The notes under the pieces were generated by a model. The model worked only from the letters and a program-made list of their open reading frames with translations, ran no database searches and was not told the origin of the DNA. DNA of 64,000 bases from Oscillospiraceae bacterium. GTDB taxonomy: Bacteria; Bacillota; Clostridia; Oscillospirales; Oscillospiraceae. Below are positions 1 through 64,000 of this stretch, one piece after another; the first letter of the stretch is position 1, and each line of letters starts with the position of its first letter. The stretch lies in NCBI GenBank assembly GCA_015067845.1, contig SVLT01000004.1:62001-126000 (forward strand), in the 5' to 3' direction. The translations under genes were made by a program, and so were the position numbers.

Positions 1-664
1 CCCACAGCTGCTGAAAAAGCTGTCCTTCGACACTTGGGAGGATATGTACGCCGCCATCGGCTACGGCGGTCTGACTGCCGTCAAGGCGGTGGGACGCATC
101 CGGGACGACATCAACCGGGCGCTGAAAAATCAGCAGAGCGACAAGCAGATGACCCCCTCCGTTTTGCGCAATGTGGGCGATCCGGAGGCCGGAAAGGCCA
201 ACCGCCACGCGGTCAACGGCATCATTGTGGAGGATATCGACTCCTGCATGATCAAGTTCGCCAAGTGCTGCACCCCCGTGCCGGGTGACGGCATCATCGG
301 CTTTATCACCAAGGGCTTCGGCGTTTCCATTCACCGTATCGACTGCCCCAACACCGCAAACCGCCACGAGCCCATTCAGGCGGCCCGGTGGGTCAATGTG
401 CGCTGGGCCAACCAGGATTCCCAACCCTTCGACACCACATTGGAGCTGGAATGTGTCACCCGGGACGGTCTGCTGCTGGATGTGGCGACCATCATGACTT
501 CCAACCGCATCCGCACCAAGGAGCTCAACGGCAAGGATCTGCCCGGCGGCAAGAGTGTGTTTACTGTCCGCTTTGAGGTCAAGGATGTGGACGAATTGGA
601 GTCCATCCGCAATAAGCTGATGGCCATTCCCGATGTGATCAGTTCCAGACGGGGGCAGAACTAA
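1..664 (+). CDS. relA: RelA/SpoT-family (p)ppGpp synthetase/hydrolase, C-terminal part (5' end outside window)
   Basis: The open frame runs from base 2 without a start, so only the C-terminal regulatory half is present. It has the ribosome-sensing zinc-finger/RIS region with a KFAKCCTPVPGD motif (around bases 262-297), followed by GDGIIGF and an ACT domain with LECVTRDGLLLDVATI. In long RSH enzymes this half senses deacylated tRNA on the ribosome and controls the alarmone synthetase and hydrolase domains, which would lie to the left. A dtd gene follows, a gene order common in Firmicutes. Family assignment is firm; whether it is the bifunctional Rel cannot be judged without the N-terminal half. 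Confidence 0.93.
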   Translation, partial: PQLLKKLSFDTWEDMYAAIGYGGLTAVKAVGRIRDDINRALKNQQSDKQMTPSVLRNVGDPEAGKANRHAVNGIIVEDIDSCMIKFAKCCTPVPGDGIIGFITKGFGVSIHRIDCPNTANRHEPIQAARWVNVRWANQDSQPFDTTLELECVTRDGLLLDVATIMTSNRIRTKELNGKDLPGGKSVFTVRFEVKDVDELESIRNKLMAIPDVISSRRGQN

Positions 665-671
665 GGCCCTC

Positions 672-827
672 AAAGCCTTCTCCTTGAGGAGAAGGTGCCG
701 AGCACATGCGAGGCGGATGTGGTGGTGTCGCCGAAGGCGACAATTATAAGTATGCTGCTGACGCAGCAACACCACATCAGTCAAAAATCAAAGATTTTTG
801 CCAGCTTCTCCTCAAGGAGAAGCCTTT
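672..827. repeat. MITE-like palindromic element with 26-bp terminal inverted repeats
   Basis: The left end (672-697) and right end (802-827) are near-perfect inverted repeats, 24 of 26 bases matching, and each end is itself a small palindrome (CTCCTTGAGGAG type). An inner arm pair, GATGTGGTG near 716 and CACCACATC near 770, extends the foldback. It fills the relA-dtd gap and has no coding capacity I accept. The adjacent CTCCC/GGGAG hairpin at about 836-851 may belong to the same composite. Non-autonomous mobile element is the likely reading; no target-site duplication was identified. Confidence 0.7.
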
Positions 828-870
828 GGCGACATCTCCCCTCAAAGGGAGCCTTGAAAGGACTATCTCC

Positions 871-1338
871 ATGCGTGCTGTATTAACAAGAGTAAATTCC
901 GCCTCCGTTGCCATTGACGGCGAGGTGGTTGGCAAAATTGGAAAGGGCTTTCTCATTTTGCTGGGCGTTGGCCCCAACGATACAGAAAAAGAGTGCCGCT
1001 ATCTGGCAGAAAAGGCTCTTGGTCTGCGAGTTTTCGAGGACGAAAACGGCAAAATGAACCTAGGTCTGGATGCTGTGAACGGTCAGGTACTGGTGGTCAG
1101 CCAGTTCACCCTCTACGGCAACTGCCGCAAGGGCCGCCGGCCCAGCTTTGCCGAGGCCGCAGGCCCGGAATTGGGCAACGAGCTGTACGAGAAATTCCTT
1201 TCCATCTGCGAAGAGCTGGGTTACCCCCCTCAGCACGGCCGCTTCGGCGCGGATATGCAGGTGGAGTCCGTCAACGACGGCCCGGTGACCCTCATTCTGG
1301 ACACCGAACAGCTGATGGACACCCCCAGACGAGGATAA
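871..1338 (+). CDS. dtd: D-aminoacyl-tRNA deacylase
   Basis: Dtd hydrolyses D-amino acids (D-Tyr and others) and glycine mischarged on tRNA. The 155-residue product is the normal length. It begins MRAVLTRVNSASVAIDG, carries the SQFTLYGNCRKGRRPSF active-site segment and ends with the Gly-cisPro type motif NDGPVTLIL. The ATG at 871 was preferred over an upstream in-frame start at 706 because the first 55 residues of the longer frame are encoded by the palindromic repeat and the family starts exactly here. GAAAGGA lies 9 bases upstream. The next gene follows the stop codon directly. Confidence 0.95.
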   Translation: MRAVLTRVNSASVAIDGEVVGKIGKGFLILLGVGPNDTEKECRYLAEKALGLRVFEDENGKMNLGLDAVNGQVLVVSQFTLYGNCRKGRRPSFAEAAGPELGNELYEKFLSICEELGYPPQHGRFGADMQVESVNDGPVTLILDTEQLMDTPRRG

Positions 1339-1926
1339 ATGATGCAAAATATTCACACCCTGACCCTTGGTCTGTACCAGGTCAACTGCTATATCGTGCA
1401 TAACGAGGGTTCTGACCGCTGTGTGGTCATCGACCCCGGCTACGAGCCTAAGAAAATTGCCGCTTTTCTCGGTGAAAAGGGCCTGAAATTAGAGGCCATT
1501 CTGCTGACCCACGGTCATTTTGACCATGTGGGGGCAGTCAAGGATTTGGTCGACGCCACCGGATGCCGGGTGTTTCTCCGCCCGGAGGAGCACACCATGC
1601 CCCAAATGCTCACTGCCGGGAAGCTGTACGCCACGGACGAATATCCGGCGCAGTTTCAAATTGCCGGCATGACCTTTACCGTTCTGCACACCCCGGGGCA
1701 TACCCCCGGCTCTGTATGTCTGATTTGTGAGGATACCATGTTCAGCGGCGACACCCTGTTTGCCGGCTCCTGCGGACGCACCGACCTGCCCGGGGGCGAC
1801 TGGGCGACCATTCAGACCTCTCTCGGAAAACTGAGAGACCTGCCCGGGGATCACCGGGTATTCCCCGGCCACGGGGAAAGCACCACCCTTGCGCAGGAAA
1901 GGCAGTGCAATCCCTATTTGAGGTAA
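1339..1926 (+). CDS. MBL-fold metallo-hydrolase (glyoxalase II-like)
   Basis: This 195-residue cytosolic metallo-beta-lactamase-fold hydrolase has the di-metal motif THGHFDH (His58, His60, Asp62, His63), then HTPGHTPGS, SGDTLF and the terminal FPGHG histidine. The fold includes glyoxalase II and short thioester or persulfide hydrolases; the substrate cannot be read from the sequence. Its ATG begins immediately after the dtd stop and hemZ starts four bases after its end, so it is translated as part of the same operon. Proteins of this size at this position in Clostridia are usually annotated only as MBL-fold hydrolases. Confidence 0.9.
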   Translation: MMQNIHTLTLGLYQVNCYIVHNEGSDRCVVIDPGYEPKKIAAFLGEKGLKLEAILLTHGHFDHVGAVKDLVDATGCRVFLRPEEHTMPQMLTAGKLYATDEYPAQFQIAGMTFTVLHTPGHTPGSVCLICEDTMFSGDTLFAGSCGRTDLPGGDWATIQTSLGKLRDLPGDHRVFPGHGESTTLAQERQCNPYLR

Positions 1927-1930
1927 CACT

Positions 1931-3361
1931 ATGAAACTGACACTCATGGGTCACGATGACCGCTATGCCGTGGAGCAGCTGCAAATGGCTCTGTTTTCTA
2001 TCAATGAAGACGGGGAGGCCGTATCTTCCCTGCACCGGGGCAAAACCTGGCTCACCGCCACTGCGAAGATCACCCTTGGCGGCAAGACTGCCACCGCATC
2101 CAAGCGGCTTAAAAAAGCGGACGAGACCGTCCGTCTGCGCCGGCGGATCTTACAGCAGAGCTACTATCTGGCGGCGGTGCAGCTGCTGGGGAAGCCCTCT
2201 GCCTGGGGCGCTCTGGCCGGCGTGCGACCCACCAAAATATCCACCAAACATCTTCTGGACGGCGGCACAGAAAAGTCCGCAGAAAAGCTGTTGGAGGATG
2301 TGTACTATGTCACGCCCCAGCGTAGAAAGCTGGCGGTGGACTGCTCCGTTTCCACAGTAAACGCCACCCGTCTGCTGGAAAATACGGACATTTCCCTCTA
2401 TGTGGGCATCCCCTTCTGCCCCACCCGGTGCAGCTATTGTAGCTTTGTCAGCCGCACCATCGGCTCCCAGACAAATCTGATGGAGCCCTATCTTAACGCA
2501 CTTTTGCAGGAAATTGCCGTCACCGGCAAACTGTTGGAAAACTCCGGACGATACGTGCGTACCCTTTACATAGGGGGCGGCACGCCCACCACCTTGTCTA
2601 CGCCCCAAATGGTAAGGCTTCTGGATGCCATCCGGGAGTCCTTTGATCTGTCCCGGTGTATCGAGTTTACCGTTGAAGGCGGCAGGCCGGACACTTTGGA
2701 CGCAGAAAAGCTGCTGGCCATCCGTCAGCATGGGGCGGATCGCATGAGCATCAATCCCCAGACTATGGTGGACAGCGTACTTGCCGCCTGCAAGCGGCCT
2801 CACACCGCTGACGATGTTCTTCGTGCCTATGAATGGGCGAAAAACGCCGGATTCAAGGCCATCAACATGGATCTGATCGCAGGCCTGCCCACGGATGATT
2901 TTGACGGATTCCGTCATTCCCTGGATACCGTCGCCGCATTGCGGCCTGCCAATATCACCGTCCACACCCTGGCGCTGAAAAAGGGCGCAGACCTGTTTGA
3001 AAGCCGGGAGAATCTCTCCCACGCCGACCAGGTATCCCGGATGGTGGACTACTCCGAGGACACGCTGCGCGCTCTGGGCTACAAGCCCTACTATCTCTAC
3101 CGGCAAAAATATATGTCCGGCTCTTTTGAGAATGTGGGCTGGTCTCTGGACGGTCTGGACTGCCTGTATAACATCTACATGATGGAAGAAGTTCATACCA
3201 TCCTCTCTCTTGGGGGCGGCGGCATGAACAAAGTCAATCTGCCGGACGGCACATTGCAGCGCTTCCACAACCCCAAATTCCCGGAGCAGTACATTGAAAT
3301 GCTGCCCCAGGTACTGGAAGACAAAAGGCGTATTTTTGAGCTGATGAAAGGAAGTATTTAA
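1931..3361 (+). CDS. hemZ: HemZ-type radical SAM protein (coproporphyrinogen dehydrogenase family)
   Basis: This 476-residue radical SAM enzyme has the cluster motif CPTRCSYC (Cys163, Cys167, Cys170) after a roughly 160-residue N-terminal extension typical of HemZ. Other markers are LYIGGGTPTTLS, the HemZ-like EFTVEGGRPDT and the SAM-binding GG segment. HemZ proteins are annotated as oxygen-independent coproporphyrinogen III oxidases, although this subfamily's role in haem synthesis is less certain than HemN's. No other haem gene lies nearby, and relA-dtd-hemZ is a conserved Firmicute cluster. The downstream amidohydrolase homologue begins one base after the stop. Confidence 0.88.
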   Translation: MKLTLMGHDDRYAVEQLQMALFSINEDGEAVSSLHRGKTWLTATAKITLGGKTATASKRLKKADETVRLRRRILQQSYYLAAVQLLGKPSAWGALAGVRPTKISTKHLLDGGTEKSAEKLLEDVYYVTPQRRKLAVDCSVSTVNATRLLENTDISLYVGIPFCPTRCSYCSFVSRTIGSQTNLMEPYLNALLQEIAVTGKLLENSGRYVRTLYIGGGTPTTLSTPQMVRLLDAIRESFDLSRCIEFTVEGGRPDTLDAEKLLAIRQHGADRMSINPQTMVDSVLAACKRPHTADDVLRAYEWAKNAGFKAINMDLIAGLPTDDFDGFRHSLDTVAALRPANITVHTLALKKGADLFESRENLSHADQVSRMVDYSEDTLRALGYKPYYLYRQKYMSGSFENVGWSLDGLDCLYNIYMMEEVHTILSLGGGGMNKVNLPDGTLQRFHNPKFPEQYIEMLPQVLEDKRRIFELMKGSI

Positions 3362-3362
3362 C

Positions 3363-4679
3363 TTGGATACTTTGATCGCCAATGTGACCGTTGTCACCAT
3401 GAATGACAAAATGGATGTCTTGTTTGGGGCATACCTGGGCGTGGAAGCGGGTAAAATTTCTTACTTAGGAAAAACCGCCCCGGAGAAGCAGCCCAAGACC
3501 ATCATTGACGGCACCGGTATGGTGCTGATGCCGGGTCTTGTGAACTGCCACACCCAGCTTGCCACCACCGTGCTGCGCAGCTATCTGGATGACCTGAGCA
3601 GCACCGAAGCTCTGGAAGAACAGCTGAAAAAAGAGGCGAAAATGGACGCCCGGGGTGCAAAGGCCGCGGCCCTGCTGGGCATTGCGGAGTGCCTGCGCTT
3701 TGGCGTGACCTCCGTTTCCGATCTGTATTACTACCCGGATGCCACCGCTGAGGCTATCGCAGAAAGCGGCATCAAGGGCAATGTGGCCCTGTCCGCTTAT
3801 CGGTTCATCGACGAAAACGAGGAATTTGACTTCGATACCGATGAGCAATGTCAGGAGCTTGCCCGTATCACCGAAAAATGGCACGGTCATGACGAGGGTC
3901 GCATCAAGATCGATGCCGGTCTTCACGCCGAATACACCAGCAACTACAAGCTGTGGGAAGGTCTGGTGGGCTTTGCCGCGGAAAAGGGCTTGGGTTTGCA
4001 GCTGCATCTGGCTGAGACCCAAAACGAAGCCGACTCCTGCTTGGATCGCACCGGTCTCGGCCCGGCTGAGCTTCTGAACTGCCATGGCATTTTCAATGTG
4101 CCCGTCACCGCGGTGGGCTGCGCCTGTCTGTCGGAAACGGAGCAGAAGCTTTTGGGCAAGAAAAAGGCCACCGCTGTGGCCTGTCCCCTCACCGCCGCCA
4201 AAAAAGGCCAGCCGGTCACGCCCATCCTTTCCAGCGTCCGTGCCGGCATGAATGTGGCATTGGGCACAAGCGGCGCGTTGGATGCCGGAAATATGGATAT
4301 GTTTGAGGTTCTGCGCGGTGCCGCCATGGCGACCCGTGCATCGGCAGAAAACGCCGCCGCACTCCCCGCCTCTGCCGCCCTGATGATGGCAACCTCCTGC
4401 GGCGCAAGAGCCCAGGGACGGGACGCAGAATGCGGCATGATCAAGGTGGGCATGGATGCCGACCTATGTCTGGTGGACTTCTCCGCGCCCCACCTGATGC
4501 CCTGTCACAATGTCCCCAACGCGCTGGTGTTCAGCGCCAAGGGCGGCGATGTGGCTATGACCATGGTCCGGGGCAAAATTCTGTATCAAAACGGCCAGTT
4601 CCCCACCATTGACCTGAAAAATATGGTGGAAGAGCTGACCACCTACGCCATTCCCCGTCTTTTCGCCGGGGAGAATTGA
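3363..4679 (+). CDS. Amidohydrolase-family protein with degenerate metal site (MtaD/SsnA-like)
   Basis: The 438-residue protein follows the layout of cytosine-deaminase/5'-methylthioadenosine-deaminase amidohydrolases: a composite N-terminal beta domain (LIANVTVVT), PGLVNCHTQ, LHLAET (His215) and a closing beta strand. Key residues differ. The first-strand HxH is HTQ (His63, Gln65), the AHC motif reads GCACLSE, the SVAHCP-type stretch reads AVACP, and the catalytic GTDG aspartate is Ser303 in GTSG. I infer that it does not act as an ordinary zinc hydrolase. The start is TTG; it begins one base after hemZ and captures the expected first beta strand, while the first ATG would remove it. Confidence 0.85.
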   Translation: MDTLIANVTVVTMNDKMDVLFGAYLGVEAGKISYLGKTAPEKQPKTIIDGTGMVLMPGLVNCHTQLATTVLRSYLDDLSSTEALEEQLKKEAKMDARGAKAAALLGIAECLRFGVTSVSDLYYYPDATAEAIAESGIKGNVALSAYRFIDENEEFDFDTDEQCQELARITEKWHGHDEGRIKIDAGLHAEYTSNYKLWEGLVGFAAEKGLGLQLHLAETQNEADSCLDRTGLGPAELLNCHGIFNVPVTAVGCACLSETEQKLLGKKKATAVACPLTAAKKGQPVTPILSSVRAGMNVALGTSGALDAGNMDMFEVLRGAAMATRASAENAAALPASAALMMATSCGARAQGRDAECGMIKVGMDADLCLVDFSAPHLMPCHNVPNALVFSAKGGDVAMTMVRGKILYQNGQFPTIDLKNMVEELTTYAIPRLFAGEN

Positions 4680-4689
4680 GGAAAGCCTT

Positions 4690-6288
4690 ATGTCCGAAAC
4701 ACCGAAAAAGCAATCCTTCCTCCATGGCACAGCGCTGCTTGCCATGGCCACCGCCATCGTAAAGGTCATCGGCGCGCTGTATAAAATTCCGCTGAACGCC
4801 ATCATCGGCGAGCAGGGCTTTGGTTATTACAGCACCGCCTATGAAATTTATACGGTGCTGTTGATGATCTCCACCGCCGGTCTGCCGGTGGCCATGAGCC
4901 GGATGATCGCCAAGTCAAGCTCCCTGGATCACTATCGCCAGGTGCGCAAAATTTACACCGTTTGCCGCACCATCTTCCTGACCCTGGGTTTGGTGGGCGC
5001 GCTGCTGATGACTCTGTTCTGCAAGCAGCTTGCCCAGTTCCAACAGCAGCCCGACGCATGGGCCGCCATTGGCGCCCTGGGCCCCTGCTGCTTCCTCATC
5101 TGCCTGATGAGCACCTACCGGGGCTTCTTCCAGGGGCAGGGCAATATGCTCCCCACCTCGGTGTCTCAGGTCATCGAGGCCATTACCAAGCTGGTGGTGG
5201 GTATTGCCGGCGCGCTGTTGGTGGTGCACTACTCCCAGAGCGTCTCCCTGGCCGCAGGCGCGGCCATTATGGGCGTGACCGTCAGCTGCCTGGTGTCCTC
5301 TTTCTATCTGAATTACTGCTTCCGCAAGGCTTTCAAGCAGATGCCCCAGTCCTGCGAGGAAACTGACTCCGGTAAGGACATTGCCAAGGGCCTGCTGTCC
5401 ATCGCCATTCCCATTACCATCGGTTCTGCCGGTCTGCAGCTGCTGACGGTGCTGGAAACCAAGATCTACATGACCCAGCTGCTGAAAACCCTGACCCAAG
5501 ATGTGGCTGACACCCAAAAAGGCATTTACAGCATGGCACTGACCATTTTCAATATGCCCTGTGCATTCATCACCCCCATCACCATTTCTATCATTCCCGC
5601 CATCACTTCCCAGCTGACTCTTGGCAACAACAAGGCCGCAAAAGCAACGGAGGAGTCCTCCGCCCGGGTCAGCGCCCTGATCTCCATGCCCTGTGCCTTC
5701 GGTCTTTTCCTGCTTGCTCAGCCGGTGACCCAGCTTCTGGGCGGTTACACCGGGGAAAAGCTGGAGCTGGCTACCCGGCTGATGTCGGTTTTGGGCGTGT
5801 GCATCGTTTTCAATTCCATGGTGCTGCTGACCACCGCCATCATGCAGGCCCACGGCCATGAAAAGCTGCCGGTGGTGAATATGTTCGTAGGCGGTTTTGT
5901 AAAGCTTGCCGCCGTATTCATCCTCACGGGAAATCCGGCAATCGGCATCGTGGGTACGCCCATCGGCAGTCTGCTATGCTACCTGTGCATTACGGTTCTG
6001 AACCTGTTTTCCATGCGTCGGGTGCTTTCCGAGCCCCCCGCCATCGTCAAGCAAATGTTCCGGGCATTTCTGGCCGCGGCCCTCATGGGCGCCTGCGCCT
6101 GGGGTTCCTGGAAGGGACTGCAAATGCTCCTGGGAACAGATATGAGCCGCTTGATTGCCTGCGCTGTTCCCGTTGCCGTGGGCGTGGTGGTTTATGTGAT
6201 TGCCGCCGTAAAATTGCGGGCGATCACCCGGGAAGACTGCTTATTGCTGCCAAAGGGCGAAAAAATTGCGAATTTGTTGCATTTGTGA
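4690..6288 (+). CDS. Polysaccharide/lipid flippase, YabM/SpoVB-like (MOP superfamily)
   Basis: The 532-residue integral membrane protein has about 14 hydrophobic helices and the opening FLHGTALLAMATAIVKVIGALYK pattern of the PST/SpoVB branch of the MOP superfamily, cut here to the recognisable beginning FLHGTALLAMATAIVKV. Members such as SpoVB, YtgP and YabM are thought to flip lipid-linked cell-wall or spore-cortex precursors. In Bacillus subtilis a yabM-type gene lies just upstream of yabO, and here rqcP follows two genes later, which favours the YabM assignment over MurJ. The ATG at 4690 follows GGAAAGCC. Substrate is not determined by sequence. Confidence 0.88.
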   Translation: MSETPKKQSFLHGTALLAMATAIVKVIGALYKIPLNAIIGEQGFGYYSTAYEIYTVLLMISTAGLPVAMSRMIAKSSSLDHYRQVRKIYTVCRTIFLTLGLVGALLMTLFCKQLAQFQQQPDAWAAIGALGPCCFLICLMSTYRGFFQGQGNMLPTSVSQVIEAITKLVVGIAGALLVVHYSQSVSLAAGAAIMGVTVSCLVSSFYLNYCFRKAFKQMPQSCEETDSGKDIAKGLLSIAIPITIGSAGLQLLTVLETKIYMTQLLKTLTQDVADTQKGIYSMALTIFNMPCAFITPITISIIPAITSQLTLGNNKAAKATEESSARVSALISMPCAFGLFLLAQPVTQLLGGYTGEKLELATRLMSVLGVCIVFNSMVLLTTAIMQAHGHEKLPVVNMFVGGFVKLAAVFILTGNPAIGIVGTPIGSLLCYLCITVLNLFSMRRVLSEPPAIVKQMFRAFLAAALMGACAWGSWKGLQMLLGTDMSRLIACAVPVAVGVVVYVIAAVKLRAITREDCLLLPKGEKIANLLHL

Positions 6289-6299
6289 TAAAAAAGCAC

Positions 6300-6328
6300 T
6301 TGCATTTCCCTAAAAATTGTGATAATTT
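6300..6328 (+). promoter_or_regulatory. Probable promoter of the HU gene
   Basis: TTGCAT at 6300-6305 and TAATTT at 6323-6328 are separated by 17 bases in an AT-rich gap after the flippase gene. AGAGG lies upstream of the HU ATG at 6367. HU is an abundant protein, so a promoter of its own is expected. Confidence 0.55.
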
Positions 6329-6366
6329 ATTAGTGCTTTATTTTATAAGAAAGAGGTAATTTTATT

Positions 6367-6642
6367 ATGAATAAGACCGAACTCATCGCCGCCGTCGCAG
6401 AGAAGGCTGGCCTGTCCAAGAAGGATGCAGAGCGTGCTCTGAACGCCACCATCGACGCTATCACCGCCAGCCTGGTTGCAGGCGACAAGGTCCAGGTTTC
6501 TGGCTTTGGCATCTTCGAGGCTAAGAAGCGCGAAGCTCGCACCGGCCGCAACCCCCGCACCAAGGAGACCATCCAGATTCCCGCTACCCGCCTGCCCGCT
6601 TTCAAGGCCAGCAAGACCTTGAAGGACGCTGTTGCAAAGTAA
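6367..6642 (+). CDS. hup: HU-family nucleoid protein
   Basis: The 91-residue basic histone-like protein has the standard length and opening MNKTELIAAVAEKAGLSKKDAE, shown here as MNKTELIAAVAEKAG. The DNA-wrapping arm GRNPRTKETIQIPA sits near residues 55-68. HU dimers bend DNA and shape the nucleoid. It lies between the flippase and rqcP, a position where Bacillus carries a MazG-type gene (yabN). Codon use is strongly biased to preferred codons, in keeping with high expression. Confidence 0.96.
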   Translation: MNKTELIAAVAEKAGLSKKDAERALNATIDAITASLVAGDKVQVSGFGIFEAKKREARTGRNPRTKETIQIPATRLPAFKASKTLKDAVAK

Positions 6643-6645
6643 GAA

Positions 6646-6885
6646 ATGCGTCTTGACAAGTATCTGAAGGTCTCCCGGCTGATCAAGCGGCGGACCGTTG
6701 CCAACGAAGCCTGCGACAATGGGCGCGTCAGCGTCAATGGCCGGGTGGTAAAGGCCAGTTACGAAGTGAAGATCGGTGACCGGTTAGAGATCACCATGGG
6801 CCCCCGTACGGTGGCCGTGGAGGTCTTGCAGGTAGCCGAGACCGTCCGCAAGGACGATGCAAGCGCCATGTATAAGGAAATCTAA
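6646..6885 (+). CDS. rqcP: S4-domain RNA-binding protein RqcP (YabO)
   Basis: This 79-residue protein is almost entirely an S4 RNA-binding domain (MRLDKYLKVSRLIKRRTVA, then GRVSVNGRVVKASYEVKIGD). RqcP binds the 50S subunit with RqcH and supports C-terminal alanine tailing during ribosome-associated quality control in Firmicutes. The Hsp15 family is the alternative name, but the length and the flippase-HU-S4 context fit YabO/RqcP. It starts three bases after the hup stop, and a bidirectional terminator follows. The yabP/yabQ sporulation genes that often follow are missing. Confidence 0.9.
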   Translation: MRLDKYLKVSRLIKRRTVANEACDNGRVSVNGRVVKASYEVKIGDRLEITMGPRTVAVEVLQVAETVRKDDASAMYKEI

Positions 6886-6919
6886 AAAATGAGGGAAGCA
6901 AAAGCTTCCCTCATTTTTT
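6886..6919. terminator. Bidirectional terminator between rqcP and the ECF component gene
   Basis: AAAAATGAGGGAAGC and GCTTCCCTCATTTTT flank an AAAA loop. It has U-tracts on both strands and serves the convergent rqcP (+) and S-component (-) genes. Confidence 0.9.
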
Positions 6920-7436
6920 AGTAATTGATCTTTTTGATAACCTTTGTGAGCGGGTGGAAAAGAAGTGACACCGTCACCGCTGTGCAGATGGTTTGGGGAA
7001 TCACCGCCGCCAGAGACTGGTAAAAATAGACCTTCGCCGCATTTTCGCTGAACGCAAACATCAGCGGCGTGATCACATCATCCAGCAGGGTGAACAACAC
7101 CGTAAAGATGACCGCAGATGCGGTGGCGATGACCGTTTTCAAAAGCGCATTTTTCCCAGTTAAACGCGCACCCAGCCATCCGAAAAAGATGGCAAACAGG
7201 TTGTAATACATCAAATACAGCACGATGACATTGATCTGGAAACCAAAAATGAAGCACCTCAGCAGCGAAAAGGTGGTTGCAATGGCAATGCCATGGCGCA
7301 CGCCGTAGCACCAGCAAAAGCTGAGCAGCATCACTGTGACGATCTCAATGCCGCTGACGCTGCTGAGCGCCAGCTGTCCGGCGATCAGCAAGGCCACGCA
7401 CATGGCCACCCGGACGACAAATTTCGTCTTGTTCAT
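6918..7436 (-). CDS. ECF-type transporter S component, probably cobalamin-specific
   Basis: This 172-residue membrane protein has about six hydrophobic helices and a short charged C-terminus (LTKVIKKINY), the size and pattern of ECF substrate-binding S components. Sequence alone does not give the ligand. The gene overlaps the stop of a DUF4430 lipoprotein by one base, and both lie downstream of a cobalamin riboswitch, so vitamin B12 or a precursor is the inferred cargo (CbrT-like). The general ECF-T and ATPase subunits are not in the window and would be shared from elsewhere, as in group II ECF systems. Confidence 0.75.
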   Translation of the reverse strand: MNKTKFVVRVAMCVALLIAGQLALSSVSGIEIVTVMLLSFCWCYGVRHGIAIATTFSLLRCFIFGFQINVIVLYLMYYNLFAIFFGWLGARLTGKNALLKTVIATASAVIFTVLFTLLDDVITPLMFAFSENAAKVYFYQSLAAVIPQTICTAVTVSLLFHPLTKVIKKINY

Positions 7437-7906
7437 CAGCTAAAAGACTTGTAGACCCAGATATACAGCTGATCCGCCTTGATCACCAGGGTCTCAGCAC
7501 CGGAAATGGCAGAGCCGTACTCGTTGCCTTCGTATTCTACTGTACCCCAGGCCTTGTTGGCATTGTCCTCATCGCTGGTGTAGAGCATCCAGCAGCTGCT
7601 GTAATCGGCAGGATTTTCAACGCCGTTGATGGATGTGATCATGCCGTCGCTGACGGTAAATTCCAGCTCGCCACCGGCTTTGAGGGTCTCCATGTAGTCC
7701 ATCAGGGTCATATCGGTTGCGCCGTTCAGGGCTTCCTGGGTGATCTTGATGATCACATGATCCTCGGTGATGATCAGATTGGTTTCCGGATCGGCCTCCG
7801 GCGTTTCGATCACCAGCGGATCCTGCTGACAGCCGGGCAGAAGTAAAACGCAGGTCATAAGCAGGACAAGCAAAAGGGACAGGGATTTTTTCATTGTGTT
7901 TTTCAT
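7436..7906 (-). CDS. DUF4430 lipoprotein, probable cobalamin-capture protein
   Basis: The 156-residue lipoprotein has a signal peptide ending in LLPGC and then one DUF4430-type domain (about residues 60-150). That domain resembles the ligand-binding domain of intrinsic factor/transcobalamin and recurs in Clostridia next to B12 uptake genes. Markers are DYMETLKAGG, the YSSCWMLY segment and IWVYKSF. The ATG at 7906 is chosen because GGAGGAAAAATT precedes it and the signal peptide starts there; a longer frame to 7981 would run into the leader hairpin. It is translationally coupled to the S component and controlled by the upstream riboswitch. Confidence 0.82.
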   Translation of the reverse strand: MKNTMKKSLSLLLVLLMTCVLLLPGCQQDPLVIETPEADPETNLIITEDHVIIKITQEALNGATDMTLMDYMETLKAGGELEFTVSDGMITSINGVENPADYSSCWMLYTSDEDNANKAWGTVEYEGNEYGSAISGAETLVIKADQLYIWVYKSFS

Positions 7907-7930
7907 AATTTTTCCTCCTGAAAATGATGA

Positions 7931-7960
7931 GGCTGCGGCGTCAAGATCGACGCCGCAGCC
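7931..7960 (-). promoter_or_regulatory. GC-rich leader hairpin between cobalamin riboswitch and lipoprotein RBS
   Basis: GGCTGCGGCGTC and GACGCCGCAGCC form a 12-bp stem with a six-base loop, between the aptamer and the ribosome-binding site. On the transcribed (-) strand it is followed by TCATCATTTTCAGGAGG, so it could be part of the expression platform (weak terminator or RBS-masking stem). On the + strand it is followed by GTTTTTCT, which looks more like a terminator of antisense transcription. Confidence 0.55.
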
Positions 7961-8014
7961 GTTTTTCTGCGACAAACGCACATCCTCGTAGTCACGCGAA
8001 GATGGGGAGATCCA

Positions 8015-8190
8015 TTCCGTAGGTCTTCTGACTTGTGGCTTTTGGGTGCGCTTAACACCCGCAATGCCCTCTGCCTTCCCGGGTCACCCCAGTGACTGGC
8101 TTTCGCCAAAAGAGAACATCATACCACTTACAGCGGCGGTACCGTCCGGGATTCACACCCGGTTATCTTGTTAAGCAGCAAGGGTTCGTC
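8015..8190 (-). ncRNA. Cobalamin riboswitch (adenosylcobalamin-type leader)
   Basis: Read on the minus strand, the region contains the B12-aptamer core GGTGTGAATCCCGGACGG followed by CCGCCGCTGTAAGTGG, and the 3' element CAAGTCAGAAGACCTACGG. These match the conserved core of the RF00174 class. It precedes the DUF4430 lipoprotein and S-component genes. Exact ends are approximate. In this class, ligand binding normally turns expression of uptake genes off. Confidence 0.93.
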
Positions 8191-8230
8191 GCCCCCACCG
8201 CCACGGAACTTCTATCAAATTGTCAAAAGT

Positions 8231-8259
8231 ATTTTAACACATTGCGAGGAACCTGTCAA
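8231..8259 (-). promoter_or_regulatory. Promoter of the cobalamin-riboswitch operon
   Basis: On the minus strand TTGACA (8259-8254) and TAAAAT (8236-8231) are 17 bases apart, just upstream of the aptamer. The -35 box overlaps the end of the J-domain gene. Confidence 0.75.
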
Positions 8260-8882
8260 CAGCAGAAAGGACGTCCGCAGCAGAAGAAATTCATGAACCA
8301 GCACAGGAGCAGGTTGGCACAGGGCGAGCCGCGCATGGCAAAGCCCCGGAAATTCCCCGCCTGGCGGCGATAGACTGTGCCGCCGTCCTCTATGATCCGC
8401 AGCACCTGCAAATATTCGTAATTGTCCGGCTCCATGGACACCGCTTTTCGGATGTGCTCCAAAGCCGTCACCTGATTGCCCAGGCCGTTGTTGGCCAGAG
8501 CGCTGATGTAGTACCACCGGGCATCCTTGTCCTTTGCATTGCTCAGGATGTTCAGCGCTTCCTGGAACCGCCCCATCTGCACATACTGATAGGCTGCGCG
8601 CTGATAACGCTCCTCGTTATCCGGCTGGGTATAGGTGCGCTGACCGTAAAAGCCGCCAAAGGGATCGTAACCATAGCCGTAACCACCTTGATTGGGCTGG
8701 GCCTTTTCCGGATTTTTGATCTGCTCATAGGCGGCATTGACTTCCTGCATTTTCTGGGCCGCCTTTTCATCCCCCGGATTCAGGTCGGGATGGTATTTCT
8801 TCGCCAATTTTCTGTATGCTTTTTTGATCTCCTCATCCGAGGCGTCCCGGCTGACACCCAGGACTTCATAAGGATCACGCAT
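8256..8882 (-). CDS. J-domain protein with Cys-rich C-terminal tail
   Basis: The roughly 208-residue protein starts with a J domain ([19 protein letters not shown]) carrying the HPD motif in [10 protein letters not shown], which stimulates DnaK ATPase activity. A Gly/Tyr-rich linker ([16 protein letters not shown]) and TPR-like helices ([23 protein letters not shown]) follow. The last 20 residues hold six cysteines among aromatic residues ([12 protein letters not shown]). No DnaJ zinc-finger domain is present, so this is a class III J protein. The ATG at 8882 has GGGGAGGG upstream; an ATG two codons earlier is possible. It overlaps the end of the DUF5685 gene, so the pair is coupled. Confidence 0.85.
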
Positions 8883-9705
8883 TGCCATCCCTCCCCTCTT
8901 TTTTCTTTCTGCGGAAATTGCCCCACACGCCGCTGTACAGGATATTGTCCAGAATGGGCTTGTCCTGCACCAAGGGCAGCTTTTCAAACTCCGCGGTGCA
9001 GCGGCCCAGGGCCAGTATTAAGTATTCCTCCCAACGGGGCCAGTCCTCGCCGGTTTCCATGGCCAGATAGGGATTGTATTTCTTCTTCCGCTTGTCCCGG
9101 CGGTAATCCACCGCCGCGTCTGCCAGATAAATGAACCGTCCCAAAGCCATGCCCATACTTCTCAGCGTGGGCGCCCACATATCCTCCCGGTATACCAAAA
9201 GCTCGCCCATGAGCGTACCGAATGCCCCTGCCGGAAGATCGGCATTGGGGCAGTTTTCCTGTTCCAATGCATTGATTTTCTCGATACAGTCGGAAATGGC
9301 GGCGCATTGCCGGGGATAGCGGCTGGCGATCTCCTCGTAATTCTTGCCAAAAATGCCGGTTTTGATCCGGGCGGAAAGGGACTTGTCATCCTGCCAGTCG
9401 TCCCGGGCGTTGTAATAGGCCAGGGCCACATTCATATCCGCCGCATATCGGATGTATTCGTTGTCGATCCAGGGCTTGGGATGTACCGGATGCAGGGCAC
9501 AGGCACGATTTCCGGAGGTTTCCTCCGGCTCGTACAGACTCATGAGCAACAGGGACAGGAACGCCATGTCATAGCTCAGCGCCAGACGGGCGGACTGGGA
9601 TGCCCGGTCGCGGATCTGGCGGCAAATGCCGCAGTAGACCCCGTTGTAGCGGCTCTGCTGGTCCTTGGTCAGCTCTTTTAGGTTGGCGGTTACAAATCCA
9701 AACAT
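8875..9705 (-). CDS. DUF5685-family protein
   Basis: The protein of about 276 residues begins [16 protein letters not shown] and carries the paired-cysteine segment [13 protein letters not shown], which is typical of DUF5685 proteins. Other features are [29 protein letters not shown] and a basic C-terminus. Function is unknown. It overlaps the J-domain gene by about eight bases; this pairing recurs in Clostridia and suggests a client or regulator of that chaperone. Three in-frame ATGs precede the start; 9705 was chosen because GGAGGAGG lies at the right distance and the family begins MFG. Confidence 0.8.
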
Positions 9706-9769
9706 TCCCATTCCTCCTCCGTCCATTGTATCATAAATTTCAGATATGAACAGAGGATAAACAAAAATT

Positions 9770-10591
9770 TTATTCTTTCATCAGCATTTTGTTCAGCGCA
9801 CCGCCACAAAACAGCAAACACAAACAGAAATACAGCCACAGCATACTCAGGGCGATGGCGTACACCGAGCCGTAGATGCTGGCATAGTTTGAAAAATACT
9901 CCACATAAACGGAAAACAGATTGGAAAACAGCAGCCATCCGGCGGATGCCAGCACCGCCCCGGGAAAGCTGTCGGAAAATTTGTTTTTTCGGTTGGGAAG
10001 CGCCATAAACATGGCCGTAAACAGGCCGGTTTGCAGCAGAAGAAGCAAAATAAATCGAAAATCGATGATTTCCGACAGGAATTCCCACAGCGCGCCCCGG
10101 GCCGGGGGGATCATATCCAGCAAAGACTCCCCAAACACATTCAGCACCAAGGTCAACACCAGCACCACCAGAAACAGAAAGGTGTACAGCATACTGATGG
10201 AACGGGTGTACAGATATCCCCGGTCTTCCCGCACGCCGTAGATGGTATTCAGCCCCACCAGCAGGCCGTAGATCCCCCGGCTTGCCGACCACAGCGCGCC
10301 GATGGCCGACACGGACACCACCGCGGTGGAGGTGTAGGCGTAGGTAGAGATGATCAGCTTTTCCGCCGCGGGCAGCAGCACCTCAGGGATCACCCCGGAG
10401 AGCAGGCTCATCAAATTTCCTGCGTCCATGCCGGTGTAGCGGAGCAGTCCCAGCAGCAAAACCAATGTTGGAAAAACGGACAGGACGATGAAGTATCCCG
10501 CATTGGCGGCGTGCAGACCGATGCGCATACGGCTAAACTGCCGGAAATACTCCCATGCCTTTCCCAGTAAGCCGCCCTTCGGAAATTCCAT
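9770..10591 (-). CDS. YihY/BrkB-family inner-membrane protein
   Basis: The 273-residue protein has six predicted membrane helices and the YihY signature features: an N-terminal amphipathic segment with AANAGYFIVLSVFPTLVLLL, GALWSASRGIYGLLVGLN in the middle and a basic loop LPNRKNKF before the later helices. These proteins were once called ribonuclease BN, an assignment now dropped; their role is not established. It lies 44 bases upstream of the DUF5685 gene on the same strand and may share its transcript. Confidence 0.88.
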   Translation of the reverse strand: MEFPKGGLLGKAWEYFRQFSRMRIGLHAANAGYFIVLSVFPTLVLLLGLLRYTGMDAGNLMSLLSGVIPEVLLPAAEKLIISTYAYTSTAVVSVSAIGALWSASRGIYGLLVGLNTIYGVREDRGYLYTRSISMLYTFLFLVVLVLTLVLNVFGESLLDMIPPARGALWEFLSEIIDFRFILLLLLQTGLFTAMFMALPNRKNKFSDSFPGAVLASAGWLLFSNLFSVYVEYFSNYASIYGSVYAIALSMLWLYFCLCLLFCGGALNKMLMKE

Positions 10592-10688
10592 GCCATCCCC
10601 TCCTTCCCATAGGCTCTTTTAGTTTATGCGCAAATGGGAAAAAATAGACAAAGTAACCTGCCGCCCGGAGAAACCGTCTCCTACGGTA

Positions 10689-10814
10689 TGTCATTCCGAG
10701 GCCCATAGGGCCGTGGGAATCTCCCGGCACGATGTTTGTTACTGCGTGCAGTTTCGGTGAACCCTACCAGGAGATTGCCACGTCGCCGCCTTAGGGCGGC
10801 TCCTCGCAATGACA
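10689..10814. repeat. Dispersed palindromic element, copy 1
   Basis: This is one of six related elements, about 126 bp, beginning TGTCATTCCGAGG and ending CCTCGCAATGACA, with inner arms GGGAATCTCCCGG and CAGGAGATTGCCACG. It can fold into one long hairpin. It lies in the 292-base gap between the repeat-lipoprotein and YihY genes; the rest of that gap shows no gene. The terminal ATTGCGAGGA/GTGGCAATCTC words match a palindrome family widespread in bacterial genomes. Confidence 0.85.
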
Positions 10815-10883
10815 GGATAGATGGCACAATGCGACACAAAAGGGCCGCGCCCGAAGGCGCGGCCCATGTGAAAGAAAGGAAAA

Positions 10884-13289
10884 TTAGTTTGCAGTATAAA
10901 CGTCGATGCTGAGAATACGGGTCTGGGATGCCAGGTTTGTGGACTGGAACACATTGGTGGCGCTTGCAAAGACGATGGTAAGAATATCGCCATCGCGGGT
11001 GATGGTAGCACCGTCCACGACCATGCCGTCGAAGCCTGCCATGTAGGTCTTGCCACTCTGCTCATAAGTATCCAGATGGATAACAATAGCAGTCATGCCG
11101 GTGTACTCGATCTTAACGGTGGAGCCCTGGTATGCTCTTGCTGCATATTGGCTCTGGTTGGAGTAGTTGGCAGTGGTGCTGGAAGCCTTGTCGTTGGTGT
11201 ACTTAATGCCGTTTGCAGTATGGATCGTCTGAGTGCCGGTGACGCTGGTCAGAGTAGTGGTACCCTTCATATCGATGCTTGCAGCCAGCTTGCCGTTCAC
11301 ATTAACGCTGCCGGAGTTGCTGCCGCTGTTGGAGCCGGAGTTGCTGCCGGAGTTGTTGTTGGAACCGGACTCAGCGGCAGTGATCTTGCCGTTGGCACCG
11401 GAGGTGTCCTTCAGCTCGAAGATGTACAGGTTCTTATCGCTGGTATCGTACATGCTATAGCAGGTCAGATAGCCGCTGTAAACTTCCAGATACTGAGCGT
11501 TGCCATTGTAGTTGGCAACAGCGCACTTGATGTAGTACTTGTCAGTGCCTGCGGATTCCAGAACGAACTTGGTGTAGTCGCTCTGAGAGGAGACGAACTT
11601 CACATCGGTAGCGTCGCAGAACAGGTACTTGCCCTCAGCGGTGAAGGAAACAGTGTTGTCAGAGTTCTTCTTGATGGTCAGAGCAATGGCGTCAGCCTTC
11701 TTGTCGGACAGAACCAGCTCGGTCTTGGTTGTCTTGCCGTTGTAAATATACTCAGTACCGGTGATGTACAGGCCGTCAGCGGTGTAGTACAGAGTTGCGC
11801 TGGTCTTGCTGGTATCGGTAGTGCTGCCACCGGAGGAAGAGCCGCCGGAGGAAGATCCACCGCTGGAGGAACCGCCGGAGGAAGAACCGCCGGAGCTGTT
11901 GCCGCCGGAGGAAGAACCGCCGGAGGAGCTGGCAGCAGTGATCTTGCCCTTAGCACCGGAGGTGTCCTTCAGCTCGAAGGTGTAAATGGAAGCGTCAGCG
12001 CCCATGCCGTAGCAGGTCAGGTAGCCCTTGTAGACTTCCAGATACTGAGGATTGCCGTTGTAGTTGGCAACAGCGCACTTGATGAAGTACTTGCCTTCTG
12101 CGCCTGCGGATTCCAGCACGAACTTGGTGTTGTCGCTCTGAGAAGAAACGAACTTCACGTCAGTGCCGTCGCAGAACAGGTACTTGCCGCTTGCGGTGAA
12201 GGAGATGGTCTTGTCGGAGTTGGTCTTGATGGTCAGGGCAATGGCGTCAGCCTTCTTGCTGGACAGAGTCAGCTCAATCTTGGTCTTGCCACTGGTACTG
12301 CTGGTGTAAGCATACTCAGTGCCGGTGACATACAGCTTCTCGCCTGCGTAGTACAGAGTTGCACTGGTCTTGTCGGTATCAACCACGTCGCCGCCGGTGC
12401 TGCCGGTGTTATTGTTGCCGGTGTTGCCAGTATTGCTGTCGCCGCCGGTGCTGCCACCCTCAACATTGACGGTGCCTGCTGCGACAGAGGATTCCTGCAG
12501 CTTGAAGATGTAGATGGAAGGATCGGAGCCCATGCCGTAGCTGCACAGGTTGTCGGAGTAGACCTCCAGGTACTGGGGCTTGCCGTTGTAGGTGGCAACC
12601 GCACACTTAACGAAGTAGCCGCCATCGGTATCAGCAGCTTCCAGAACGAACTTGGTGTTGTCGCCCTGCTCCTTGACGAAGGTAGCGTGGGTGCCGTCAG
12701 CGTACAGGTAGTACTCACCGGAAACGAAGGTAATGGTGCCGTCGGAGTTCTCAACGATCTGCAGAACAACAGCCTCAGCCTCGTTCTCGGTCATATCCAA
12801 CTGATTCTTGGTAGAACCGCTGGAGCTGGTGTAAACATCACCATTACCGCTAACGAACTTGTTTTCCTTGGGGTAAGCCAGCACGATAGAGCCACCAACC
12901 TGAGCCTTGGCAGGAATGATCTTGTCGAAGGAAACGGAAGCTTCCTGGCCCTGTTCATTCTTCAAAGTACCGGTCAGGGTGTAGTTCACATCCTCAGCGG
13001 TAGCGTTGATGGTAACCAGTGCCATGCCGTTTTCGCCGGCAGTGATCTTAACGATGTTCTCGGACACATTGGTGGTCCAGGTGATGGGATAGGTAACATC
13101 CTCCACCATGACCTGGCTTACCAGGGTGTAGTTGTTGGAGGTAACCTGGTCGCCATCCTTGTAGATAGCGTACAGGTATTCCTTAGCAGCGGCCAGGCCG
13201 GCATCCTCGGTTGCAGCCTCGGGGGCGCAGCCGGCGAAGCAGCCGAGAACCATTGCCAGGAGCAGAAGGACGGAAATAATTTTCTTCAT
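10884..13289 (-). CDS. Surface lipoprotein with three ~130-residue repeats and Ser/Gly linkers
   Basis: The 801-residue lipoprotein has a signal peptide with lipobox CFAGC (Cys21), an Ig-like beta domain (about 30-130), three homologous units (about 135-265, 309-453, 498-640), linkers made of GGSSSGG or GSNSGS repeats, and a C-terminal beta domain (669-801). Repeats share LYITGTEY, TKFVLESA, YNGNPQYLEVY and Y-F-L core words, and may adopt a beta-trefoil-like fold; that is inference. It is the last gene of the ABC-importer/nuclease operon, 19 bases after the nuclease. It may bind polymeric substrate at the cell surface. No enzymatic motif was seen and the family was not recognised. Confidence 0.8.
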   Translation of the reverse strand: MKKIISVLLLLAMVLGCFAGCAPEAATEDAGLAAAKEYLYAIYKDGDQVTSNNYTLVSQVMVEDVTYPITWTTNVSENIVKITAGENGMALVTINATAEDVNYTLTGTLKNEQGQEASVSFDKIIPAKAQVGGSIVLAYPKENKFVSGNGDVYTSSSGSTKNQLDMTENEAEAVVLQIVENSDGTITFVSGEYYLYADGTHATFVKEQGDNTKFVLEAADTDGGYFVKCAVATYNGKPQYLEVYSDNLCSYGMGSDPSIYIFKLQESSVAAGTVNVEGGSTGGDSNTGNTGNNNTGSTGGDVVDTDKTSATLYYAGEKLYVTGTEYAYTSSTSGKTKIELTLSSKKADAIALTIKTNSDKTISFTASGKYLFCDGTDVKFVSSQSDNTKFVLESAGAEGKYFIKCAVANYNGNPQYLEVYKGYLTCYGMGADASIYTFELKDTSGAKGKITAASSSGGSSSGGNSSGGSSSGGSSSGGSSSGGSSSGGSTTDTSKTSATLYYTADGLYITGTEYIYNGKTTKTELVLSDKKADAIALTIKKNSDNTVSFTAEGKYLFCDATDVKFVSSQSDYTKFVLESAGTDKYYIKCAVANYNGNAQYLEVYSGYLTCYSMYDTSDKNLYIFELKDTSGANGKITAAESGSNNNSGSNSGSNSGSNSGSVNVNGKLAASIDMKGTTTLTSVTGTQTIHTANGIKYTNDKASSTTANYSNQSQYAARAYQGSTVKIEYTGMTAIVIHLDTYEQSGKTYMAGFDGMVVDGATITRDGDILTIVFASATNVFQSTNLASQTRILSIDVYTAN

Positions 13290-13308
13290 GATCTCTTCTC
13301 CTTATCAA

Positions 13309-14634
13309 TTAGTGAACGGTAATGTAGTTGTCATCCATGACTTTGATCTGGTAATCGTTGCTGAAGAAGTCCACGATGCCCTTGACATCAATGGTCTTGC
13401 CGCGATATGCATCGGCGGTGATGATGTTGCCGTCATCGTCGGTCAAAACGATGGTGCGGACAGAGATCGTCACGCCGTCGACCTCACAGGTCAGGGTCAT
13501 AGCGCCGTTGGAATTATCATTGTCGCTTTGGGTGGTGTAAACGCTCTTAACATACAGGTTCTTCATTTCCACAGAAGTACCCAGCGCCACTTCGGCGTAT
13601 CTGTACTCCTTGTTGGTCACTTCCTCGGTCTCGGGATCGATGATCTCCACGTTTACCTTGCCGTTGGCGAAGGTGTTGGCATCCGTCAGGGTAAAGGCGG
13701 GCTCGTTGCCCTCGCTGAGCAGCTTCACATCGTCGGGATCGGGAAGGAAGTCGCTGTAAGACATACCGGAGATCTGCCAGGAACCGCTGAACTCGGAAAC
13801 ATTACCCGCAACACGGACTTCGCTGCCCACCTTGACCAGATGCATGCCGTTGAAGTTAAAGCCGTAGTAGCAGTACATACCGTAGTACAGGCCGGTTTCG
13901 GGATCCTGAGATTCCAGGTAGAAGCCGTTGTTGTAGTGCATGGTGATGACACCGGTAACTGCAACCTTTGCGCCGTTGTAGTTGGCCACATTGGTGCGCA
14001 GCTCCTTCAAGTCGATCTCGGTAGCCTGACCGTAGAAGAAGTTGGGGTCGGGCTTGCCGGAGTGCACATTCAGCTTCTGAGCCTTTGCCTGATCGATCGC
14101 GGCAGAACAAGTGGTGCCGTAACGGTTATTGAAGGAGCTGGACGCAATGGCCAGGCCGTTTTGCAGCAGCTCGATATTCAGATTCCGGTACTCGGTTGCG
14201 CCCTGGGGCTTGTACCAGATCCAGACCATATAACGGCCGCCGGTGGAGTCGGCATCCCAGTTGGCGGTATCGGACTCAACCACGATAGAAGTGGCGCTCA
14301 GCAGCTTTTCCTTGGTGAAGGCCGCTGCGGTCTTGCCGAATTCTTCGATCTTGCCGGTGGATTCGGGGGTGTTGACAGCCATGAAACGGGCTTTCAGCAC
14401 GCCGCCGGGGATTTCTTTGCTGTAAAAATGGACAGTATCACCGTCAATATATTGCTTGACTGTGACCTCTTCCTGCTTGCAGCCGTTGTTGCGGTCCAGC
14501 GTCACAGATGCGGCATAGTCCACAACCTGTGTCTGGGCTTCGGTGGGGTTATCCACCGGAGCCTCGGGCGTACAGCCCGCAAACAGACAAAGGACTAAAA
14601 GCAGGGAAACAATTTTCAGAATGCCCTTACTCAT
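13309..14634 (-). CDS. Secreted SNase-like nuclease lipoprotein with OB-fold domains
   Basis: The 441-residue lipoprotein (lipobox LFAGC, Cys21) carries a staphylococcal-nuclease domain (about 55-180). It has the DGDT metal-site loop (64-67), the general-acid arginines Arg83 and Arg134 (GGR), and Glu91 in NTPES. The second metal aspartate of Staphylococcus nuclease is Asn88 here. Two OB-like regions follow (about 210-300 and 340-440; VAVTGVITMHYNNGFYL, KTIDVKGIVDFF), as in YhcR-type extracellular nucleases. It presumably cuts DNA or RNA outside the membrane. The start overlaps the stop of the binding-protein gene (TAATG), so it is translated with the ABC importer. Confidence 0.88.
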   Translation of the reverse strand: MSKGILKIVSLLLVLCLFAGCTPEAPVDNPTEAQTQVVDYAASVTLDRNNGCKQEEVTVKQYIDGDTVHFYSKEIPGGVLKARFMAVNTPESTGKIEEFGKTAAAFTKEKLLSATSIVVESDTANWDADSTGGRYMVWIWYKPQGATEYRNLNIELLQNGLAIASSSFNNRYGTTCSAAIDQAKAQKLNVHSGKPDPNFFYGQATEIDLKELRTNVANYNGAKVAVTGVITMHYNNGFYLESQDPETGLYYGMYCYYGFNFNGMHLVKVGSEVRVAGNVSEFSGSWQISGMSYSDFLPDPDDVKLLSEGNEPAFTLTDANTFANGKVNVEIIDPETEEVTNKEYRYAEVALGTSVEMKNLYVKSVYTTQSDNDNSNGAMTLTCEVDGVTISVRTIVLTDDDGNIITADAYRGKTIDVKGIVDFFSNDYQIKVMDDNYITVH

Positions 14635-16052
14635 TATTTGTTACAGTTGTTGATCGCGTCCTGGAATACCTTGTCGATCAAAGCATCCAGACCGCCGGAA
14701 GCATCGCCGATGAAGGCTGCCTGAATCAGGCTGCCCACCTCGTCACGGGCCTTGGCAGAGCCGTTGAATGCGGGAGAGGTGTAGTAGGCGTTAGCCTGCT
14801 CCATACAAACCTTGGCGGAGAGGTAGGTGATGTTGTTGAAGCCATCAGCCTGAGCCATCTTTGCAGCGTAGGTGGGATGATCAGCAACGGACTTCAGAAC
14901 GGGAACGTAACCGGAAGCATCCGCAAATGCAGCCTGGAAGTTCACATTGGTGGTCAGGTACTTGACGAACAGCCAGGAAGCGACGACTTCCTGAGGATTG
15001 GCATCCTTGAAGATACACAGGCTGGGACCCTGGGAAATAACCTTGGGGTTAGCAGCGTCAACCTGAGGAATGGTGGTGATGCCAACTTCGAAAGCGTAGT
15101 TGCCGGATGCATCGGCAGCGGGACGCTGATGCTTAGCACCTGCGGAGGAGCCGATGGACATGTAGCTGCGCTGACCGGTGGTAGCGGTGAACAGACCGGA
15201 GGTGTATGCGCCGTAGATCTCCTGGGTGGTCACATATTCCTTCTGGTACCACTCGCGGAAACGCTTAACGAACTGCTTGTTGGTGTCGTTGTTGAACAGG
15301 TAGTGGTCGCCGGTAGCGCTGGTGTAGTCGCTGCCCAGCTGCTCACACATGGTGATGAACCAGTTAGCCTCGGAGTCGTAGCCCAGAGGAATGGAGGTGG
15401 GGTCGATTTCCTTGATCTGTGCGCAGAGGGTCTCCATTTCGTCCCAAGTGGTGGGAGGAGTCAGGCCGTTTGCGTCGAAGAAGGTCTTGTTGTAGTACAG
15501 AACCTCGGTGGACTTGGAGAAGGGCAGGGTGTACATCTTGCCGTCGCCGAATTCCTTGCCTTCTGCGTAGTAGCCTTCGATGAAGTCAGCCTGCTGCTCA
15601 GCAGTCAGACCCAGGATCTCGGTGGTGCCGTCGGCACGGGTGATCTCGATGTCGCTGGCGATCAGGTCGTCCAGAGTGACAACTGCACGGGCCACATTGT
15701 ACAGAGCAACATGGTCGGGGTAGCAGTAAGCGATGTTGGGCTGGTTGCCCACGGTCAGCTCGGTCTTGATCTGGTCGCGGACGTCTTCATAGCCGCCAAC
15801 CTGCTCGTGGACAACGGTGATGTTGGGGTACAGCTTGTTGAACTCGGGGATGAACTTATCCAGAACATCTCTCAGGTTCTGACCCATGGTGTGGTAGAAG
15901 GTGATGGTGACTGCACTGCCGTCATAGCCACCTTCGGGAATGACGAAGTCCTTTTTCAGGACCTCAGTTGCGCTGTTGCTGTTACAGCCGGACATCAGGC
16001 CAATGCCCAGCAGCATGGTTACCAACAGGAGCAATGCTACGATCTTTTTCAT
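14634..16052 (-). CDS. ABC importer substrate-binding lipoprotein (family 1, UgpB-like)
   Basis: This 472-residue lipoprotein has lipobox LMSGC and the family 1 extracellular-binding fold: VTITFYHTMGQNLRDVLDKF, EQVGGYEDVRDQI, LPFSKSTEVLYYNKTFFDANG (partly quoted) and PSLCIFKDANPQEV. It resembles UgpB-type proteins, which bind glycerol-3-phosphate and glycerophosphodiesters, though sugar ligands are also common in the family. Two permease genes and the ATPase lie upstream and the SNase lipoprotein downstream, so a product of nucleic-acid breakdown is a possible ligand. Ligand is unproven. GGAAAG precedes the ATG at 16052. Confidence 0.88.
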   Translation of the reverse strand: MKKIVALLLLVTMLLGIGLMSGCNSNSATEVLKKDFVIPEGGYDGSAVTITFYHTMGQNLRDVLDKFIPEFNKLYPNITVVHEQVGGYEDVRDQIKTELTVGNQPNIAYCYPDHVALYNVARAVVTLDDLIASDIEITRADGTTEILGLTAEQQADFIEGYYAEGKEFGDGKMYTLPFSKSTEVLYYNKTFFDANGLTPPTTWDEMETLCAQIKEIDPTSIPLGYDSEANWFITMCEQLGSDYTSATGDHYLFNNDTNKQFVKRFREWYQKEYVTTQEIYGAYTSGLFTATTGQRSYMSIGSSAGAKHQRPAADASGNYAFEVGITTIPQVDAANPKVISQGPSLCIFKDANPQEVVASWLFVKYLTTNVNFQAAFADASGYVPVLKSVADHPTYAAKMAQADGFNNITYLSAKVCMEQANAYYTSPAFNGSAKARDEVGSLIQAAFIGDASGGLDALIDKVFQDAINNCNK

Positions 16053-16107
16053 AACTCTTGATTTCCTTTCTTGCTTGTATATTTATGTGTTAAGACCTTT
16101 CGGCCGA

Positions 16108-17004
16108 TTAACCCTTGATACCGCTGCGGCTGACGCCTGCCATGATATACTTTCTCAGGAACAGGAATACCATGAACAACGGAGCGGAAACGATGGCAAC
16201 AGCGGCCATCTGCACGGGATAGTTGACATCGCCGGTGGTTGTGGTGAATGCGTTACGCAGACCGTTGGTGATCAGGCGGTGGGCATCGTCGTTGGCAACC
16301 AGGCGGGGCCACACATAGGAGTTCCATGCGCCCATCATTTTCAGAATGGTGATGGAGATCAAAGTGGGCATTGCCAGGGGGATCATAACCTTCCACAGAT
16401 ACTTGAGGTCGCCGCAGCCGTCTACCTTGGCAGCCAGATACAGCTCATTGGGGATCTGCAGGAAGTTCTGGCGTAGCAGGTAGATATAGAACACGCTGAC
16501 CAGGAAGGGCACGATCAAAACCGTAAAGGTCTTCATCCAGCCGAATTCATTGATGGTTGCATAGTTGGTGATGGTGAACAGCTCGCCGGGGATCATCATG
16601 GTTGCCAGCAGGGCGGCAAACATGGCGTCCTTGCCCTTGAATTCCAGACGGGCAAAGGCAAAGGCGGACAGAACGGTGATCACCAGGGACAAAACAGTGG
16701 AAACGATACCAACATAGGCGGTATTCAGGAACAGCTGACCCAAATCAGCGGTGTCAAAAGCTTCCACATAGTTGAGCCAGACGATTTTCTGGGGCCACAG
16801 GGTGGGAACATTCAAGCGGTATTCAGCCAGGTCCTTCAAAGAGGAAATGATCATCCAGTAGAAGGGGAACAGCACGATCAGCGCCATGATACCCAAAAAC
16901 AGATAGGTACCGGCCTTGACCACTGCCTGAAATACTCTCTGCTGTGCAGAGACCTGCTGCAGGTCCTGCTCTTGCATTACAACATTATCCTTTTTCTTAG
17001 CCAT
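16108..17004 (-). CDS. ABC importer permease, UgpE/MalG type
   Basis: The 298-residue carbohydrate-type permease has six membrane helices and the EAA cytoplasmic loop (ELYLAAKVDGCGDLKYLWKVM, partly quoted) that docks with the ATPase. The long charged N-terminus (MAKKKDNVVMQEQDLQQ) is cytoplasmic. It lies 12 bases after the partner permease and 55 bases before the binding protein. Length and order fit a standard CUT1 importer. Confidence 0.92.
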   Translation of the reverse strand: MAKKKDNVVMQEQDLQQVSAQQRVFQAVVKAGTYLFLGIMALIVLFPFYWMIISSLKDLAEYRLNVPTLWPQKIVWLNYVEAFDTADLGQLFLNTAYVGIVSTVLSLVITVLSAFAFARLEFKGKDAMFAALLATMMIPGELFTITNYATINEFGWMKTFTVLIVPFLVSVFYIYLLRQNFLQIPNELYLAAKVDGCGDLKYLWKVMIPLAMPTLISITILKMMGAWNSYVWPRLVANDDAHRLITNGLRNAFTTTTGDVNYPVQMAAVAIVSAPLFMVFLFLRKYIMAGVSRSGIKG

Positions 17005-17015
17005 AATGCACCTCC

Positions 17016-17954
17016 TTAGAAATGGACCCGCTTCTTGCTGACGTAGAGGTTGATCATCGTCACAACAAGAATGATACCGAACAGAATCAAAGCAGCAGCG
17101 CTGGCGACACCGTAGTTCATTTCGGGCAGAGCCTCGTAAATGTAACCGACCATGGTGTTCAGCTTCAGGTCAGCGCCAACGGGGCCCATCTTTTCGCCGA
17201 AAATACCTACGATGCTGGAATATTCCTTAAAGCCGCCGATGAAGCTGGTGATGATAACATAGGCCAGCATGGGGCTCAGCAGAGGAACGGTGATCCGGGT
17301 CAGAACTCTCCAACGGGGAGTGCCGTCCACCCGGGCAGCGTCGTAATACTGCTTGTTGATGGATTGCAGGCCGCCCAGCAGGATCAGGATCTTGAAGGGC
17401 AGAGCGTTCCACACAATGTAAATGGTCATAACTGCAATGTTTGCAGCATAGGAAGACTGGGCATTGATCCAGTTGATGGGGTCACCGCCAAAGAACATGA
17501 TCACATTGTTGATGATACCCCAGCTCTCTGCCCGGGTCTGGTCAGGGCTCAGACCGATGATGTTGAACATCGCGGCGAAAACCATGCCGATGGCGATGGA
17601 GTTGGTCACATAGGGCAGGAAGAAGATGGTCTGCAAGAACTTTTGCAGGGGCTTGATGGAATTCAGGGCAACTGCGATGAGCAGAGCCAAAATTGTGGAA
17701 ATAGGAACTGTCAGAACTGTCAGCAGCAAGGTGTTTTTCAGACAGGTCATGAAATCGCTGTACTGCAAAACCTTCTCGAAGTTGCCAAAGCCCACCTCAA
17801 AATCAAGACCGAATGCGGCTTCCAGCGCGTTGTAGCCTTCCAGGAAGGCGATGCGCACGGTGTTGATAATGGGCCACACGGTGAAGACCAGCAACAAGGC
17901 GATGGCCGGTGACAGGTAGAGCCAGGCTTTCCATTGATGTTTGCTATCTACCAT
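17016..17954 (-). CDS. ABC importer permease, UgpA/MalF type
   Basis: This 312-residue permease has six helices, the opening AWLYLSPAIALLLVFTVWPI and the EAA loop YYDAARVDGTPRWRVLTRI. It pairs with the UgpE-type permease. The start lies 12 bases after the ATPase stop and the gene belongs to the same transcript. CUT1 family membership is clear; the transported compound is not. Confidence 0.92.
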   Translation of the reverse strand: MVDSKHQWKAWLYLSPAIALLLVFTVWPIINTVRIAFLEGYNALEAAFGLDFEVGFGNFEKVLQYSDFMTCLKNTLLLTVLTVPISTILALLIAVALNSIKPLQKFLQTIFFLPYVTNSIAIGMVFAAMFNIIGLSPDQTRAESWGIINNVIMFFGGDPINWINAQSSYAANIAVMTIYIVWNALPFKILILLGGLQSINKQYYDAARVDGTPRWRVLTRITVPLLSPMLAYVIITSFIGGFKEYSSIVGIFGEKMGPVGADLKLNTMVGYIYEALPEMNYGVASAAALILFGIILVVTMINLYVSKKRVHF

Positions 17955-17965
17955 ATTCGTTCACC

Positions 17966-19060
17966 TCAAAAATAGATTCTTTCTTCGGTTTCCTTGTTGA
18001 AGATGAATACCTTGTGTGCTTTCAGGCTGTACTTGACATTCTCAGCGGAGACATCCACCTTGTTGTCAGCATTGATGATGGAGCGAACCACGGGGTTCTG
18101 GGAAGCGGCATTCTCGGAAACGACGCTCACATCGCGGCCCATAACTTCCAGGCTGGTCAGCTTACAGGTCAGAGGACCGTTGTCATCCAGCACGAAGCCC
18201 TCGGGACGGATGCCCACGGTAACTTCCTGGTCGGCAACGCCGTTGATATCCAGAACAGCTTCCTCGCCGATGTACAGCTTGCCGTCCTTGACAGCGCCGT
18301 CAAACACATTGATGGGAGGAGTGCCCAGGAACTTGGCAACGAACAGGTTAATGGGATTGTCATAAACTTCCTGAGGCGCGCCAATCTGCTGCACAACGCC
18401 CAACTTCATAACCACGATCATATCGGAGATGGACATAGCCTCTTCCTGGTCGTGGGTAACGAAAATGGTGGTGATGCCGGTCTCACGCTGAATTCGGCGG
18501 ATTTCCTCACGGGTCTGCAGTCTCAGACGGGCGTCCAGATTGGACAGGGGTTCGTCCAGCAGCAGAACGCGGGGCATTTTAACCAGAGCACGGGCGATGG
18601 CCACACGCTGCTGCTGACCGCCGGACATTTCGCCGGGCTTACGGTCCATCAGATCCTCGATCTGCACCAGCTTAGCAGCATGGTATGCCCGCTCCAGCAT
18701 ATCCTTCTTGGACATTTTGTCTGCGCCCTTCAGGTTCTGCAAGGGGAAGAGGATATTCTGCTTAACGGTCATGTGGGGATACAGGGCGTAGTTCTGGAAC
18801 ACCAGACCGACGCCGCGGCTTTCGGTGGGAAGATTGGTAACATCGTCATCACCGAAGAAGATTTGGCCGCCGGTGGGCTTCTGCAAGCCGCTGATCATGT
18901 ACAGTGTTGTGGATTTGCCACAGCCGGAGGGGCCCAGCAGGCCGATCAACTTGCCATCCGGAATTTCGAAGGAGAAATCGTTGACAGCAACGACTTCCTT
19001 GCCTGCCTTCTTGTCCCGGCTGGGGAAGATCTTTGTCAGATTCTGCAAAACAACTTTCAT
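17966..19060 (-). CDS. ugpC: ABC importer ATPase, UgpC/MsmX type
   Basis: The 364-residue ATPase has Walker A GPSGCGKST, Q-loop VFQNYALYPHM, signature MSGGQQQR, Walker B VLLLDEPLSN and switch His in THDQEE. A C-terminal regulatory TOBE/OB domain follows from about residue 240. This is the usual length for CUT1 ATPases, and such ATPases often serve several sugar importers. As the first gene of the run, it heads an ATPase-permease-permease-binding-protein-nuclease-lipoprotein operon. The RDD gene 37 bases upstream may be co-transcribed. Confidence 0.93.
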   Translation of the reverse strand: MKVVLQNLTKIFPSRDKKAGKEVVAVNDFSFEIPDGKLIGLLGPSGCGKSTTLYMISGLQKPTGGQIFFGDDDVTNLPTESRGVGLVFQNYALYPHMTVKQNILFPLQNLKGADKMSKKDMLERAYHAAKLVQIEDLMDRKPGEMSGGQQQRVAIARALVKMPRVLLLDEPLSNLDARLRLQTREEIRRIQRETGITTIFVTHDQEEAMSISDMIVVMKLGVVQQIGAPQEVYDNPINLFVAKFLGTPPINVFDGAVKDGKLYIGEEAVLDINGVADQEVTVGIRPEGFVLDDNGPLTCKLTSLEVMGRDVSVVSENAASQNPVVRSIINADNKVDVSAENVKYSLKAHKVFIFNKETEERIYF

Positions 19061-19097
19061 TATGAATCCCTTCCTATATAAATTTTTTCTTTTTTAT

Positions 19098-19859
19098 TTA
19101 TTCATCCGCCTGAGCGGCATTTTCTGCATGCAATTGCTTGTAGTATTCCAGCTGTTCTTCCGGGGTATCGAAGATCATCTGGCTTGCCAGATCTACGGCG
19201 ATGGTACAGGCCATCAGATCGTGGATCGCGGTTTTGTTCCGGGTGCACAATGCAACGAGCACCGGGATCAGCAGGGCGGCCGCGCACAGGACGAGTCCGC
19301 CAAGGCCGAGAATGCCGAAGAACGACGCCAGCAAAAGGAAGATCGGGATCATGGTCTCGATGGTGTATTTTCCCAGGATCGTCCGGGCGAACATCATAAA
19401 GGTGGTGACCTTTATGCCGTCTTTCCGCATCAGACCCACACCGAACACCTTTTTGCCCAAAGTCTGACCGTTTTTCAGCCACAGAGGGATCAAAAATTCC
19501 AGAATGAACAGCGCGCCCAAAAAGCCGCCGGACATGGTGGTCAAGGTCAGGTTGAGTACCATTTCGAAGATCTGCTGCGCTTCAGCATCCTTGGAAAGTG
19601 CCTCAGACGCCGCCTCATACCGGGCCAGATCCTCTTCACTCATTTCCTCATAGCTCTCGTCCGTTATATCAAACGAGATATCATACTCTTTTTCGTACCG
19701 GTCATAAATGACATCGATCTGGTCAATATGTGAATCCAGATCCAGCACATAGGACAGCCCGGCCATAAGGCCCGCAGCCAAAACCAGTACCAAAATTACA
19801 TCCAGCAGCCAGGCCGGTACACGCCTGAGCATGGTTGCTCTTTGAATATCGTTATTCAT
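19098..19859 (-). CDS. RDD-family membrane protein
   Basis: The protein of about 253 residues has an RDD domain: an N-terminal helix after RRVPAWLLDVILVLVLAAG, a long acidic outside loop (about residues 45-105), then helices with GQTLGKKVFGV and the AIHDLMACT segment near the end. RDD proteins are poorly defined; some are sodium/proton exchangers and others accompany transporters. The ATG at 19859 follows GGAGGGAAAAT; a longer frame to 19913 has no such site. A TATAAT -10 box lies at 19924-19919 on the minus strand, so this promoter may drive the ABC operon as well. Confidence 0.8.
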   Translation of the reverse strand: MNNDIQRATMLRRVPAWLLDVILVLVLAAGLMAGLSYVLDLDSHIDQIDVIYDRYEKEYDISFDITDESYEEMSEEDLARYEAASEALSKDAEAQQIFEMVLNLTLTTMSGGFLGALFILEFLIPLWLKNGQTLGKKVFGVGLMRKDGIKVTTFMMFARTILGKYTIETMIPIFLLLASFFGILGLGGLVLCAAALLIPVLVALCTRNKTAIHDLMACTIAVDLASQMIFDTPEEQLEYYKQLHAENAAQADE

Positions 19860-19981
19860 ATTTTCCCTCCGGGGGTATGCGCAGCGCGCAGGATCGTATT
19901 GCTTTTTCAGCACTACGTATTATAGCATATGTTTTTACAAAAATCCACAACAAATTACAGAAGTTTCTGCTTTTTTATGGA

Positions 19982-20827
19982 TTATTTTACCCGTTTCGCC
20001 AGCGCGGCTGTCAGTTCGTTGGATATGGCCAGATTTCCCTGTCCGATTCCCATTTGAATATGGGGCTTGTTGCCCCCGTGATAGTCGCTTCCGCCGCTGT
20101 GGAGGATGCCGAATTCGTCCGCAATTTTCTTCGCCGTAGCGGTGGTTTCCTCGTCATAGGTGGAATAGAATGTCTCCATGGCATCCAGTCCACAGGGCAC
20201 CGCTTCCGCAAGAAATTCTCTGAGTTCCTCTTCATTCAGATTCAGAAACGGATGAGCCAGCACCGCCACCGCACCCAGAGATTTGATGAATCGGATGGTC
20301 TCAAAGGGAGAAAAGCGCTCCGGGGGTGTGTAATAGCCGTGTTTGGGTTTCAGCAGCTGCTTAAAGGCAGCTTGGATGGATTCCGTGTAGCCCTGCCGGG
20401 TCAGCTCCGCGGCGATGAGCGCCCGGTTCACCTGCCCCTCCGGGGTGCTGTTTTTGATCGTTTCGTAATCGATCAGGTATCCGGCAGCCCGCAGCTTTTC
20501 CACCAGATCCCGGTTGCTCTGCTCTTTGCGCAGGCGATAGTCTTCCAGCAGCTCTGTAATGGGGGCAAAATGCTCCGGTTTCAGGAAAAGGCCCAGAATG
20601 TGCAGCTCCGTCCCCTTGTAATCCGTGGAAAACTCCGTGCCGGCAATAGCTTGGACGGTTTTCCCTTCTGCCGCTTTCAAAAATTCCGGCAGACCGGCCA
20701 CCGTATTGTGGTCCGTCAGGGCGATGGCGGCCAGTCCCCGCTCCTGCGCCAGTTCCAGCAGCCGGGTGGGCGTGTCCGTTCCGTCGGAAAATGTGGAATG
20801 ATTGTGCAGATCGCAAAATTCAGACAT
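19982..20827 (-). CDS. PHP-domain phosphoesterase (TrpH/RNase AM-like)
   Basis: The 281-residue protein has the polymerase-and-histidinol-phosphatase metal motifs DLHNHSTFSDGT, LTDHNTVAG, the GTEFS glutamate, LAHPF and the terminal SDYHG. Related enzymes (YciV/TrpH) dephosphorylate 3',5'-nucleoside bisphosphates or trim 5' ends of RNA. All expected metal-binding residues are visible, so an active enzyme is likely. It is a single gene with an AGGAGATTTTCCC upstream. Its exact substrate is inferred from family members only. Confidence 0.88.
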   Translation of the reverse strand: MSEFCDLHNHSTFSDGTDTPTRLLELAQERGLAAIALTDHNTVAGLPEFLKAAEGKTVQAIAGTEFSTDYKGTELHILGLFLKPEHFAPITELLEDYRLRKEQSNRDLVEKLRAAGYLIDYETIKNSTPEGQVNRALIAAELTRQGYTESIQAAFKQLLKPKHGYYTPPERFSPFETIRFIKSLGAVAVLAHPFLNLNEEELREFLAEAVPCGLDAMETFYSTYDEETTATAKKIADEFGILHSGGSDYHGGNKPHIQMGIGQGNLAISNELTAALAKRVK

Positions 20828-20866
20828 GGGAAAATCTCCTTACATCATACTATGTATCAGATAAGG

Positions 20867-21041
20867 TGTCATTGCGAGGAACCCCGTAGGGGTGACGTGG
20901 CAATCTCCCGGTAATACCTACCGAATTGCCACATTGTACCGGGAGATCGCCACAGGCCTGTTGATTATTGGATGATTGCCCCCGGCAATCATTTTGATTA
21001 CGTAATTCGCTGCGCTCTGCAACACGGCCTTCGCGATGACA
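20867..21041. repeat. Dispersed palindromic element, copy 2 (longer variant)
   Basis: This roughly 175-bp variant opens TGTCATTGCGAGGA and closes TCGCGATGACA, with GTGGCAATCTCCCGG and CCGGGAGATCGCCAC in between. It carries about 50 extra bases (around 20960-21020) not seen in the other copies, including a GATTGCCCCCGGCAATC hairpin. It occupies most of the gap upstream of the feo promoter; the remaining sequence up to 21150 shows no gene. Confidence 0.75.
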
Positions 21042-21155
21042 TCTGCTTAAAACACTTTGTCTGTTCTTATTTTAGATGGTATCCATATTGCTGTCAAGTC
21101 CGGGAGTACAGGAATTGTCAGGGAGATATTTTTCCTAAAAAATAGAAAAAACCTC

Positions 21156-21184
21156 TTGACAAAGGAAATGATGCGTGGTATTCT
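21156..21184 (+). promoter_or_regulatory. feoAB promoter
   Basis: TTGACA (21156-21161) and TATTCT (21179-21184) are spaced by exactly 17 bases. The predicted start point falls at or near the 16-bp operator at 21192. Confidence 0.85.
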
Positions 21185-21191
21185 TTTCACG

Positions 21192-21207
21192 GTTAGCAGT
21201 TGCTAAC
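21192..21207. promoter_or_regulatory. Palindromic operator upstream of feoA
   Basis: GTTAGCAGTTGCTAAC has two GTTAGC/GCTAAC half-sites around AGTT. It sits eight bases downstream of the -10 box, where a repressor would block initiation. It resembles DtxR/IdeR-type iron boxes more than Fur boxes; that is inference. The same palindrome recurs at 21518. Confidence 0.75.
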
Positions 21208-21273
21208 TGCAAAAATTTGCTTGACAGTAGGCATAAGCCGACTGATTACTCTGCTTTGGAAAGGAGAAACCCT

Positions 21274-21495
21274 ATGAACACACTTCGTCAGGCAAAAGTA
21301 GGCCAGACCGTCACAGTGGTAAAGCTTCACGGCGAGGGTGCGGTCAAGCGCCGGATCATGGACATGGGCATCACCAAGGGTACGGAGATCTACATCCGCA
21401 AGGTTGCGCCTCTGGGCGACCCCATTGAGGTCACCGTCCGGGGCTACGAGCTGTCTTTGCGCAGAGAAGACGGCGAAATGGTGGAAATTCGGTAA
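21274..21495 (+). CDS. feoA: Ferrous iron transport protein A
   Basis: The 73-residue SH3-like protein has the FeoA pattern VVKLHGEGAVKRRIMDMGI, PLGDPIEVTVRGYELSLR and a terminal VEIR. FeoA associates with the cytoplasmic GTPase part of FeoB and is needed for Fe2+ uptake. The ATG at 21274 is preceded by AAGGAGAAACCCT; an upstream in-frame start at 21175 lies inside the promoter and is rejected. A second operator copy separates it from feoB. Confidence 0.95.
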   Translation: MNTLRQAKVGQTVTVVKLHGEGAVKRRIMDMGITKGTEIYIRKVAPLGDPIEVTVRGYELSLRREDGEMVEIR

Positions 21496-21517
21496 TCAAA
21501 ATATTTTTTGCGTATCA

Positions 21518-21533
21518 GTTAGCATTCGCTAAC
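21518..21533. promoter_or_regulatory. Second copy of the feo operator, between feoA and feoB
   Basis: GTTAGCATTCGCTAAC shares both 6-base half-sites with the site at 21192, differing only in the central bases. It lies 18 bases before the feoB ATG and close to its RBS. It may bind the same iron regulator as a roadblock; an internal promoter is not obvious. Confidence 0.7.
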
Positions 21534-21550
21534 AGGAAATGAGGTATTCT

Positions 21551-23788
21551 ATGAGTTTAAAAATCGCCCTTGCCGGCAATCCCAACTGCGGCAAGACCAC
21601 CTTGTTCAACGCCCTCACCGGCTCCAACCAGTATGTTGGTAACTGGCCCGGTGTTACCGTTGAAAAGAAAGAGGGTCATGTGAAACAGCATGACGACGTG
21701 GTCGTGGTGGACCTTCCCGGCATCTACTCCCTGTCCCCCTACACTTTGGAAGAAGTGGTTGCCCGGAAATATCTGGTGGACGAACGCCCCGATGTGATCC
21801 TGAACATCGTGGACGGCACCAATCTGGAACGCAATCTGTACTTAACCACCCAGATGATGGAGCTGGGCATTCCTGTGGTGGTGGCCATCAACATGATGGA
21901 CATCGTCCGGAAAAACGGCGACAAGATCGATATCGCCGGTCTGTCCAAGGGCCTGGGTTGTCCCGTTGTGGAGATCTCTGCCCTGAAAAGTGACGGCATT
22001 TTCGATGCGGCACAGATTGCCATTGAAACCGCCCAAGCCGGCCCGGTAGTCCCCCGGCACATTTTCTCCGGCACCGTGGAGCACGCCCTTGCCCACATTG
22101 AGGAAGCGGCGGTCCACGGCCTGAGCGAAAATCAGCAGCGCTGGTACGCCATCAAGCTCTTCGAACGGGATGAACGGGTGCTGGAACGGCTGAAGATCTC
22201 CCCGGAGCTGCGTAAGCACATGGAATCCGACATCGCATCTGTGGAGCAGCTGCTGGATGACGATGCCGAGGCCATCATCACCAACGAACGCTACGATTAT
22301 ATCTGCAATCTTTTGAAGACCTGCTATAAGAAAAAATCCGCAGGTAAAATGACCCTTTCTGACAAGATCGACCTGGTGGTCACCAACCGGATCCTGGCTC
22401 TGCCTATTTTTGCGGTGATCATGTGGGTGGTGTACACCCTGTCCATCGGCACAATCGGCGACTGGACGGTGAACTTTATGAACGACGGTCTGTTCGGCTC
22501 CTTTGCGGAGCTGGCGGAAACCGGAAGCGTCCCCGCCTGGATGGGTTCCTGGCTCAGTATCCCCGAGCTTCTGGATCTGGCGCTTCTGAACGGGGAAGGC
22601 GTTCCCGTCATCGCCCCCTGGCTGTACAGTCTGATCATGGACGGCATCGTGGGCGGCGTTGGCGCAGTCCTCGGTTTTGTCCCCCAGATGCTTGTGCTGT
22701 TCCTGCTCCTTTCCATTCTGGAAGACTGCGGCTATATGTCCCGTGTGGCCTTTATCATGGACCGGCTTTTCCGCAAATTCGGCCTTTCCGGCAAGTCCTT
22801 TATCCCCATGCTGGTGGCCTCCGGCTGCGGCGTGCCCGGCATCATGGCGTCCCGTACCATTGACCAGGACCGTGACCGGAAAATGACCATCATGACCACC
22901 GCTTTCATCCCCTGCGGCGCAAAAATGCCCATCGTTGGCCTGATTGCCGGCGCGCTGTTCGGTGGAAACGGCCTCATCGCCACCTCTGCCTACTTCATCG
23001 GCATCGCCGCTGTGGTGGTCTCCGGAATCATCCTGAAAAAAACCAAGCCTTTCGCAGGCGATGCCGCCCCCTTTGTTATGGAGCTTCCTGCTTATCATGC
23101 GCCCATACCCGGCAACATTTTCCGGTCCACCTGGGATCGGGGCTGGGACTTCATTAAGCGGGCCGGTACGGTTATTTTGGCCGCCAGCATCATCATTTGG
23201 GTGATGAACAGCCTGTCCTTTGAGGGCGGCTTCCACTACATCACCGAGGAAAACGGCGGCGTGTCCATTCTGGAACTGATCGGAACAGGCCTGGCCTTCC
23301 TCTTTATGCCTTTGGGCTTCGGCACATGGCAGGCGGCGGTTGCCACCGTCCTGGGTCTGGTAGCCAAGGAAGAGGTCGTGGGCGTGTTCGGTACTCTGTC
23401 CCAAATGCTGGGCGAGGGTGTGGATCTCATGGGCGATGTGGATGAGGGCGTGTTTGAAAACGCCGTCATCATCGGCAAGGAATTCCTGTACGGAAGCAAG
23501 CTGTCCGGCATGTCCTTCCTGATCTTCAATCTGCTGTGCGCCCCCTGCTTTGCGGCTATGGGTGCCATCAAGCGGGAAATGAACAACGCCAAGTGGACCT
23601 GGTTCGCCATCGGCTATATGACCGTGTTTGCCTATGTGATCAGCCTGATGGTCTACCAGTTCGGCGCATGGTTCATCGGCGCAGGCAATATCTTCGGCAC
23701 CATCGCCGCCGGGGTTTGCTTTGTCACGCTCGTGTACCTGCTGGTGCGCAAGAATAAATACGCAAATGCTCCCTTGAGCGTTAAGTAA
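21551..23788 (+). CDS. feoB: Ferrous iron transporter B
   Basis: This 745-residue protein combines an N-terminal GTPase (G1 GNPNCGKTT at residues 9-17, G3 DLPG, G4-like NMMD) with a helical GDI region and a polytopic membrane domain. The membrane part contains the FeoB gate motifs ASGCGVPGIMA and PCGAKMPI, with cysteines in both. It imports Fe2+ across the cytoplasmic membrane. The ATG at 21551 has GAGG seven bases upstream; an ATG four codons earlier would use that SD as coding sequence. feoA precedes it and a Cys-rich peptide gene follows 11 bases downstream. Confidence 0.96.
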   Translation: MSLKIALAGNPNCGKTTLFNALTGSNQYVGNWPGVTVEKKEGHVKQHDDVVVVDLPGIYSLSPYTLEEVVARKYLVDERPDVILNIVDGTNLERNLYLTTQMMELGIPVVVAINMMDIVRKNGDKIDIAGLSKGLGCPVVEISALKSDGIFDAAQIAIETAQAGPVVPRHIFSGTVEHALAHIEEAAVHGLSENQQRWYAIKLFERDERVLERLKISPELRKHMESDIASVEQLLDDDAEAIITNERYDYICNLLKTCYKKKSAGKMTLSDKIDLVVTNRILALPIFAVIMWVVYTLSIGTIGDWTVNFMNDGLFGSFAELAETGSVPAWMGSWLSIPELLDLALLNGEGVPVIAPWLYSLIMDGIVGGVGAVLGFVPQMLVLFLLLSILEDCGYMSRVAFIMDRLFRKFGLSGKSFIPMLVASGCGVPGIMASRTIDQDRDRKMTIMTTAFIPCGAKMPIVGLIAGALFGGNGLIATSAYFIGIAAVVVSGIILKKTKPFAGDAAPFVMELPAYHAPIPGNIFRSTWDRGWDFIKRAGTVILAASIIIWVMNSLSFEGGFHYITEENGGVSILELIGTGLAFLFMPLGFGTWQAAVATVLGLVAKEEVVGVFGTLSQMLGEGVDLMGDVDEGVFENAVIIGKEFLYGSKLSGMSFLIFNLLCAPCFAAMGAIKREMNNAKWTWFAIGYMTVFAYVISLMVYQFGAWFIGAGNIFGTIAAGVCFVTLVYLLVRKNKYANAPLSVK

Positions 23789-23799
23789 GGAGGATCTCT

Positions 23800-23955
23800 A
23801 TGGATTGGCCTACTGTTATCGTTGCCGCAATCGTCGGCGGGATCTTCGTGGCGATCGTGGTCACCCAGATCCGCAACCGGATGAACGGGAAATCTTCCTG
23901 CTCCTGCGGCGGAAACTGCGGCACCTGCGGCGGTTGCCCCCACAGCAATCAATAA
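23800..23955 (+). CDS. FeoB-associated Cys-rich membrane peptide
   Basis: The 51-residue peptide begins MDWPTVIVAAIVGG, has one membrane helix (about residues 5-23), a basic stretch (QIRNRMNGK) and a Cys/Gly-rich tail with CSCGGNCGTCGGCP holding five cysteines. Such peptides follow feoB in many Clostridia and are thought to help handle Fe2+ at the membrane. A strong AAGGAGGATCTCT ribosome-binding site precedes it. It is the last gene of the feo operon. Confidence 0.9.
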   Translation: MDWPTVIVAAIVGGIFVAIVVTQIRNRMNGKSSCSCGGNCGTCGGCPHSNQ

Positions 23956-24095
23956 CGCCTTGTGTGTTACATTTTGGCCCACTGCCTGTGCAGTGGGCTG
24001 AAATTTTGTCAAACAAAGCAGAAAAGCCCTTGCTATTTTCTGGCAGATGGGGTAAAATAAACGGGTATATTGGAATGAAAAGAGGTTGCCCCGCC

Positions 24096-25562
24096 ATGGA
24101 AAAACACGGTTTTGACAATGCAAAATATCTGCAAATGCAATCCCAGCACATCCGCCAGCGGCTGGATGCTTTCGGCGGCAAGCTGTATCTGGAATTCGGC
24201 GGCAAGCTCTTTGACGACCACCACGCCGCCCGGGTCCTGCCCGGCTTCGAGCCGGACGGTAAGCTGCAAATGCTGCTGCAGCTGAAAGACCAGGTGGAAA
24301 TGGTCATCGTCATCAACGCGGGCGACATTGAAAAGAACAAGATCCGGGGCGACCTGGGCATCACCTACGACCGGGATGTCCTGCGCTTGCTGAACATTTT
24401 CCGGGATCTGGGGCTGTATGTATCCAGCGTGGTGCTCACCCGGTTCCAGGAGCAAAATGTGGCAAAGGCGTTCCAGGCCCGACTGGAAGGTCTGGGACTG
24501 AAGGTCTACCACCATTTTGATATTGACGGCTACCCCTCCGACACCGCCCGGGTGGTCAGCGAGGACGGCTTCGGCCGCAATGACTATATCGAAACCTCCC
24601 GTTCCCTGGTAGTGGTCACCGCCCCCGGCCCGGGAAGCGGCAAGCTGGCCACCTGCCTGAGCCAGCTCTATCACGAGCACAAACGGGGCGTCACCGCCGG
24701 CTATGCCAAATTTGAGACCTTTCCCATCTGGAATCTGCCCTTGAATCACCCGGTGAACCTGGCCTACGAGGCCGCCACCGCGGACTTGAACGATGTGAAT
24801 ATGCTGGACCCCTTCCATCTGGAAGCCTACGGCACCACCACCGTCAACTACAACCGGGATGTGGAAGCATTCCCCGTGCTGGTTGCCATGTTTGAGCAGA
24901 TTTTGGGCGCATGCCCCTACAAATCCCCCACGGACATGGGTGTAAACATGGTGGGCAACTGCATCGTAGATGACGAGGCAGTGAAGGAAGCCTCCCGGCA
25001 GGAGATCATCCGCCGTTACTACACCGCCTTGTGCGACCACAAAAAGGGCAAGGTCAGCGACGAGGTGGTGCGCAAGCTGGAGCTGCTGCTGAAAAAGGCC
25101 AATGTGGACCTTTCCGCCCGGAAGGTGGTCACCGCGGCCCTCACAAAAGCCGAGGAAACCGGCCTGCCTGCCGCCGCCATGGAGCTGCCCAGCGGGCAGA
25201 TCGTCACCGGCAAGACCTCTGATCTGCTGGGCGCATCCGCTGCGCTGCTGCTGAATGCTTTGAAGGCGCTGGGCGGCATCCGGGACAAGCTGCATCTGAT
25301 CGCCCCCGTGGTCATTGACCCCATCCAGAAGCTGAAAGTGGACTATTTGGGCAACCGCAACCCCCGTCTGCATACGGACGAGGTGCTGATCGCCCTGTCC
25401 ATCAGCGCCGCCACCAATCCCACGGCGGAGCTGGCCATGGAACAGCTGAGCAATCTCCGGGGCAGCGAAGTCCACTCCACGGTGATTTTGTCGGAGGTGG
25501 ACGAAATGGTGTTCAAGCGTTTGGGCATCCGGGTCACCTGCGAGCCGAAATTTAAGGGATAA
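24096..25562 (+). CDS. DUF1846-family protein
   Basis: The 488-residue protein matches the DUF1846 family along its full length: KHGFDNAKYLQMQSQHIRQR, GGKLFDDHHAARVLPGF, VVVTAPGPGSGKLATCLSQL (a P-loop-like stretch near residue 180) and GNRNPRLHTDEVLIALSISA. Structures of family members show an uncharacterised multidomain fold. No transporter or enzyme motif identifies the substrate. The ATG at 24096 is used because AGAGG precedes it and family members start here; a start at 24074 adds seven residues. It stands alone between feo and the small-regulator locus. Confidence 0.88.
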   Translation: MEKHGFDNAKYLQMQSQHIRQRLDAFGGKLYLEFGGKLFDDHHAARVLPGFEPDGKLQMLLQLKDQVEMVIVINAGDIEKNKIRGDLGITYDRDVLRLLNIFRDLGLYVSSVVLTRFQEQNVAKAFQARLEGLGLKVYHHFDIDGYPSDTARVVSEDGFGRNDYIETSRSLVVVTAPGPGSGKLATCLSQLYHEHKRGVTAGYAKFETFPIWNLPLNHPVNLAYEAATADLNDVNMLDPFHLEAYGTTTVNYNRDVEAFPVLVAMFEQILGACPYKSPTDMGVNMVGNCIVDDEAVKEASRQEIIRRYYTALCDHKKGKVSDEVVRKLELLLKKANVDLSARKVVTAALTKAEETGLPAAAMELPSGQIVTGKTSDLLGASAALLLNALKALGGIRDKLHLIAPVVIDPIQKLKVDYLGNRNPRLHTDEVLIALSISAATNPTAELAMEQLSNLRGSEVHSTVILSEVDEMVFKRLGIRVTCEPKFKG

Positions 25563-25588
25563 AAGCCTTCCACTGCAATACCATTTCG

Positions 25589-25711
25589 TGTCATTCCGAG
25601 GGCCGTAAGGCCCGTGGGAATCTCCCGGTACGATGTTCGTCACTGCACAATGGATCAATAGATAGAAGCAGGAGATTGCCACGTCGGGCTTGCGCCCTCC
25701 TCGCAATGACA
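25589..25711. repeat. Dispersed palindromic element, copy 3
   Basis: About 123 bp, opening TGTCATTCCGAGGGCC and closing CTCGCAATGACA, with inner GGGAATCTCCCGG and GGAGATTGCCACG arms. The middle differs from other copies. It lies between the DUF1846 gene and a bidirectional terminator. Confidence 0.85.
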
Positions 25712-25728
25712 CAGTACGTTTCAAAATA

Positions 25729-25757
25729 CAAGGCCGGTGCATGATGCACCGGCCTTT
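25729..25757. terminator. Terminator between DUF1846 and the ribbon-helix-helix gene
   Basis: GGCCGGTGCA and TGCACCGGCC form a 10-bp stem around TGA. A TTTGCTTATTT tract follows on the + strand and a CTTGTATTTTG tract on the - strand. It ends the RHH gene at its 3' side. Confidence 0.7.
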
Positions 25758-25759
25758 GC

Positions 25760-25960
25760 TTATTTCCTTGCAGGTTTTACATTTTCAACCGAAGCCAATT
25801 CCTCGGTAATGGTACCATGGGATGCTTCAAAAGCTCGAATGCTCTCTCGAACCAGCACCAAAATGTGACTATTTACACTACGCCCTTCATAATCAGCCAC
25901 ATATCCGATCTTTCGCAGCATTTCCTCCTCTATTCGGATGGATACACTTTTAACAGCCAT
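25760..25960 (-). CDS. Small ribbon-helix-helix (Arc/CopG-like) DNA-binding protein
   Basis: The 66-residue protein has an N-terminal beta strand (VKSVSIRIEEEM) and two helices with the turn YEGRSVNSHILVLVRESI, the ribbon-helix-helix layout of Arc/CopG repressors and antitoxins. It is transcribed away from a 74-residue protein, and a perfect 9-1-9 palindrome lies in the shared promoter. Autoregulation is likely. No toxin gene of a known class is next to it. The ATG at 25960 has AAGGAG nine bases upstream. Confidence 0.75.
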   Translation of the reverse strand: MAVKSVSIRIEEEMLRKIGYVADYEGRSVNSHILVLVRESIRAFEASHGTITEELASVENVKPARK

Positions 25961-26011
25961 AAAACACACTCCTTAAATATATTGTATGTTTATTTTATGT
26001 CTACGGTGTGT

Positions 26012-26044
26012 TATAATGTGCATTGTAGATATACTGTATATCTA
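26012..26044 (+). promoter_or_regulatory. -10 box and palindromic operator of the RHH/74-residue locus
   Basis: TATAAT lies at 26012-26017. A perfect inverted repeat, TAGATATAC-T-GTATATCTA (26026-26044), covers the expected transcription start. AAGGAGGAAATTAC then precedes the ATG at 26067. It is the best candidate binding site of the divergent RHH protein. Confidence 0.7.
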
Positions 26045-26066
26045 ATAAAATTAAGGAGGAAATTAC

Positions 26067-26291
26067 ATGAACAAAGACGAATTATGGGTCCACTTGGTTA
26101 TGAAGATGGAACAAGACCCGGATTATCAGCAAGCCTTACAGCGTTTAAAGGAAGCCGAACCTGCTTACTTAGCTCTTTTAGAAACCATGACACCGGAAAA
26201 TCAGGAGATTCTGAATCGGTACATTGCCGCAGCCGAAGCCCTGGACGATCCCTTGATCTTCCTTGCCTACCAAATTGGCAAAACCATGTAG
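26067..26291 (+). CDS. Uncharacterised 74-residue acidic helical protein, copy A
   Basis: The product starts MNKDELWVHLVMKMEQDPDY and contains LLETMTPENQEILNRYIAAA and PLIFLAYQIGKTM. It looks all-helical and acidic. A paralogue at 32307-32531 is about 85 percent identical by eye. Each copy is divergent from a different small DNA-binding protein, an RHH protein here and an XRE protein there. It might modulate the regulator or be a small effector; the function is unknown. A strong Shine-Dalgarno sequence supports that it is a real gene. Confidence 0.8.
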   Translation: MNKDELWVHLVMKMEQDPDYQQALQRLKEAEPAYLALLETMTPENQEILNRYIAAAEALDDPLIFLAYQIGKTM

Positions 26292-26317
26292 GGCGACTAT
26301 GCCGGAAGGCATAAAGC

Positions 26318-26345
26318 AACCCCCAAGGCGTTGGCCTTGGGGGTT
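26318..26345. terminator. Bidirectional terminator between copy A and rpsR
   Basis: AACCCCCAAGG and CCTTGGGGGTT pair around CGTTGG. It ends the 74-residue gene and the convergent rpsR gene. The stem is the reverse complement of the one at 32853-32878. Confidence 0.8.
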
Positions 26346-26356
26346 ATCGTTTTCAA

Positions 26357-26593
26357 TTAGTCAGCAACGTAGGGCAGCAGAGCAATCTGACGGGCGCGCT
26401 TGATAGCGGTGGTCAGGTCACGCTGGTGAGCTGCGCAGGTACCGGTGGTACGGCGGGGCAGGATCTTGCCGCGCTCGGACAGGTAACGGCGGAGCTTCGC
26501 AGTGTCCTTGTAATCGATGCTGGTCACCTTATCCACGCAGAATGCGCAAACCTTCTTGCGCTTGCGGGGGCGAACACGCTGTTCGTTAGCCAT
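26357..26593 (-). CDS. rpsR: 30S ribosomal protein S18
   Basis: The 78-residue basic protein contains [19 protein letters not shown] and [19 protein letters not shown], the S18 core. The Cys residues CAFC and the later Cys form the zinc-ribbon-like feature of the C+ form. It binds S6 in the platform of the 30S subunit. It is the last gene of rpsF-ssb-rpsR, 44 bases after ssb. Confidence 0.98.
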
Positions 26594-26637
26594 AACGGAT
26601 TACCTCCTTGTAAGTTTGAAGAAAAGTTCAATTTAGA

Positions 26638-27087
26638 TTAGAACGGCAGTTGCGCATCGTCATCCTCCAGCATCGCGAAATCGGATGCGGGAGCAGCAGT
26701 GGGAGCGGAATATCCGCCGAAGCCGCCGGCAGGAGCGGCATAACCGCCTGCGGTGTCGCCGTCGCGCTTGCTGTCGCCGAAGTAGACATTGTCTGCCACG
26801 ACCTCAGCAGTGCGGCGCTTGTTGCCGTCTTTGTCGGTCCAGGGTCTGATCTGGAGCCGGCCGGAAACCACAGCCATGCGGCCCTTGGTGAAATACTTGG
26901 AGACGAACTCTCCCGTCTGACGCCAAGCGACACAGTCGATGAAATCGGTTTCCTTTTCGCCGTTTTCGTTCTTGCCAAAGTCGCGGTCGACTGCAAGGGT
27001 GAAGCTGGCAACGGCCACGCCGCTGCCGGTCCGGCGAAGTTCGGGGTCACGGGTCAGGCGACCCATAATTGTGATGTGGTTGAGCAT
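26638..27087 (-). CDS. ssb: Single-stranded DNA-binding protein
   Basis: The 149-residue protein has the OB-fold start MLNHITIMGRLTRDPELRRT, the WTDKDGNKRRTAEVVADNV segment, a Gly/Ala-rich flexible linker and the acidic tip DDDAQLPF that recruits replication and repair partners. The gene lies three bases after rpsF and belongs to the classic rpsF-ssb-rpsR operon. Confidence 0.98.
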   Translation of the reverse strand: MLNHITIMGRLTRDPELRRTGSGVAVASFTLAVDRDFGKNENGEKETDFIDCVAWRQTGEFVSKYFTKGRMAVVSGRLQIRPWTDKDGNKRRTAEVVADNVYFGDSKRDGDTAGGYAAPAGGFGGYSAPTAAPASDFAMLEDDDAQLPF

Positions 27088-27090
27088 TTC

Positions 27091-27387
27091 TTAGCCCTCC
27101 ACGACGGTGGTCAGGCAACGCATGATGCCTTCGGTGATCTTCATCACACGCTCCATCTCTGCGGGGAACGCAGGGTTGGACTCGAAGTTCATCAGAACGT
27201 AGTAACCCTCGGGCAGATCGTTGATGGGGTATGCCAGACGACGCTTGCCCCACTCATCGATGTTTGTGAGAGTACCCTCCGCTTCCACCATTGCCTTGAA
27301 CTTTTCCACAAGTGCTGCGATGCCCTCTTCGCCCTGAGCGGGGTCGATAATGTAGAGCGCCTCATACTTACCGGTGATCTTAGCCAT
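27091..27387 (-). CDS. rpsF: 30S ribosomal protein S6
   Basis: The 98-residue product starts MAKITGKYEALYIIDPAQ and contains EWGKRRLAYPINDLPEGYYV and the C-terminal MERVMKITEGIMRCLTTV. The ATG at 27387 was chosen over 27453 because AGGAGG lies upstream and the longer frame would read the leader hairpins. S6 pairs with S18, which is encoded two genes downstream. Confidence 0.97.
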   Translation of the reverse strand: MAKITGKYEALYIIDPAQGEEGIAALVEKFKAMVEAEGTLTNIDEWGKRRLAYPINDLPEGYYVLMNFESNPAFPAEMERVMKITEGIMRCLTTVVEG

Positions 27388-27494
27388 GTTGATTGCACCT
27401 CCTTTTGGACTTTTGGCCCACGGTCGCGCCGTGAGCAAGGATTGCCTGCGCACGCAGGCTCATGTATTATATCCGTTTCTTGCCGATTTGTCAA
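27388..27494 (-). promoter_or_regulatory. rpsF operon promoter and leader, candidate S6:S18 control region
   Basis: On the minus strand TTGACA (27494-27489) and TATAAT (27471-27466) are a consensus pair with 17-base spacing. The transcribed leader then holds two hairpins, GCCTGCGTGCGCAGGC and CACGGCGCGACCGTG, the second with a CCG-bearing arm before the RBS. S6:S18 is known to bind a CCG-containing hairpin in rpsF leaders; assignment of this hairpin is inference. Confidence 0.75.
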
Positions 27495-27526
27495 GGATTT
27501 TTTATAAAACAGCCGTATTGTCTTCG

Positions 27527-27578
27527 TAGGGGCCATTCACGAATGGCCCGCGGGCGAATCATGATTCGTCCCTACACT
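27527..27578. repeat. GTAGGGGC-type palindrome, copy 1
   Basis: Outer arms GTAGGG and CCCTAC enclose two smaller hairpins, GGCCATTCACGAATGGCC and GGCGAATCATGATTCGTCC. It lies between the rpsF promoter and the next + strand gene. Confidence 0.65.
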
Positions 27579-27689
27579 CCCTCCCCGGGAGGAAACAGCA
27601 ATAACGACATTATGCCATACAATTTCATTGACATTTTCTCCCTCAGGGGGTAAAATATATACATTCTGTGAACAAAAGGAGATCTTACC

Positions 27690-28952
27690 ATGTTTAAGCA
27701 AAAGAAACTCTCCCTGGGCGCCCGGTTTGGCCTGTCCGTGGCCTCTTTTTTCCTGGGCCTGCTTCTGTTCGTATCCATCCTCGCCACGGTATTGATCGCC
27801 AATGTGCAGGTCATCACCTCTCAGGACGGCCTCAGCGGTATTCTTCGCATCATAATGTCCACCCCTGTTGCGGCTTCCAATGATGACAGTCTGTATGTGG
27901 CTCCCAGTACCTATCGCACCTATCAGCTGTCCTTCCGGGAAGAAACCCCCGCTGGTGACACCAATGCCGACACCGACGCCGCCGGTGATGTCGCCGCTGA
28001 CTTGACCGAGCAGGTGATCGGCATGTTCTACGAGGCCATGGGCGATATGTTCGGCGAGGATATGACCTTCACCCAAGAAGAATTCACCCAGATGGTCAAC
28101 GACTCCACCGTCAAGGATTACATTGCCGATAAGACTGCCGCGCTGATCGTCGACTATTTGAACGATGAGGTCACCACCACCTTTGAAGTAGAGGAAGTTG
28201 TGGACCTGATCCACGAAAACTCCGAGATGATCGAATCCATCACCGGCGAGCCCATCCCCGATGATATTGCCGAGAGAATCGGCAAGGCTTTTGACGAAAA
28301 CGAAATCATCGTCAAGGTGGAAGCTGAGGGTCTTGCCGGCTTTATGGCGATGATGGAGGACCCCGAAAATCCCGATAGCTCCTCCGGTAGCTCTATGCTG
28401 GAGCTTCTGAAAGCAGTTAAAGAATACTATGGCCCCGTGAGTGCCATCGCCTCCACTCAGAATCTGCTCATCGGCATTGCCGTATGTCTGGTACTGATGG
28501 CCGCCATCGCGCTCATCAATTGCCGTCAGCTGGGTAAGGGCCTGCGCCGTGTAGGTTATCCCTTGATTTTCGCAGGTTGTGTTTATTTCGCCTTGAATGC
28601 CGTACTGGGATTTGTATCCAGCTTCCTGGGTGAGCTGTTTGCCGAAGAACCCTCTTTGTCTGCGTTGGCAACAACCATTCCCGAATTGTTCCGCTACCTT
28701 CTGTCGCAAACCGCGGTGATCAACATCGTCATTTTCAGTGTTGGTTGTGCTTTGTTTGTTGCCGGTATCATTCTGCCCATTGTTCTGCGGACAAAGGACC
28801 TTGCTCCCGTGCGTGTTGCTGCTACTGAGGAGACCGAGGAGCTGGCTGCCGCCATCGTGGACGAAACCCCCGTGGAAATCACCGAAGATGTCGTTGAGGA
28901 AGAATCCGCCCCCATTGCGGAAGTCGTTGAGGAATCTCCCATTGCGGAATAA
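27690..28952 (+). CDS. Membrane protein with extracytoplasmic acidic domain, unknown function
   Basis: The 420-residue protein has an N-terminal membrane anchor (about residues 15-40), an acidic, mostly helical outer region (about 45-255), three further hydrophobic helices (about 258-280, 292-315 and 345-370) and a Glu/Val-rich cytoplasmic tail (residues 375-420, with repeated VEITEDVVEEE-like words). AAAGGAGATCTTACC precedes the start. I did not recognise the family. It is a single gene with its own terminator. Confidence 0.8.
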   Translation: MFKQKKLSLGARFGLSVASFFLGLLLFVSILATVLIANVQVITSQDGLSGILRIIMSTPVAASNDDSLYVAPSTYRTYQLSFREETPAGDTNADTDAAGDVAADLTEQVIGMFYEAMGDMFGEDMTFTQEEFTQMVNDSTVKDYIADKTAALIVDYLNDEVTTTFEVEEVVDLIHENSEMIESITGEPIPDDIAERIGKAFDENEIIVKVEAEGLAGFMAMMEDPENPDSSSGSSMLELLKAVKEYYGPVSAIASTQNLLIGIAVCLVLMAAIALINCRQLGKGLRRVGYPLIFAGCVYFALNAVLGFVSSFLGELFAEEPSLSALATTIPELFRYLLSQTAVINIVIFSVGCALFVAGIILPIVLRTKDLAPVRVAATEETEELAAAIVDETPVEITEDVVEEESAPIAEVVEESPIAE

Positions 28953-28959
28953 ATATCAT

Positions 28960-28994
28960 GCGAAGCGGTCAACATCCGACCGCTTCGCTTTTTT
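28960..28994 (+). terminator. Rho-independent terminator
   Basis: GCGAAGCGGTC and GACCGCTTCGC pair over an AACATCC loop, followed by TTTTTT. It ends the membrane-protein gene. Confidence 0.9.
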
Positions 28995-29017
28995 AATGGC
29001 CTTTTTTCTAAAAAGGA

Positions 29018-29142
29018 TGTCATTCCGAGGCCCATAGGGCCGTGGGAATCTCCCGGTACAGTGTTTGTTGATGCAAAGCGTATCGGTGAACTGTACCAGG
29101 AGATTGCCACGTCGGCCCTGAAAGGGCCTCCTCGCAATGACA
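29018..29142. repeat. Dispersed palindromic element, copy 4
   Basis: About 125 bp, opening TGTCATTCCGAGGCCC and closing CCTCGCAATGACA, nearly identical in its outer arms to copy 1. It lies in the gap before the YitT gene; the rest of the gap (29143-29306) contains no gene, only AT-rich sequence near the start. Confidence 0.87.
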
Positions 29143-29306
29143 TTACCTTAATGACATTGTTCCCCATAAGGGAGGGCCATTTGCCATTTTACCAAGGAAC
29201 GACGGGCATTTTCCGGGAAATTTGTCACTTTTATTTTCCCCTGCGCCCTTGACCCTTTTTCCTTGCTGTGGTATATTTATAAAAATATTTTTCATTGAGG
29301 TGCACT

Positions 29307-30227
29307 ATGAAAAATTACAGAAAACCGTTTACATATCTGGTTATCATTTTTTCATCCTTTCTGTGTGCATTGACCTATACCATTTTCGTTTTCCCCAACA
29401 AATTCGCCCCCGCCGGATTAAACGGCCTGTGTACGCTGTTCCAGTATGTCACCGGATGGAACATGGGTTATCTGAGCCTTCTGCTGAATCTCCCCCTGGC
29501 CATTGCCGTTTATCTCAAAGTAAGCAAAACCCTTTCCGTCCGTGCGCTTACCTACGTGGCTTTCTTCTCCCTGTTTTTGGTGGTTTTGGAGCAGGCAGAC
29601 CTCTCCGCCTTCCAGTACAGCACGGAGACCGGAACCAGCACCATCATGGGCCCCCTGGTGGGCGGCATCCTCATCGGCGCGGTGATTTCCATGCTCCTGC
29701 GCGCGGGCGCGTACAGCGGCGGCACGGAATACATCGCATCCCTCATTCACAAAAAGCGTCCGGAATTTAATTTCTTCTGGGTTTCTTTTATTCTGAACTG
29801 CGTCGTTGCTGTCCTCTCCTTCTTCGTTTACGACTACAAGATCGAGCCGGTGCTGATGTCGATCCTGTACAGCTTCGCATCCAGCTCCGTCATGGACAAG
29901 CTGAACCGGGCAGGCCGCAGCGCCGTCCGCTTTGAGATCGTCACCAAGCATCCTGAGGAGCTTTCTCAGGCTATCATTGAAACCCTGCACCACAGCGCAA
30001 CGCTGATCCCCGGTGAGGGCATCTACAAGGGAGAGCCCGTCAGCGTGCTGATCTGCGTGGTGAACAAAAACCAGGTTCCCCTGCTGTCCAACATCATCCG
30101 GCAAATTCCCCAGACCTTTGCTGTATCCGACCTTGTCTCCGATGTCATCGGCAATTTCAAACGGGTAGACACTCGGGGCAAACAGGAAGTCCCCTTCCTG
30201 GATCCCGGCGAAGGCACCGGTATTTAA
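29307..30227 (+). CDS. YitT-family membrane protein with C-terminal DUF2179 domain
   Basis: The protein of about 306 residues has five or six membrane helices, the opening [20 protein letters not shown], the conserved loop [11 protein letters not shown], and [18 protein letters not shown] soluble C-terminal DUF2179 domain (about residues 215-290) includes [20 protein letters not shown]. YitT proteins are widespread in Firmicutes, with no settled function. GAGG six bases upstream supports the ATG at 29307. The IMP dehydrogenase gene follows 34 bases later. Confidence 0.88.
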
Positions 30228-30261
30228 CAAAAAACACATTTACATACAGGAGGTAATTCCC

Positions 30262-31764
30262 ATGGCCCACTACATGCAAGAGCCCAGTCGCACCTTCAGC
30301 GAGTATCTGCTGATCCCCGGCTACACATCCGAAAATTGCATCCCGGATAATGTCAGTCTGCGCACACCCCTGACCAAATACCGCAAGGGCGTGGAGGAAC
30401 CGGCAATTTCCCTGAATATCCCCATGACCTCTGCCATTATGCAGTCCGTTTCCAACGATTCTCTGGCGATCGCATTGGCAAAGGAGGGCGGCATCAGCTT
30501 CATTTTCGGCTCTCAGAGCATTGAATCCCAGGCAGCGATGGTGGCTAAGGTCAAGGGCTACAAGGCCGGTTTTGTGGTCTCCGCCTCCAATCTCACCCCC
30601 GAAAACACCCTGGCTGACGTGCTGGCGCTGAAGGAAGCCAACGGCTTCTCCACCGTTGCCATCACCCACGACGGCACCGCCAGCGGAAAGCTCCTGGGCA
30701 TCGTCACAGGCCGGGATTACCGTGTTTCCCGTATGGATCCCAGCGAAAAGGTCAAGGATTTCATGACTCCCATCGAAAAGATGGTCACCGCCCCGGCGGA
30801 GACCACTCTGAAGGAAGCCAACGACATCATTTGGGAGCATAAGCTGAACAGCCTGCCCATCGTGGACAAGGACGGCAATATGATGTACTTCGTCTTCCGG
30901 AAGGACTACTCCTCCCACAAGGCCCATCCTCTGGAGCTGCTGGACGACAAAAAGCGCTATCTGGTGGGTGCCGGCATCAACACCCGGGACTACGCGGAGC
31001 GTATCCCTGCCCTGCTGGAAGCCGGCGCGGATGTGCTGTGCATCGACTCCTCCGAGGGCTACACCTGCTGGCAGGCAAAGACCATCGCCTGGGTCCGTGA
31101 AAATTACGGCGACTCCGTAAAAATCGGCGCAGGCAACGTGGTAGACCGGGACGGCTTTTTGTTCCTTGCCAAGGCCGGCGCGGACTTCATCAAGGTTGGC
31201 ATCGGCGGCGGCAGTATCTGCATCACCCGGGAGACCAAGGGCATCGGCCGCGGTCAGGCCACCGCGCTCATTGAGGTTGCCGCGGCCCGGGACGAGTACT
31301 TCCAGGAGACCGGCATTTACGTGCCCATCTGCTCTGACGGCGGTATCGTCCACGATTATCACATGACCCTGGCTCTGGCCATGGGTGCGGACTTCATGAT
31401 GCTGGGCCGCTACTTCGCCCGTTTTGACGAATCCCCCACACCCAAGGTGCTGGTGAACGGCATCTACATGAAGGAATACTGGGGCGAGGGCAGCAACCGC
31501 GCCCGGAACTGGCAGCGCTACGACCTGGGCGGCAAGACCAAGCTGAGCTTTGAAGAGGGCGTGGACTCCTACGTCACCTACGCCGGCTCACTCCACGACA
31601 ATGTGGAAGCTTCTCTGTACAAGGTCAAGTCCACCATGTGTAACTGCGGCGTGATCAACATTCCCGACCTGCAGAAAGATGCCAAGCTGACACTGGTTTC
31701 CGCAACCTCCATCGTGGAGGGCGGATATCATGATGTGCAGCTCAGATCCGGCCCATCTAAATAA
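30262..31764 (+). CDS. guaB: IMP dehydrogenase, Tritrichomonas-type
   Basis: The 500-residue enzyme oxidises IMP to XMP, the committed step of GMP synthesis. The catalytic loop reads [18 protein letters not shown] with Cys320; a CBS/Bateman region covers about 105-220 and NAD-contacting residues include DSSEGY. The flap segment [18 protein letters not shown] and the tail [10 protein letters not shown] match the Tritrichomonas foetus enzyme much more closely than Bacillus or E. coli GuaB. AGGAGGTAATTCCC precedes the ATG. A terminator follows. The eukaryotic parasite enzyme is believed to be of bacterial origin. Confidence 0.95.
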
Positions 31765-31772
31765 ATAATTTT

Positions 31773-31811
31773 GCCTTGTGTTTTCTGAACAGATGACACA
31801 AGGCTTTTTTT
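31773..31811 (+). terminator. guaB terminator
   Basis: GCCTTGTGT and ACACAAGGC pair across a 14-base loop, followed by TTTTTTT. Confidence 0.85.
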
Positions 31812-31845
31812 ATGATATGATAAACAAAAAGGAGGAAATAGTCAT

Positions 31846-32085
31846 ATGCTACATACATCTCTATTTATGCCGATTTTCTGGACACTTTCAGCAGTGTGGA
31901 ATACATATCGATGGTTTTCAAAAGATTTCCCCCGTATCAGTGAACGAGCACGTTGGATTACAATATGTGACATTATATGGTTATGTTTGGGTTTTATATT
32001 GGCAATTTGCTATTGGAGCATGTACATAAAAAGCAAAAAGACGCCCAGCGAAAAAAGCGAAAACACCGAAGCCGAAAACACTTAA
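31846..32085 (+). CDS. Small membrane protein, 79 residues
   Basis: The product has one clear membrane helix (about residues 38-62, ICDIIWLCLGFILAICYW), a hydrophobic N-terminus (LFMPIFWTLSAVWNTYRWF), and a charged tail rich in Lys, Ser and Glu. AAAAGGAGGAAATAGTCAT gives it a strong ribosome-binding site directly before the ATG, and terminators lie on both sides. No family was recognised. AT content is higher than in the neighbours, which may mean recent acquisition. Confidence 0.65.
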   Translation: MLHTSLFMPIFWTLSAVWNTYRWFSKDFPRISERARWITICDIIWLCLGFILAICYWSMYIKSKKTPSEKSENTEAENT

Positions 32086-32099
32086 TGTTTGCAAAAAAC

Positions 32100-32128
32100 G
32101 CCCACGCCGAAAGGCGTGGGCTGATTAT
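32100..32128 (+). terminator. Terminator after the small membrane protein gene
   Basis: GCCCACGCC and GGCGTGGGC pair around a GAAA tetraloop, followed by TGATTATTTTCT. Confidence 0.75.
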
Positions 32129-32146
32129 TTTCTCCCGAAAAGAACA

Positions 32147-32272
32147 TGTCATTGCGAGGAGCCGCCTCAAAGGCGGCGACGTGGCAATCTCCTGGTAGAG
32201 TTCACCGACACGCTGTGCAGTAACAAACCCGTACCGGGAGATTCCCACGGCCCTATGGGCCTCGGAATGACA
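32147..32272. repeat. Dispersed palindromic element, copy 5
   Basis: About 126 bp in the opposite orientation to copies 1, 3 and 4: it opens TGTCATTGCGAGGAGCCGCC and closes CCTCGGAATGACA. Inner arms are GACGTGGCAATCTCCTGG and CCGGGAGATTCCCACGG. Confidence 0.87.
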
Positions 32273-32306
32273 TGGAATCCTATTGCAGGGACGGCGATCT
32301 GCTGTT

Positions 32307-32531
32307 CTACATGGTTTTACCAATTTGGTAGGCCATGAAAATCAAAGGATCGTCCAGAGCTTCGCTGGCGGCAATGTACCGTTCCAGTATCTCCCGGTTT
32401 TCCGGTGTCATGGTTTCTAAAAGTGCCAAGTAAGCCGGTTCGGCATCCTTTAAATTTTGCAAGGCTTGCTGATAATCCGGGTCCAGTTCCATCCTGAGAA
32501 CCAAGTGAATCCATAATTCGTCTCTGTCCAT
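32307..32531 (-). CDS. Uncharacterised 74-residue acidic helical protein, copy B
   Basis: Paralogue of the protein at 26067-26291; it begins MDRDELWIHLVLRMELDPDY and ends PLIFMAYQIGKTM. It is divergent from an XRE repressor, and its TTGACT/TATACT promoter contains a palindrome. Conservation of the encoded protein with a different regulator type at the second site argues that the 74-residue protein is the functional core of the unit. Its role is unknown. AAGGGAGATGC precedes the ATG. Confidence 0.8.
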   Translation of the reverse strand: MDRDELWIHLVLRMELDPDYQQALQNLKDAEPAYLALLETMTPENREILERYIAASEALDDPLIFMAYQIGKTM

Positions 32532-32553
32532 AATGCATCTCCCTTTCTTATAG

Positions 32554-32602
32554 TATATAACATTTTGTTATATAAGTCAATATAACAAAATGTTTTGTAT
32601 AT
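32554..32602. promoter_or_regulatory. Divergent promoter with two palindromic operators (copy B/XRE locus)
   Basis: On the minus strand TTGACT and TATACT are 17 bases apart and drive copy B. A palindrome ATATAACATTTTGTTATAT (32555-32573) overlaps the -10 and spacer. A related imperfect palindrome (32580-32602; ATATAACAAAATGTTTTGT core) overlaps the + strand TATACT at 32600-32605 that would drive the XRE gene. Both fit binding by the XRE protein. Confidence 0.75.
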
Positions 32603-32625
32603 ACTGGAAGCAAAGGGGTGGGAGA

Positions 32626-32844
32626 ATGTATCAGAGAATTCGTGATCTGCGGGAAGACCGGGATCTAAAACAAGAAGACTTGGCTAAAATGCTCAATTGT
32701 ACACAAGCCTGCTACTCCCACTATGAAAGCGGAAAGCGGGATATTCCCACGGATGTATTGCAAAAATTGGCAGATTTTTATGGTGTCAGTACGGATTATT
32801 TGCTGGGAAGAACGATGCAAAAGAAGCCATATCCTCCAAAATAA
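32626..32844 (+). CDS. XRE-family HTH transcriptional regulator
   Basis: The 72-residue protein is a single XRE/Cro helix-turn-helix: MYQRIRDLREDRDLKQEDLA, NCTQACYSHYESGKRDIP and DFYGVSTDYLLGR. It probably represses itself and divergent copy B from the operators at 32554-32602. The ATG at 32626 follows GGGGTGGGAGA; a longer frame to 32590 starts inside the operator. A terminator ends the gene. Confidence 0.88.
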   Translation: MYQRIRDLREDRDLKQEDLAKMLNCTQACYSHYESGKRDIPTDVLQKLADFYGVSTDYLLGRTMQKKPYPPK

Positions 32845-32852
32845 TATAGTTT

Positions 32853-32886
32853 ACCCCCAAGGCCAACGCCTTGGGGGTTGCTTTTT
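32853..32886 (+). terminator. Terminator after the XRE gene
   Basis: ACCCCCAAGG and CCTTGGGGGT pair around CCAACG, followed by TGCTTTTT. The stem-loop is the reverse complement of the one at 26318-26345. Confidence 0.85.
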
Positions 32887-32903
32887 ACAGATGTAGGGGA
32901 AGA

Positions 32904-34193
32904 TTATTGCCAACTGCATTGGATAATGCCGTTTTCCAATTTCATCTTCACGCCATAGGGCTCGGACAATCTCGCCAGTCTTTCCGCAAAGGACGCATTT
33001 TCCGCCACCACCGGCAGGCCGGAAAGGCTCTTATTCCCGTTCTGATGGCAGGTCACCGGCAGCAATTCCAGCTTGGTCAGCTCGCCATTTTCCATCTCCC
33101 AGTAAGGGATCACCGCTTCGCTCATCACCGGGTCCTCCATCAGACCCCGGGTGAAGTTGTTGGAGCGCTTTTTCAGCAGTTCATGCACCGTTGCGTCGGA
33201 ATTCAGGTCCTGCTTCGCAAAGAAATCCTCCGGCGCGGCTTCCACGCTGTACAGCTGCAGCAGAAAATCGCCCAAAGAGTAGAAAATAGGCCGATTTTTG
33301 TACACCTCAACGGGCCGCAGCAGATGGGGGCCGTGGCCGATCACGGCATGGGCGCCTGCATCGATGCAGAAGTGAGCAAATTCCTCCACGAAATCCGGGG
33401 GCAGCTCGTTGGAGCCGGGGCCCATCTGGTGATGGTGCAGGGAGATCAGGATGTAATTGGCCTGCAATTGCGCCTCAAAGATGGCCTTTTCCACACGGGC
33501 AAGGTCTTCTTTGTTGCATTTTTTCACCCGGGCGGCCTTTTCGCCCCGTTCAAAACGCAGCGTGCCCATCTGACAAATGCCCTCCGGGGCAGGCTTTTTG
33601 TAACCCTGGGCAATGTGCACCTTTTCCTCAAAATTGATGCCGGTTTTCTCCACGATCTCCTGAATTTTTTCGAAATCCTCGGCGTTTACCACCAGGGTTT
33701 CCGTATGCCGCAAACCGTTGATGCCGGGTCTGCCGGGGAAACGGCGGGACTGCTTACCGGCCATCATAGAGGGGTCAAATGAGGTGTTGACGCTGATCAG
33801 CGCAACCCGGCCGTTGGGGGTATCCAGATAACGGGGCGCGGCGGCCTCGTCCAGATTCCGGCCCACGCCGGCATTCACCACGCCGTAAGCATCCACATGA
33901 TCCAAGGTTGCCAACATACCGTCATAGGAAAAATCCATGGTGTGGTTGTTGTTGAAGCTGGTCATGTTAAAGCCGTAGCGAAGCAGATCGCCAAAGCCCT
34001 CGGGATTGGTGCGCACATATGTACCGCCGGAAAACTGGGACGCAAAGCACTCCCCCTCATAGTTGAGGGTGGTTTCCAGATTGAAAAACCGGGCATCGCC
34101 CCGGGCGATATAATCTCTGACCTTGTCAAAGCCTTCGTAATTTTCCGGGATGCGCTGTTGAAGCAGGGCATCCCCCGCCGCTGTGAATTTCAT
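32904..34193 (-). CDS. CapA-family protein (poly-gamma-glutamate synthesis/metallophosphatase-like)
   Basis: The 429-residue protein has the CapA calcineurin-like phosphoesterase layout: MKFTAAGDALLQQRI, a FFNLETTLN strand, SFNNNHTMDFSYDGMLATLD, LISLHHHQM, VIGHGPHLLRPVEVYKNRPI and YSLGDF. CapA proteins are linked to poly-gamma-glutamate capsule synthesis but many act elsewhere. No signal peptide is visible, so it may be cytoplasmic, unlike classical CapA. No capB/capC gene is near. Metal-binding residues are largely kept, suggesting a hydrolase of unknown substrate. Confidence 0.85.
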   Translation of the reverse strand: MKFTAAGDALLQQRIPENYEGFDKVRDYIARGDARFFNLETTLNYEGECFASQFSGGTYVRTNPEGFGDLLRYGFNMTSFNNNHTMDFSYDGMLATLDHVDAYGVVNAGVGRNLDEAAAPRYLDTPNGRVALISVNTSFDPSMMAGKQSRRFPGRPGINGLRHTETLVVNAEDFEKIQEIVEKTGINFEEKVHIAQGYKKPAPEGICQMGTLRFERGEKAARVKKCNKEDLARVEKAIFEAQLQANYILISLHHHQMGPGSNELPPDFVEEFAHFCIDAGAHAVIGHGPHLLRPVEVYKNRPIFYSLGDFLLQLYSVEAAPEDFFAKQDLNSDATVHELLKKRSNNFTRGLMEDPVMSEAVIPYWEMENGELTKLELLPVTCHQNGNKSLSGLPVVAENASFAERLARLSEPYGVKMKLENGIIQCSWQ

Positions 34194-34269
34194 AGAATGT
34201 CCTCCATTTCAGAGCCTCTTTTTTCTCAGTTTAGCACACAATACCAAAAATTGCAAGTTTCCTTGCAAA

Positions 34270-34296
34270 AACGGAAGCCTTTCGGCTTCCGTTTTG
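34270..34296 (-). terminator. Terminator of the giant adhesin gene
   Basis: ACGGAAGCC and GGCTTCCGT pair around TTTC. On the minus strand the stem is followed by TTTTTGC. Confidence 0.8.
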
Positions 34297-34338
34297 CGTT
34301 AGTTTCTTTCGGGTTCGACGGTGATCTTTATGATTGCA

Positions 34339-37300
34339 TTATTCCTGTTCGAACATCCGTTTCTTGGTGAGCAGCAGCACGGCCACGCAAGCCACGCTGG
34401 ACAGCATCAGCGCAAACATCAGCTGTACGGGGGTGTTGTCGCCGGTCTTGTCGGGATCCTCGGAAGGCGGGGTGATCTCCGTAGTGGTCTGATTCGTCCG
34501 GATGGTGTTTTGGCCTTCCAGCACCACAGCCTGATTGGTAACGGAAACATCGGAGCTTGTGACCTCTACCTGGAAGCTGACGGTAACCGTTCCGTCCGCG
34601 GGGATGTCTGTCAAAACCCAGGTCAGAACGCTGCCATCCAGGATGCCGCCGTGATCCGCAGAATCCGCAACATACTTGGTATACTGGGGAATCGTGTCGG
34701 TAATGGTCACATCCGCCTTTTTGCCGGTGTAGTTGGTGTAGGAGATCTTGTACAGCAGGACATCCCCCTCTTCCACAGCCCGGCCATCCACGCTGACGGT
34801 GGGCGCATGGACCTCGAACACCTCTTTTTGTGTGATGACATCGTGGTGTGCATTACGGAACACCAGATCCAGGCGCTCGTTTTCGCTTGTCACGGTGGTC
34901 TTGCTGTCGTTGACGAACAGCTCGCCCCGGCCGTCATCTTCCACATACAGGGTGACGGTGTAGACATTGGTATCCCATCTGATCAGCTCCCAAAGAGCAT
35001 TTTCCTGCTCACGGATGGTCAGCGTGTAGGTGCCCACGACCTCAAAACGCACTTCGTCAAAGAGGATCTTGCCCGACTCGTCATTCTGCTTGATCTGAAT
35101 ATCGGTGCCGTTCAGCGCCAGCACGAAGTCGAATTCCTTCATGTCGCCGCCCTCGTAGACCTTCTGGGCAGAGGGGACATAGGTGGCAGCAGAAGCCTTG
35201 TACTTGTTGGTGAACACCATGTTCTCCACAGCCGCCACATTATCCACAGTGGTTGCGGTGACATTTGCGTCATCGGTGGTCACGGCGGGGATCAGCATGC
35301 CGTCGCCGTTGTCGGTCACCACCACAGTCACACGGATCTCCTTGGATGCGTAGGTGATGCCGTTGACGGTCTGGCCGTAGTTTTCCTCACGGATCACATA
35401 GTAGTAGGTTCCGGCGGTGGTGTAGCTGAGGGTGCCGAAGATGAAGCTGTCACCTGCATCGTTGGTGGCAACCAGCTTTGCTGTGCCGTTGACGGTGAAG
35501 GTGCTGTCGGTCTCGAAGAGCTCGAAATTGAACACCTTATTAGAAACCGCGCTCCAATCCCCTTCGTATTCCTTCTTGCCGGACAGATTTACCTGTGCGG
35601 TGCCGGGGGTGTAGGTGTTTACGAATGCGATGGATGTTGTGCCGTAGTCCGCAGTTGCGGTGAGTGTGCCGTTGCCGTTATCCACAACGGTCACGGTCAC
35701 GGTAAAGGACTGCTTGGAGTACTCCACGCCGCCGGCAGCTCCTGCATCCTCCACCACGGTGTAGGTGTGTACGCCCGGGGCGGTATAGCGGATGGGCTGG
35801 AACGCAATGGTGCCGTCAGCCTTGCTCTCGCCGGTGGTTACCAGCGCATCCCCTTCCAGAACTGCGAAGGTGAAATCGCCGTCGTTCATCGCCTTGGGCA
35901 GGCCGGTGGAAGTGTTGATGAGGGACTTGGTGCCCTGCAAGGTAACGGTGGTGGGCTCTACGGAGTAGACATTGGTGAAGACTGCGGTAGTGGTGTTACC
36001 GGTGCCGGGACGGTACATGGTCACCGTCGCCGCCAGCTTGCCCTCGCCGGGGTCGGATACCCGCACAGTGATGTGATATTCACCTGCGTCATAGCCGATG
36101 CCACCTGCCCGGGCGGAAATGTTTTCTTTCAGGACATAGTAGTAATTGCCTTCCTGTCCGTCGGTGAAATTCAGCTCCATGGTGAACACGCCTGCGCCCT
36201 CCACATACTTGCTGCTCAGCGGTGTCTGATTGGTAATTGCGAACGCCCCGTCAGCCGTAAACAGGTCAAAACGGAAGGTCTTGTTGGGCACATTGGACCA
36301 GTCGCCGGAGAGAACTTTTCTGCCGTTCAGGGTCACCTTGACCGGCTCAGCCTTGTAGGTGTTCCGGATCTTCAGGGACAGGGCATCAGCAGAGGTCGCG
36401 GTCAGCACGCCGTCCTTGTGGTCGATGACCACGGTCACGGTGTAGGTGTTGTCATCATACTCCACGCCGCCTCTGGTGCCGGGAATTTCCTTTACATAGT
36501 AGATGACGGTGTTCTTGCCGTAATCTGCACTCAGATCCGCAACCGTGTAGGAAATGGCCGGGAAGCGGAAGGTGCCGTCCGCTCGGTTGGCAGCGGTGGC
36601 GATGGGGTTCTGGCAAGAGGTATCGGTGTACAGACCCATGGTGAATTCCCCTGCCACCATTGCGCGGCCGTCCAGAAGCTTCTCGCCGCCGATGACCACC
36701 TCCGCCGTACCGGTGACGGTATAGCGGTTGGTGAACTTCACCACATTGGTTGCCTGGGTATCGCCCAATCTGTGGATGACCACTGCCGCATCCAGGGTGC
36801 CGTTGCCCTTGTCGCTGACGGTGACGGTGATGTGATACTCGGAGGTATCGTAGATCACGCCATTACGCACATATTCGCCGGTGGCCGGATCCAGGGTCAC
36901 ATCAGCCGGCAGGATCTCGGTGAACTTGTAATGGTAGGAACCCACCTTGTCAAAGGTCAGCTTCACATCGCTGGTGACATTGTAAGGAAGTGTATATGTG
37001 GCATTCCACGCGGCGTTGCCGGTCAGCGGATTGAACGCGCCGTCGGTCTGCACCAACAGGCCCTGATAGATCTCGCCCTCAGCCGGGGCGCGGCCGGTCA
37101 GTTCCTTGGAGATGGGAATGGTGATCTCATCGGACTTCAAGTTGTAGTCGTTGACGAATTGGGCTGTGTAAACGCCGTTTTCGGAATTTACGGGAGTGTT
37201 GGTGCTCAAATTCACCAAGGTGCGCTCCACCACTTCCAGATTGGAAGTGCCGGGGTTGGTTTGCGCCACGATCTTGTAAAGATATGCGGTGGCATCGTAG

Positions 37301-40300
37301 GACATGCCGTTCAGCTCATATTTGCCGGTCCGGGCGTTGAAAACCGCGCCCTCCGGGATCGCCTCGGTGATCTTGTAGTAGTAAGTGCCTGCGGTGTGCA
37401 GGAAGATGTTGAATGTGGCATCTCCCAATGCAGAGGCGGTCACGGTTGTAACCTGGGCGCCGGGGATAACATTGCCGTCGGCATCGCTGGCGACCATATT
37501 GAAGCGGAAGCCGGTCAGGGGCTTCACCGCGCCGGTTTCGTTATTCAGGGTCTTGTGCACATTCAGTGTGGTGTTGGTAGAGCCCACTTCGTACTCGTTG
37601 GTGAAGGTGGCTTCCACTCCCACACCGGTGATCTTTTCCGGATCGCTGCCGTTGTAGGTGGCATTGACGGAAATGTTGGCTTCGGGAGAAACCGCGATCT
37701 CCAACACGCCGTCCATATCCGCATCGGTCACGACCACTTCAAACAGAGCCCGGGTGGTGGAGTAGGTCATGCCGGGGGTGTCCGTGCCGGCAGGTGTCTG
37801 CTCGGAGGGTTTCAGCTCCACAACACGGAAGAAGTAGGTGCCCATATCCTCAAAGGTCAGTTTGAAAGCGGCTTCGCCGGAAGCATTTTTGCTGACCTTC
37901 AGGTATTCCGCGCCGTTTGTGGCGGCGATATTGGGGTGGGTGTTGTCCGGGAGCAGCTGTTGCAGCACGAACACAAACGCCTCGTCTCCAGGATAGGGAG
38001 TCAGCTCGTTGAGGATCTTGTTGACATTAACTGTCAGCGGTACTTCCACAGGTTTGAAATCATCGGGATAGCGGTTGACAAACTGTGCCAGACTGGTGTC
38101 GTTGGCAGGGATCACGCCGCTGGCCTGGGATGCCGCTCTGTCACCGTTGATGCTGTCCAGCTGGAAGCCGGGCAGATCGCTTTCCGTGACGATGTAAGCC
38201 GTTCCCTCGGGGAGCTTCTGAATGGTGATGGACTCCTCGTCCTTCAAAACGATGGGACTGCCGTCCACGAAGGTGACCACGCCGTTTGCGCCCACCTTCA
38301 CATCCACGCCGGCAGAGGTGTGGAAGGTCATATTTTCTGTGATCTTTGTGCCGGACAGGGTCAGCCGGAAGGTGAATTCCTTGGTGCTCATGGCCTCGGG
38401 ATCGGCAGCCAGATCATGGACCACATCCTTGCTGATCACCAGATCGCCATAGGCGTTGGGGGCGTTGGTGATGACCACGCTGACCATCTGGGAAACACCT
38501 GTTTCATAGGCAGGAACGGTGGCAGTTGCGGGAGCGCTGACGCTCTGCTCCTTGCCGGCAACCTGAACGGAAACGATCTTATAATCGCCGTTGATCTCCT
38601 CTTCCACCTGTACCTGCGTACCCACGGGAATGCCGGAAATGTAGGCGGTAATATCAGCGGGCATGGTCACAAGGTAACTGTTCACGCCCATGGGGGACAG
38701 GGTCACACCGGACAGCGCGTCGCCGTTGGCATCCGTCAGCACGGGGATGACGGTCTCCCCTGCGGGGATACCCGAAAGGGTCACCCGGAAGGCAAATACG
38801 CTCTCATCGGTAATGGTTCCCTGAATTTCCTTGCGCAGGGTGATGCCGGTGGCAGGATAGACGGTAAAAGAGCCGTTGTTGCCCAGGAAGGTGTAAACAT
38901 CCTGCTTGCCGTTTTCCTCGAATGCCACGGGGAAGAAGTAGTAGCTCAGAGAATCCGTCTGGGGATTCACTTTGTCTTCCCGGAAGCGTTCCAGACCCAG
39001 CATAGTGCCCTCGGGGATGATCCACTGACCGTCTTCGTACACAGCCTTAGCCAGGGTATCCTCGGCAATGGGACGGGTCAGGGTGGTGCGGCCGGTGGAG
39101 CTGTAAATATGGAATTCGTTGATGTAGCCGGTGCCGGTGGGTCTTGCTGTGGCCGTTACCGGGTTGCCGCCAGCATCCAGAACCGGGGTGTCATCAATGA
39201 AATAGTAGCGGCTGTTGTCCACAGCGGGATGGAAGTGGGACTCCGCCACCACAGCTGTGTCGATCTCGTCCTGATCGGGGATGCCGTTTTGATTCTTGTC
39301 GTTGCCGATGGAGAACTGGTTGGTGTAGAAGGTCACCGCGCCGGTGGTCTCATCCCGGTGGATATGACCGCCCGTGGCCAGGTGCTCTGCGATCTTCTCC
39401 TCCAGATTCACCGCGTTGACACCGGCACGCAGACCGGTTTCAAACACCAGCCGCATGGGAACGGCCTCTTCCCGGATGAATTCGTCCACAATGTTGGCGT
39501 CATTCTGATTCAGAGTGACCTTATACTGCACCGTGGGGAGCAGGGATGCGGGGATCTTGAAGAAAACAGTCTGATGTTGGGTGGCCAGCTCTGTGCGAAC
39601 CATGACCACGACATGCATCATGTCTGTGTCTTCCAATGCGCCCAGATAACCGTAGGAACGGTTGGCATACACAGCGCCTTCGGGTGCATTCTCATAACCG
39701 GAATCCTTATCCCAGAAGCCCACATAATTGCCGTCTGCATCGGCATACCAGCCGATGTAGTTGCTCCAATTGTTGTCGTCTGTGTAATACAGCTGCCCAT
39801 CCTGATAGGCATAGCTGATGAGCTGCTGCGCCTGGGTGGTGGTCGTGCCGGGGATCCGTTCCCTAACAGTGGCGACCAGCTCGTCGCCCCGTTCGGTGGG
39901 CTGATCCACGGTGCCCAAAACGCCCTCGTTCAGGCTCTTGGCAACGCCCTTGCCGGTATAGAGCACCGTGCCGCCGTTGCCGTCGTCCATGAGGATACCC
40001 TTCATGTCATAAACCTGCATCATTTCGCCCAGCTCATCCACAAAGGTGACATAGCCGGAGAAATTGGCGTTGCCGCCCTCAACCAGAGTGGCGTAGGACT
40101 CAGCCTTCAAGGAGATCTCCGTGAAGATCTGGGAGAAGGAATTTACCAGGCCCTGAGCATCGTTGGCGTAGAAATACTTATCCACATAGTTCATGGCGGT
40201 AACCGCCGCTTCCCTCTTTACGGTGAAGCCGTTGTAGATGGTGGCATTTGCGCCGGTGGCTCTCAGATAAGTCTCCCAGTATGTTTTCAGGGTATTGTTG

Positions 40301-41499
40301 GAGCCTGCGGGGTACAGGGTTTCGGTGGCCGCTGTGCTGTTTTCCGTACCGAGACCCAGGGTCATAAACAGAATATCGGCTTCGTCTGCGTCATTATCCC
40401 GGTAATGCTCCGCAACTTTGCCCCGCACATAGGCTGCGGTCAGCTGGGTCAGGAAGGTGATCCGGTCGTTGGTGGAGCTGCCGTCACCCACATTGGAAGA
40501 CCCTATGCTGCTGTATGCCGTGGTGGCAATGGTGGGTGCGCCGTCGGTCATGAGAACCAGAACGGGCAAACGCTCCGTGCCTGCCTGAACATTGCCTTCC
40601 GGCACCACCGTGTCGGTGACAGAAAGGAACTGCTGCATTGCCTGATACAGACCGTTCTGCATATAAGTACCGCCGGTAGCGGTCTTACTTCTGTCCGTCA
40701 CATTTGCGCCGGCCTCGGTTTTCAGACCGTTGGCAACGGAAACTGCCACGGAATTGCCGGAAGGAACATAGGTGGCAGTTTCGCCGGTAGCGCGCCACTG
40801 ACGGTTTTGGTATTCATACAGCGCCGCGGTGGTGTAGGTAGCATCCACGCTCAGATATGCGCCGTTGACACCGGCATATCTGCCCAGGGGCAGCACCACG
40901 GTCGCGCTGCCGGTGGTAGCAGCGGAATTGGTGCTGGTGTTGCCGGAGTACAAAACCACACCTACCCGGTTGTTTGCATTGCTGTCCATCAGCTTTTGGA
41001 TGGTGGCGTTGGTGGCATCCACCATGGCCTCGATCAGAGACATATCGATACCGGAGGCCTGCCGGTAGTTGTTGCCCTGGCGGACATAGCCCACTTGATA
41101 AGTATCGTCTACCATGGAGCCGGACATATCCAGCACCAGCATGGTATCCGTGGGGGAAGTGGCATGCCCGGTGATGGACAGGTTGGACGCGATGGCGGAC
41201 AGGGCAACCAGGAAGTTATTGGGGTTGCCCAGCGTGACACCGGGGAGCTGGGGCGTTACATCGTCGAAGACAGACTTATCCGTCCAAACTGCACCGGCAA
41301 ACTCGGTGTCCATTTTGTCGGGACCAAAATAGGACTGCCAGGTGTCCATGGTGCTGCCATCGGCCTTTTTCTCACCCCAGAGGGTATCGCTATCCACACC
41401 GGCCGCCATGCTCTTCAAAATGCCGCCGGGCAGATAAGAAAGGATCAGCGCCATGCAAAGCAGCACGCTCAAAAATCTTTTCATCATGGTGTTTTTCAT
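34339..41499 (-). CDS. Giant surface adhesin: VWA domain, pilin-type isopeptide repeats, sortase-like tail
   Basis: The 2386-residue protein has a signal peptide (MKRFLSVLLCMALILS), a VWA domain with a MIDAS DMSGS at 124-128 and LMTDGAPT, then a chain of about ten Ig-like/FctA (Spy0128) or Cna-B-type modules. Modules repeat a K-x-L start, a G-Y/V-x-Y-D-x-x-x-Y-x-V-x-V core and a F-x-N-x-Y end that would form intramolecular Lys-Asn isopeptide bonds. A DUF11-like domain precedes the tail PDKTGDNTP, a hydrophobic helix and KKRMFEQE. It is probably a wall-anchored stalk with an adhesive tip. AGGAGGAGAACTT precedes the ATG. No sortase gene is in the window. Confidence 0.9.
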   Translation of the reverse strand: MKNTMMKRFLSVLLCMALILSYLPGGILKSMAAGVDSDTLWGEKKADGSTMDTWQSYFGPDKMDTEFAGAVWTDKSVFDDVTPQLPGVTLGNPNNFLVALSAIASNLSITGHATSPTDTMLVLDMSGSMVDDTYQVGYVRQGNNYRQASGIDMSLIEAMVDATNATIQKLMDSNANNRVGVVLYSGNTSTNSAATTGSATVVLPLGRYAGVNGAYLSVDATYTTAALYEYQNRQWRATGETATYVPSGNSVAVSVANGLKTEAGANVTDRSKTATGGTYMQNGLYQAMQQFLSVTDTVVPEGNVQAGTERLPVLVLMTDGAPTIATTAYSSIGSSNVGDGSSTNDRITFLTQLTAAYVRGKVAEHYRDNDADEADILFMTLGLGTENSTAATETLYPAGSNNTLKTYWETYLRATGANATIYNGFTVKREAAVTAMNYVDKYFYANDAQGLVNSFSQIFTEISLKAESYATLVEGGNANFSGYVTFVDELGEMMQVYDMKGILMDDGNGGTVLYTGKGVAKSLNEGVLGTVDQPTERGDELVATVRERIPGTTTTQAQQLISYAYQDGQLYYTDDNNWSNYIGWYADADGNYVGFWDKDSGYENAPEGAVYANRSYGYLGALEDTDMMHVVVMVRTELATQHQTVFFKIPASLLPTVQYKVTLNQNDANIVDEFIREEAVPMRLVFETGLRAGVNAVNLEEKIAEHLATGGHIHRDETTGAVTFYTNQFSIGNDKNQNGIPDQDEIDTAVVAESHFHPAVDNSRYYFIDDTPVLDAGGNPVTATARPTGTGYINEFHIYSSTGRTTLTRPIAEDTLAKAVYEDGQWIIPEGTMLGLERFREDKVNPQTDSLSYYFFPVAFEENGKQDVYTFLGNNGSFTVYPATGITLRKEIQGTITDESVFAFRVTLSGIPAGETVIPVLTDANGDALSGVTLSPMGVNSYLVTMPADITAYISGIPVGTQVQVEEEINGDYKIVSVQVAGKEQSVSAPATATVPAYETGVSQMVSVVITNAPNAYGDLVISKDVVHDLAADPEAMSTKEFTFRLTLSGTKITENMTFHTSAGVDVKVGANGVVTFVDGSPIVLKDEESITIQKLPEGTAYIVTESDLPGFQLDSINGDRAASQASGVIPANDTSLAQFVNRYPDDFKPVEVPLTVNVNKILNELTPYPGDEAFVFVLQQLLPDNTHPNIAATNGAEYLKVSKNASGEAAFKLTFEDMGTYFFRVVELKPSEQTPAGTDTPGMTYSTTRALFEVVVTDADMDGVLEIAVSPEANISVNATYNGSDPEKITGVGVEATFTNEYEVGSTNTTLNVHKTLNNETGAVKPLTGFRFNMVASDADGNVIPGAQVTTVTASALGDATFNIFLHTAGTYYYKITEAIPEGAVFNARTGKYELNGMSYDATAYLYKIVAQTNPGTSNLEVVERTLVNLSTNTPVNSENGVYTAQFVNDYNLKSDEITIPISKELTGRAPAEGEIYQGLLVQTDGAFNPLTGNAAWNATYTLPYNVTSDVKLTFDKVGSYHYKFTEILPADVTLDPATGEYVRNGVIYDTSEYHITVTVSDKGNGTLDAAVVIHRLGDTQATNVVKFTNRYTVTGTAEVVIGGEKLLDGRAMVAGEFTMGLYTDTSCQNPIATAANRADGTFRFPAISYTVADLSADYGKNTVIYYVKEIPGTRGGVEYDDNTYTVTVVIDHKDGVLTATSADALSLKIRNTYKAEPVKVTLNGRKVLSGDWSNVPNKTFRFDLFTADGAFAITNQTPLSSKYVEGAGVFTMELNFTDGQEGNYYYVLKENISARAGGIGYDAGEYHITVRVSDPGEGKLAATVTMYRPGTGNTTTAVFTNVYSVEPTTVTLQGTKSLINTSTGLPKAMNDGDFTFAVLEGDALVTTGESKADGTIAFQPIRYTAPGVHTYTVVEDAGAAGGVEYSKQSFTVTVTVVDNGNGTLTATADYGTTSIAFVNTYTPGTAQVNLSGKKEYEGDWSAVSNKVFNFELFETDSTFTVNGTAKLVATNDAGDSFIFGTLSYTTAGTYYYVIREENYGQTVNGITYASKEIRVTVVVTDNGDGMLIPAVTTDDANVTATTVDNVAAVENMVFTNKYKASAATYVPSAQKVYEGGDMKEFDFVLALNGTDIQIKQNDESGKILFDEVRFEVVGTYTLTIREQENALWELIRWDTNVYTVTLYVEDDGRGELFVNDSKTTVTSENERLDLVFRNAHHDVITQKEVFEVHAPTVSVDGRAVEEGDVLLYKISYTNYTGKKADVTITDTIPQYTKYVADSADHGGILDGSVLTWVLTDIPADGTVTVSFQVEVTSSDVSVTNQAVVLEGQNTIRTNQTTTEITPPSEDPDKTGDNTPVQLMFALMLSSVACVAVLLLTKKRMFEQE

Positions 41500-41546
41500 A
41501 AGTTCTCCTCCTAAGATACGGTTTTGGGGGATCGTTGCGTAAGGTT

Positions 41547-42248
41547 TTACCCCTTCTGGCGGACTCGGATCAATTCTTCCAGCGCCGCTTCATTGGTTTC
41601 ATCCAGAAAGTCCTTGAATTCTGTCAGCACTCTCCGGCCAATTCTCCGGTAATCCATTTTTAACACTTTTTCGATCTTTTTCTTGCGGTCTTCTTCCGGG
41701 ATGTTGTACACACCCAGAATACAGTACAGCGCCCCGGCCATACGGATCTCCAGGGGTGCGGAATCCGGTGTGGTCATCAGCGTGGCATATTCAATACCGG
41801 ATACGATGGTCTCTGCCTCCCGGAATTGCAGATCCGACCAATTGGGACAGAATTCCTTGTAGACCTGCCTGGAGCGTTCCGCATCATTTTTACGAATAAT
41901 GGCCAGGCACATGGGACTGGTGTAGATCGCCAGATAAAAATCCCGGGCGATCTGACTTTCCTCGCACATGGCGGCCATCGCCATCACTTCCAGACAGATG
42001 GCCATCACAGAGCTGATGCCCTCCTCGGCCTCCTGCTCCATCATTTTCCATTGAAATTCACAAAGCATTTCCGCGAACTGGGCCAGAAGATGCTCCTTTG
42101 TGGGGAAATAATAGGTTAAGTTTCCGGTACTCAGGTCCAGCTCCTGACAGATATGCTTCGGGGCGGTTGCCGAATACCCCTGTTCAAAGAACAGCTTTGA
42201 CGCACATCGGATGATATCCAATTTGGTGGTTTTCACTTTTCTGGCCAT
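41547..42248 (-). CDS. TetR-family transcriptional regulator
   Basis: The 233-residue protein has a TetR-type N-terminal HTH (LDIIRCASKLFFEQGYSATAP, partly quoted, then LDLSTGNLTYYFPTKEHLL) and a helical ligand-sensing C-terminal domain. It lies 47 bases upstream of the giant adhesin on the same strand, with no clear promoter between them, so it probably controls its own operon and the adhesin. A palindromic operator overlaps its promoter. The effector is unknown. Confidence 0.88.
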   Translation of the reverse strand: MARKVKTTKLDIIRCASKLFFEQGYSATAPKHICQELDLSTGNLTYYFPTKEHLLAQFAEMLCEFQWKMMEQEAEEGISSVMAICLEVMAMAAMCEESQIARDFYLAIYTSPMCLAIIRKNDAERSRQVYKEFCPNWSDLQFREAETIVSGIEYATLMTTPDSAPLEIRMAGALYCILGVYNIPEEDRKKKIEKVLKMDYRRIGRRVLTEFKDFLDETNEAALEELIRVRQKG

Positions 42249-42293
42249 AGGGATGTTCTCTCCTTTCCTTGACGGAAAACTTGGATTGTTGCT

Positions 42294-42354
42294 AATTTGG
42301 ATTGTTCCTATTTAGGAGTAATCCAAATTTATCATACAATGGCAAAAAATGCAA
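42294..42354 (-). promoter_or_regulatory. TetR/adhesin promoter with palindromic operator
   Basis: On the minus strand TTGCAT (42354-42349) and TAAATT (42331-42326) are 17 bases apart. AATTTGGATT (42294-42303) and AATCCAAATT (42320-42329) form a 10-bp inverted repeat with a 16-base spacer, one arm overlapping the -10. A third TTGGATTGTT-like half-site lies near 42281. These are good TetR-protein sites. Confidence 0.7.
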
Positions 42355-42392
42355 GTGCTTTTTCAAGAAATTTTCAAAAATTTTCAATAAAA

Positions 42393-42419
42393 AAGCAGGT
42401 GGCCGTTGGCCACCTGCTT
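42393..42419 (-). terminator. Terminator of the dGTPase-like gene
   Basis: AAGCAGGTGGCC and GGCCACCTGCTT pair around GTT (12 bp). A TTTTTTATTG tract follows on the minus strand. Confidence 0.85.
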
Positions 42420-42441
42420 CAAGGCTGTTTTATTTGGCTGT

Positions 42442-43692
42442 TCAGACCGGCGCATCCATGGTCAGCTGGCCGCTGAGGCGGTTTCGCTGCTCGTACAGGT
42501 CGTTGAAATAACCGGTGTATTCCACATAGTAGTTGCTGTTGGGGAACAGATACCGGTGCAGATCGATGAGGTAATCGTCGGTCATGCTGGCAATGTAGTC
42601 CACCACGATCCCGTTGGGCTCGCCCTTGCCGTAGCGGATCTCCCGGGGATACCGGGTCTGGTTTACATAATCCACATGGTGGAGCAAAATAGGCGAATTC
42701 TGCTTGTCCTGGATCAGGTCGTCCAAAAGCTGCTCGTAGATCTCCTGCATCATGGGCTTGACCACCCGGTTCAGGATCACACGGCCCGGCTCGTTGGCAT
42801 AGATCATGGCGTAATTTTCCTTTTTGTAGGACTGCACCGCCTTGAAATGCTCCTCATCCAGCTTAATATAGGGATGGCCGTAGCTGTTTTCGATAATATT
42901 GACCACCAGATTGTTGATGATCTCCGAATTGACGCTGCCAATGATGGAATCGGAGAATTGGCGATCATCCACCATCTGGATGCTGGCGGCGTCCTGACGG
43001 TCCTTGCCCAGGTAAGCGATAATATCGGAAATACGCACCACATTGCCTTCCAGGGTGTTGGGTTGGATCTTGTTGGCGTAACCGGGGATGGTGTAGGCCT
43101 TTTCCAGCTCCGCTTCGAATTCCTCGAAGCTGTCCATGGGGACGGGATGGTACTCCGCCAGCTCGATCTCGCCGTTGTGACCGGCGATGCCGGACAGGGT
43201 CTGCAGAGTCAGGTTCAGGGGAAATATCTTGTCCAGCACCCGGGCGGAATGGATGTTGTGATTGAAAAACCTGCCGGTGTGGCTGTTGTACAGCTCGTTC
43301 AGATACACCTCACCGCAGTGAGCAAAGGGTGTGTGGCCGATGTCATGACCCAAGGCAATGGCCTCGATCAGATCCAGATTCAGATTCAGCGCGCGACCGA
43401 TGGTACGGGCGATCCGGGACACCAGCTGCACGTGCAGGCTCCGACGGGTGATATCGTCGTTTTTCGTCAGGGAAAACACCTGGGTCTTGTCGGTGTAGCG
43501 GTTGTAATAGGGGCTGTACAGGATCCGGTCAATGTCCTTGGAGAAGCTGGGCCGCCAAACCTGATCCGCCTGATCGCCGGCGTGACGGCGGATCGCCATA
43601 GCATCATGGCAGCTTTGATCCGTGTAGGTGCGGTTTGCTTTCTCCTGCGCCATCAGCGCGGACAGAATTTCGGAAAGTTGTTCTTTTGCCAT
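42442..43692 (-). CDS. HD-domain dNTP triphosphohydrolase (dGTPase-like)
   Basis: The 416-residue protein has the HD-superfamily metal site: Arg/His in LYSPYYNRYTDKTQVF, H...HD in LIEAIALGHDIGHTPFAHCGE and a later Asp in the VVRISDIIAYLG helix. It matches the deoxyguanosinetriphosphate triphosphohydrolase-like family, which converts dNTP to nucleoside and triphosphate and helps balance dNTP pools. The ATG at 43692 has AAAGGAGGGCTTTTT upstream; the longer frame to 43827 is rejected. It is divergent from an AAC(3)-like gene. Confidence 0.87.
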   Translation of the reverse strand: MAKEQLSEILSALMAQEKANRTYTDQSCHDAMAIRRHAGDQADQVWRPSFSKDIDRILYSPYYNRYTDKTQVFSLTKNDDITRRSLHVQLVSRIARTIGRALNLNLDLIEAIALGHDIGHTPFAHCGEVYLNELYNSHTGRFFNHNIHSARVLDKIFPLNLTLQTLSGIAGHNGEIELAEYHPVPMDSFEEFEAELEKAYTIPGYANKIQPNTLEGNVVRISDIIAYLGKDRQDAASIQMVDDRQFSDSIIGSVNSEIINNLVVNIIENSYGHPYIKLDEEHFKAVQSYKKENYAMIYANEPGRVILNRVVKPMMQEIYEQLLDDLIQDKQNSPILLHHVDYVNQTRYPREIRYGKGEPNGIVVDYIASMTDDYLIDLHRYLFPNSNYYVEYTGYFNDLYEQRNRLSGQLTMDAPV

Positions 43693-43811
43693 AAAAAGCC
43701 CTCCTTTTTTCTCTATCATACCATAAGTTCGTAAAATTGCAAGAAAAACCGGGCACTTGCAACTGGGCACAGCCCATGCTATAATAACAAAAATCTCAAA
43801 AAGGGGCGTGT

Positions 43812-44603
43812 ATGTGTATGAACGCATCCTATGTACAACTGAAAAAGGATATGCAAAACCTGGGCATTTCCGCCGGCGATCTGCTGGTGGTCCACTCCTC
43901 CTTCAAGTCTCTGGGGCTCGTGGAGGGGGGCGCGGAATGCGTCATCGCCGCACTCAAGGATGTGCTTGGCCCGGAGGGCACCCTGGTCTTCCCTACCTTT
44001 ACTTATTCCACATCCTACGCCAGCTCCTATTTTTCCAATCTGGAAACCCCGTCCTGCGTGGGCTACCTTTCCGAGTTTTTCCGCAAAACCGAGGGCGTGA
44101 TCCGCACCAACCATCCCACCCATTCCGTGGCCATTTACGGCAAGCTGCAAAAGGAGCTGTGTGAGGGCGTGGAGCTGGACGACACCCCCATGGGCATCCA
44201 CTCCCCCTATCGGAAATTCGCCAAATACGGGGGCAAGATCCTCATGCTGGGCTGTTCCCTGGCTCACAACTCCTTCATGCACGCCATGGAAGAGGTGGTG
44301 GATGCCCCCTATGCCCTGCGCGGTCATCAGGAGTATACCATCGTGGACGAACATGGAAATGAGTCCAAGCGCAAGATCCGTCGGCATAATTTCACCCGGC
44401 CGGACGGCCCGGGCATTGCCCAGCGTTACGAAAGAACACTGGATGTGCTGGACGAAGGGGATTATGCCATCGGGCAGATTCTGCAGGCCAAATGCGTGCT
44501 GATCAACTGTGCCGCTTTGGAAGCCAAGGCCGCCCGGAAAATGCAGCAGCAGCCTCTGTATTTCGTGGACGATCCCCACGGGTTGTATGCCCATTTACTG
44601 TAA
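43812..44603 (+). CDS. AAC(3)/YokD-family aminoglycoside 3-N-acetyltransferase-like protein
   Basis: The 263-residue protein has the acetyl-CoA:aminoglycoside N3-acetyltransferase fold, with DLLVVHSSFKSLG, EGTLVFPTFTYSTSY, RTNHPTHSVAIYG and GKILMLGC. YokD-type members in Firmicutes are often chromosomal and not clearly resistance enzymes. The conserved THS histidine is kept, so it may acetylate an amine substrate. ATGs at 43812 and 43818 are possible; the SD (GGGGCGTGT) is weak for both. It carries no mobile-element signs. Confidence 0.83.
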   Translation: MCMNASYVQLKKDMQNLGISAGDLLVVHSSFKSLGLVEGGAECVIAALKDVLGPEGTLVFPTFTYSTSYASSYFSNLETPSCVGYLSEFFRKTEGVIRTNHPTHSVAIYGKLQKELCEGVELDDTPMGIHSPYRKFAKYGGKILMLGCSLAHNSFMHAMEEVVDAPYALRGHQEYTIVDEHGNESKRKIRRHNFTRPDGPGIAQRYERTLDVLDEGDYAIGQILQAKCVLINCAALEAKAARKMQQQPLYFVDDPHGLYAHLL

Positions 44604-44622
44604 CAGATATCCACGCCAACCA

Positions 44623-44746
44623 TGTCATTGCGAGGAGCCCCAAAGGGGCGACGTGGCAATCTCCTGGTAAAGCTCACCGATACTGCATACTGAACGAAAC
44701 ATCGTACCGGGAGATTCCCACGGGCCTGGCGGCCCTCGGAATGACA
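44623..44746. repeat. Dispersed palindromic element, copy 6
   Basis: About 124 bp, oriented like copy 5: it opens TGTCATTGCGAGGAGCCCC and closes CCTCGGAATGACA, with GACGTGGCAATCTCCTGG and CCGGGAGATTCCCACGG inside. It lies between the AAC(3)-like gene and a terminator; the remaining gap holds no gene. Confidence 0.87.
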
Positions 44747-44776
44747 CGTTCTTATCTTAATTCCTTTCCCTACAGG

Positions 44777-44811
44777 AAAACCGGAAGCGGACTGGTCCGC
44801 TTCCGGTTTTA
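44777..44811. terminator. Terminator between AAC(3)-like and AraC genes
   Basis: AACCGGAAGCGGAC and GTCCGCTTCCGGTT pair around TG, with U-tracts on both sides. It serves the convergent AraC gene and possibly the AAC(3)-like gene. Confidence 0.8.
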
Positions 44812-44819
44812 TTGTGTAA

Positions 44820-45626
44820 TCAGAATTTTTTGCTTTTTGTTTCCTTGGGCGTTTCCCCGGTGATCTTTTTGTAATATCTGCAAAAATAGCCAACATTGTC
44901 AAAGCCGCTGGCGTAGGCCGCCTCCGCCACGGTGCAGCTGCCCTCCGCAAGCATGGCCGCCGCCCTGTCGATCCGCAGGCGGTTTCGGTACTGTACGGGT
45001 GACATGCCGTACTGCTTGCCAAACAGCGACCGGAACAGGCTGACACTGATGTTGCAGGCCTCCGCATATTGGGAAACCGGCAGGTTTTCCAGATAGCTCT
45101 GCTCCAACAGCAGCACACCGGCAAAAATCTGAGGATAGCCCCGGTATGTAAAGGAGGGTGCGGAACTGTTGTCATACACCGCGCCCAAGAGCTTATACAC
45201 CAGCTCTTTTCTGCGAAAAACTGCCGCAAACCCTTGAGATCCGCTGCACATTTCCAGCTTGACCATGATCGCTGCGATCCGGTTGGACGCATCGTCCCTG
45301 ACCAACACCGCAAGATCCTGGGCCAAGGGGGCTGCATCGCCGTTTTTATGGAATATTTCCATGTTCGCAAGCACAAAGGTGTTGCTGGGCGCGGTATACT
45401 CCATCTTGTACCGATGGCCCTTGGGAATGTACAGCAGATCGCCGTTTTTCACGGTGATATTCCGCCCGTCCCGCTGGGTAAAAACCGCTTCGCCGTCCCA
45501 GATGTACAGCAAGCCGTGGCGTCCGCGCCCACGCTCGGAATCCAGAAGATTGGTGTTTCTTCCTGCCGGGCGCACACCGGAAAGCACGGTTACATCACTT
45601 ATGCAAATATCTTCAAAAGCATCCAT
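44820..45626 (-). CDS. AraC-family regulator with N-terminal cupin domain
   Basis: The 268-residue protein has a cupin-like sensing domain (RHGLLYIWDGEAVFTQRDG, NGDLLYIPKGHRY; about residues 30-95) and a C-terminal double HTH (about 165-260) with NISVSLFRSLFGKQYGMSP and AYASGFDNVGYFCRYYKK. It begins two bases after the U32 gene stop and is co-transcribed with the U32 and 4Fe-4S proteins. It likely controls that operon or the divergent GH20-like gene in response to an unknown ligand. Confidence 0.88.
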   Translation of the reverse strand: MDAFEDICISDVTVLSGVRPAGRNTNLLDSERGRGRHGLLYIWDGEAVFTQRDGRNITVKNGDLLYIPKGHRYKMEYTAPSNTFVLANMEIFHKNGDAAPLAQDLAVLVRDDASNRIAAIMVKLEMCSGSQGFAAVFRRKELVYKLLGAVYDNSSAPSFTYRGYPQIFAGVLLLEQSYLENLPVSQYAEACNISVSLFRSLFGKQYGMSPVQYRNRLRIDRAAAMLAEGSCTVAEAAYASGFDNVGYFCRYYKKITGETPKETKSKKF

Positions 45627-45628
45627 TG

Positions 45629-46660
45629 CTACACTCCCATGGTGTTCAAAAGTACCTGATCAAATACTTTTTTGCAGTATCCGCATCTATGACACATTTT
45701 ATCACACTCAGAGGTTTGTGTAAACCAATCTTTTGGGAAAGCATCGTTGTTGATCACATAGGGCGCGATGGCCTTGCTGAAACCCGGCTCGAACAGATCC
45801 AGTGTGTTGCCGAAAAAGCTTCTGCGCACATAGGCATCGATGACCATGCCGGGCAGGGAGTGCATCCGGGTGGCCAGCTTCACGGTGTCGAACAGATCCT
45901 CATAATGATGAAGATCCTCGGGCCGGATCCATGTATTTTGCAGGAGCATGTGCCAGTTTTCTCTCTTTTTCAGCGCGCCCCAGCATACATAGGGCATGAA
46001 ATCCTTAAGATTCTGCACCTCGCAGATCTGGGACTCATGGGCCACCATGTTGTCGTGGAAGGTCTGGCCGGAGCAATGGGCAAAGCATCCGCTGTTGGCA
46101 AGCAAAATCAGCTTTTTGCCGTTGGCATCGGCCCACTCCTTCAGCATTTTCAGATAGGGCAGATTCCGGTTGTACTCACGCTGCACATGGAAAGAGTCGA
46201 ACAGATGGGCCACATATTCCATGCCCTTGACCGTGCCGATCTTCATGTTCACGGAAGCACGCACCTCGACATTCGGAAAATGCTTCTTCACGGTGTGGGC
46301 GATGGCCGGGGATGCGGTGGTGACGATCTCCACGCCGCCCACCGTGTTCTGCAAATGCCGGATCACGGAGATCACAGAGTTTGCCAGCTTTTCCGAAAGG
46401 GCGTATTCGCCGTAGCAGTTGCCGTTGAACAGCAGATCCAGCTTGATGCCCATGGCTTTGATGGCACGCAGTTCCTCTTCCATCCGGCTCTGAGCCGACC
46501 AGTCGGTGAAGCCGTGACGGGTGGCAACGGCGCTTCTGCCTGACGGGGTGTCCTGCCAGGCAAAAAACACCTCAGAAATATGCGCTTTATATGTGTTTAC
46601 AATGTGAGAGAAGGGCTCTTCGTTCCCTTCGTATAGCTGAAAACCTACCGCAAATTTCAT
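45629..46660 (-). CDS. U32-peptidase-like Fe-S protein
   Basis: The 343-residue protein matches the U32 'peptidase' group (collagenase-like TIM barrel) and has six cysteines in a UbiU/UbiV-like arrangement: Cys192 and Cys196 in NSGCFAHC, and Cys319, Cys323, Cys326, Cys329 in CDKMCHRCGYC. These could hold a 4Fe-4S cluster. U32 proteins of this type act in hydroxylation or RNA modification rather than proteolysis. It sits between a QueG-like 4Fe-4S protein (upstream) and AraC in one operon. Substrate is unknown. Confidence 0.78.
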   Translation of the reverse strand: MKFAVGFQLYEGNEEPFSHIVNTYKAHISEVFFAWQDTPSGRSAVATRHGFTDWSAQSRMEEELRAIKAMGIKLDLLFNGNCYGEYALSEKLANSVISVIRHLQNTVGGVEIVTTASPAIAHTVKKHFPNVEVRASVNMKIGTVKGMEYVAHLFDSFHVQREYNRNLPYLKMLKEWADANGKKLILLANSGCFAHCSGQTFHDNMVAHESQICEVQNLKDFMPYVCWGALKKRENWHMLLQNTWIRPEDLHHYEDLFDTVKLATRMHSLPGMVIDAYVRRSFFGNTLDLFEPGFSKAIAPYVINNDAFPKDWFTQTSECDKMCHRCGYCKKVFDQVLLNTMGV

Positions 46661-46680
46661 ATTGTTTTCCTTATATGTGC

Positions 46681-47721
46681 TTAGTCGGCGTCGTCCGGGT
46701 TGACCGGCTCTCTGGAGTTGGGAGAATTCATGCCTTCGTAGGGTGCCTTGTAGTCCACGGGGAATGGGTCAGCAGACCAGTCCACGCTCCAGGGCTTTTC
46801 CGTACGGAAGGGATTGACGAACTTGTTTTTCAGCAGGCCGCGCTTTTCCAGGCTGATCATGCAGGCCCGGGTACAGCCGGCGGAGCCGCCAACAGCCTGT
46901 CCGGTGTTGTACAAATTCTGGGGCTTTTTATTGAAGGGGGTGTTGAAGGCATTGGTGTAGCCATCCACATGGTCGAAATACTTGTCGTTTTCGCCCTCCT
47001 CCACAGGTCTTGCGCCACGGAACGCGACGGCGCATTTCTGCATGTCCACATCCGCCCATTCCAGCTCGTAGCCGCCAACATTAGCCTTGACGGTACGGTC
47101 CTTGGGGATACAGCCGCCGGGGCATTCCCGGACGCAAGCCATACAGCGGTTGCACAGAGTGCCGGGCTCCATAATAGGATCGGGCTCCAGCTCCATATCG
47201 GTGATGATAACGCCCACACGGACACGGGGGCCGAATTCCGGTGTCAGCAGCATCTTGGAATAACCGATCTCGCCCAGACCGCAGAGGAAACCGGCAATAC
47301 GCAGATTGAGCATCACATCGGGAGCCGCCTTGCCGGGCGCGACGGGACGGGACCAGTCCTTGCGCATGTAACCGTAGTTGTCGATGCCGCGCCAGTCGCT
47401 CTGGTGACCCATGGGAACGGCCTCATAGCCTGCATCCTCGATCATTTTGCTCAGATTGATGACTGTCATGGGCATGTACAAATAGGTGATGCCGCCGTAG
47501 CCCATAGCGGAATAGTTGGAAAAATAGGTACCTTCTTCAATGCCCCGCAGAGAGCCGCGGAACACACGGAAACCCATACAGATGATGGATTTTGCATTGG
47601 GCATAATTTGCTTGGGGTCCATCTGGATGGGAGCTGTGCTCCAACGGTCGATGGAACCGATGCCCACAATATCCGCGCCCAGCCGTTTGGCGGCAGCTTT
47701 GATATCTTGTGAAGTGATCAT
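46681..47721 (-). CDS. 4Fe-4S protein, QueG/reductive-dehalogenase-like
   Basis: The 346-residue protein shares the QueG/RdhA core: MITSQDIKAAAKRLGADIVG, GITYLYMPMT, DVMLNLRIAGFLCGLGEIGYS, then a ferredoxin cluster Cys190, Cys193, Cys196, Cys200 with CPGGC. A second cysteine pair follows (GCTRAC). No signal peptide is seen, so it is cytosolic. QueG reduces epoxyqueuosine using cobalamin; these shorter relatives of unknown function are common in anaerobes. AAGGAGGAACATT precedes the ATG at 47721; the earlier start at 47739 lacks a site. It is the first gene of the U32-AraC operon. Confidence 0.78.
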   Translation of the reverse strand: MITSQDIKAAAKRLGADIVGIGSIDRWSTAPIQMDPKQIMPNAKSIICMGFRVFRGSLRGIEEGTYFSNYSAMGYGGITYLYMPMTVINLSKMIEDAGYEAVPMGHQSDWRGIDNYGYMRKDWSRPVAPGKAAPDVMLNLRIAGFLCGLGEIGYSKMLLTPEFGPRVRVGVIITDMELEPDPIMEPGTLCNRCMACVRECPGGCIPKDRTVKANVGGYELEWADVDMQKCAVAFRGARPVEEGENDKYFDHVDGYTNAFNTPFNKKPQNLYNTGQAVGGSAGCTRACMISLEKRGLLKNKFVNPFRTEKPWSVDWSADPFPVDYKAPYEGMNSPNSREPVNPDDAD

Positions 47722-47764
47722 AATGTTCCTCCTTGACAAATTTGCTTCCTGAAAAGCTGATTTT

Positions 47765-47794
47765 ATTGTAACGCCAAACCGGATTTCCCATCAA
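47765..47794 (-). promoter_or_regulatory. Probable promoter of the 4Fe-4S/U32/AraC operon
   Basis: On the minus strand TTGATG (47794-47789) and TACAAT (47770-47765) are 18 bases apart, 44 bases upstream of the ATG. Confidence 0.5.
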
Positions 47795-47834
47795 GAAACA
47801 AAATGCGGTGTTTATTACACAAAACGACAAACCA

Positions 47835-47908
47835 TGTAGGGGCGGACATTGGCCGTCCGTTCCGCAGTTCAATATTGCACGGGCGGACGAGCAATGCTCG
47901 CCCCTACA
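47835..47908. repeat. GTAGGGGC-type palindrome, copy 2
   Basis: TGTAGGGGCGGAC and GTCCG...GCCCCTACA arms close a 74-bp foldback, with inner GGACATTGGCCGTCC and GCGAGCATTGCTCGTCC hairpins. It lies in the divergent intergenic region between the 4Fe-4S and GH20-like genes. Confidence 0.7.
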
Positions 47909-47936
47909 ATCGCCCTTCGAAAACAGCTGTAAAATA

Positions 47937-47965
47937 TTTACTTTTGATTTTCCATGTGCTATAAT
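47937..47965 (+). promoter_or_regulatory. Promoter of the GH20-like gene
   Basis: TTTACT (47937-47942) and TATAAT (47960-47965) are 17 bases apart. The gene's ACAAGGAGAATATT ribosome site follows. Confidence 0.65.
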
Positions 47966-48002
47966 GCCTCTATCTGAAAATACTGCAAACAAGGAGAATA
48001 TT

Positions 48003-48962
48003 ATGCAAAAAGATAATTTTATGTGGGCCCATCTTCTGCATCTGGGTAGCAATATGTGGAACGAAGTGGGTAACACCCGGGGCCGGGAGCATCGGTCGAC
48101 TCCCTGTGCATCCCAGGTTTTGCGCTTTGACCGTCCTCTGTGGGAGGCACACACTCTGGAGCTGAAAGAAGCCGGTGTGAACACGTTGATCATTGACGTC
48201 GCCGAGTCTTTGCTGTACAGATCCCATCCCGAAATTTCCGCAAAGGGCGCACTGACCCATGAAGAAATGTCCGCAGAAGTGGAACGCTTGAAGGCTCTGG
48301 GCTTTGAGGTCATCCCCAAGCTGAATTTCTCCACCGCCCACGACATCTGGCTGGGGGAATATTCTCGGATGATCTCCACCTCCGTTTATTACAACGTCTG
48401 CCGTGACCTGATCGAAGAGGTGTGCGCGGTCTTTAAACCCAAGCATTTCCATCTGGGAATGGACGAAGAAACACTGAAAAATCAGCGCAATCAGCAGATC
48501 GCAATCATCCGTCAGCACGAGCTTTGGTGGCATGATTTTTATTATTTGGTGGAGTGTGTGGAGCGTTGCGGCGCCCGAGCATGGATTTGGGCGGACTATT
48601 TCTGGGCCTATCCGGAGGAGTGCATCGAAAAAATGCCAAAATCCGTAGTCATGTGCGGCTGGTACTATTGGAAATGTCAGGGCGATTTCGGTGAAAAAAC
48701 CGAATTCCGGCGGCAAATGCTCGCTTCCTTTGAAAAGCTCTCCGCGCTGGGCTATGACCAAGTACCCACGGCCAGCGTCTGGGCGGAGCTGGACAATATG
48801 CCTGAGCTGACCAAATACTGCATGGAAAACATCGCTCCGGAGCATTTCCTGGGCATGATGCAGACTACCTGGGAGCGAATCGACAAGGACTGGATGCACG
48901 TTCACGAAAACGCCATTCAGGCAATCAAAGCGTCGCAAGAAATTTATAATTCCTTGAAATAA
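48003..48962 (+). CDS. GH20-like TIM-barrel protein, cytosolic
   Basis: The 319-residue protein is a single TIM barrel with FHLGMDEE (Asp154, Glu155), the Asp-Glu pair typical of GH20 hexosaminidases that use substrate-assisted catalysis. It lacks the N-terminal GH20b domain and any signal peptide. RTWIWADYFWAYPEECIE-like segments (WIWADYFWAYPEE) line the barrel end. A cytosolic role on imported amino-sugar oligosaccharides is inferred, in line with the convergent murQ-kinase pair. The ATG at 48003 is backed by AAGGAG; a longer frame from 47808 crosses the palindrome and is rejected. Confidence 0.72.
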   Translation: MQKDNFMWAHLLHLGSNMWNEVGNTRGREHRSTPCASQVLRFDRPLWEAHTLELKEAGVNTLIIDVAESLLYRSHPEISAKGALTHEEMSAEVERLKALGFEVIPKLNFSTAHDIWLGEYSRMISTSVYYNVCRDLIEEVCAVFKPKHFHLGMDEETLKNQRNQQIAIIRQHELWWHDFYYLVECVERCGARAWIWADYFWAYPEECIEKMPKSVVMCGWYYWKCQGDFGEKTEFRRQMLASFEKLSALGYDQVPTASVWAELDNMPELTKYCMENIAPEHFLGMMQTTWERIDKDWMHVHENAIQAIKASQEIYNSLK

Positions 48963-48965
48963 AAA

Positions 48966-48990
48966 ACCGGGCGGTCAATGACCGCCCGGT
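48966..48990. terminator. Bidirectional terminator between GH20-like gene and murQ
   Basis: ACCGGGCGGTC and GACCGCCCGGT pair around AAT, with an A/T tract on both sides. It serves the two convergent genes. Confidence 0.85.
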
Positions 48991-48995
48991 AAACT

Positions 48996-49811
48996 TTATG
49001 CCTGCTGTTTCCACAGTTGCAGAGCATCCCGAATGACCCAGTTGCTCTTTTCCAGCAAATCCACACAGGCCATCTCGTCATAGCCTGTGATTTGACTGAC
49101 AATGCGGATGACTCTGCCGCGGAGTTTGATATTGGTTGGCTTTAAATTAATCATCAAGTTCTCATACACATAGCCGCTGCGCACCATAGCACCGGTGGAG
49201 AGCATATTCAAGATCATTTTTTGGGCATTGCCCGCTTTCAACCGGGTGGATCCGGTGAGTACCTCAGCACCTGTGTCCACAGCAATGGAAATATCGCTGA
49301 TGGTATCCAGCTTACTGCCCGGGTTGGATGTGATGCCGATGGTAGTGCAGCCCAGAGACTGGGCGTATTTCAGTGCGTTGCATACAAACGCTGCACCGCC
49401 GGCAGCAGAAATTCCCACCACCACATCCAGTGCGGTCAGTTCTCGCTGTTTCAGTTCCCGAACGCCGTCATTAGGATCGTCCTCGGCGTTTTCACTGGCG
49501 TGGATCATAGCGTCCAGCCCGCCGGCAATGATGCCGACCACCTGTTCCCGGGGCACGCCAAAGGTGGGCGGGCACTCTGCGGAGTCCACCACGGCCAGCC
49601 GTCCGGATGTCCCCGCACCCATGTAAAATAGCCGCCCGCCCTGGGAAAAGGCCTCGGCGATTGCATCAATGGCCCGGGCGATTTGGGGAAGCGCCGGGGT
49701 CAGACAGGCCACGCTGTACGCATTTTCTTCATTCATCACCTGAACGATCTCCAAAGAGGTCATTTTGTCCAGATGTGTGGTTTTCGGATTGCGCTGTTCT
49801 GTTGTGAGCAT
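48996..49811 (-). CDS. murQ: N-acetylmuramic acid 6-phosphate etherase
   Basis: MurQ cleaves the lactyl ether of MurNAc-6-P, giving GlcNAc-6-P and D-lactate, in peptidoglycan recycling. The 271-residue product starts TEQRNPKTTHLDKMTSLEIV and holds the SIS-domain motif GRLFYMGAGTSGRLAVVDS with AECPPTFG, which includes the catalytic Glu. It is slightly shorter than typical MurQ (about 300), lacking part of the C-terminal helix bundle. Its ATG overlaps the stop of the kinase fusion (TAATG), so the two are translationally coupled. Confidence 0.95.
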   Translation of the reverse strand: MLTTEQRNPKTTHLDKMTSLEIVQVMNEENAYSVACLTPALPQIARAIDAIAEAFSQGGRLFYMGAGTSGRLAVVDSAECPPTFGVPREQVVGIIAGGLDAMIHASENAEDDPNDGVRELKQRELTALDVVVGISAAGGAAFVCNALKYAQSLGCTTIGITSNPGSKLDTISDISIAVDTGAEVLTGSTRLKAGNAQKMILNMLSTGAMVRSGYVYENLMINLKPTNIKLRGRVIRIVSQITGYDEMACVDLLEKSNWVIRDALQLWKQQA

Positions 49812-50956
49812 TATACTTCCTCCTGATATGTTTCCATGAAAAGTTCAAAATTGGGGGCAGGTAAATGGATCATCCGTGCACACTGCAAGCATGCACCCCA
49901 GACAGCAGGCTTGGAGACCATCTGCGGGCAAAGCCCGGGCTTCAGCATCTCTGCCAGCTTTGTGCGGAAAGGTTCGCATTTCGTCAGCAGACTGCCGCCA
50001 AGCAGCACCTGTTTGGCCTTCGGCGCTCTGTCTGCCGCTGTATTGATCAGATGGGCAAGACGCTGGATACTGGCCGTTACGATTTCCGTTGCAACAGGAT
50101 CTTGCTGCTGCCATGCACGGATCACCAGCGGCGCAAAGGAGGCGATGAAGGATGGATCTTCCCGATAGATCTGCTGGATATTGTCCCAGACCCTTCCCCC
50201 CAGCTTCTGCTCCACCGATTCTGTCAAAGTGGTAGCGGGTCCTGTGCCATCCCGATGCTCCAATGCCGCCAGCAAAGCCTGCCGGCCCAAATCGTAGCCA
50301 CTTCCCGCCTGCTCCAACCGCCAACCACCGCCGCCGAATCGGTGAAGCTTTCCATCTTTGGTGGCAAAGACCACATTGCCGGTGCCGCAAATCACGGCAA
50401 TGGCATTGTCCGGGGTATCCGCGTGGGCGAGAACATTATAGATATCCGTCATGCAGCGCAGGCGCAAATTGGGATACCAATCCCGCAGGATCGCTTCCAC
50501 AGAAACTGCGTTGTTGGATGATATCATGCCCGCGCCGCCAATAAACAAGCCCATCACCTGACATTCGCATTGCATGAGCGAATCGATGCCCCGACGAAAC
50601 AGATCGCAGGTCTGCTGTATTCCGCAGGTGTTGGGGTTCGCGCCGCCGAGCACCAGACGCTTGATCAGTCTGCCGCTATGGGAAATGAGGACAAACTCCG
50701 TTTTTGTGCCCCCGGCATCCACGGCAATGAGTGCAGGCTCCGCCGATGGGGTTACCCCCAACAAGGAATCTGTGGACACTTGCAGGATCTGTGCCAATTT
50801 ACAAAGGCAAAGCAGGTCGGGCATAGAAGCTCCCTGTTCCCATTTTGACACCGCCTGTGTGGAAAGAAAAAGCTGTTCTGCCAGCTGACGCTGGGAAAGG
50901 CCTTTTCTTTTTCGCGCCATTCGTAAATTCGTGGCAAATACAGAAGAATCAAACAT
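49811..50956 (-). CDS. XRE HTH-BadF/BadG kinase fusion, probable GlcNAc/MurNAc kinase-regulator
   Basis: The 381-residue protein begins with an XRE HTH (residues 8-62, LSQRQLAEQLFLSTQAVSKW) and continues as an ASKHA-fold kinase of the BadF/BadG/N-acetylglucosamine kinase type, with DAGGTKTEF (80-88), a FIGGAGM strand, ICGTGNVVF and a GSLL segment. The kinase would phosphorylate GlcNAc or MurNAc, feeding MurQ, whose gene overlaps its end. The DNA-binding domain could repress the operon in response to substrate, much like ROK repressors. Palindromes upstream fit autoregulation. Domain calls are firm; substrate and regulation are inference. Confidence 0.85.
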   Translation of the reverse strand: MFDSSVFATNLRMARKRKGLSQRQLAEQLFLSTQAVSKWEQGASMPDLLCLCKLAQILQVSTDSLLGVTPSAEPALIAVDAGGTKTEFVLISHSGRLIKRLVLGGANPNTCGIQQTCDLFRRGIDSLMQCECQVMGLFIGGAGMISSNNAVSVEAILRDWYPNLRLRCMTDIYNVLAHADTPDNAIAVICGTGNVVFATKDGKLHRFGGGGWRLEQAGSGYDLGRQALLAALEHRDGTGPATTLTESVEQKLGGRVWDNIQQIYREDPSFIASFAPLVIRAWQQQDPVATEIVTASIQRLAHLINTAADRAPKAKQVLLGGSLLTKCEPFRTKLAEMLKPGLCPQMVSKPAVWGACLQCARMIHLPAPNFELFMETYQEEV

Positions 50957-51000
50957 AAGATCACTTCCTTTGTATGTCTGCCATCAGTATAATCCCCTTG

Positions 51001-51057
51001 CGGTTGTTTTTCAAGCAACCATTTGTTGACTGACACAATAATTCAACCGCTGGTTGA
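51001..51057. promoter_or_regulatory. Repeated AACC/GGTT operators upstream of the kinase-murQ operon
   Basis: TCAACCGCTGGTTGA (51043-51057) is a perfect palindrome with a 3-base centre. Related half-sites GGTTG (51002-51006), CAACC (51016-51020) and GTTGA (51025-51029) lie nearby. Several tandem AACC-n-GGTT sites in this 57-base region suggest cooperative binding of the HTH-kinase. Confidence 0.6.
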
Positions 51058-51077
51058 TTTTATCTGCAAGAAATAAA

Positions 51078-51108
51078 AAAACCAGTCGAGAAAACTCTCG
51101 ACTGGTTT
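51078..51108. terminator. Terminator of the Opp/DUF3899 operon
   Basis: AAACCAGTCGAGA and TCTCGACTGGTTT pair around AAAC, 13 bp. A TTTTTTTATTTC tract follows on the minus strand. Confidence 0.9.
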
Positions 51109-51120
51109 GCATGGATGCTT

Positions 51121-51549
51121 TTATGCATTATAAAATGCCTGGTTCCAAATAACTGTGAACACAACTCCGATGATAAGGAATACAAGTCCTGTCACAAGAA
51201 TAGGTCTGTTGTTATTCTTTTTTGCGTTGGCCAGCTTACGCGCCCGGTAGTCGGCATATTTTTCGTGCTTTGCTCTGCCCATGGGGATAAAGGTGAGCAC
51301 CACATTTCTCAGCACAAAACCGATACCAATGAGTGCGCCTTCGCTGCTGATATACATCATGCCCGCAAAAAGGGTCATCAAGATACCGGAGACGAAGAAT
51401 GCGTCAGCCAAGATCTGGATATTCACCGCCAGGCTGTGTGCGAAAAAGCCCTTTGACCAGATCACAAGGAACGCGATCAGAGCCTCAATGCCAACACAAA
51501 TCCCATAATTTCTCAATGCTGTCTTGGTTTCCTGATTCACTGCTTTCAA
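51121..51549 (-). CDS. DUF3899-type membrane protein
   Basis: The 142-residue protein has four predicted membrane helices (about residues 15-33, 40-68, 72-92 and 117-135) and a basic loop HEKYADYRARKLANAKKNNN. It resembles DUF3899. It lies nine bases after the Opp ATPase and is the last gene of that operon, so it may be an accessory of the peptide importer. Function is unknown. Confidence 0.7.
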   Translation of the reverse strand: MKAVNQETKTALRNYGICVGIEALIAFLVIWSKGFFAHSLAVNIQILADAFFVSGILMTLFAGMMYISSEGALIGIGFVLRNVVLTFIPMGRAKHEKYADYRARKLANAKKNNNRPILVTGLVFLIIGVVFTVIWNQAFYNA

Positions 51550-51557
51550 CCACCCTG

Positions 51558-52817
51558 TTACTTGAGCTGCTGCTTGTACTTTTCAAATTCCGCGTCGTTA
51601 CACTGCACGAAATGGCCGGGGGCGATCTCACGGAAGGAGGGCGCATCCACGGAATAATCGTGCTCCGCAATGGGATTGTAGTGAATTCTCACACGCTGCT
51701 TCTCATACACGGGGTCGGGCAGCGGAATTGCAGACAGCAAAGACTTGGTGTAGGGGTGCAGAGGATTCTTAAACAGCTCGTCGGAATCCGCCAGCTCCAC
51801 CATCTTGCCGAAGTACATAACGCCGATGCGGTCAGAGAAGTACTTAACCACCGACAGGTCGTGGGCGATGAACATAATGGTAAGTCCCAGACGCTCCCGC
51901 AGGTCGTTAAGCAGGTTGATCACCTGTGCCTGAATGGAAACGTCCAGAGCAGAGATGGGTTCGTCGGCAATGATCATCTCGGGCTGCATGATAACGGCTC
52001 TTGCAATGCCGATACGCTGACGCTGACCGCCGGAGAATTCGTGGGGGTAGCGGTCTGCATGCTCACGCACAAGGCCCACCATTTCCAGAATCTCGTAGAC
52101 CTTCTCGTTGATATACTTCTTGTCGGTGATGCCGTTGATCACCAGACCCTCAGCGATAATATCACGAACGGTCATACGGGGGTCAAGAGACGCGATGGGA
52201 TCCTGGAAGATCATCTGGATTTGCGTAATGAGTTTGCTCTTTTTTGCCACACGGCAGCGATTTTGGTATTCCTTTTTCAGCTTTTTCAGCAACTCGTCGT
52301 CGCCTTCCGCCATCTGGAATTTCCGGGCGTACTCTTCTTCCAGGGCTTTGAGCAGGGTCTGGACATAATGCTTGTCAACTTCCTTGCTGTCGGATCTTGC
52401 ATCCTTGATCAGAGCCCGGTTTTTGTCCACAACGGCGCCAAGCTCCGCGTTGATCTTCTTGATCTCCTCCTGGATCTCGGCCTTTCTTACATCGTCCACA
52501 TCCTTTTCGGCGCGGAGAGCCTTGATCTTTTTGGCAGCATCCTTACGGGCGGCAGAGATGGCGTCCTTGTAGGCGCGGGTGCCTGCGCCGATGCGCTGGC
52601 CCTTGAAGTACACATTGCCGGAGGTGATATCGTACAGCTTGATGATGGAACGGCCGGTGGTGGTCTTACCGCAGCCGGACTCGCCCACGAGACCGAAGGA
52701 TTCGCCTCTTTTGATCTCGAAGCTGACATCGTCAACCGCTTTCAGGTCCTTGCGGCCCAGGCGGAAATACTGGCAGAGGTGTTCTACTTTCAACAATACT
52801 TCGTTATTATTCGCCAT
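51558..52817 (-). CDS. oppF: Oligopeptide ABC ATPase (OppF-like) with ~105-residue charged helical insertion
   Basis: The 419-residue ATPase has Walker A GESGCGKTT (45-53), Q-loop FQDP (204-207), signature FSGGQRQR, Walker B MIIADEP and switch THD-type AHDLSVV. The C-terminal Opp motif HPYTKSLLSAIPLPDP is present. Walker A and Q-loop are about 159 residues apart instead of 50-55. The extra segment (about 78-195) is Lys/Glu/Ala-rich and probably coiled coil (KAEIQEEIKKINAELGAVV). The ATG at 52817 has GAGGTGG; a GTG three codons earlier is less likely. It overlaps the end of the OppD-like gene. Confidence 0.92.
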   Translation of the reverse strand: MANNNEVLLKVEHLCQYFRLGRKDLKAVDDVSFEIKRGESFGLVGESGCGKTTTGRSIIKLYDITSGNVYFKGQRIGAGTRAYKDAISAARKDAAKKIKALRAEKDVDDVRKAEIQEEIKKINAELGAVVDKNRALIKDARSDSKEVDKHYVQTLLKALEEEYARKFQMAEGDDELLKKLKKEYQNRCRVAKKSKLITQIQMIFQDPIASLDPRMTVRDIIAEGLVINGITDKKYINEKVYEILEMVGLVREHADRYPHEFSGGQRQRIGIARAVIMQPEMIIADEPISALDVSIQAQVINLLNDLRERLGLTIMFIAHDLSVVKYFSDRIGVMYFGKMVELADSDELFKNPLHPYTKSLLSAIPLPDPVYEKQRVRIHYNPIAEHDYSVDAPSFREIAPGHFVQCNDAEFEKYKQQLK

Positions 52818-55038
52818 TGTTGCCACCTCTTTCTTTCATTCTCCGGATACGCTCGGTGATGATCTTGGGAATTTCCACCTTAGGTGCGTTGGGATGGAGC
52901 AGCCAGGTTGCTGCAAAGTGGGTGGGAGAAACCTCGTACATGGGAGGCTCCATCTCGAAATCGATCTCCATTGCGTACTTATTTCTCTCCGCGAAGGCAT
53001 CGCCAACGGGGGGATAGATCATATTCGGAGGTGTACCGGGGATCGCATCCAGCTTTTCGTTGGTATCCAGGTCAGGCATGGAGGACAGCAGGGCCCAGGT
53101 ATAGGGATGCTGAGGGTTGTAGAACACCTCTTCCGCCGTGCCGTATTCCACAATTTTGCCGGCATACATAACGGCAATTCTGTCCGCCATGTTGGCAACC
53201 ACACCCAGGTCGTGGGTGATGAAGATAATGGACAGATTGTGCTCCCGTTTCAGCTTGTTGATCAGCTCCAGGATCTGCGCCTGAATAGTAACGTCCAGGG
53301 CGGTGGTGGGCTCGTCACAGATGAGGATATCGGGGTTAGCAGACAGGGCAATTGCAATAACAATACGCTGACGCATACCGCCGGAGAACTCAAAGGGATA
53401 CTGTCTGTAACGCATTCTGGCCTCGGGGATACCCACCTCTTCCATGAGCTTGATGGCCTTTTCCTTGGCGATCTGCTTGGTCAGGGTGTAAACCACCTGA
53501 GAAGCCTTTTCTTTCAGATAATCGATGAGATCCACACAGCGCTTATCTGCATCAAAGCTCTCCGCGGCGGCAACATCGGCCTTGAACTTGTTCATGACAC
53601 GGAGGAGAACAGAAACGATGGTCTCGATCTGCACCTCGGGCTCAATAACCGACTTCGGAATGACCTTCCAGTCCACCTTCTTGCCCCGGGCGAGGAGTGC
53701 CTCTCTCTGGGCGGTCTGGCGGGCAAAACGGGCCTCTTCCTTGGGATTGTTCTTGATATAGAAGAAATACTTCTCCACTTCTCTGTGCAAAGCGCCGCCG
53801 AAGGTGTAGGCCACGCTGTCCTTGACGATGGCAAGGGGATCAATGGCAGCCAGAACGCTCTTGTTCACATGCTTGTAGGTCTCCTCCGCTGCCTGGGCGG
53901 AGAAATCCCCTGCCTCGAAGAAGGAAATAGCATTTTCCAGGTCTGCAATGGCAGCCTTTTTGTTTTCGATGGACTGGTCATAGGAATACTGCACCGCAAT
54001 CTTGACCAGAACCATGAAGTCGTCCATGAAGTCCTCCATGAGGAACTTGATGGTCATCTCGTTGGCCTCTTCCGCGGACATCTGGCTCAGGTCGGTCTGG
54101 GGGTGCTTGTACACATAGTAACCGATTCTGAAGAAGTTGTACTGAGGACGGTCCAGCATCTCACGGGCCGTTTCTTCCAGCGCTTTCAGCACCTGGACGG
54201 TCTCAGCAGAAGCCTCGTTCTTGGATGCGGTTGCCGCAACCAGCTTCTTGGCCATATCAATAACGGTTACCTTTTTCTTCTCTGCACGAAGGACACCGTC
54301 GTACGCCTCAGCATGGGCTTTCAGCGCATCCTCGTAATGGGAAATGAAGTACTTGTCGTTGATCTCCTTCAGCTTGCGGCCGATGAGGCCCAGCATGGAC
54401 ACCACATCCACCTTCTGCCTGTTCTCAGTAAGGAACAGCAGATCCTCGATGGTGGCGATCATTTCCTCCGCGGCAGTACGGGCGGCGTTGTAGCTGTTTT
54501 CCAGCTTGATGGCCTGAATGTTGAAGTCATCAAAGGTTTTGATGAACTTATCCACATCCGCAGGGGAGACATTGGCATCGGGCTTCTCAGCCAGGGCCTT
54601 TTTGATGGTCTCGGACAGCTGGGCAAGGGTCTTGTTAAAGGTCTCACGACCCTCCTTGCGGTTTGCCTTGTTTTTCAGCAGCATGGCCTCGGTGATCTGC
54701 TTACCGATACGCATAATGGGGTTCAAAGAAGACAGGGGGTCCTGGAAGATCATTGCGATCTTGTCGCCCCGGAGCTTGTGCATCTCCTCCTCGGGGATAC
54801 GCACCAGATCCTGGCCGTCATAAAGGATCTCGCCGCCCTCGTAAATGGAGTTGCCGGCAGAAATGCCCATGATTGCCTTGGAGGTAACGGACTTGCCGGA
54901 ACCGGATTCGCCCACGATGGCCAGGGTCTCGCCCTTATAAAGATCGAAGGAGATATTGCGAACTGCCTGCACCTTGCCGGCATCTGTACGGAAGGAGATT
55001 TTCAGATTATTTACTGATAATTTAATTTCTTTATTCAT
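52807..55038 (-). CDS. oppD: Oligopeptide ABC ATPase (OppD-like) with ~385-residue insertion
   Basis: This 743-residue protein is more than twice the usual OppD length. It has Walker A GESGSGKSV (43-51), Q-loop FQDPLSSLNP (98-107), signature FSGGMRQR (551-558), Walker B ILICDEPTTAL and the C-terminal HPYTWALLSSMPDL motif. Between Q-loop and signature about 385 extra residues (roughly 125-510) intervene, helical and charged (ENRQKVDVVSMLGLIG, DADKRCVDLIDYLKEK). The insertion sits where the ATPase helical domain contacts the permease. Flanking sequence around it is normal Opp, so the frame is intact. It pairs with the OppF-like ATPase. Confidence 0.92.
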   Translation of the reverse strand: MNKEIKLSVNNLKISFRTDAGKVQAVRNISFDLYKGETLAIVGESGSGKSVTSKAIMGISAGNSIYEGGEILYDGQDLVRIPEEEMHKLRGDKIAMIFQDPLSSLNPIMRIGKQITEAMLLKNKANRKEGRETFNKTLAQLSETIKKALAEKPDANVSPADVDKFIKTFDDFNIQAIKLENSYNAARTAAEEMIATIEDLLFLTENRQKVDVVSMLGLIGRKLKEINDKYFISHYEDALKAHAEAYDGVLRAEKKKVTVIDMAKKLVAATASKNEASAETVQVLKALEETAREMLDRPQYNFFRIGYYVYKHPQTDLSQMSAEEANEMTIKFLMEDFMDDFMVLVKIAVQYSYDQSIENKKAAIADLENAISFFEAGDFSAQAAEETYKHVNKSVLAAIDPLAIVKDSVAYTFGGALHREVEKYFFYIKNNPKEEARFARQTAQREALLARGKKVDWKVIPKSVIEPEVQIETIVSVLLRVMNKFKADVAAAESFDADKRCVDLIDYLKEKASQVVYTLTKQIAKEKAIKLMEEVGIPEARMRYRQYPFEFSGGMRQRIVIAIALSANPDILICDEPTTALDVTIQAQILELINKLKREHNLSIIFITHDLGVVANMADRIAVMYAGKIVEYGTAEEVFYNPQHPYTWALLSSMPDLDTNEKLDAIPGTPPNMIYPPVGDAFAERNKYAMEIDFEMEPPMYEVSPTHFAATWLLHPNAPKVEIPKIITERIRRMKERGGNNGE

Positions 55039-55040
55039 CC

Positions 55041-56621
55041 TTAATCCTCCGTTCCTCTCAGCGACGGATTAAACGCATCGCGCAGACCGTTGCCGAACAA
55101 ATTGAAGCTGAGCATCAAAAGAACCAAGAACAGACAGGGGAAGAGTGCCACGTGGCCGGCATTTGCCACGATGGACTGCTGTCCTGCTGCGATCAAAGTA
55201 CCGACAGAGGTGGTATTGCCAGCTTCCAGATTAATGATGCCCAGATAGGAGAGGCTTGTCTCCGAGTAGATCATAGCAGGAATGACCAGGGCAACGCTGG
55301 TTACGATGGTGCCCAGACCGTTGGGGAAAATATGCTTGAACATAATTCTCAGGTCCCGTGCGCCCAGGGTTCTTGCCGCCAGAACGTATTCCTGGTTCTT
55401 GAAGCGGTAGAACTGCATACGGGTAGTGTGCGCCATGCCAATCCATCCTGTCGCAAAGAACGCTATGAATAGGACGAGAGCCTGGCTTGTGGCACCCATG
55501 TGATACTTCAAAAGGGTAATGACGATGATGGTAGGTACGGCGCCCAAAATTTCGGCAAATCTTTCCATAGCCAGATCGATCTTGCCGCCGTAATAACCGG
55601 AAATGGAGCCCCAGATAACACCGAAAATGAAGTTCGCCAGGGCAACGACTGTGGCAAAAATGAAGGAGAATCTTGCGCCGTAAGCGAGGCAGGCGAAGAC
55701 GTCCTTACCGGTTTGGGTGGTACCGAACCAGAACACAGGCTCTCCGATGCCGTCCTTCTTGACCTGTGTATGCTGATAGGTATAGTATTCGTAGTATTCG
55801 GCTCGGACTTCAACACCGCCGTCAACCTTACGGCCGTAGGCGTAGAAGTACTGCTTGCCCTTCTCTGTAATGCCGTCCTCGCCCTCGATTCTGAGGGAGT
55901 TGTACTCCGGAATCAGACCATTGTCCTCACCGGCCTCATATTTCCAGTAATTCGGAACGATTTCACCCTTGCTGTTCAGCTTGGGACGGATCGCGGAAGC
56001 ATTAGGATTTTCCATCTTATAGTAGATGTTTGCGTCGTACTTGTTCTTTTCCAGCTTGGGTCTGTCAGCAAACTTGACAACGGGATACAGCACCTGTCTG
56101 CCGGTTTCATTCTGGTATCTCTGAATATCCTTGAACTCTTCCGCAGAGATGATCTTATACTTACCGAAGCCCACACCGTAATAGGTGTCGTAACGGTAGG
56201 AATAAACAGAACCGTCTTCGCTTACTTCATACTCGCCGTTTTTGATGACATCTCTGCCGGTTTCCGTAGCGATCGCGAGGTCTTTGAGGTAACCGATATA
56301 GCTTGTTTCCTTCTGCTTGCAGCCGTCCCAGAAATCAATGCCGCTTTCGGCAAACAGAGGATTCTTGGGGCTTGCATATGCGTATACCATATCGTAATAC
56401 GCGGGCTGGAAGGGGGTGAAGAAGGGGGCAATGATCGCAAAAAGCACCAGTATGGCAATCACCACAGCAGCCACGACAGCGCCCTTGTTCTTGGAAAAAC
56501 GCTTGAACGCACCCTGAAAATAGCTTACGGGCTTGGTTTCAAATTTGCTGTCATGATACAAATCATTTCTCTTGGTGAATTGAAACTTCTCTATGGGAAT
56601 GTTATTGAAATTATTATTCAT
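55041..56621 (-). CDS. oppC: Oligopeptide ABC permease (OppC-like) with large external segment
   Basis: The 526-residue permease has the normal OppC six-helix domain: TM1 at about 46-67, then from residue 307 the rest, with ARFSFIFATVVALANFIFG and the EAA-type loop EYVLAARTLGARDLRIMFKH. The stretch between TM1 and TM2 (about residues 72-306) is far longer than the usual 50-60 residues and would lie outside the membrane. It is rich in Tyr and charged residues (YYGVGFGKYKIISAEEFKDI). It could contact the oversized binding protein. It starts two bases after oppB and is part of one operon. Confidence 0.92.
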   Translation of the reverse strand: MNNNFNNIPIEKFQFTKRNDLYHDSKFETKPVSYFQGAFKRFSKNKGAVVAAVVIAILVLFAIIAPFFTPFQPAYYDMVYAYASPKNPLFAESGIDFWDGCKQKETSYIGYLKDLAIATETGRDVIKNGEYEVSEDGSVYSYRYDTYYGVGFGKYKIISAEEFKDIQRYQNETGRQVLYPVVKFADRPKLEKNKYDANIYYKMENPNASAIRPKLNSKGEIVPNYWKYEAGEDNGLIPEYNSLRIEGEDGITEKGKQYFYAYGRKVDGGVEVRAEYYEYYTYQHTQVKKDGIGEPVFWFGTTQTGKDVFACLAYGARFSFIFATVVALANFIFGVIWGSISGYYGGKIDLAMERFAEILGAVPTIIVITLLKYHMGATSQALVLFIAFFATGWIGMAHTTRMQFYRFKNQEYVLAARTLGARDLRIMFKHIFPNGLGTIVTSVALVIPAMIYSETSLSYLGIINLEAGNTTSVGTLIAAGQQSIVANAGHVALFPCLFLVLLMLSFNLFGNGLRDAFNPSLRGTED

Positions 56622-56623
56622 AC

Positions 56624-57631
56624 TTATTTCGCTCCCATTCTAATTCTCGGGTCAATGAAGCCGTAACTGATATCGATCACGATACCTGCTGTCAGACTTA
56701 TCAGGGTGTAGAAGCCGGACAACAGCATAAAGAAGTCATAATCCTGGAAGGTGATGGTGTTGAGGTAGAGACCGCCCACACCGTTGACGGCGAACATTCT
56801 CTCAATGATCAGCGAGCCGGAAAGCACGGAGATAAACTCACTAAGAATGGAGGGGAAAATGACTACCATGGAGTTACGCATGGCATGACGATAGATGGCC
56901 TGTCTCTTGGTAAGGCCCTTGGTTCTGGCCAAAAGCATAAACTCGCCTGTGAGCACTTCGGACAGCTCGGCACGGGTGTAACGGGCATAGCCCGCAATGG
57001 AGCCCAGACACAGGGCAAAGACCGCCGGCAGCATGGAATGGAACACTTCCCAGGTGAAGTAATCGTCGCTCGTGGACATGATCAGTGGGAACCATCTCAG
57101 CTTAAAGCAGAACACATATTGGATCATCAAAGCCAATACGATGGAGGGAACCGAAATCAACAAAATAATGAAAATATTGATTACCTGGTCCTGCCATTTA
57201 TTCTTTTTCAGCGCAGCCAAAATACCCAGACCGAGGCCGATGGGCACGCCGATCAGGGTGGAATAAATGTTGATCAGGATCGTGGGGGGCAGATGGCTGA
57301 CAAAAACCTCCCAGATATTCATGTTGAGATATTCACCGTAGGTGGTAACAATACCGAAGTCGCCCTCAGTCACGATTCTCTTGATATAGGTTCCGAACTG
57401 TTGCAGGATCGGCACCCGGTCATATTCCCAGACGCCGTTGCTGCCCTCTCGGATATTGGTGATCCAGCCTCTGCCTTCCAGAGTTTTCATAACAATGACA
57501 GGGTCCTGTCCCGGAAGCACATTGGTCGGAATGGGCAGAAGCTTGATCAGCACAAAGCACATCGTAAAAATGATAAAGAATGTGAACAGCATCAAGCCCA
57601 AGCGCTTCGACACATATTTAAACATATACAT
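56624..57631 (-). CDS. oppB: Oligopeptide ABC permease (OppB-like)
   Basis: The 335-residue permease has six helices, the N-terminal KYVSKRLGLMLFTFFIIF helix, an external loop (about residues 30-105), and the EAA-type loop YTRAELSEVLTGEFMLLARTK. It has a near-normal length, unlike its partners. It forms the translocation pore with OppC. The start could also be at 57625. A 330-base gap with a hairpin separates it from the binding-protein gene. Confidence 0.93.
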   Translation of the reverse strand: MYMFKYVSKRLGLMLFTFFIIFTMCFVLIKLLPIPTNVLPGQDPVIVMKTLEGRGWITNIREGSNGVWEYDRVPILQQFGTYIKRIVTEGDFGIVTTYGEYLNMNIWEVFVSHLPPTILINIYSTLIGVPIGLGLGILAALKKNKWQDQVINIFIILLISVPSIVLALMIQYVFCFKLRWFPLIMSTSDDYFTWEVFHSMLPAVFALCLGSIAGYARYTRAELSEVLTGEFMLLARTKGLTKRQAIYRHAMRNSMVVIFPSILSEFISVLSGSLIIERMFAVNGVGGLYLNTITFQDYDFFMLLSGFYTLISLTAGIVIDISYGFIDPRIRMGAK

Positions 57632-57961
57632 AGGTATTACTCCTCTGTTTGATTGTTTTCCAATTCACAGTGTGAGCCAAAAAGCAGTTAATTGAGTGGC
57701 TCTGCGCGCACAAAGGCGGCGCGCCGCCAAAAATGACGATACATACCGTCTTATTTTGTCAATAAATAGCTTCTTTTAGCTATTATAAAACCCCATGCGC
57801 GGGATTATTCATCTTAGCAGAAGTCGAATTCTTTGCTTTTTTGCAATTTGTGGATTCACTAATTTCGCTTTTCGGGTGTCATAAAAATGGCAAACTAGCG
57901 GTGAGCACAGTGGCTCACCGCCGTTTGCGTTAGTTTAGTTCAGTCGTTCAGAACTCCGAAA
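57632..57961 (-). promoter_or_regulatory. Opp intergenic leader with processing/attenuation hairpin
   Basis: The region between the binding-protein and oppB genes contains one long stem-loop (57891-57927), AGCGGTGAGC paired with GCTCACCGC around ACAGTG, just after the binding-protein stop. The rest is AT-rich and shows no gene. Such stems commonly lower expression of permeases relative to the binding protein. No strong promoter is visible in it. Confidence 0.6.
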
Positions 57962-60574
57962 TTACTCGGACTTCTTGTACTCGGAGGACAGGTCGCCGTT
58001 GTTCTGAGAAACGAAGGTTTCCCACTCAGCATCGGTGTAGTTGACCTCGATGTATCTCAGACCGCCGAAGCCCATGAAGGTGTGCTCGTCTTCGGAGAAG
58101 TAGGAGAACTTAGCACCCAGGAAGGAACCGCCGCCGTTAGCGATCAGCATAACGGAACGGGACTCCTTGATAACCAGCTCTTCCAAAGCGGACAGAATGG
58201 TCAAACGAGCTTCCATAGGAGCCTTGCCTTCGTCCCAGTTGTAGGTCTTATCCGCGCCCTCGGACTCAGCCAGACCGTTCAGGCAGAAGAACCAGTTCTG
58301 CACATCCATGGTGATGGTCTCACCAGCGCCCTCGTAATCACCGGCGGGCATGGTCAGGGTCATGTCGATATTGGTGGTATCCCAGTACATGTGGTAGTTC
58401 AGATCATCGTCGGGATCGACGAATGCGCCCACCATGTCAAAGGGATCGAAAGCGGCACCGGAGAAGCCGTAGCCGAAGCCGATCTGCGTAGCGCCGGAGC
58501 GGAAAGCATCAGACCACTTGGAGCCTGCGGATGCGTCGAAGACAACCTTGATCTTGCCTTCCAGAGCAGTGCCCTCGGTCAGGCCGTCCAGGATGCCCTG
58601 CAGGTATTCTGCACGGAATCTCTGCTTGTCGGTGTCCACGGAAGCACCGTAAACCAGAGTGATGTCCTTGGAAGCATCGTAGCCGTACTTCTCGGGATCA
58701 GCAGTCAGGATAGCAATAGCTTCCTTCATCTTTTCCTTAGCCAGAGTGGGGTTGTAGCCGGTCAGAGCGTCGTAAGCGTCGTCAGTGGACAGATCCTTCA
58801 GATCGCCGCTGGACCACTTGCCGTCAGCATTCTGAGTGAAGCCGTAAGCGCGCAGGATGCCTTCCTTGGCGATGGTGCTGTTACGGTACTGACCGCCGTC
58901 TTCCAGGTCGGGAGAGTTTTCGATGTCGTAGTAGTAAGCAACGTTAACCAGGCCGAAGCAGGGAACTGCGGTGCCGGGCCAGATCTTCTCAACGATGTCA
59001 CTTCTGTTCAGACCCAGGTTGAAAGCGTGACGGAACTCCTGGATAGCCAGGATACCGTTGTTGTTGTCGCTGGCCTTCAGGGTGTCCAGGTCGGAGTACA
59101 GCTGCATACCGAAGGTACCGGTGTCGTTGGAGGTGAAGTAAACGTACTTGGAGTCCAGATAGTCGGCAACATTGAAGTCCTGCAGAGCAGAATCGTCGTA
59201 GTCACCGGCCAGGAAGCCCTGCCACTGGGTGTTGGGATCTTCGACCTTACGGCAGTTGATGGCGGTGATGTTGTACTGGTTCTTGTACTGATCCAGATTC
59301 CATCCATACCAGTTTTCATTCTTCGCCAGCTTGTAGTGAGAGCCGGCCTCGAACTCAACGAGCTTGTAGGGGCCCCAGGAAGCGGTAGTAGCCAGAGAAG
59401 AGTTGTACTTGGAGGTCCACAGTGTTGCACCCTCAGCGGGTTCGATTCTGGCAGCATCGTACTTTTCCTTGTGTGCCAGAGGCAGGCTGGAGAAGTAGTA
59501 GGGAGCCCAAACGGACAGGCTGCCGTCTTCCTTCAGGAATTCGTAAGACTTATCCAGGCACAGAACGATGGCGTTCTCGCTTTCAATAGTATAGAAACCA
59601 ACGGTATCCCATGCCACTTCGTCGCCGTAACCGGAGACATAGAACAGAGCTTCCATGAACAGCTCTTGCTGGGTAGCCTCGTCCATGCTGCTCCAGTCGA
59701 GGCCGAAGGGCTGCAGAGCATAGGCCAGCAGCTCTTTGGCTGCATCCATGTTGTCCTCAGTGATCAGGGTGTAGCCATATTCATTGGCTGCATCTGCGAT
59801 GACCTTCAGGGCAGCAATAGCCTCTGCAGAGCCAACATAATTAGTGATAAGGTCGGTCAGAGAATAGCCGGCCAGAGTCATACCGGTGCTATTGACACCC
59901 ATATAGACCTCGGCACCTTCCAGATTGAAGGAGTAGTCGGGTGTTTCATCGCTGCCATAAGCAGGAACGATGGGGGTATAGATGGGAGCGCCGGAGAAGA
60001 AGTACTCCTTGGAGTTCTTGATCATCAGGGTATCATAGTAAGTATTTGCGCGGAAGTTCATGAACTTGGGATCCAGCAGCTGCTGCATGGACCACTCGAA
60101 GTCAGCAGCGGTGATGGCAGTGCCATCGTCCCATTTCAGGTCGTCACGCAGGGTGATCTTCCAAGCGTAGCCACCTTCGGCCTTCTGGTCGTCGGTGTAG
60201 CCCCACTTTGCATCAACAGCGGAAGTAACGTCTTCCAGCTTGGTGGCTGCGGAGTAGTTGGTGGTGTAAGCACCGGGAACGATACCGGCCTTGTTGATGG
60301 AGCCATCATCATTAAACTTCTTGTCGCCTTCGAACTTGTAGTCATATTCGAAGAAAGAAGATGTAATGTAGCTCATGATCTGGGTGTCATTGTTGTCAGC
60401 ATAGGTAAATTCGTTCCAGTTGCTGGGCATGACACTGGTGGTGGTGTTGTACTCAGCCTGCTTCAGGGAAACCTGAGCGATGGGAGTGTCGGTGGGAGCG
60501 CAGCCTGCGAACAGAGCAGCAACCATCACCAGGCACAGAGCCATGGCCAGTACGGACTTAAAAGTCTTGTTCAT
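57962..60574 (-). CDS. oppA: Oligopeptide-binding lipoprotein (family 5), unusually long
   Basis: The 870-residue lipoprotein has lipobox LFAGC and a family 5 peptide-binding fold: WKITLRDDLKWDDGTAITAADFEWSM (partly quoted), PYKLVEFEAGSHYKL, KNEN, LNLGLNRSDIVEKIW and a C-terminal ETITMDVQNWFF. Family 5 proteins are normally about 540-600 residues, so roughly 280 residues are extra, spread between the lobes. It captures peptides for the OppBCDF complex. The ATG at 60574 follows GAGGAGGAAAACATT; longer frames lack an RBS. It has its own consensus promoter. Confidence 0.9.
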   Translation of the reverse strand: MNKTFKSVLAMALCLVMVAALFAGCAPTDTPIAQVSLKQAEYNTTTSVMPSNWNEFTYADNNDTQIMSYITSSFFEYDYKFEGDKKFNDDGSINKAGIVPGAYTTNYSAATKLEDVTSAVDAKWGYTDDQKAEGGYAWKITLRDDLKWDDGTAITAADFEWSMQQLLDPKFMNFRANTYYDTLMIKNSKEYFFSGAPIYTPIVPAYGSDETPDYSFNLEGAEVYMGVNSTGMTLAGYSLTDLITNYVGSAEAIAALKVIADAANEYGYTLITEDNMDAAKELLAYALQPFGLDWSSMDEATQQELFMEALFYVSGYGDEVAWDTVGFYTIESENAIVLCLDKSYEFLKEDGSLSVWAPYYFSSLPLAHKEKYDAARIEPAEGATLWTSKYNSSLATTASWGPYKLVEFEAGSHYKLAKNENWYGWNLDQYKNQYNITAINCRKVEDPNTQWQGFLAGDYDDSALQDFNVADYLDSKYVYFTSNDTGTFGMQLYSDLDTLKASDNNNGILAIQEFRHAFNLGLNRSDIVEKIWPGTAVPCFGLVNVAYYYDIENSPDLEDGGQYRNSTIAKEGILRAYGFTQNADGKWSSGDLKDLSTDDAYDALTGYNPTLAKEKMKEAIAILTADPEKYGYDASKDITLVYGASVDTDKQRFRAEYLQGILDGLTEGTALEGKIKVVFDASAGSKWSDAFRSGATQIGFGYGFSGAAFDPFDMVGAFVDPDDDLNYHMYWDTTNIDMTLTMPAGDYEGAGETITMDVQNWFFCLNGLAESEGADKTYNWDEGKAPMEARLTILSALEELVIKESRSVMLIANGGGSFLGAKFSYFSEDEHTFMGFGGLRYIEVNYTDAEWETFVSQNNGDLSSEYKKSE

Positions 60575-60663
60575 AATGTTTTCCTCCTCTTTACGGAAAA
60601 TTTTTCTTGTTGCCCGCCAGACACTTTTCGACAAAGAGTCCAAAGGGCTTAAAGATAGACTAC

Positions 60664-60692
60664 ATTATATTACGATTGGGCCTCTATGTCAA
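60664..60692 (-). promoter_or_regulatory. Promoter of the Opp operon
   Basis: On the minus strand TTGACA (60692-60687) and TATAAT (60669-60664) are 17 bases apart, a consensus sigma-A promoter. Confidence 0.85.
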
Positions 60693-60800
60693 CCTTTTTT
60701 AATAATTTTTTAAAAATTTGTTTTCGTAGCAAAAACAAAAGACCGCGATTGAAGTATAAAACAGCATATATTGTGGTGTCCCCTACCGCCGAACACACTA

Positions 60801-60874
60801 TGTAGAGGCGGCGCCCACAACGCCCCGTTAAAAGCACATCCCATTTGCGGGACGTCCGGGGGCCGTCCCCTACA
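60801..60874. repeat. GTAGGGGC-type palindrome, copy 3
   Basis: TGTAGAGGCGGC and GGCCGTCCCCTACA close a roughly 74-bp foldback. It resembles the copy at 47835 in length and end sequence. Confidence 0.6.
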
Positions 60875-60890
60875 TGGTTCTTCCAAAAAT

Positions 60891-60920
60891 GTATAGGGGC
60901 CGGAAAACCCGGCCCCTACA
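60891..60920. terminator. Stem-loop after the GH20 gene (GTAGGGGC-type)
   Basis: TATAGGGGCCGG and CCGGCCCCTACA pair around AAAACC. It stands just after the GH20 stop on the minus strand and could end that transcript. It has no strong U-tract, so a repeat origin is equally likely. Confidence 0.5.
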
Positions 60921-60935
60921 ATATCAAATGTAAAA

Positions 60936-62636
60936 TCAAATATCCTCGCAGTATTCGAACATTTCCAGAATTCTGTAAAGCTCGTTGGGCTGATTTTTCT
61001 GCATCCACTTTTCGGAGTATTTTTTCAGCCACTGCCGGGTGTCGGTCAGTCTGCTCACCGGACGGCCCAGCAGCTTTTCCCACAGTTCCGCGATCACGCA
61101 CACGCCCTCCGCCGCCAGAATCATCTCCTGCCGGTATTCGTCGCGGAGCCATTGCTCGGCGGACAGCTTTTTGACCAATTCCGTATATCCCTTTTGCACC
61201 GCGGCCACATTCAGCCGAACCTCTCGCTGATCGCTTATGTAATCGTAGCGGTGATAAAAATAGGCTCTGCAAAAATCATTCCAATTGACATGCTCATGAA
61301 GCGCGCTCAGTTCCTTCAAATACTTCATGCCGTTTTCGTTTTCATACAGCAGCGCGTTCACCCGGCTGTAAAATGCCTCATCCACGGGCGTAGCCACCGA
61401 CCAGGACATTTCCGCGCCCAGCACCAGGCCGTACATAGCCAGCTCCAGACTGCAGGGGTTGCCCCAGTCGCCCCAGTTGGTGTTCAGAACGCCCAGGGCG
61501 CCGTGCTGATGGCCGTAACGGGCCATGCGGCAGATGTTCGGCTCCTCCACGGCCACATTTTCGCACAGTCTGCTCCAAGTCGTTGTACCGGGACAGACGA
61601 TCTGCTTTCTTCCGGACTGGGCAAAGCGGGTGATCTTTTCCTCCGGAGGCGCCGCGCTGTAATCCCAGTTCAGGAAACAGATGTCCTCAGGGATCTCTCC
61701 GATGGTCTGGGGGTACTTCAACAGGATATCCGCCCACATCATGACCTTTTTACCGTGCTTTTGCGTATGGGCGATGATCTTTTTCACAAAATCCACATAG
61801 AGCTTTCCGGAATCCACACCCAGAGCATCGTAGCTGTGCAGATCAAAGGTCTCGTCGCAGCAGATGTTGAACCATTCGCTTTCAAAACAGGGCACATACT
61901 GATCAATGAGGCTGCCCACCAGGGCGATGCTCTCAGGCTGTTCCGGATCCAGGGTGTGGTGCACCATTCTGTTGCGCCACAGATTCGGCTCTGCTTCATA
62001 ATTCTTCAATACCCGTAAATGCCGGTATTGGGGTTGCTCCAACAGTTCGTACAGATGGCCGAAGGTGGACAACGACGGAACAAAATCAATGAAGTTTTCC
62101 CGGCAGTACGCGCCGATCTCCAAAAGGTCTTCCTTTGTAAGGTAACCGGTGCTGTCCCTTAGCTGCTTGTACTCCTCAAATTCAAAGGTATGCTCCACAT
62201 ACAGCTGCAAGGAATTGAGCTTGTAGTAAGCCATCTGATCGATCAGCTTTTTGATTCTTTCCACGGTGGGGATCTTGCCCCGGGTCACATCGTGGTAAAA
62301 TCCTCTGTAGGGAAAATCCGGCTCGTCCTCAATAGACAGGCAGGGAATTTCCTTATGAGTAAACAGCTGTCTCAGGGTTTGTATTGCATAAAACGCGCCT
62401 GCCGGGCCGGCAGCTTCGATAGAGATCCGGTTTTCCTCCACCAAAAGGGTGTACGCTTCTCCCTCATCGCCGTTGATGCGGATATCCAACGGAGCGCCGG
62501 ACGGGTCACAGGGAAGCTTTTCAAGGGCAGACAGCAGCCGGGCATCCAGACCGCTTTTCTCGCAGCAAACAGCTTTTGCCGCAAAAAAATTGCTGTGGAT
62601 TTCCAGGTTCTTTACAGCAGGTATCAGGTTTATCAC
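60936..62636 (-). CDS. Glycoside hydrolase family 20 beta-hexosaminidase, cytosolic
   Basis: The 566-residue protein has a GH20b-like N-terminal domain (about residues 1-105, with AGPAGAFYAIQTLRQLF) and a TIM barrel. The barrel contains RGFYHDVTRGKIPTVERIK, DFVPSLSTFGHLYELLE and the catalytic pair in WFNICCDETF (Asp261, Glu262). GH20 enzymes remove terminal GlcNAc or GalNAc. No signal peptide is present, so a cytosolic enzyme acting on imported oligosaccharides is likely. It is divergent from an AraC regulator that probably controls it. Confidence 0.86.
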   Translation of the reverse strand: MINLIPAVKNLEIHSNFFAAKAVCCEKSGLDARLLSALEKLPCDPSGAPLDIRINGDEGEAYTLLVEENRISIEAAGPAGAFYAIQTLRQLFTHKEIPCLSIEDEPDFPYRGFYHDVTRGKIPTVERIKKLIDQMAYYKLNSLQLYVEHTFEFEEYKQLRDSTGYLTKEDLLEIGAYCRENFIDFVPSLSTFGHLYELLEQPQYRHLRVLKNYEAEPNLWRNRMVHHTLDPEQPESIALVGSLIDQYVPCFESEWFNICCDETFDLHSYDALGVDSGKLYVDFVKKIIAHTQKHGKKVMMWADILLKYPQTIGEIPEDICFLNWDYSAAPPEEKITRFAQSGRKQIVCPGTTTWSRLCENVAVEEPNICRMARYGHQHGALGVLNTNWGDWGNPCSLELAMYGLVLGAEMSWSVATPVDEAFYSRVNALLYENENGMKYLKELSALHEHVNWNDFCRAYFYHRYDYISDQREVRLNVAAVQKGYTELVKKLSAEQWLRDEYRQEMILAAEGVCVIAELWEKLLGRPVSRLTDTRQWLKKYSEKWMQKNQPNELYRILEMFEYCEDI

Positions 62637-62728
62637 AGAGCAAGCACCTCACATCAGCATATTTTTGTTGCAAACAACACCCTAATTATATATAATAATT
62701 CCCAGAAATACGATAAGGAATATTGCGG

Positions 62729-63562
62729 ATGAATAACAATATATTGCCCAACTTAAATAATACGACCTATGAGCCCCATTTTCTTGCGCAAAGAAGTCTT
62801 CCGTTCATTTTTCACGAAGACACTTTGCTGCGGGGCTGCAAGGAATGTCTCCCAAATCTGCACCTGAATGTAGAGCTCCTGTACTTTACCGAGGGCGTCG
62901 GCTGTGTGGTCTGCGACGGAAACACCTTCGCTGTGCAGCCGGGAGACCTGATCGTTATCAATTCTTATGCCGTCCACAGTGTTACAACACCGGATACGGT
63001 GAAGTATTATTGCTTGATCGTAGATAATGATTTCTGCGCAGCCAACTTAATGGATCTTTCCGGATTGCGGTTTGCTCCGCTGATCCAAAACGATCGGGCA
63101 AGGGAACTGTTCGGGCAAGTGGTGCGGGAATACAACGCTTCTGACGCCTTTCACAATGCGGCTGCCCTGTGCGCAGTCCAGCAGCTGATCCTTTTCCTCT
63201 GCCGCAATTACAGTACGCAAAAAGCACCTGTTAAAAGGCAGAACGAGGCCTTAAAAAGCGTATGGACCGCCGTGGATTATATGAAGCAGCACCTGGGCGA
63301 AAATCTGACAGTGGGACAGATCGCCGCCAGCGCAGGATTCAGCAAGTACTATTTCCTGCGTTTATTCAAGGATCGCACCGGCTACACCGTAATGCATTAC
63401 CTGAATCTGCTGCGCTGCGATCGGGCGAAGCAGCTTCTTCTGTCCGGCAGTACGGTAAAAGAGGCGGCGACCCGGTGCGGATTTCAAAACTTTTCCTATT
63501 TTACAAAGGTATACAAGGACTATACCGGCTGTTTGCCCAGAGAAACTTTGAAGCAAAAATAA
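62729..63562 (+). CDS. AraC-family regulator
   Basis: The 277-residue protein has an N-terminal cupin sensing domain (about residues 25-105; LLYFTEGVGCVVCDGNTF, PGDLIVINSYAVHSV) and a C-terminal double HTH (about 180-275; NLTVGQIAASAGFSKYYFLR and TRCGFQNFSYFTKVYKDYTG). It faces away from the GH20 gene, sharing a 92-base intergenic region, which fits control of that gene by an amino-sugar ligand. The ATG at 62729 is used; a TTG two codons earlier is the alternative. A terminator lies at its 3' end. Confidence 0.88.
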   Translation: MNNNILPNLNNTTYEPHFLAQRSLPFIFHEDTLLRGCKECLPNLHLNVELLYFTEGVGCVVCDGNTFAVQPGDLIVINSYAVHSVTTPDTVKYYCLIVDNDFCAANLMDLSGLRFAPLIQNDRARELFGQVVREYNASDAFHNAAALCAVQQLILFLCRNYSTQKAPVKRQNEALKSVWTAVDYMKQHLGENLTVGQIAASAGFSKYYFLRLFKDRTGYTVMHYLNLLRCDRAKQLLLSGSTVKEAATRCGFQNFSYFTKVYKDYTGCLPRETLKQK

Positions 63563-63588
63563 AGAGGCGGTTTCCGCCTCTTTTTTTA
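63561..63588. terminator. Bidirectional terminator between AraC and spoIVB
   Basis: AAAGAGGCGG and CCGCCTCTTT pair around TTT, followed by TTTT on the + strand. It abuts the spoIVB stop. Confidence 0.85.
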
Positions 63589-64000
63589 CGCTGCTGCGTC
63601 CAGCATGTTTTCGATGAAGATTCCATATCCCGTCGTGGGGTCATTCACCAGCACATGAGTCACCGCGCCGATGAGCTTGCCGTTCTGGATGATTGGCGAG
63701 CCGCTCATCCCCTGCACGATGCCCCCGGTGGCTTCCAGCAGAACCGGATCCGTGACCTTAATGAGCATATTCCGGCCATTTCCCTTGCCTTTGGGATAAA
63801 TTTTCAAAATTTTCACAGAATATTCCCGTACCGCATCACCGGAAACGGTGGATCGGATCACAGCATCCCCGGTTTTTACCTCTGACATGGACGCCACCTC
63901 AATGGCCTGCCCTTCCCAGCCGTCCCGGCAGGTGCCGAAAACGCCCTGCTGGGTGTTGGCGCTCAGCGTGCCCGCCGGTTCCGGCGACACGATCGAGCCA
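63586..64000 (-). CDS. spoIVB: SpoIVB-type S55 peptidase, C-terminal part (N-terminus outside window)
   Basis: The frame reads through the right window edge, so only the last about 138 residues are present. They include GMSGSPIIQNGKLIGAVTHVLV, with the catalytic Ser of the S55 family, and a terminal VNDPTTGYGIFIENMLDA. SpoIVB is made in the forespore and triggers sigma-K activation across the inter-membrane space during sporulation. Its presence supports a spore-forming lineage. The catalytic His and the PDZ domain would lie upstream. Confidence 0.9.
   Translation of the reverse strand, partial: GSIVSPEPAGTLSANTQQGVFGTCRDGWEGQAIEVASMSEVKTGDAVIRSTVSGDAVREYSVKILKIYPKGKGNGRNMLIKVTDPVLLEATGGIVQGMSGSPIIQNGKLIGAVTHVLVNDPTTGYGIFIENMLDAAA

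What the first reader, a model, noticed from the sequence alone, without database searches (positions are those of the whole stretch)
51121..60574. Oversized oligopeptide ABC transporter operon
In one operon the binding protein (870 residues), OppC (526), OppD-like ATPase (743) and OppF-like ATPase (419) are each much larger than the usual 540-600, about 300, about 330 and about 320, while OppB is near normal. All motor motifs remain intact. Enlargement of four interacting subunits at once suggests co-evolved extra domains, for instance for large or unusual peptides, gating, or linking to another complex. I did not find a described system of this form in what I know, but I cannot search.
Basis: partly seen in the sequence, partly recalled or inferred. 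Interest (0 to 1): 0.85.

Follow-up and report, generated by a model that had tools for sequence, protein, structure and literature searches.

The report
Peptide importer with added docking arms
A bacterium with many relatives from animal guts carries a peptide importer with two large extra parts that are inherited together: one predicted to sit outside the cell on the channel, where it would likely dock the peptide-catching protein, and one predicted to be an all-helical arm on the motor; relatives of the outer part also exist on their own as predicted surface proteins.

Summary
The operon (51121-60574, minus strand) encodes OppA 870, OppB 335, OppC 526, OppD 743, OppF 422 and a DUF3899 membrane protein, with ATPase motifs intact. 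The excess lies in defined inserts: about 214 residues in OppC between TM1 and TM2; about 399 all-helical residues in OppD between Q-loop and signature; about 115 charged residues in OppF between Walker A and Q-loop. OppA is large, but so is an unrelated OppA of the same genome.

In 295 genomes of the order, 36 hold an OppC or OppD insert and 32 hold both; of four discordant, three are cut contigs and one has a shorter, divergent OppD insert. Outside that sample, L047 has the OppC insert without ATPase inserts. Inserts are under purifying selection. Distance correlations tie the OppC insert to OppA and OppB, and the OppD insert to OppF, but not to each other. The OppC domain also occurs as lipobox-bearing stand-alone proteins, which branch beside the OppC domains of the window's kin.

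I read it as an Opp3/Ami-like importer reinforced on both faces: an outer docking domain and an inner brace (both inferred). New variant of a known kind.

The parts
57962..60574 (-). OppA, peptide-binding lipoprotein, 870 aa
   Evidence: PF00496 94.6 bits; lipobox-like start in the sequence
56624..57631 (-). OppB permease, 335 aa, near-normal size
   Evidence: PF00528; six hydrophobic segments
55041..56621 (-). OppC permease, 526 aa
   Evidence: PF12911 + PF00528; 85% identical to L027 and 40-47% to seven further clade members
55734..56375 (-). OppC insert, residues 83-296, in the TM1-TM2 loop; predicted extracytoplasmic alpha/beta domain
   Evidence: boundaries against E. coli OppC 8z21_B; block pLDDT 85-95 in residues 81-300; dN/dS 0.085-0.158; stand-alone homologues with lipobox
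52807..55038 (-). OppD ATPase, 743 aa
   Evidence: PF00005, PF08352
53482..54678 (-). OppD insert, residues 121-519, between Q-loop and ABC signature; predicted all-helical arm
   Evidence: boundaries; helices without any strand of three or more residues, block pLDDT 62-97; dN/dS 0.07-0.20; no Pfam or NCBIfam family over its cut-off
51558..52826 (-). OppF ATPase, 422 aa
   Evidence: PF00005, PF08352
52242..52589 (-). OppF insert, residues 80-194, between Walker A and Q-loop; 44% charged, length varies among relatives
51121..51549 (-). DUF3899 membrane protein, conserved last gene of the operon
   Evidence: PF13038 41.5 bits over cut-off 23.4; directly after OppF in 66 of 72 operons with complete OppF, by a model built from members of the same set
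60664..60692 (-). promoter-like TTGACA-17-TATAAT upstream of oppA
   Evidence: 12 of 12 consensus match; not proof of function
57898..57921 (.). 9-bp stem-loop in the oppA-oppB gap, possible read-through attenuator (inferred)
51079..51108 (-). terminator-like hairpin after the DUF3899 gene
   Evidence: 13 pairs, T-rich tail
60892..60920 (-). terminator-like hairpin after the upstream GH20 gene, so that oppA appears to start its own unit

Best explanation
The operon encodes an Opp3/Ami-like ABC peptide importer with conserved added domains on both faces: a roughly 214-residue OppC domain that is predicted to stand outside the membrane and likely docks and aligns OppA, and a roughly 399-residue OppD arm that is predicted to be all-helical and would likely brace the OppF side of the motor. 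Shown here: the position of the inserts, their restriction to one clade, their joint inheritance, purifying selection, the lack of the C-terminal iron-sulfur cysteines in both ATPases, and the existence of the OppC domain as stand-alone proteins with a lipoprotein signal. Inferred: in the related Ami system the OppC-side TM1-TM2 segment was modelled against lobe 2 of the binding protein and a large OppB-side domain was modelled as a clamp (PMC11192437); here the OppC-side segment has become the large domain. The OppD arm leaves the helical subdomain, which rotates by about 20 degrees in the Dpp cycle (PMC12136057), so it would move with each ATP cycle and could hold the two ATPases together where no iron-sulfur clusters do so. 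Untested: any contact, any effect on transport, and the substrate.
For: Order survey: both inserts in 32 genomes, and the four discordant ones explained. Tree: all inserted operons examined plus L047 form one clade at 100/100 with L036, which has no ATPase insert, as sister (40 operons; same clade in 97 operons). Inserts dN/dS 0.05-0.19, 0.07-0.20 and 0.085-0.158 against eight close relatives. Confident models for both inserts. Partial distance correlations over 68 operons: OppA with OppC insert 0.25, OppB with OppC insert 0.39, OppD insert with OppF core 0.41, each reached by 0 of 500 permutations; OppC insert with OppD insert -0.01 (287 of 500), OppA with OppD insert 0.03 (150 of 500), OppB with OppD insert 0.05 (75 of 500). 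The OppC domain recurs in 36 proteins of 222-272 aa with a lipobox among 120 hits, which supports its place outside the membrane; in L083 such a gene lies about 1 kb downstream of the DUF3899 gene. Iron-sulfur cysteines: the OppD tail has none in 77 of 78 inserted operons, against 5-7 in five ordinary Opp operons of the order.
Against: Relatives without ATPase inserts also lack the iron-sulfur cysteines (L036, L037, L041, L045, L046, L048, L051; OppD of four named relatives and OppF of the three scored), so the arm is not required to replace the clusters. L047 has the OppC insert without either ATPase insert, and L118 lacks the OppF insert. The system is patchy: 36 of 295 genomes of the order. 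Distance correlations are weak evidence: rows are not independent, the permutations are not probabilities, and the OppC insert shows no partial link to its own core (-0.04, 389 of 500). dS is 0.7-3.2 in the dN/dS comparisons, so partly saturated. The OppD model is poor in the ATPase core (blocks down to 34), so the direction of the arm is unknown. No complex was modelled. Structure searches matched only the known cores, so the insert folds are unassigned.
Confidence: 0.45

Rival explanations
1. The inserts tether the importer to other proteins, such as DUF3899, cytosolic peptidases or other surface proteins, rather than to its own subunits; this is the first reader's 'linking to another complex'.
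For: DUF3899 follows OppF in 66 of 72 operons. A subclade of eight loci has OppF with an N-terminal extension whose hydrophobic segments lie about 320-350 residues apart. The OppC domain also occurs as free predicted lipoproteins.
Against: DUF3899 also follows an ordinary Opp in Bacillus badius and OppF of L036, which has no ATPase insert, so it does not track the inserts. No other neighbour family (ORFs of 120 aa or more) is found in more than 14 of 81 loci. The OppD insert co-varies with OppF without any outside partner.
Confidence: 0.25
2. The enlargement serves large or unusual peptides such as muropeptides, as the flanking genes hint.
For: MurQ (TIGR00274 330.6 bits over cut-off 302), a kinase with its best NCBIfam match to an N-acetylglucosamine kinase (89.1 bits, cut-off 370) and a GH20 protein flank the operon.
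Against: None of the three is found in any of 88 related loci, which hold 0-7.4 kb upstream and 0-5.5 kb downstream of the operon. Terminator-like hairpins separate them from the operon. Inserts in ATPases would not select substrates.
Confidence: 0.12
3. The inserts are tolerated elongation without a specific role, fixed by drift in one lineage.
For: The OppD insert has about six times the mean distance of the OppD core (1.45 against 0.24), the OppC insert about 2.7 times that of the OppC core (1.31 against 0.48). OppF insert length varies from 0 to about 125. L047 and L118 lack some inserts.
Against: dN/dS 0.05-0.20, nearly invariant residues inside the inserts, confident folds, and both inserts present in seven family codes of the order.
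Confidence: 0.13

Closest known systems
Opp3 / Ami oligopeptide importers (Streptococcus AmiACDEF; Opp3-like operons of Ilyobacter, Bacillus badius, Pediococcus)
   Same: Gene set and order, and the OppC_N and oligo_HPY domains that define the wider Opp family. No four-cysteine iron-sulfur tail in OppD of the four named relatives, nor in OppF of the three scored. DUF3899 beside the operon in Bacillus badius. Ami also has an enlarged extracellular permease part (AmiC 498 aa against AmiD 308; PMC11192437, passages).
   Different: In Ami the large domain is on the OppB side (AmiC 31-278); here OppB is near normal and OppC carries it. The named relatives have no ATPase inserts. NCBIfam Opp3B and Opp3C cut-offs are not reached.
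Mollicute Opp (NCBIfam MMSYN1_0167 OppD 561, MMSYN1_0168 OppF 649; Mycoplasma synoviae OppF 797 aa, PMC5797395, passages)
   Same: Enlarged ATPases. The match of OppF to its model breaks after model position 70, where the window's OppF insert begins. These models score best for OppD and OppF.
   Different: The match of OppD to its model breaks at position 71, between Walker A and Q-loop, not after the Q-loop; the window's OppD insert has no NCBIfam match. Scores are far below the equivalog cut-offs.
E. coli DppBCDF/OppBCDF and M. tuberculosis OppABCD
   Same: Core folds.
   Different: Four cluster cysteines are present in each E. coli Dpp ATPase and needed for assembly (PMC12136057, passages); absent here. 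No insert of this kind in the matched chains.
MalF with its periplasmic P2 region (maltose importer)
   Same: A large extracytoplasmic domain on one permease subunit; MalF-P2 interacts with its binding protein (cited titles and one passage seen in PMC3150292).
   Different: Different loop (recalled); no fold match of the insert was obtained. An analogy only.

Membership tests
Opp/Dpp-type peptide ABC importer | SBP_bac_5 binding protein, OppC_N/BPD_transp_1 permeases, ABC_tran + oligo_HPY ATPases in one operon | tested here: met
   these families all over their Pfam cut-offs
Opp/Dpp-type peptide ABC importer | Intact ATPase motifs in both subunits | tested here: met
   sequence
Opp/Dpp-type peptide ABC importer | Transports peptides | not testable with these tools
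   no assay possible
Opp3 equivalogs of NCBIfam (Opp3B, Opp3C) | Curated cut-offs 480 and 450 bits | tested here: not met
   203.9 and 259.0 bits; so not filed as Opp3, only as an Opp3/Ami-like relative
Opp3/Ami branch | No four-cysteine iron-sulfur tail in OppD and OppF, as in the named relatives (a trait observed here, not a published definition) | tested here: met
   OppF of Lactobacillus crispatus was not scored
Mollicute OppD/OppF (MMSYN1_0167/0168) | Equivalog cut-offs 740 and 800 bits | tested here: not met
   472.9 and 411.1 bits
Mollicute OppD/OppF (MMSYN1_0167/0168) | Insert site | tested here: inconclusive
   OppF break at the same place, OppD break elsewhere; Mollicute sequences themselves were not fetched
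SMC/Rad50-like ATPases | SMC_N domain | tested here: not met
   24.6 bits against cut-off 40; only the placement of a helical insert inside the ABC domain is reminiscent (recalled)
MalF-P2-like docking domain | Fold of the extracytoplasmic domain | tested here: inconclusive
   searches were filled by the permease core; the insert could not be folded and searched alone

The most novel reading that the evidence does not exclude
A transporter whose docking domain has been copied out of the permease and released as a family of surface lipoproteins. The OppC domain is the importer's OppA-docking platform; its lipid-anchored copies compete for or pre-load OppA and so regulate uptake in trans, while the helical OppD arm couples that outer event to the ATPase pair. 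This would be a two-faced control architecture not described for ABC importers.
Probability: 0.15. Interest if true: 0.8.

Novelty: new variant of a known kind. Interest (0 to 1): 0.55.

Why it matters
Peptide importers feed gut bacteria and also take up signal peptides and some antibiotics (general knowledge). This clade shows that their permease and motor can gain large domains that are kept together, at sites where solved relatives have about ten residues or fewer, and that a permease domain has a free-standing predicted lipoprotein family beside it. It gives a natural series (L036 without ATPase inserts, L047 with the OppC insert only, L118 without the OppF insert, and full members) in which the role of each domain can be tested one by one. 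Public records start OppD at an internal methionine in all six contigs compared, which may help to explain why the form has been overlooked.

Tried and rejected
Assembly artefact or mis-called starts: rejected, since the insert recurs in 72 of 72 complete OppD of the OppB-based set and is under purifying selection.

OppA enlargement as part of the package: weakened, because another operon of the same genome has an 855-aa OppA.

Inserts as replacement for iron-sulfur clusters: not required, because relatives without ATPase inserts lack the cysteines too.

Muropeptide operon: neighbours MurQ, kinase and GH20 found in 0 of 88 related loci with limited flanks.

Homology to the Mollicute OppD insert: no match of the isolated OppD insert to any NCBIfam model at E up to 1. 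Pfam matches of the isolated inserts at E up to 1 were all under the curated cut-offs, the best DAK2 at 0.004.

OppD insert as a stand-alone protein: of 183 hits, 120 were listed; the four of these without a Pfam domain lie on contigs of 1.0-1.4 kb and look like fragments. No match of this insert in the plasmid collection.

Stand-alone lipoproteins in a class sample of 391 genomes: the long matches lie in OppC-size frames (G000, G072, G727), and the many weak ones match mostly the signal-peptide end, so none was placed. No lipoprotein gene was seen in the window's genome.

Structure searches: Foldseek and VIA-align matched permease and ATPase cores; known folds for the inserts are neither found nor excluded.

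L047 as basal intermediate or secondary loss: not resolved (long branch, AU p 0.20).

Rows dropped: 5 of 102 operons fell out of the trees because a motif pattern failed (L058, L133, L142, L146, L147); one search used 40 of the remaining 97; one search used 68 operons with complete A, B, C, D and F.

Literature: searches for OppD/OppF with insertion and Mycoplasma, with Walker A and Mycoplasma, Christensenell* with OppD, OppC with extracellular domain, OppD with 'large insertion', and DUF3899 gave 3, 0, 0, 0, 0 and 0 papers in the held library. This covers open PubMed Central texts only; of all papers cited I saw listings, abstract starts and passages, none in full.
Full report
OBSERVATION. 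The operon on the minus strand at 51121-60574 encodes OppA (870 aa), OppB (335), OppC (526), OppD (743), OppF (422 from GTG, 419 from the next ATG) and a DUF3899 protein (142). It looks like one transcription unit: a perfect TTGACA-17-TATAAT lies at 60692-60664, a terminator-like hairpin follows the upstream GH20 gene at 60920-60892, and another follows the DUF3899 gene at 51108-51079. These are consensus matches only; a further stem-loop lies in the oppA-oppB gap. The flanking MurQ, kinase and GH20 genes thus appear to be separate units, and none is found in 88 related loci, which hold 0-7.4 kb upstream and 0-5.5 kb downstream.

ANATOMY. OppD residues 7-120 and 520-711 align with M. tuberculosis OppD 5-117 and 124-317, so about 399 residues stand where that protein has six, between the Q-loop and the signature. 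Q-loop to signature is 454 residues here and 60 in ordinary OppD. OppC residues 83-296 stand where E. coli OppC has about ten residues, between TM1 and TM2. OppF residues 80-194 sit between Walker A and the Q-loop (159 against about 50). None of the inserts has a hydrophobic segment of membrane type. AlphaFold2 with 62 and 66 sequences gives confident inserts. In OppD, residues 111-516 hold helices up to 55 residues long and no strand of three or more (block pLDDT 62-97 in the insert), but the ATPase core of the same model is poor in places (blocks down to 34; mean 77.4), so the direction of the arm is not known. The OppC insert is a mixed alpha/beta domain with block pLDDT 85-95 (mean of the model 82.9). 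Location outside (OppC) and inside (OppD, OppF) follows from the known topology of OppC and ABC ATPases and is inferred.

HOW WIDESPREAD. All 72 complete OppD have the insert; 76 of 77 OppC away from contig ends are at least 500 aa and one is split; 66 of 68 OppA away from contig ends are 780 aa or longer, and two are shorter. In 295 genomes of the window's order, the OppC insert model hits 35 and the OppD insert model 33, 32 of them shared, in seven family codes. Of the four discordant genomes, three have contigs that end within the operon (L143, L144, L145) and one (G257 = L142) has a shorter, diverged OppD insert (272 residues between Q-loop and signature) that the model missed. The hits lay in frames of OppC or OppD size, apart from shorter frames of G255 near contig ends. 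The distribution is patchy, also within the window's own genus code. A phylum-wide sample of 398 genomes gave only the window's own genome for the OppD insert; a class sample with the lipoprotein model also hit OppC-size frames in other families, clearly in G727 and partially in G925. Some loci are labelled Mollicutes, Anaeroplasmataceae, Erysipelotrichaceae or Spirochaetes by their depositors; I did not verify these labels. The placement of the order as Christensenellales is recalled from the names Gallimonas and Scatosoma, which NCBI lists as Clostridia incertae sedis.

EVOLUTION. In trees of B, C, D and F cores with the inserts left out, all inserted operons examined plus L047 form one clade (100/100, 40 operons; also with 97 operons). 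L036, which has no ATPase insert and only a short OppC loop extension, is its sister. L047 has the OppC insert but ordinary ATPases; its long branch falls inside the clade, but a tree that holds all OppD-insert operons together without it is not rejected (AU p 0.20). L118 lacks the OppF insert. Among 78 inserted operons Walker A to Q-loop in OppF is 50 in one and 94-174 in 77. Seven other operons (L038-L044) form a different lineage: OppB is 523-532 aa in all seven, six have an OppD insert at the Walker A-Q-loop site, and OppC is normal. Enlargement of Opp subunits is therefore recurrent, but the specific OppC and OppD inserts were seen only in this clade.

SELECTION AND CO-VARIATION. Against eight close relatives dN/dS is 0.07-0.20 in the OppD insert, 0.085-0.158 in the OppC insert and 0.05-0.19 in the OppF insert, against 0.014-0.025, 0.058-0.101 and 0.027-0.056 in the rest of each protein. 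dS is 0.7-3.2, so partly saturated. The inserts are protein under constraint, less than the cores. Over 68 operons, partial correlations of pairwise distances, with the other cores as controls, are 0.25 for OppA with the OppC insert, 0.39 for OppB with the OppC insert and 0.41 for the OppD insert with the OppF core (each reached by 0 of 500 permutations). They are near zero for OppC insert with OppD insert (287 of 500), OppA with OppD insert (150 of 500), OppB with OppD insert (75 of 500), and OppC insert with its own core (389 of 500). This fits two separate partnerships, outside and inside, rather than four subunits changing as one. The method does not model the tree and is weak evidence.

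STAND-ALONE RELATIVES OF THE OPPC DOMAIN. A profile search of 5.8 billion proteins with the OppC insert gave 120 hits. A script sorted 36 of them as lipoproteins of 222-272 aa with an N-terminal hydrophobic stretch and a lipobox, 51 as OppC N-terminal pieces, 20 as OppC C-terminal pieces and 13 as other; one of the 13, P0178, also carries a lipobox behind a longer start. In the 26 that I aligned, the lipobox cysteine is invariant, and the OppC-insert model matches from residue 35-64 to 204-258, E 4e-47 to 5e-37. In a tree of 83 rows (quick method, midpoint root) the 27 lipoproteins group together (98) beside 16 OppC inserts of the window's near kin, the two joined at 100. Because those kin are nested deep in the operon tree, the likelier direction is that the domain left OppC within this lineage; the tree itself does not show direction. 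In L083 the lipoprotein gene lies downstream of oppF and DUF3899, on the same strand, with one predicted gene between. It was not seen in the window's genome.

IRON-SULFUR CLUSTERS. In E. coli DppD and DppF four cysteines each hold a [4Fe-4S] cluster needed for assembly (PMC12136057, passages read). In 78 inserted operons the OppD tail has no cysteine in 77 and one in 1; the OppF tail has one in 71, two in 5 and none in 2. Ordinary Opp operons of the order have 5-7 in OppD (five scored) and 4-5 in OppF (five scored); the window genome's second operon has 5 and 4. L036, L037, L041, L045, L046, L048 and L051, without ATPase inserts, and the named relatives also lack the four-cysteine tails, so the loss most likely came before the inserts.

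MECHANISM. The closest description in print that I saw is the pneumococcal Ami importer. AlphaFold models put two domains of AmiC (OppB side) as a wedge and platform on the binding protein, and the TM1-TM2 coil of AmiD (OppC side, residues 64-99) against its lobe 2 (PMC11192437, passages read). Here that OppC-side coil has grown to a domain of about 214 residues, so an OppA-docking role is the simplest reading. The OppD arm leaves the helical subdomain, which rotates about 20 degrees in the Dpp cycle (PMC12136057), and its distances track those of OppF. I infer a brace or lever between the two ATPases. Neither contact is shown.

NOVELTY. Enlarged permeases (Ami) and enlarged ATPases (Mollicutes; Mycoplasma synoviae OppF 797 aa in PMC5797395, passages) are known. 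The combination, the insert sites and the lipoprotein relatives were not found in the held papers with the searches. NCBI-sourced proteins start at an internal methionine at residues 327-342 of OppD in all six contigs compared, out of 14 NCBI-sourced hits of 399-407 aa, so automatic annotation can hide the form. I rate it a new variant of a known kind.

Noticed in passing
L109, L112, L113, L115, L117, L119, L120, L131: A subclade has OppF of 807-844 aa with an N-terminal extension whose hydrophobic segments lie about 320-350 residues apart before the ATPase, so OppF may be membrane-anchored with an outside segment. No Pfam domain was found in the extension of the one member scanned, L120.
   Followed up: partly
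L038-L044: A separate Opp lineage with enlarged OppB (523-532 aa); six of seven have an OppD insert between Walker A and Q-loop and OppF of 431-445 aa, with a hydrophobic tail in the three checked.
   Followed up: partly
L083 17611-18366; P0155-P0205: Stand-alone predicted lipoproteins made of the OppC insert domain; in L083 downstream of the Opp operon behind a gene that looks like an aldose epimerase (name recalled).
   Followed up: partly
P0312, P0318, P0320, P0322, P0334, P0337 against L084, L091, L072, L074, L076, L067: Public records begin OppD at an internal methionine at residues 327-342, inside the insert, in six of six compared.
   Followed up: yes
window 48996-50956 and 60936-62636: MurQ, an N-acetylglucosamine-kinase-like protein with a helix-turn-helix domain, and a GH20 protein flank the operon; not found in 88 related loci.
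   Followed up: yes
window 34339-41499: A 2386-aa protein with eight FctA (Spy0128-like isopeptide) stretches and a weak von Willebrand A match, a likely surface protein.
   Followed up: no
window 46681-47739: Weak match to the reductive dehalogenase family (56.9 bits, cut-off 160.35).
   Followed up: no
L006 (G000:C30): A second Opp operon of the same genome with OppA 855 aa, smaller B, C, D and F, and iron-sulfur cysteines retained, beside large proteins with leucine-rich-like repeats (repeat type recalled).
   Followed up: partly
L097 OppC; L086 OppD: Further growth: OppC of 837 aa in L097 and an OppD ORF of 935 aa in L086 with a long lysine, threonine and alanine-rich tail.
   Followed up: no
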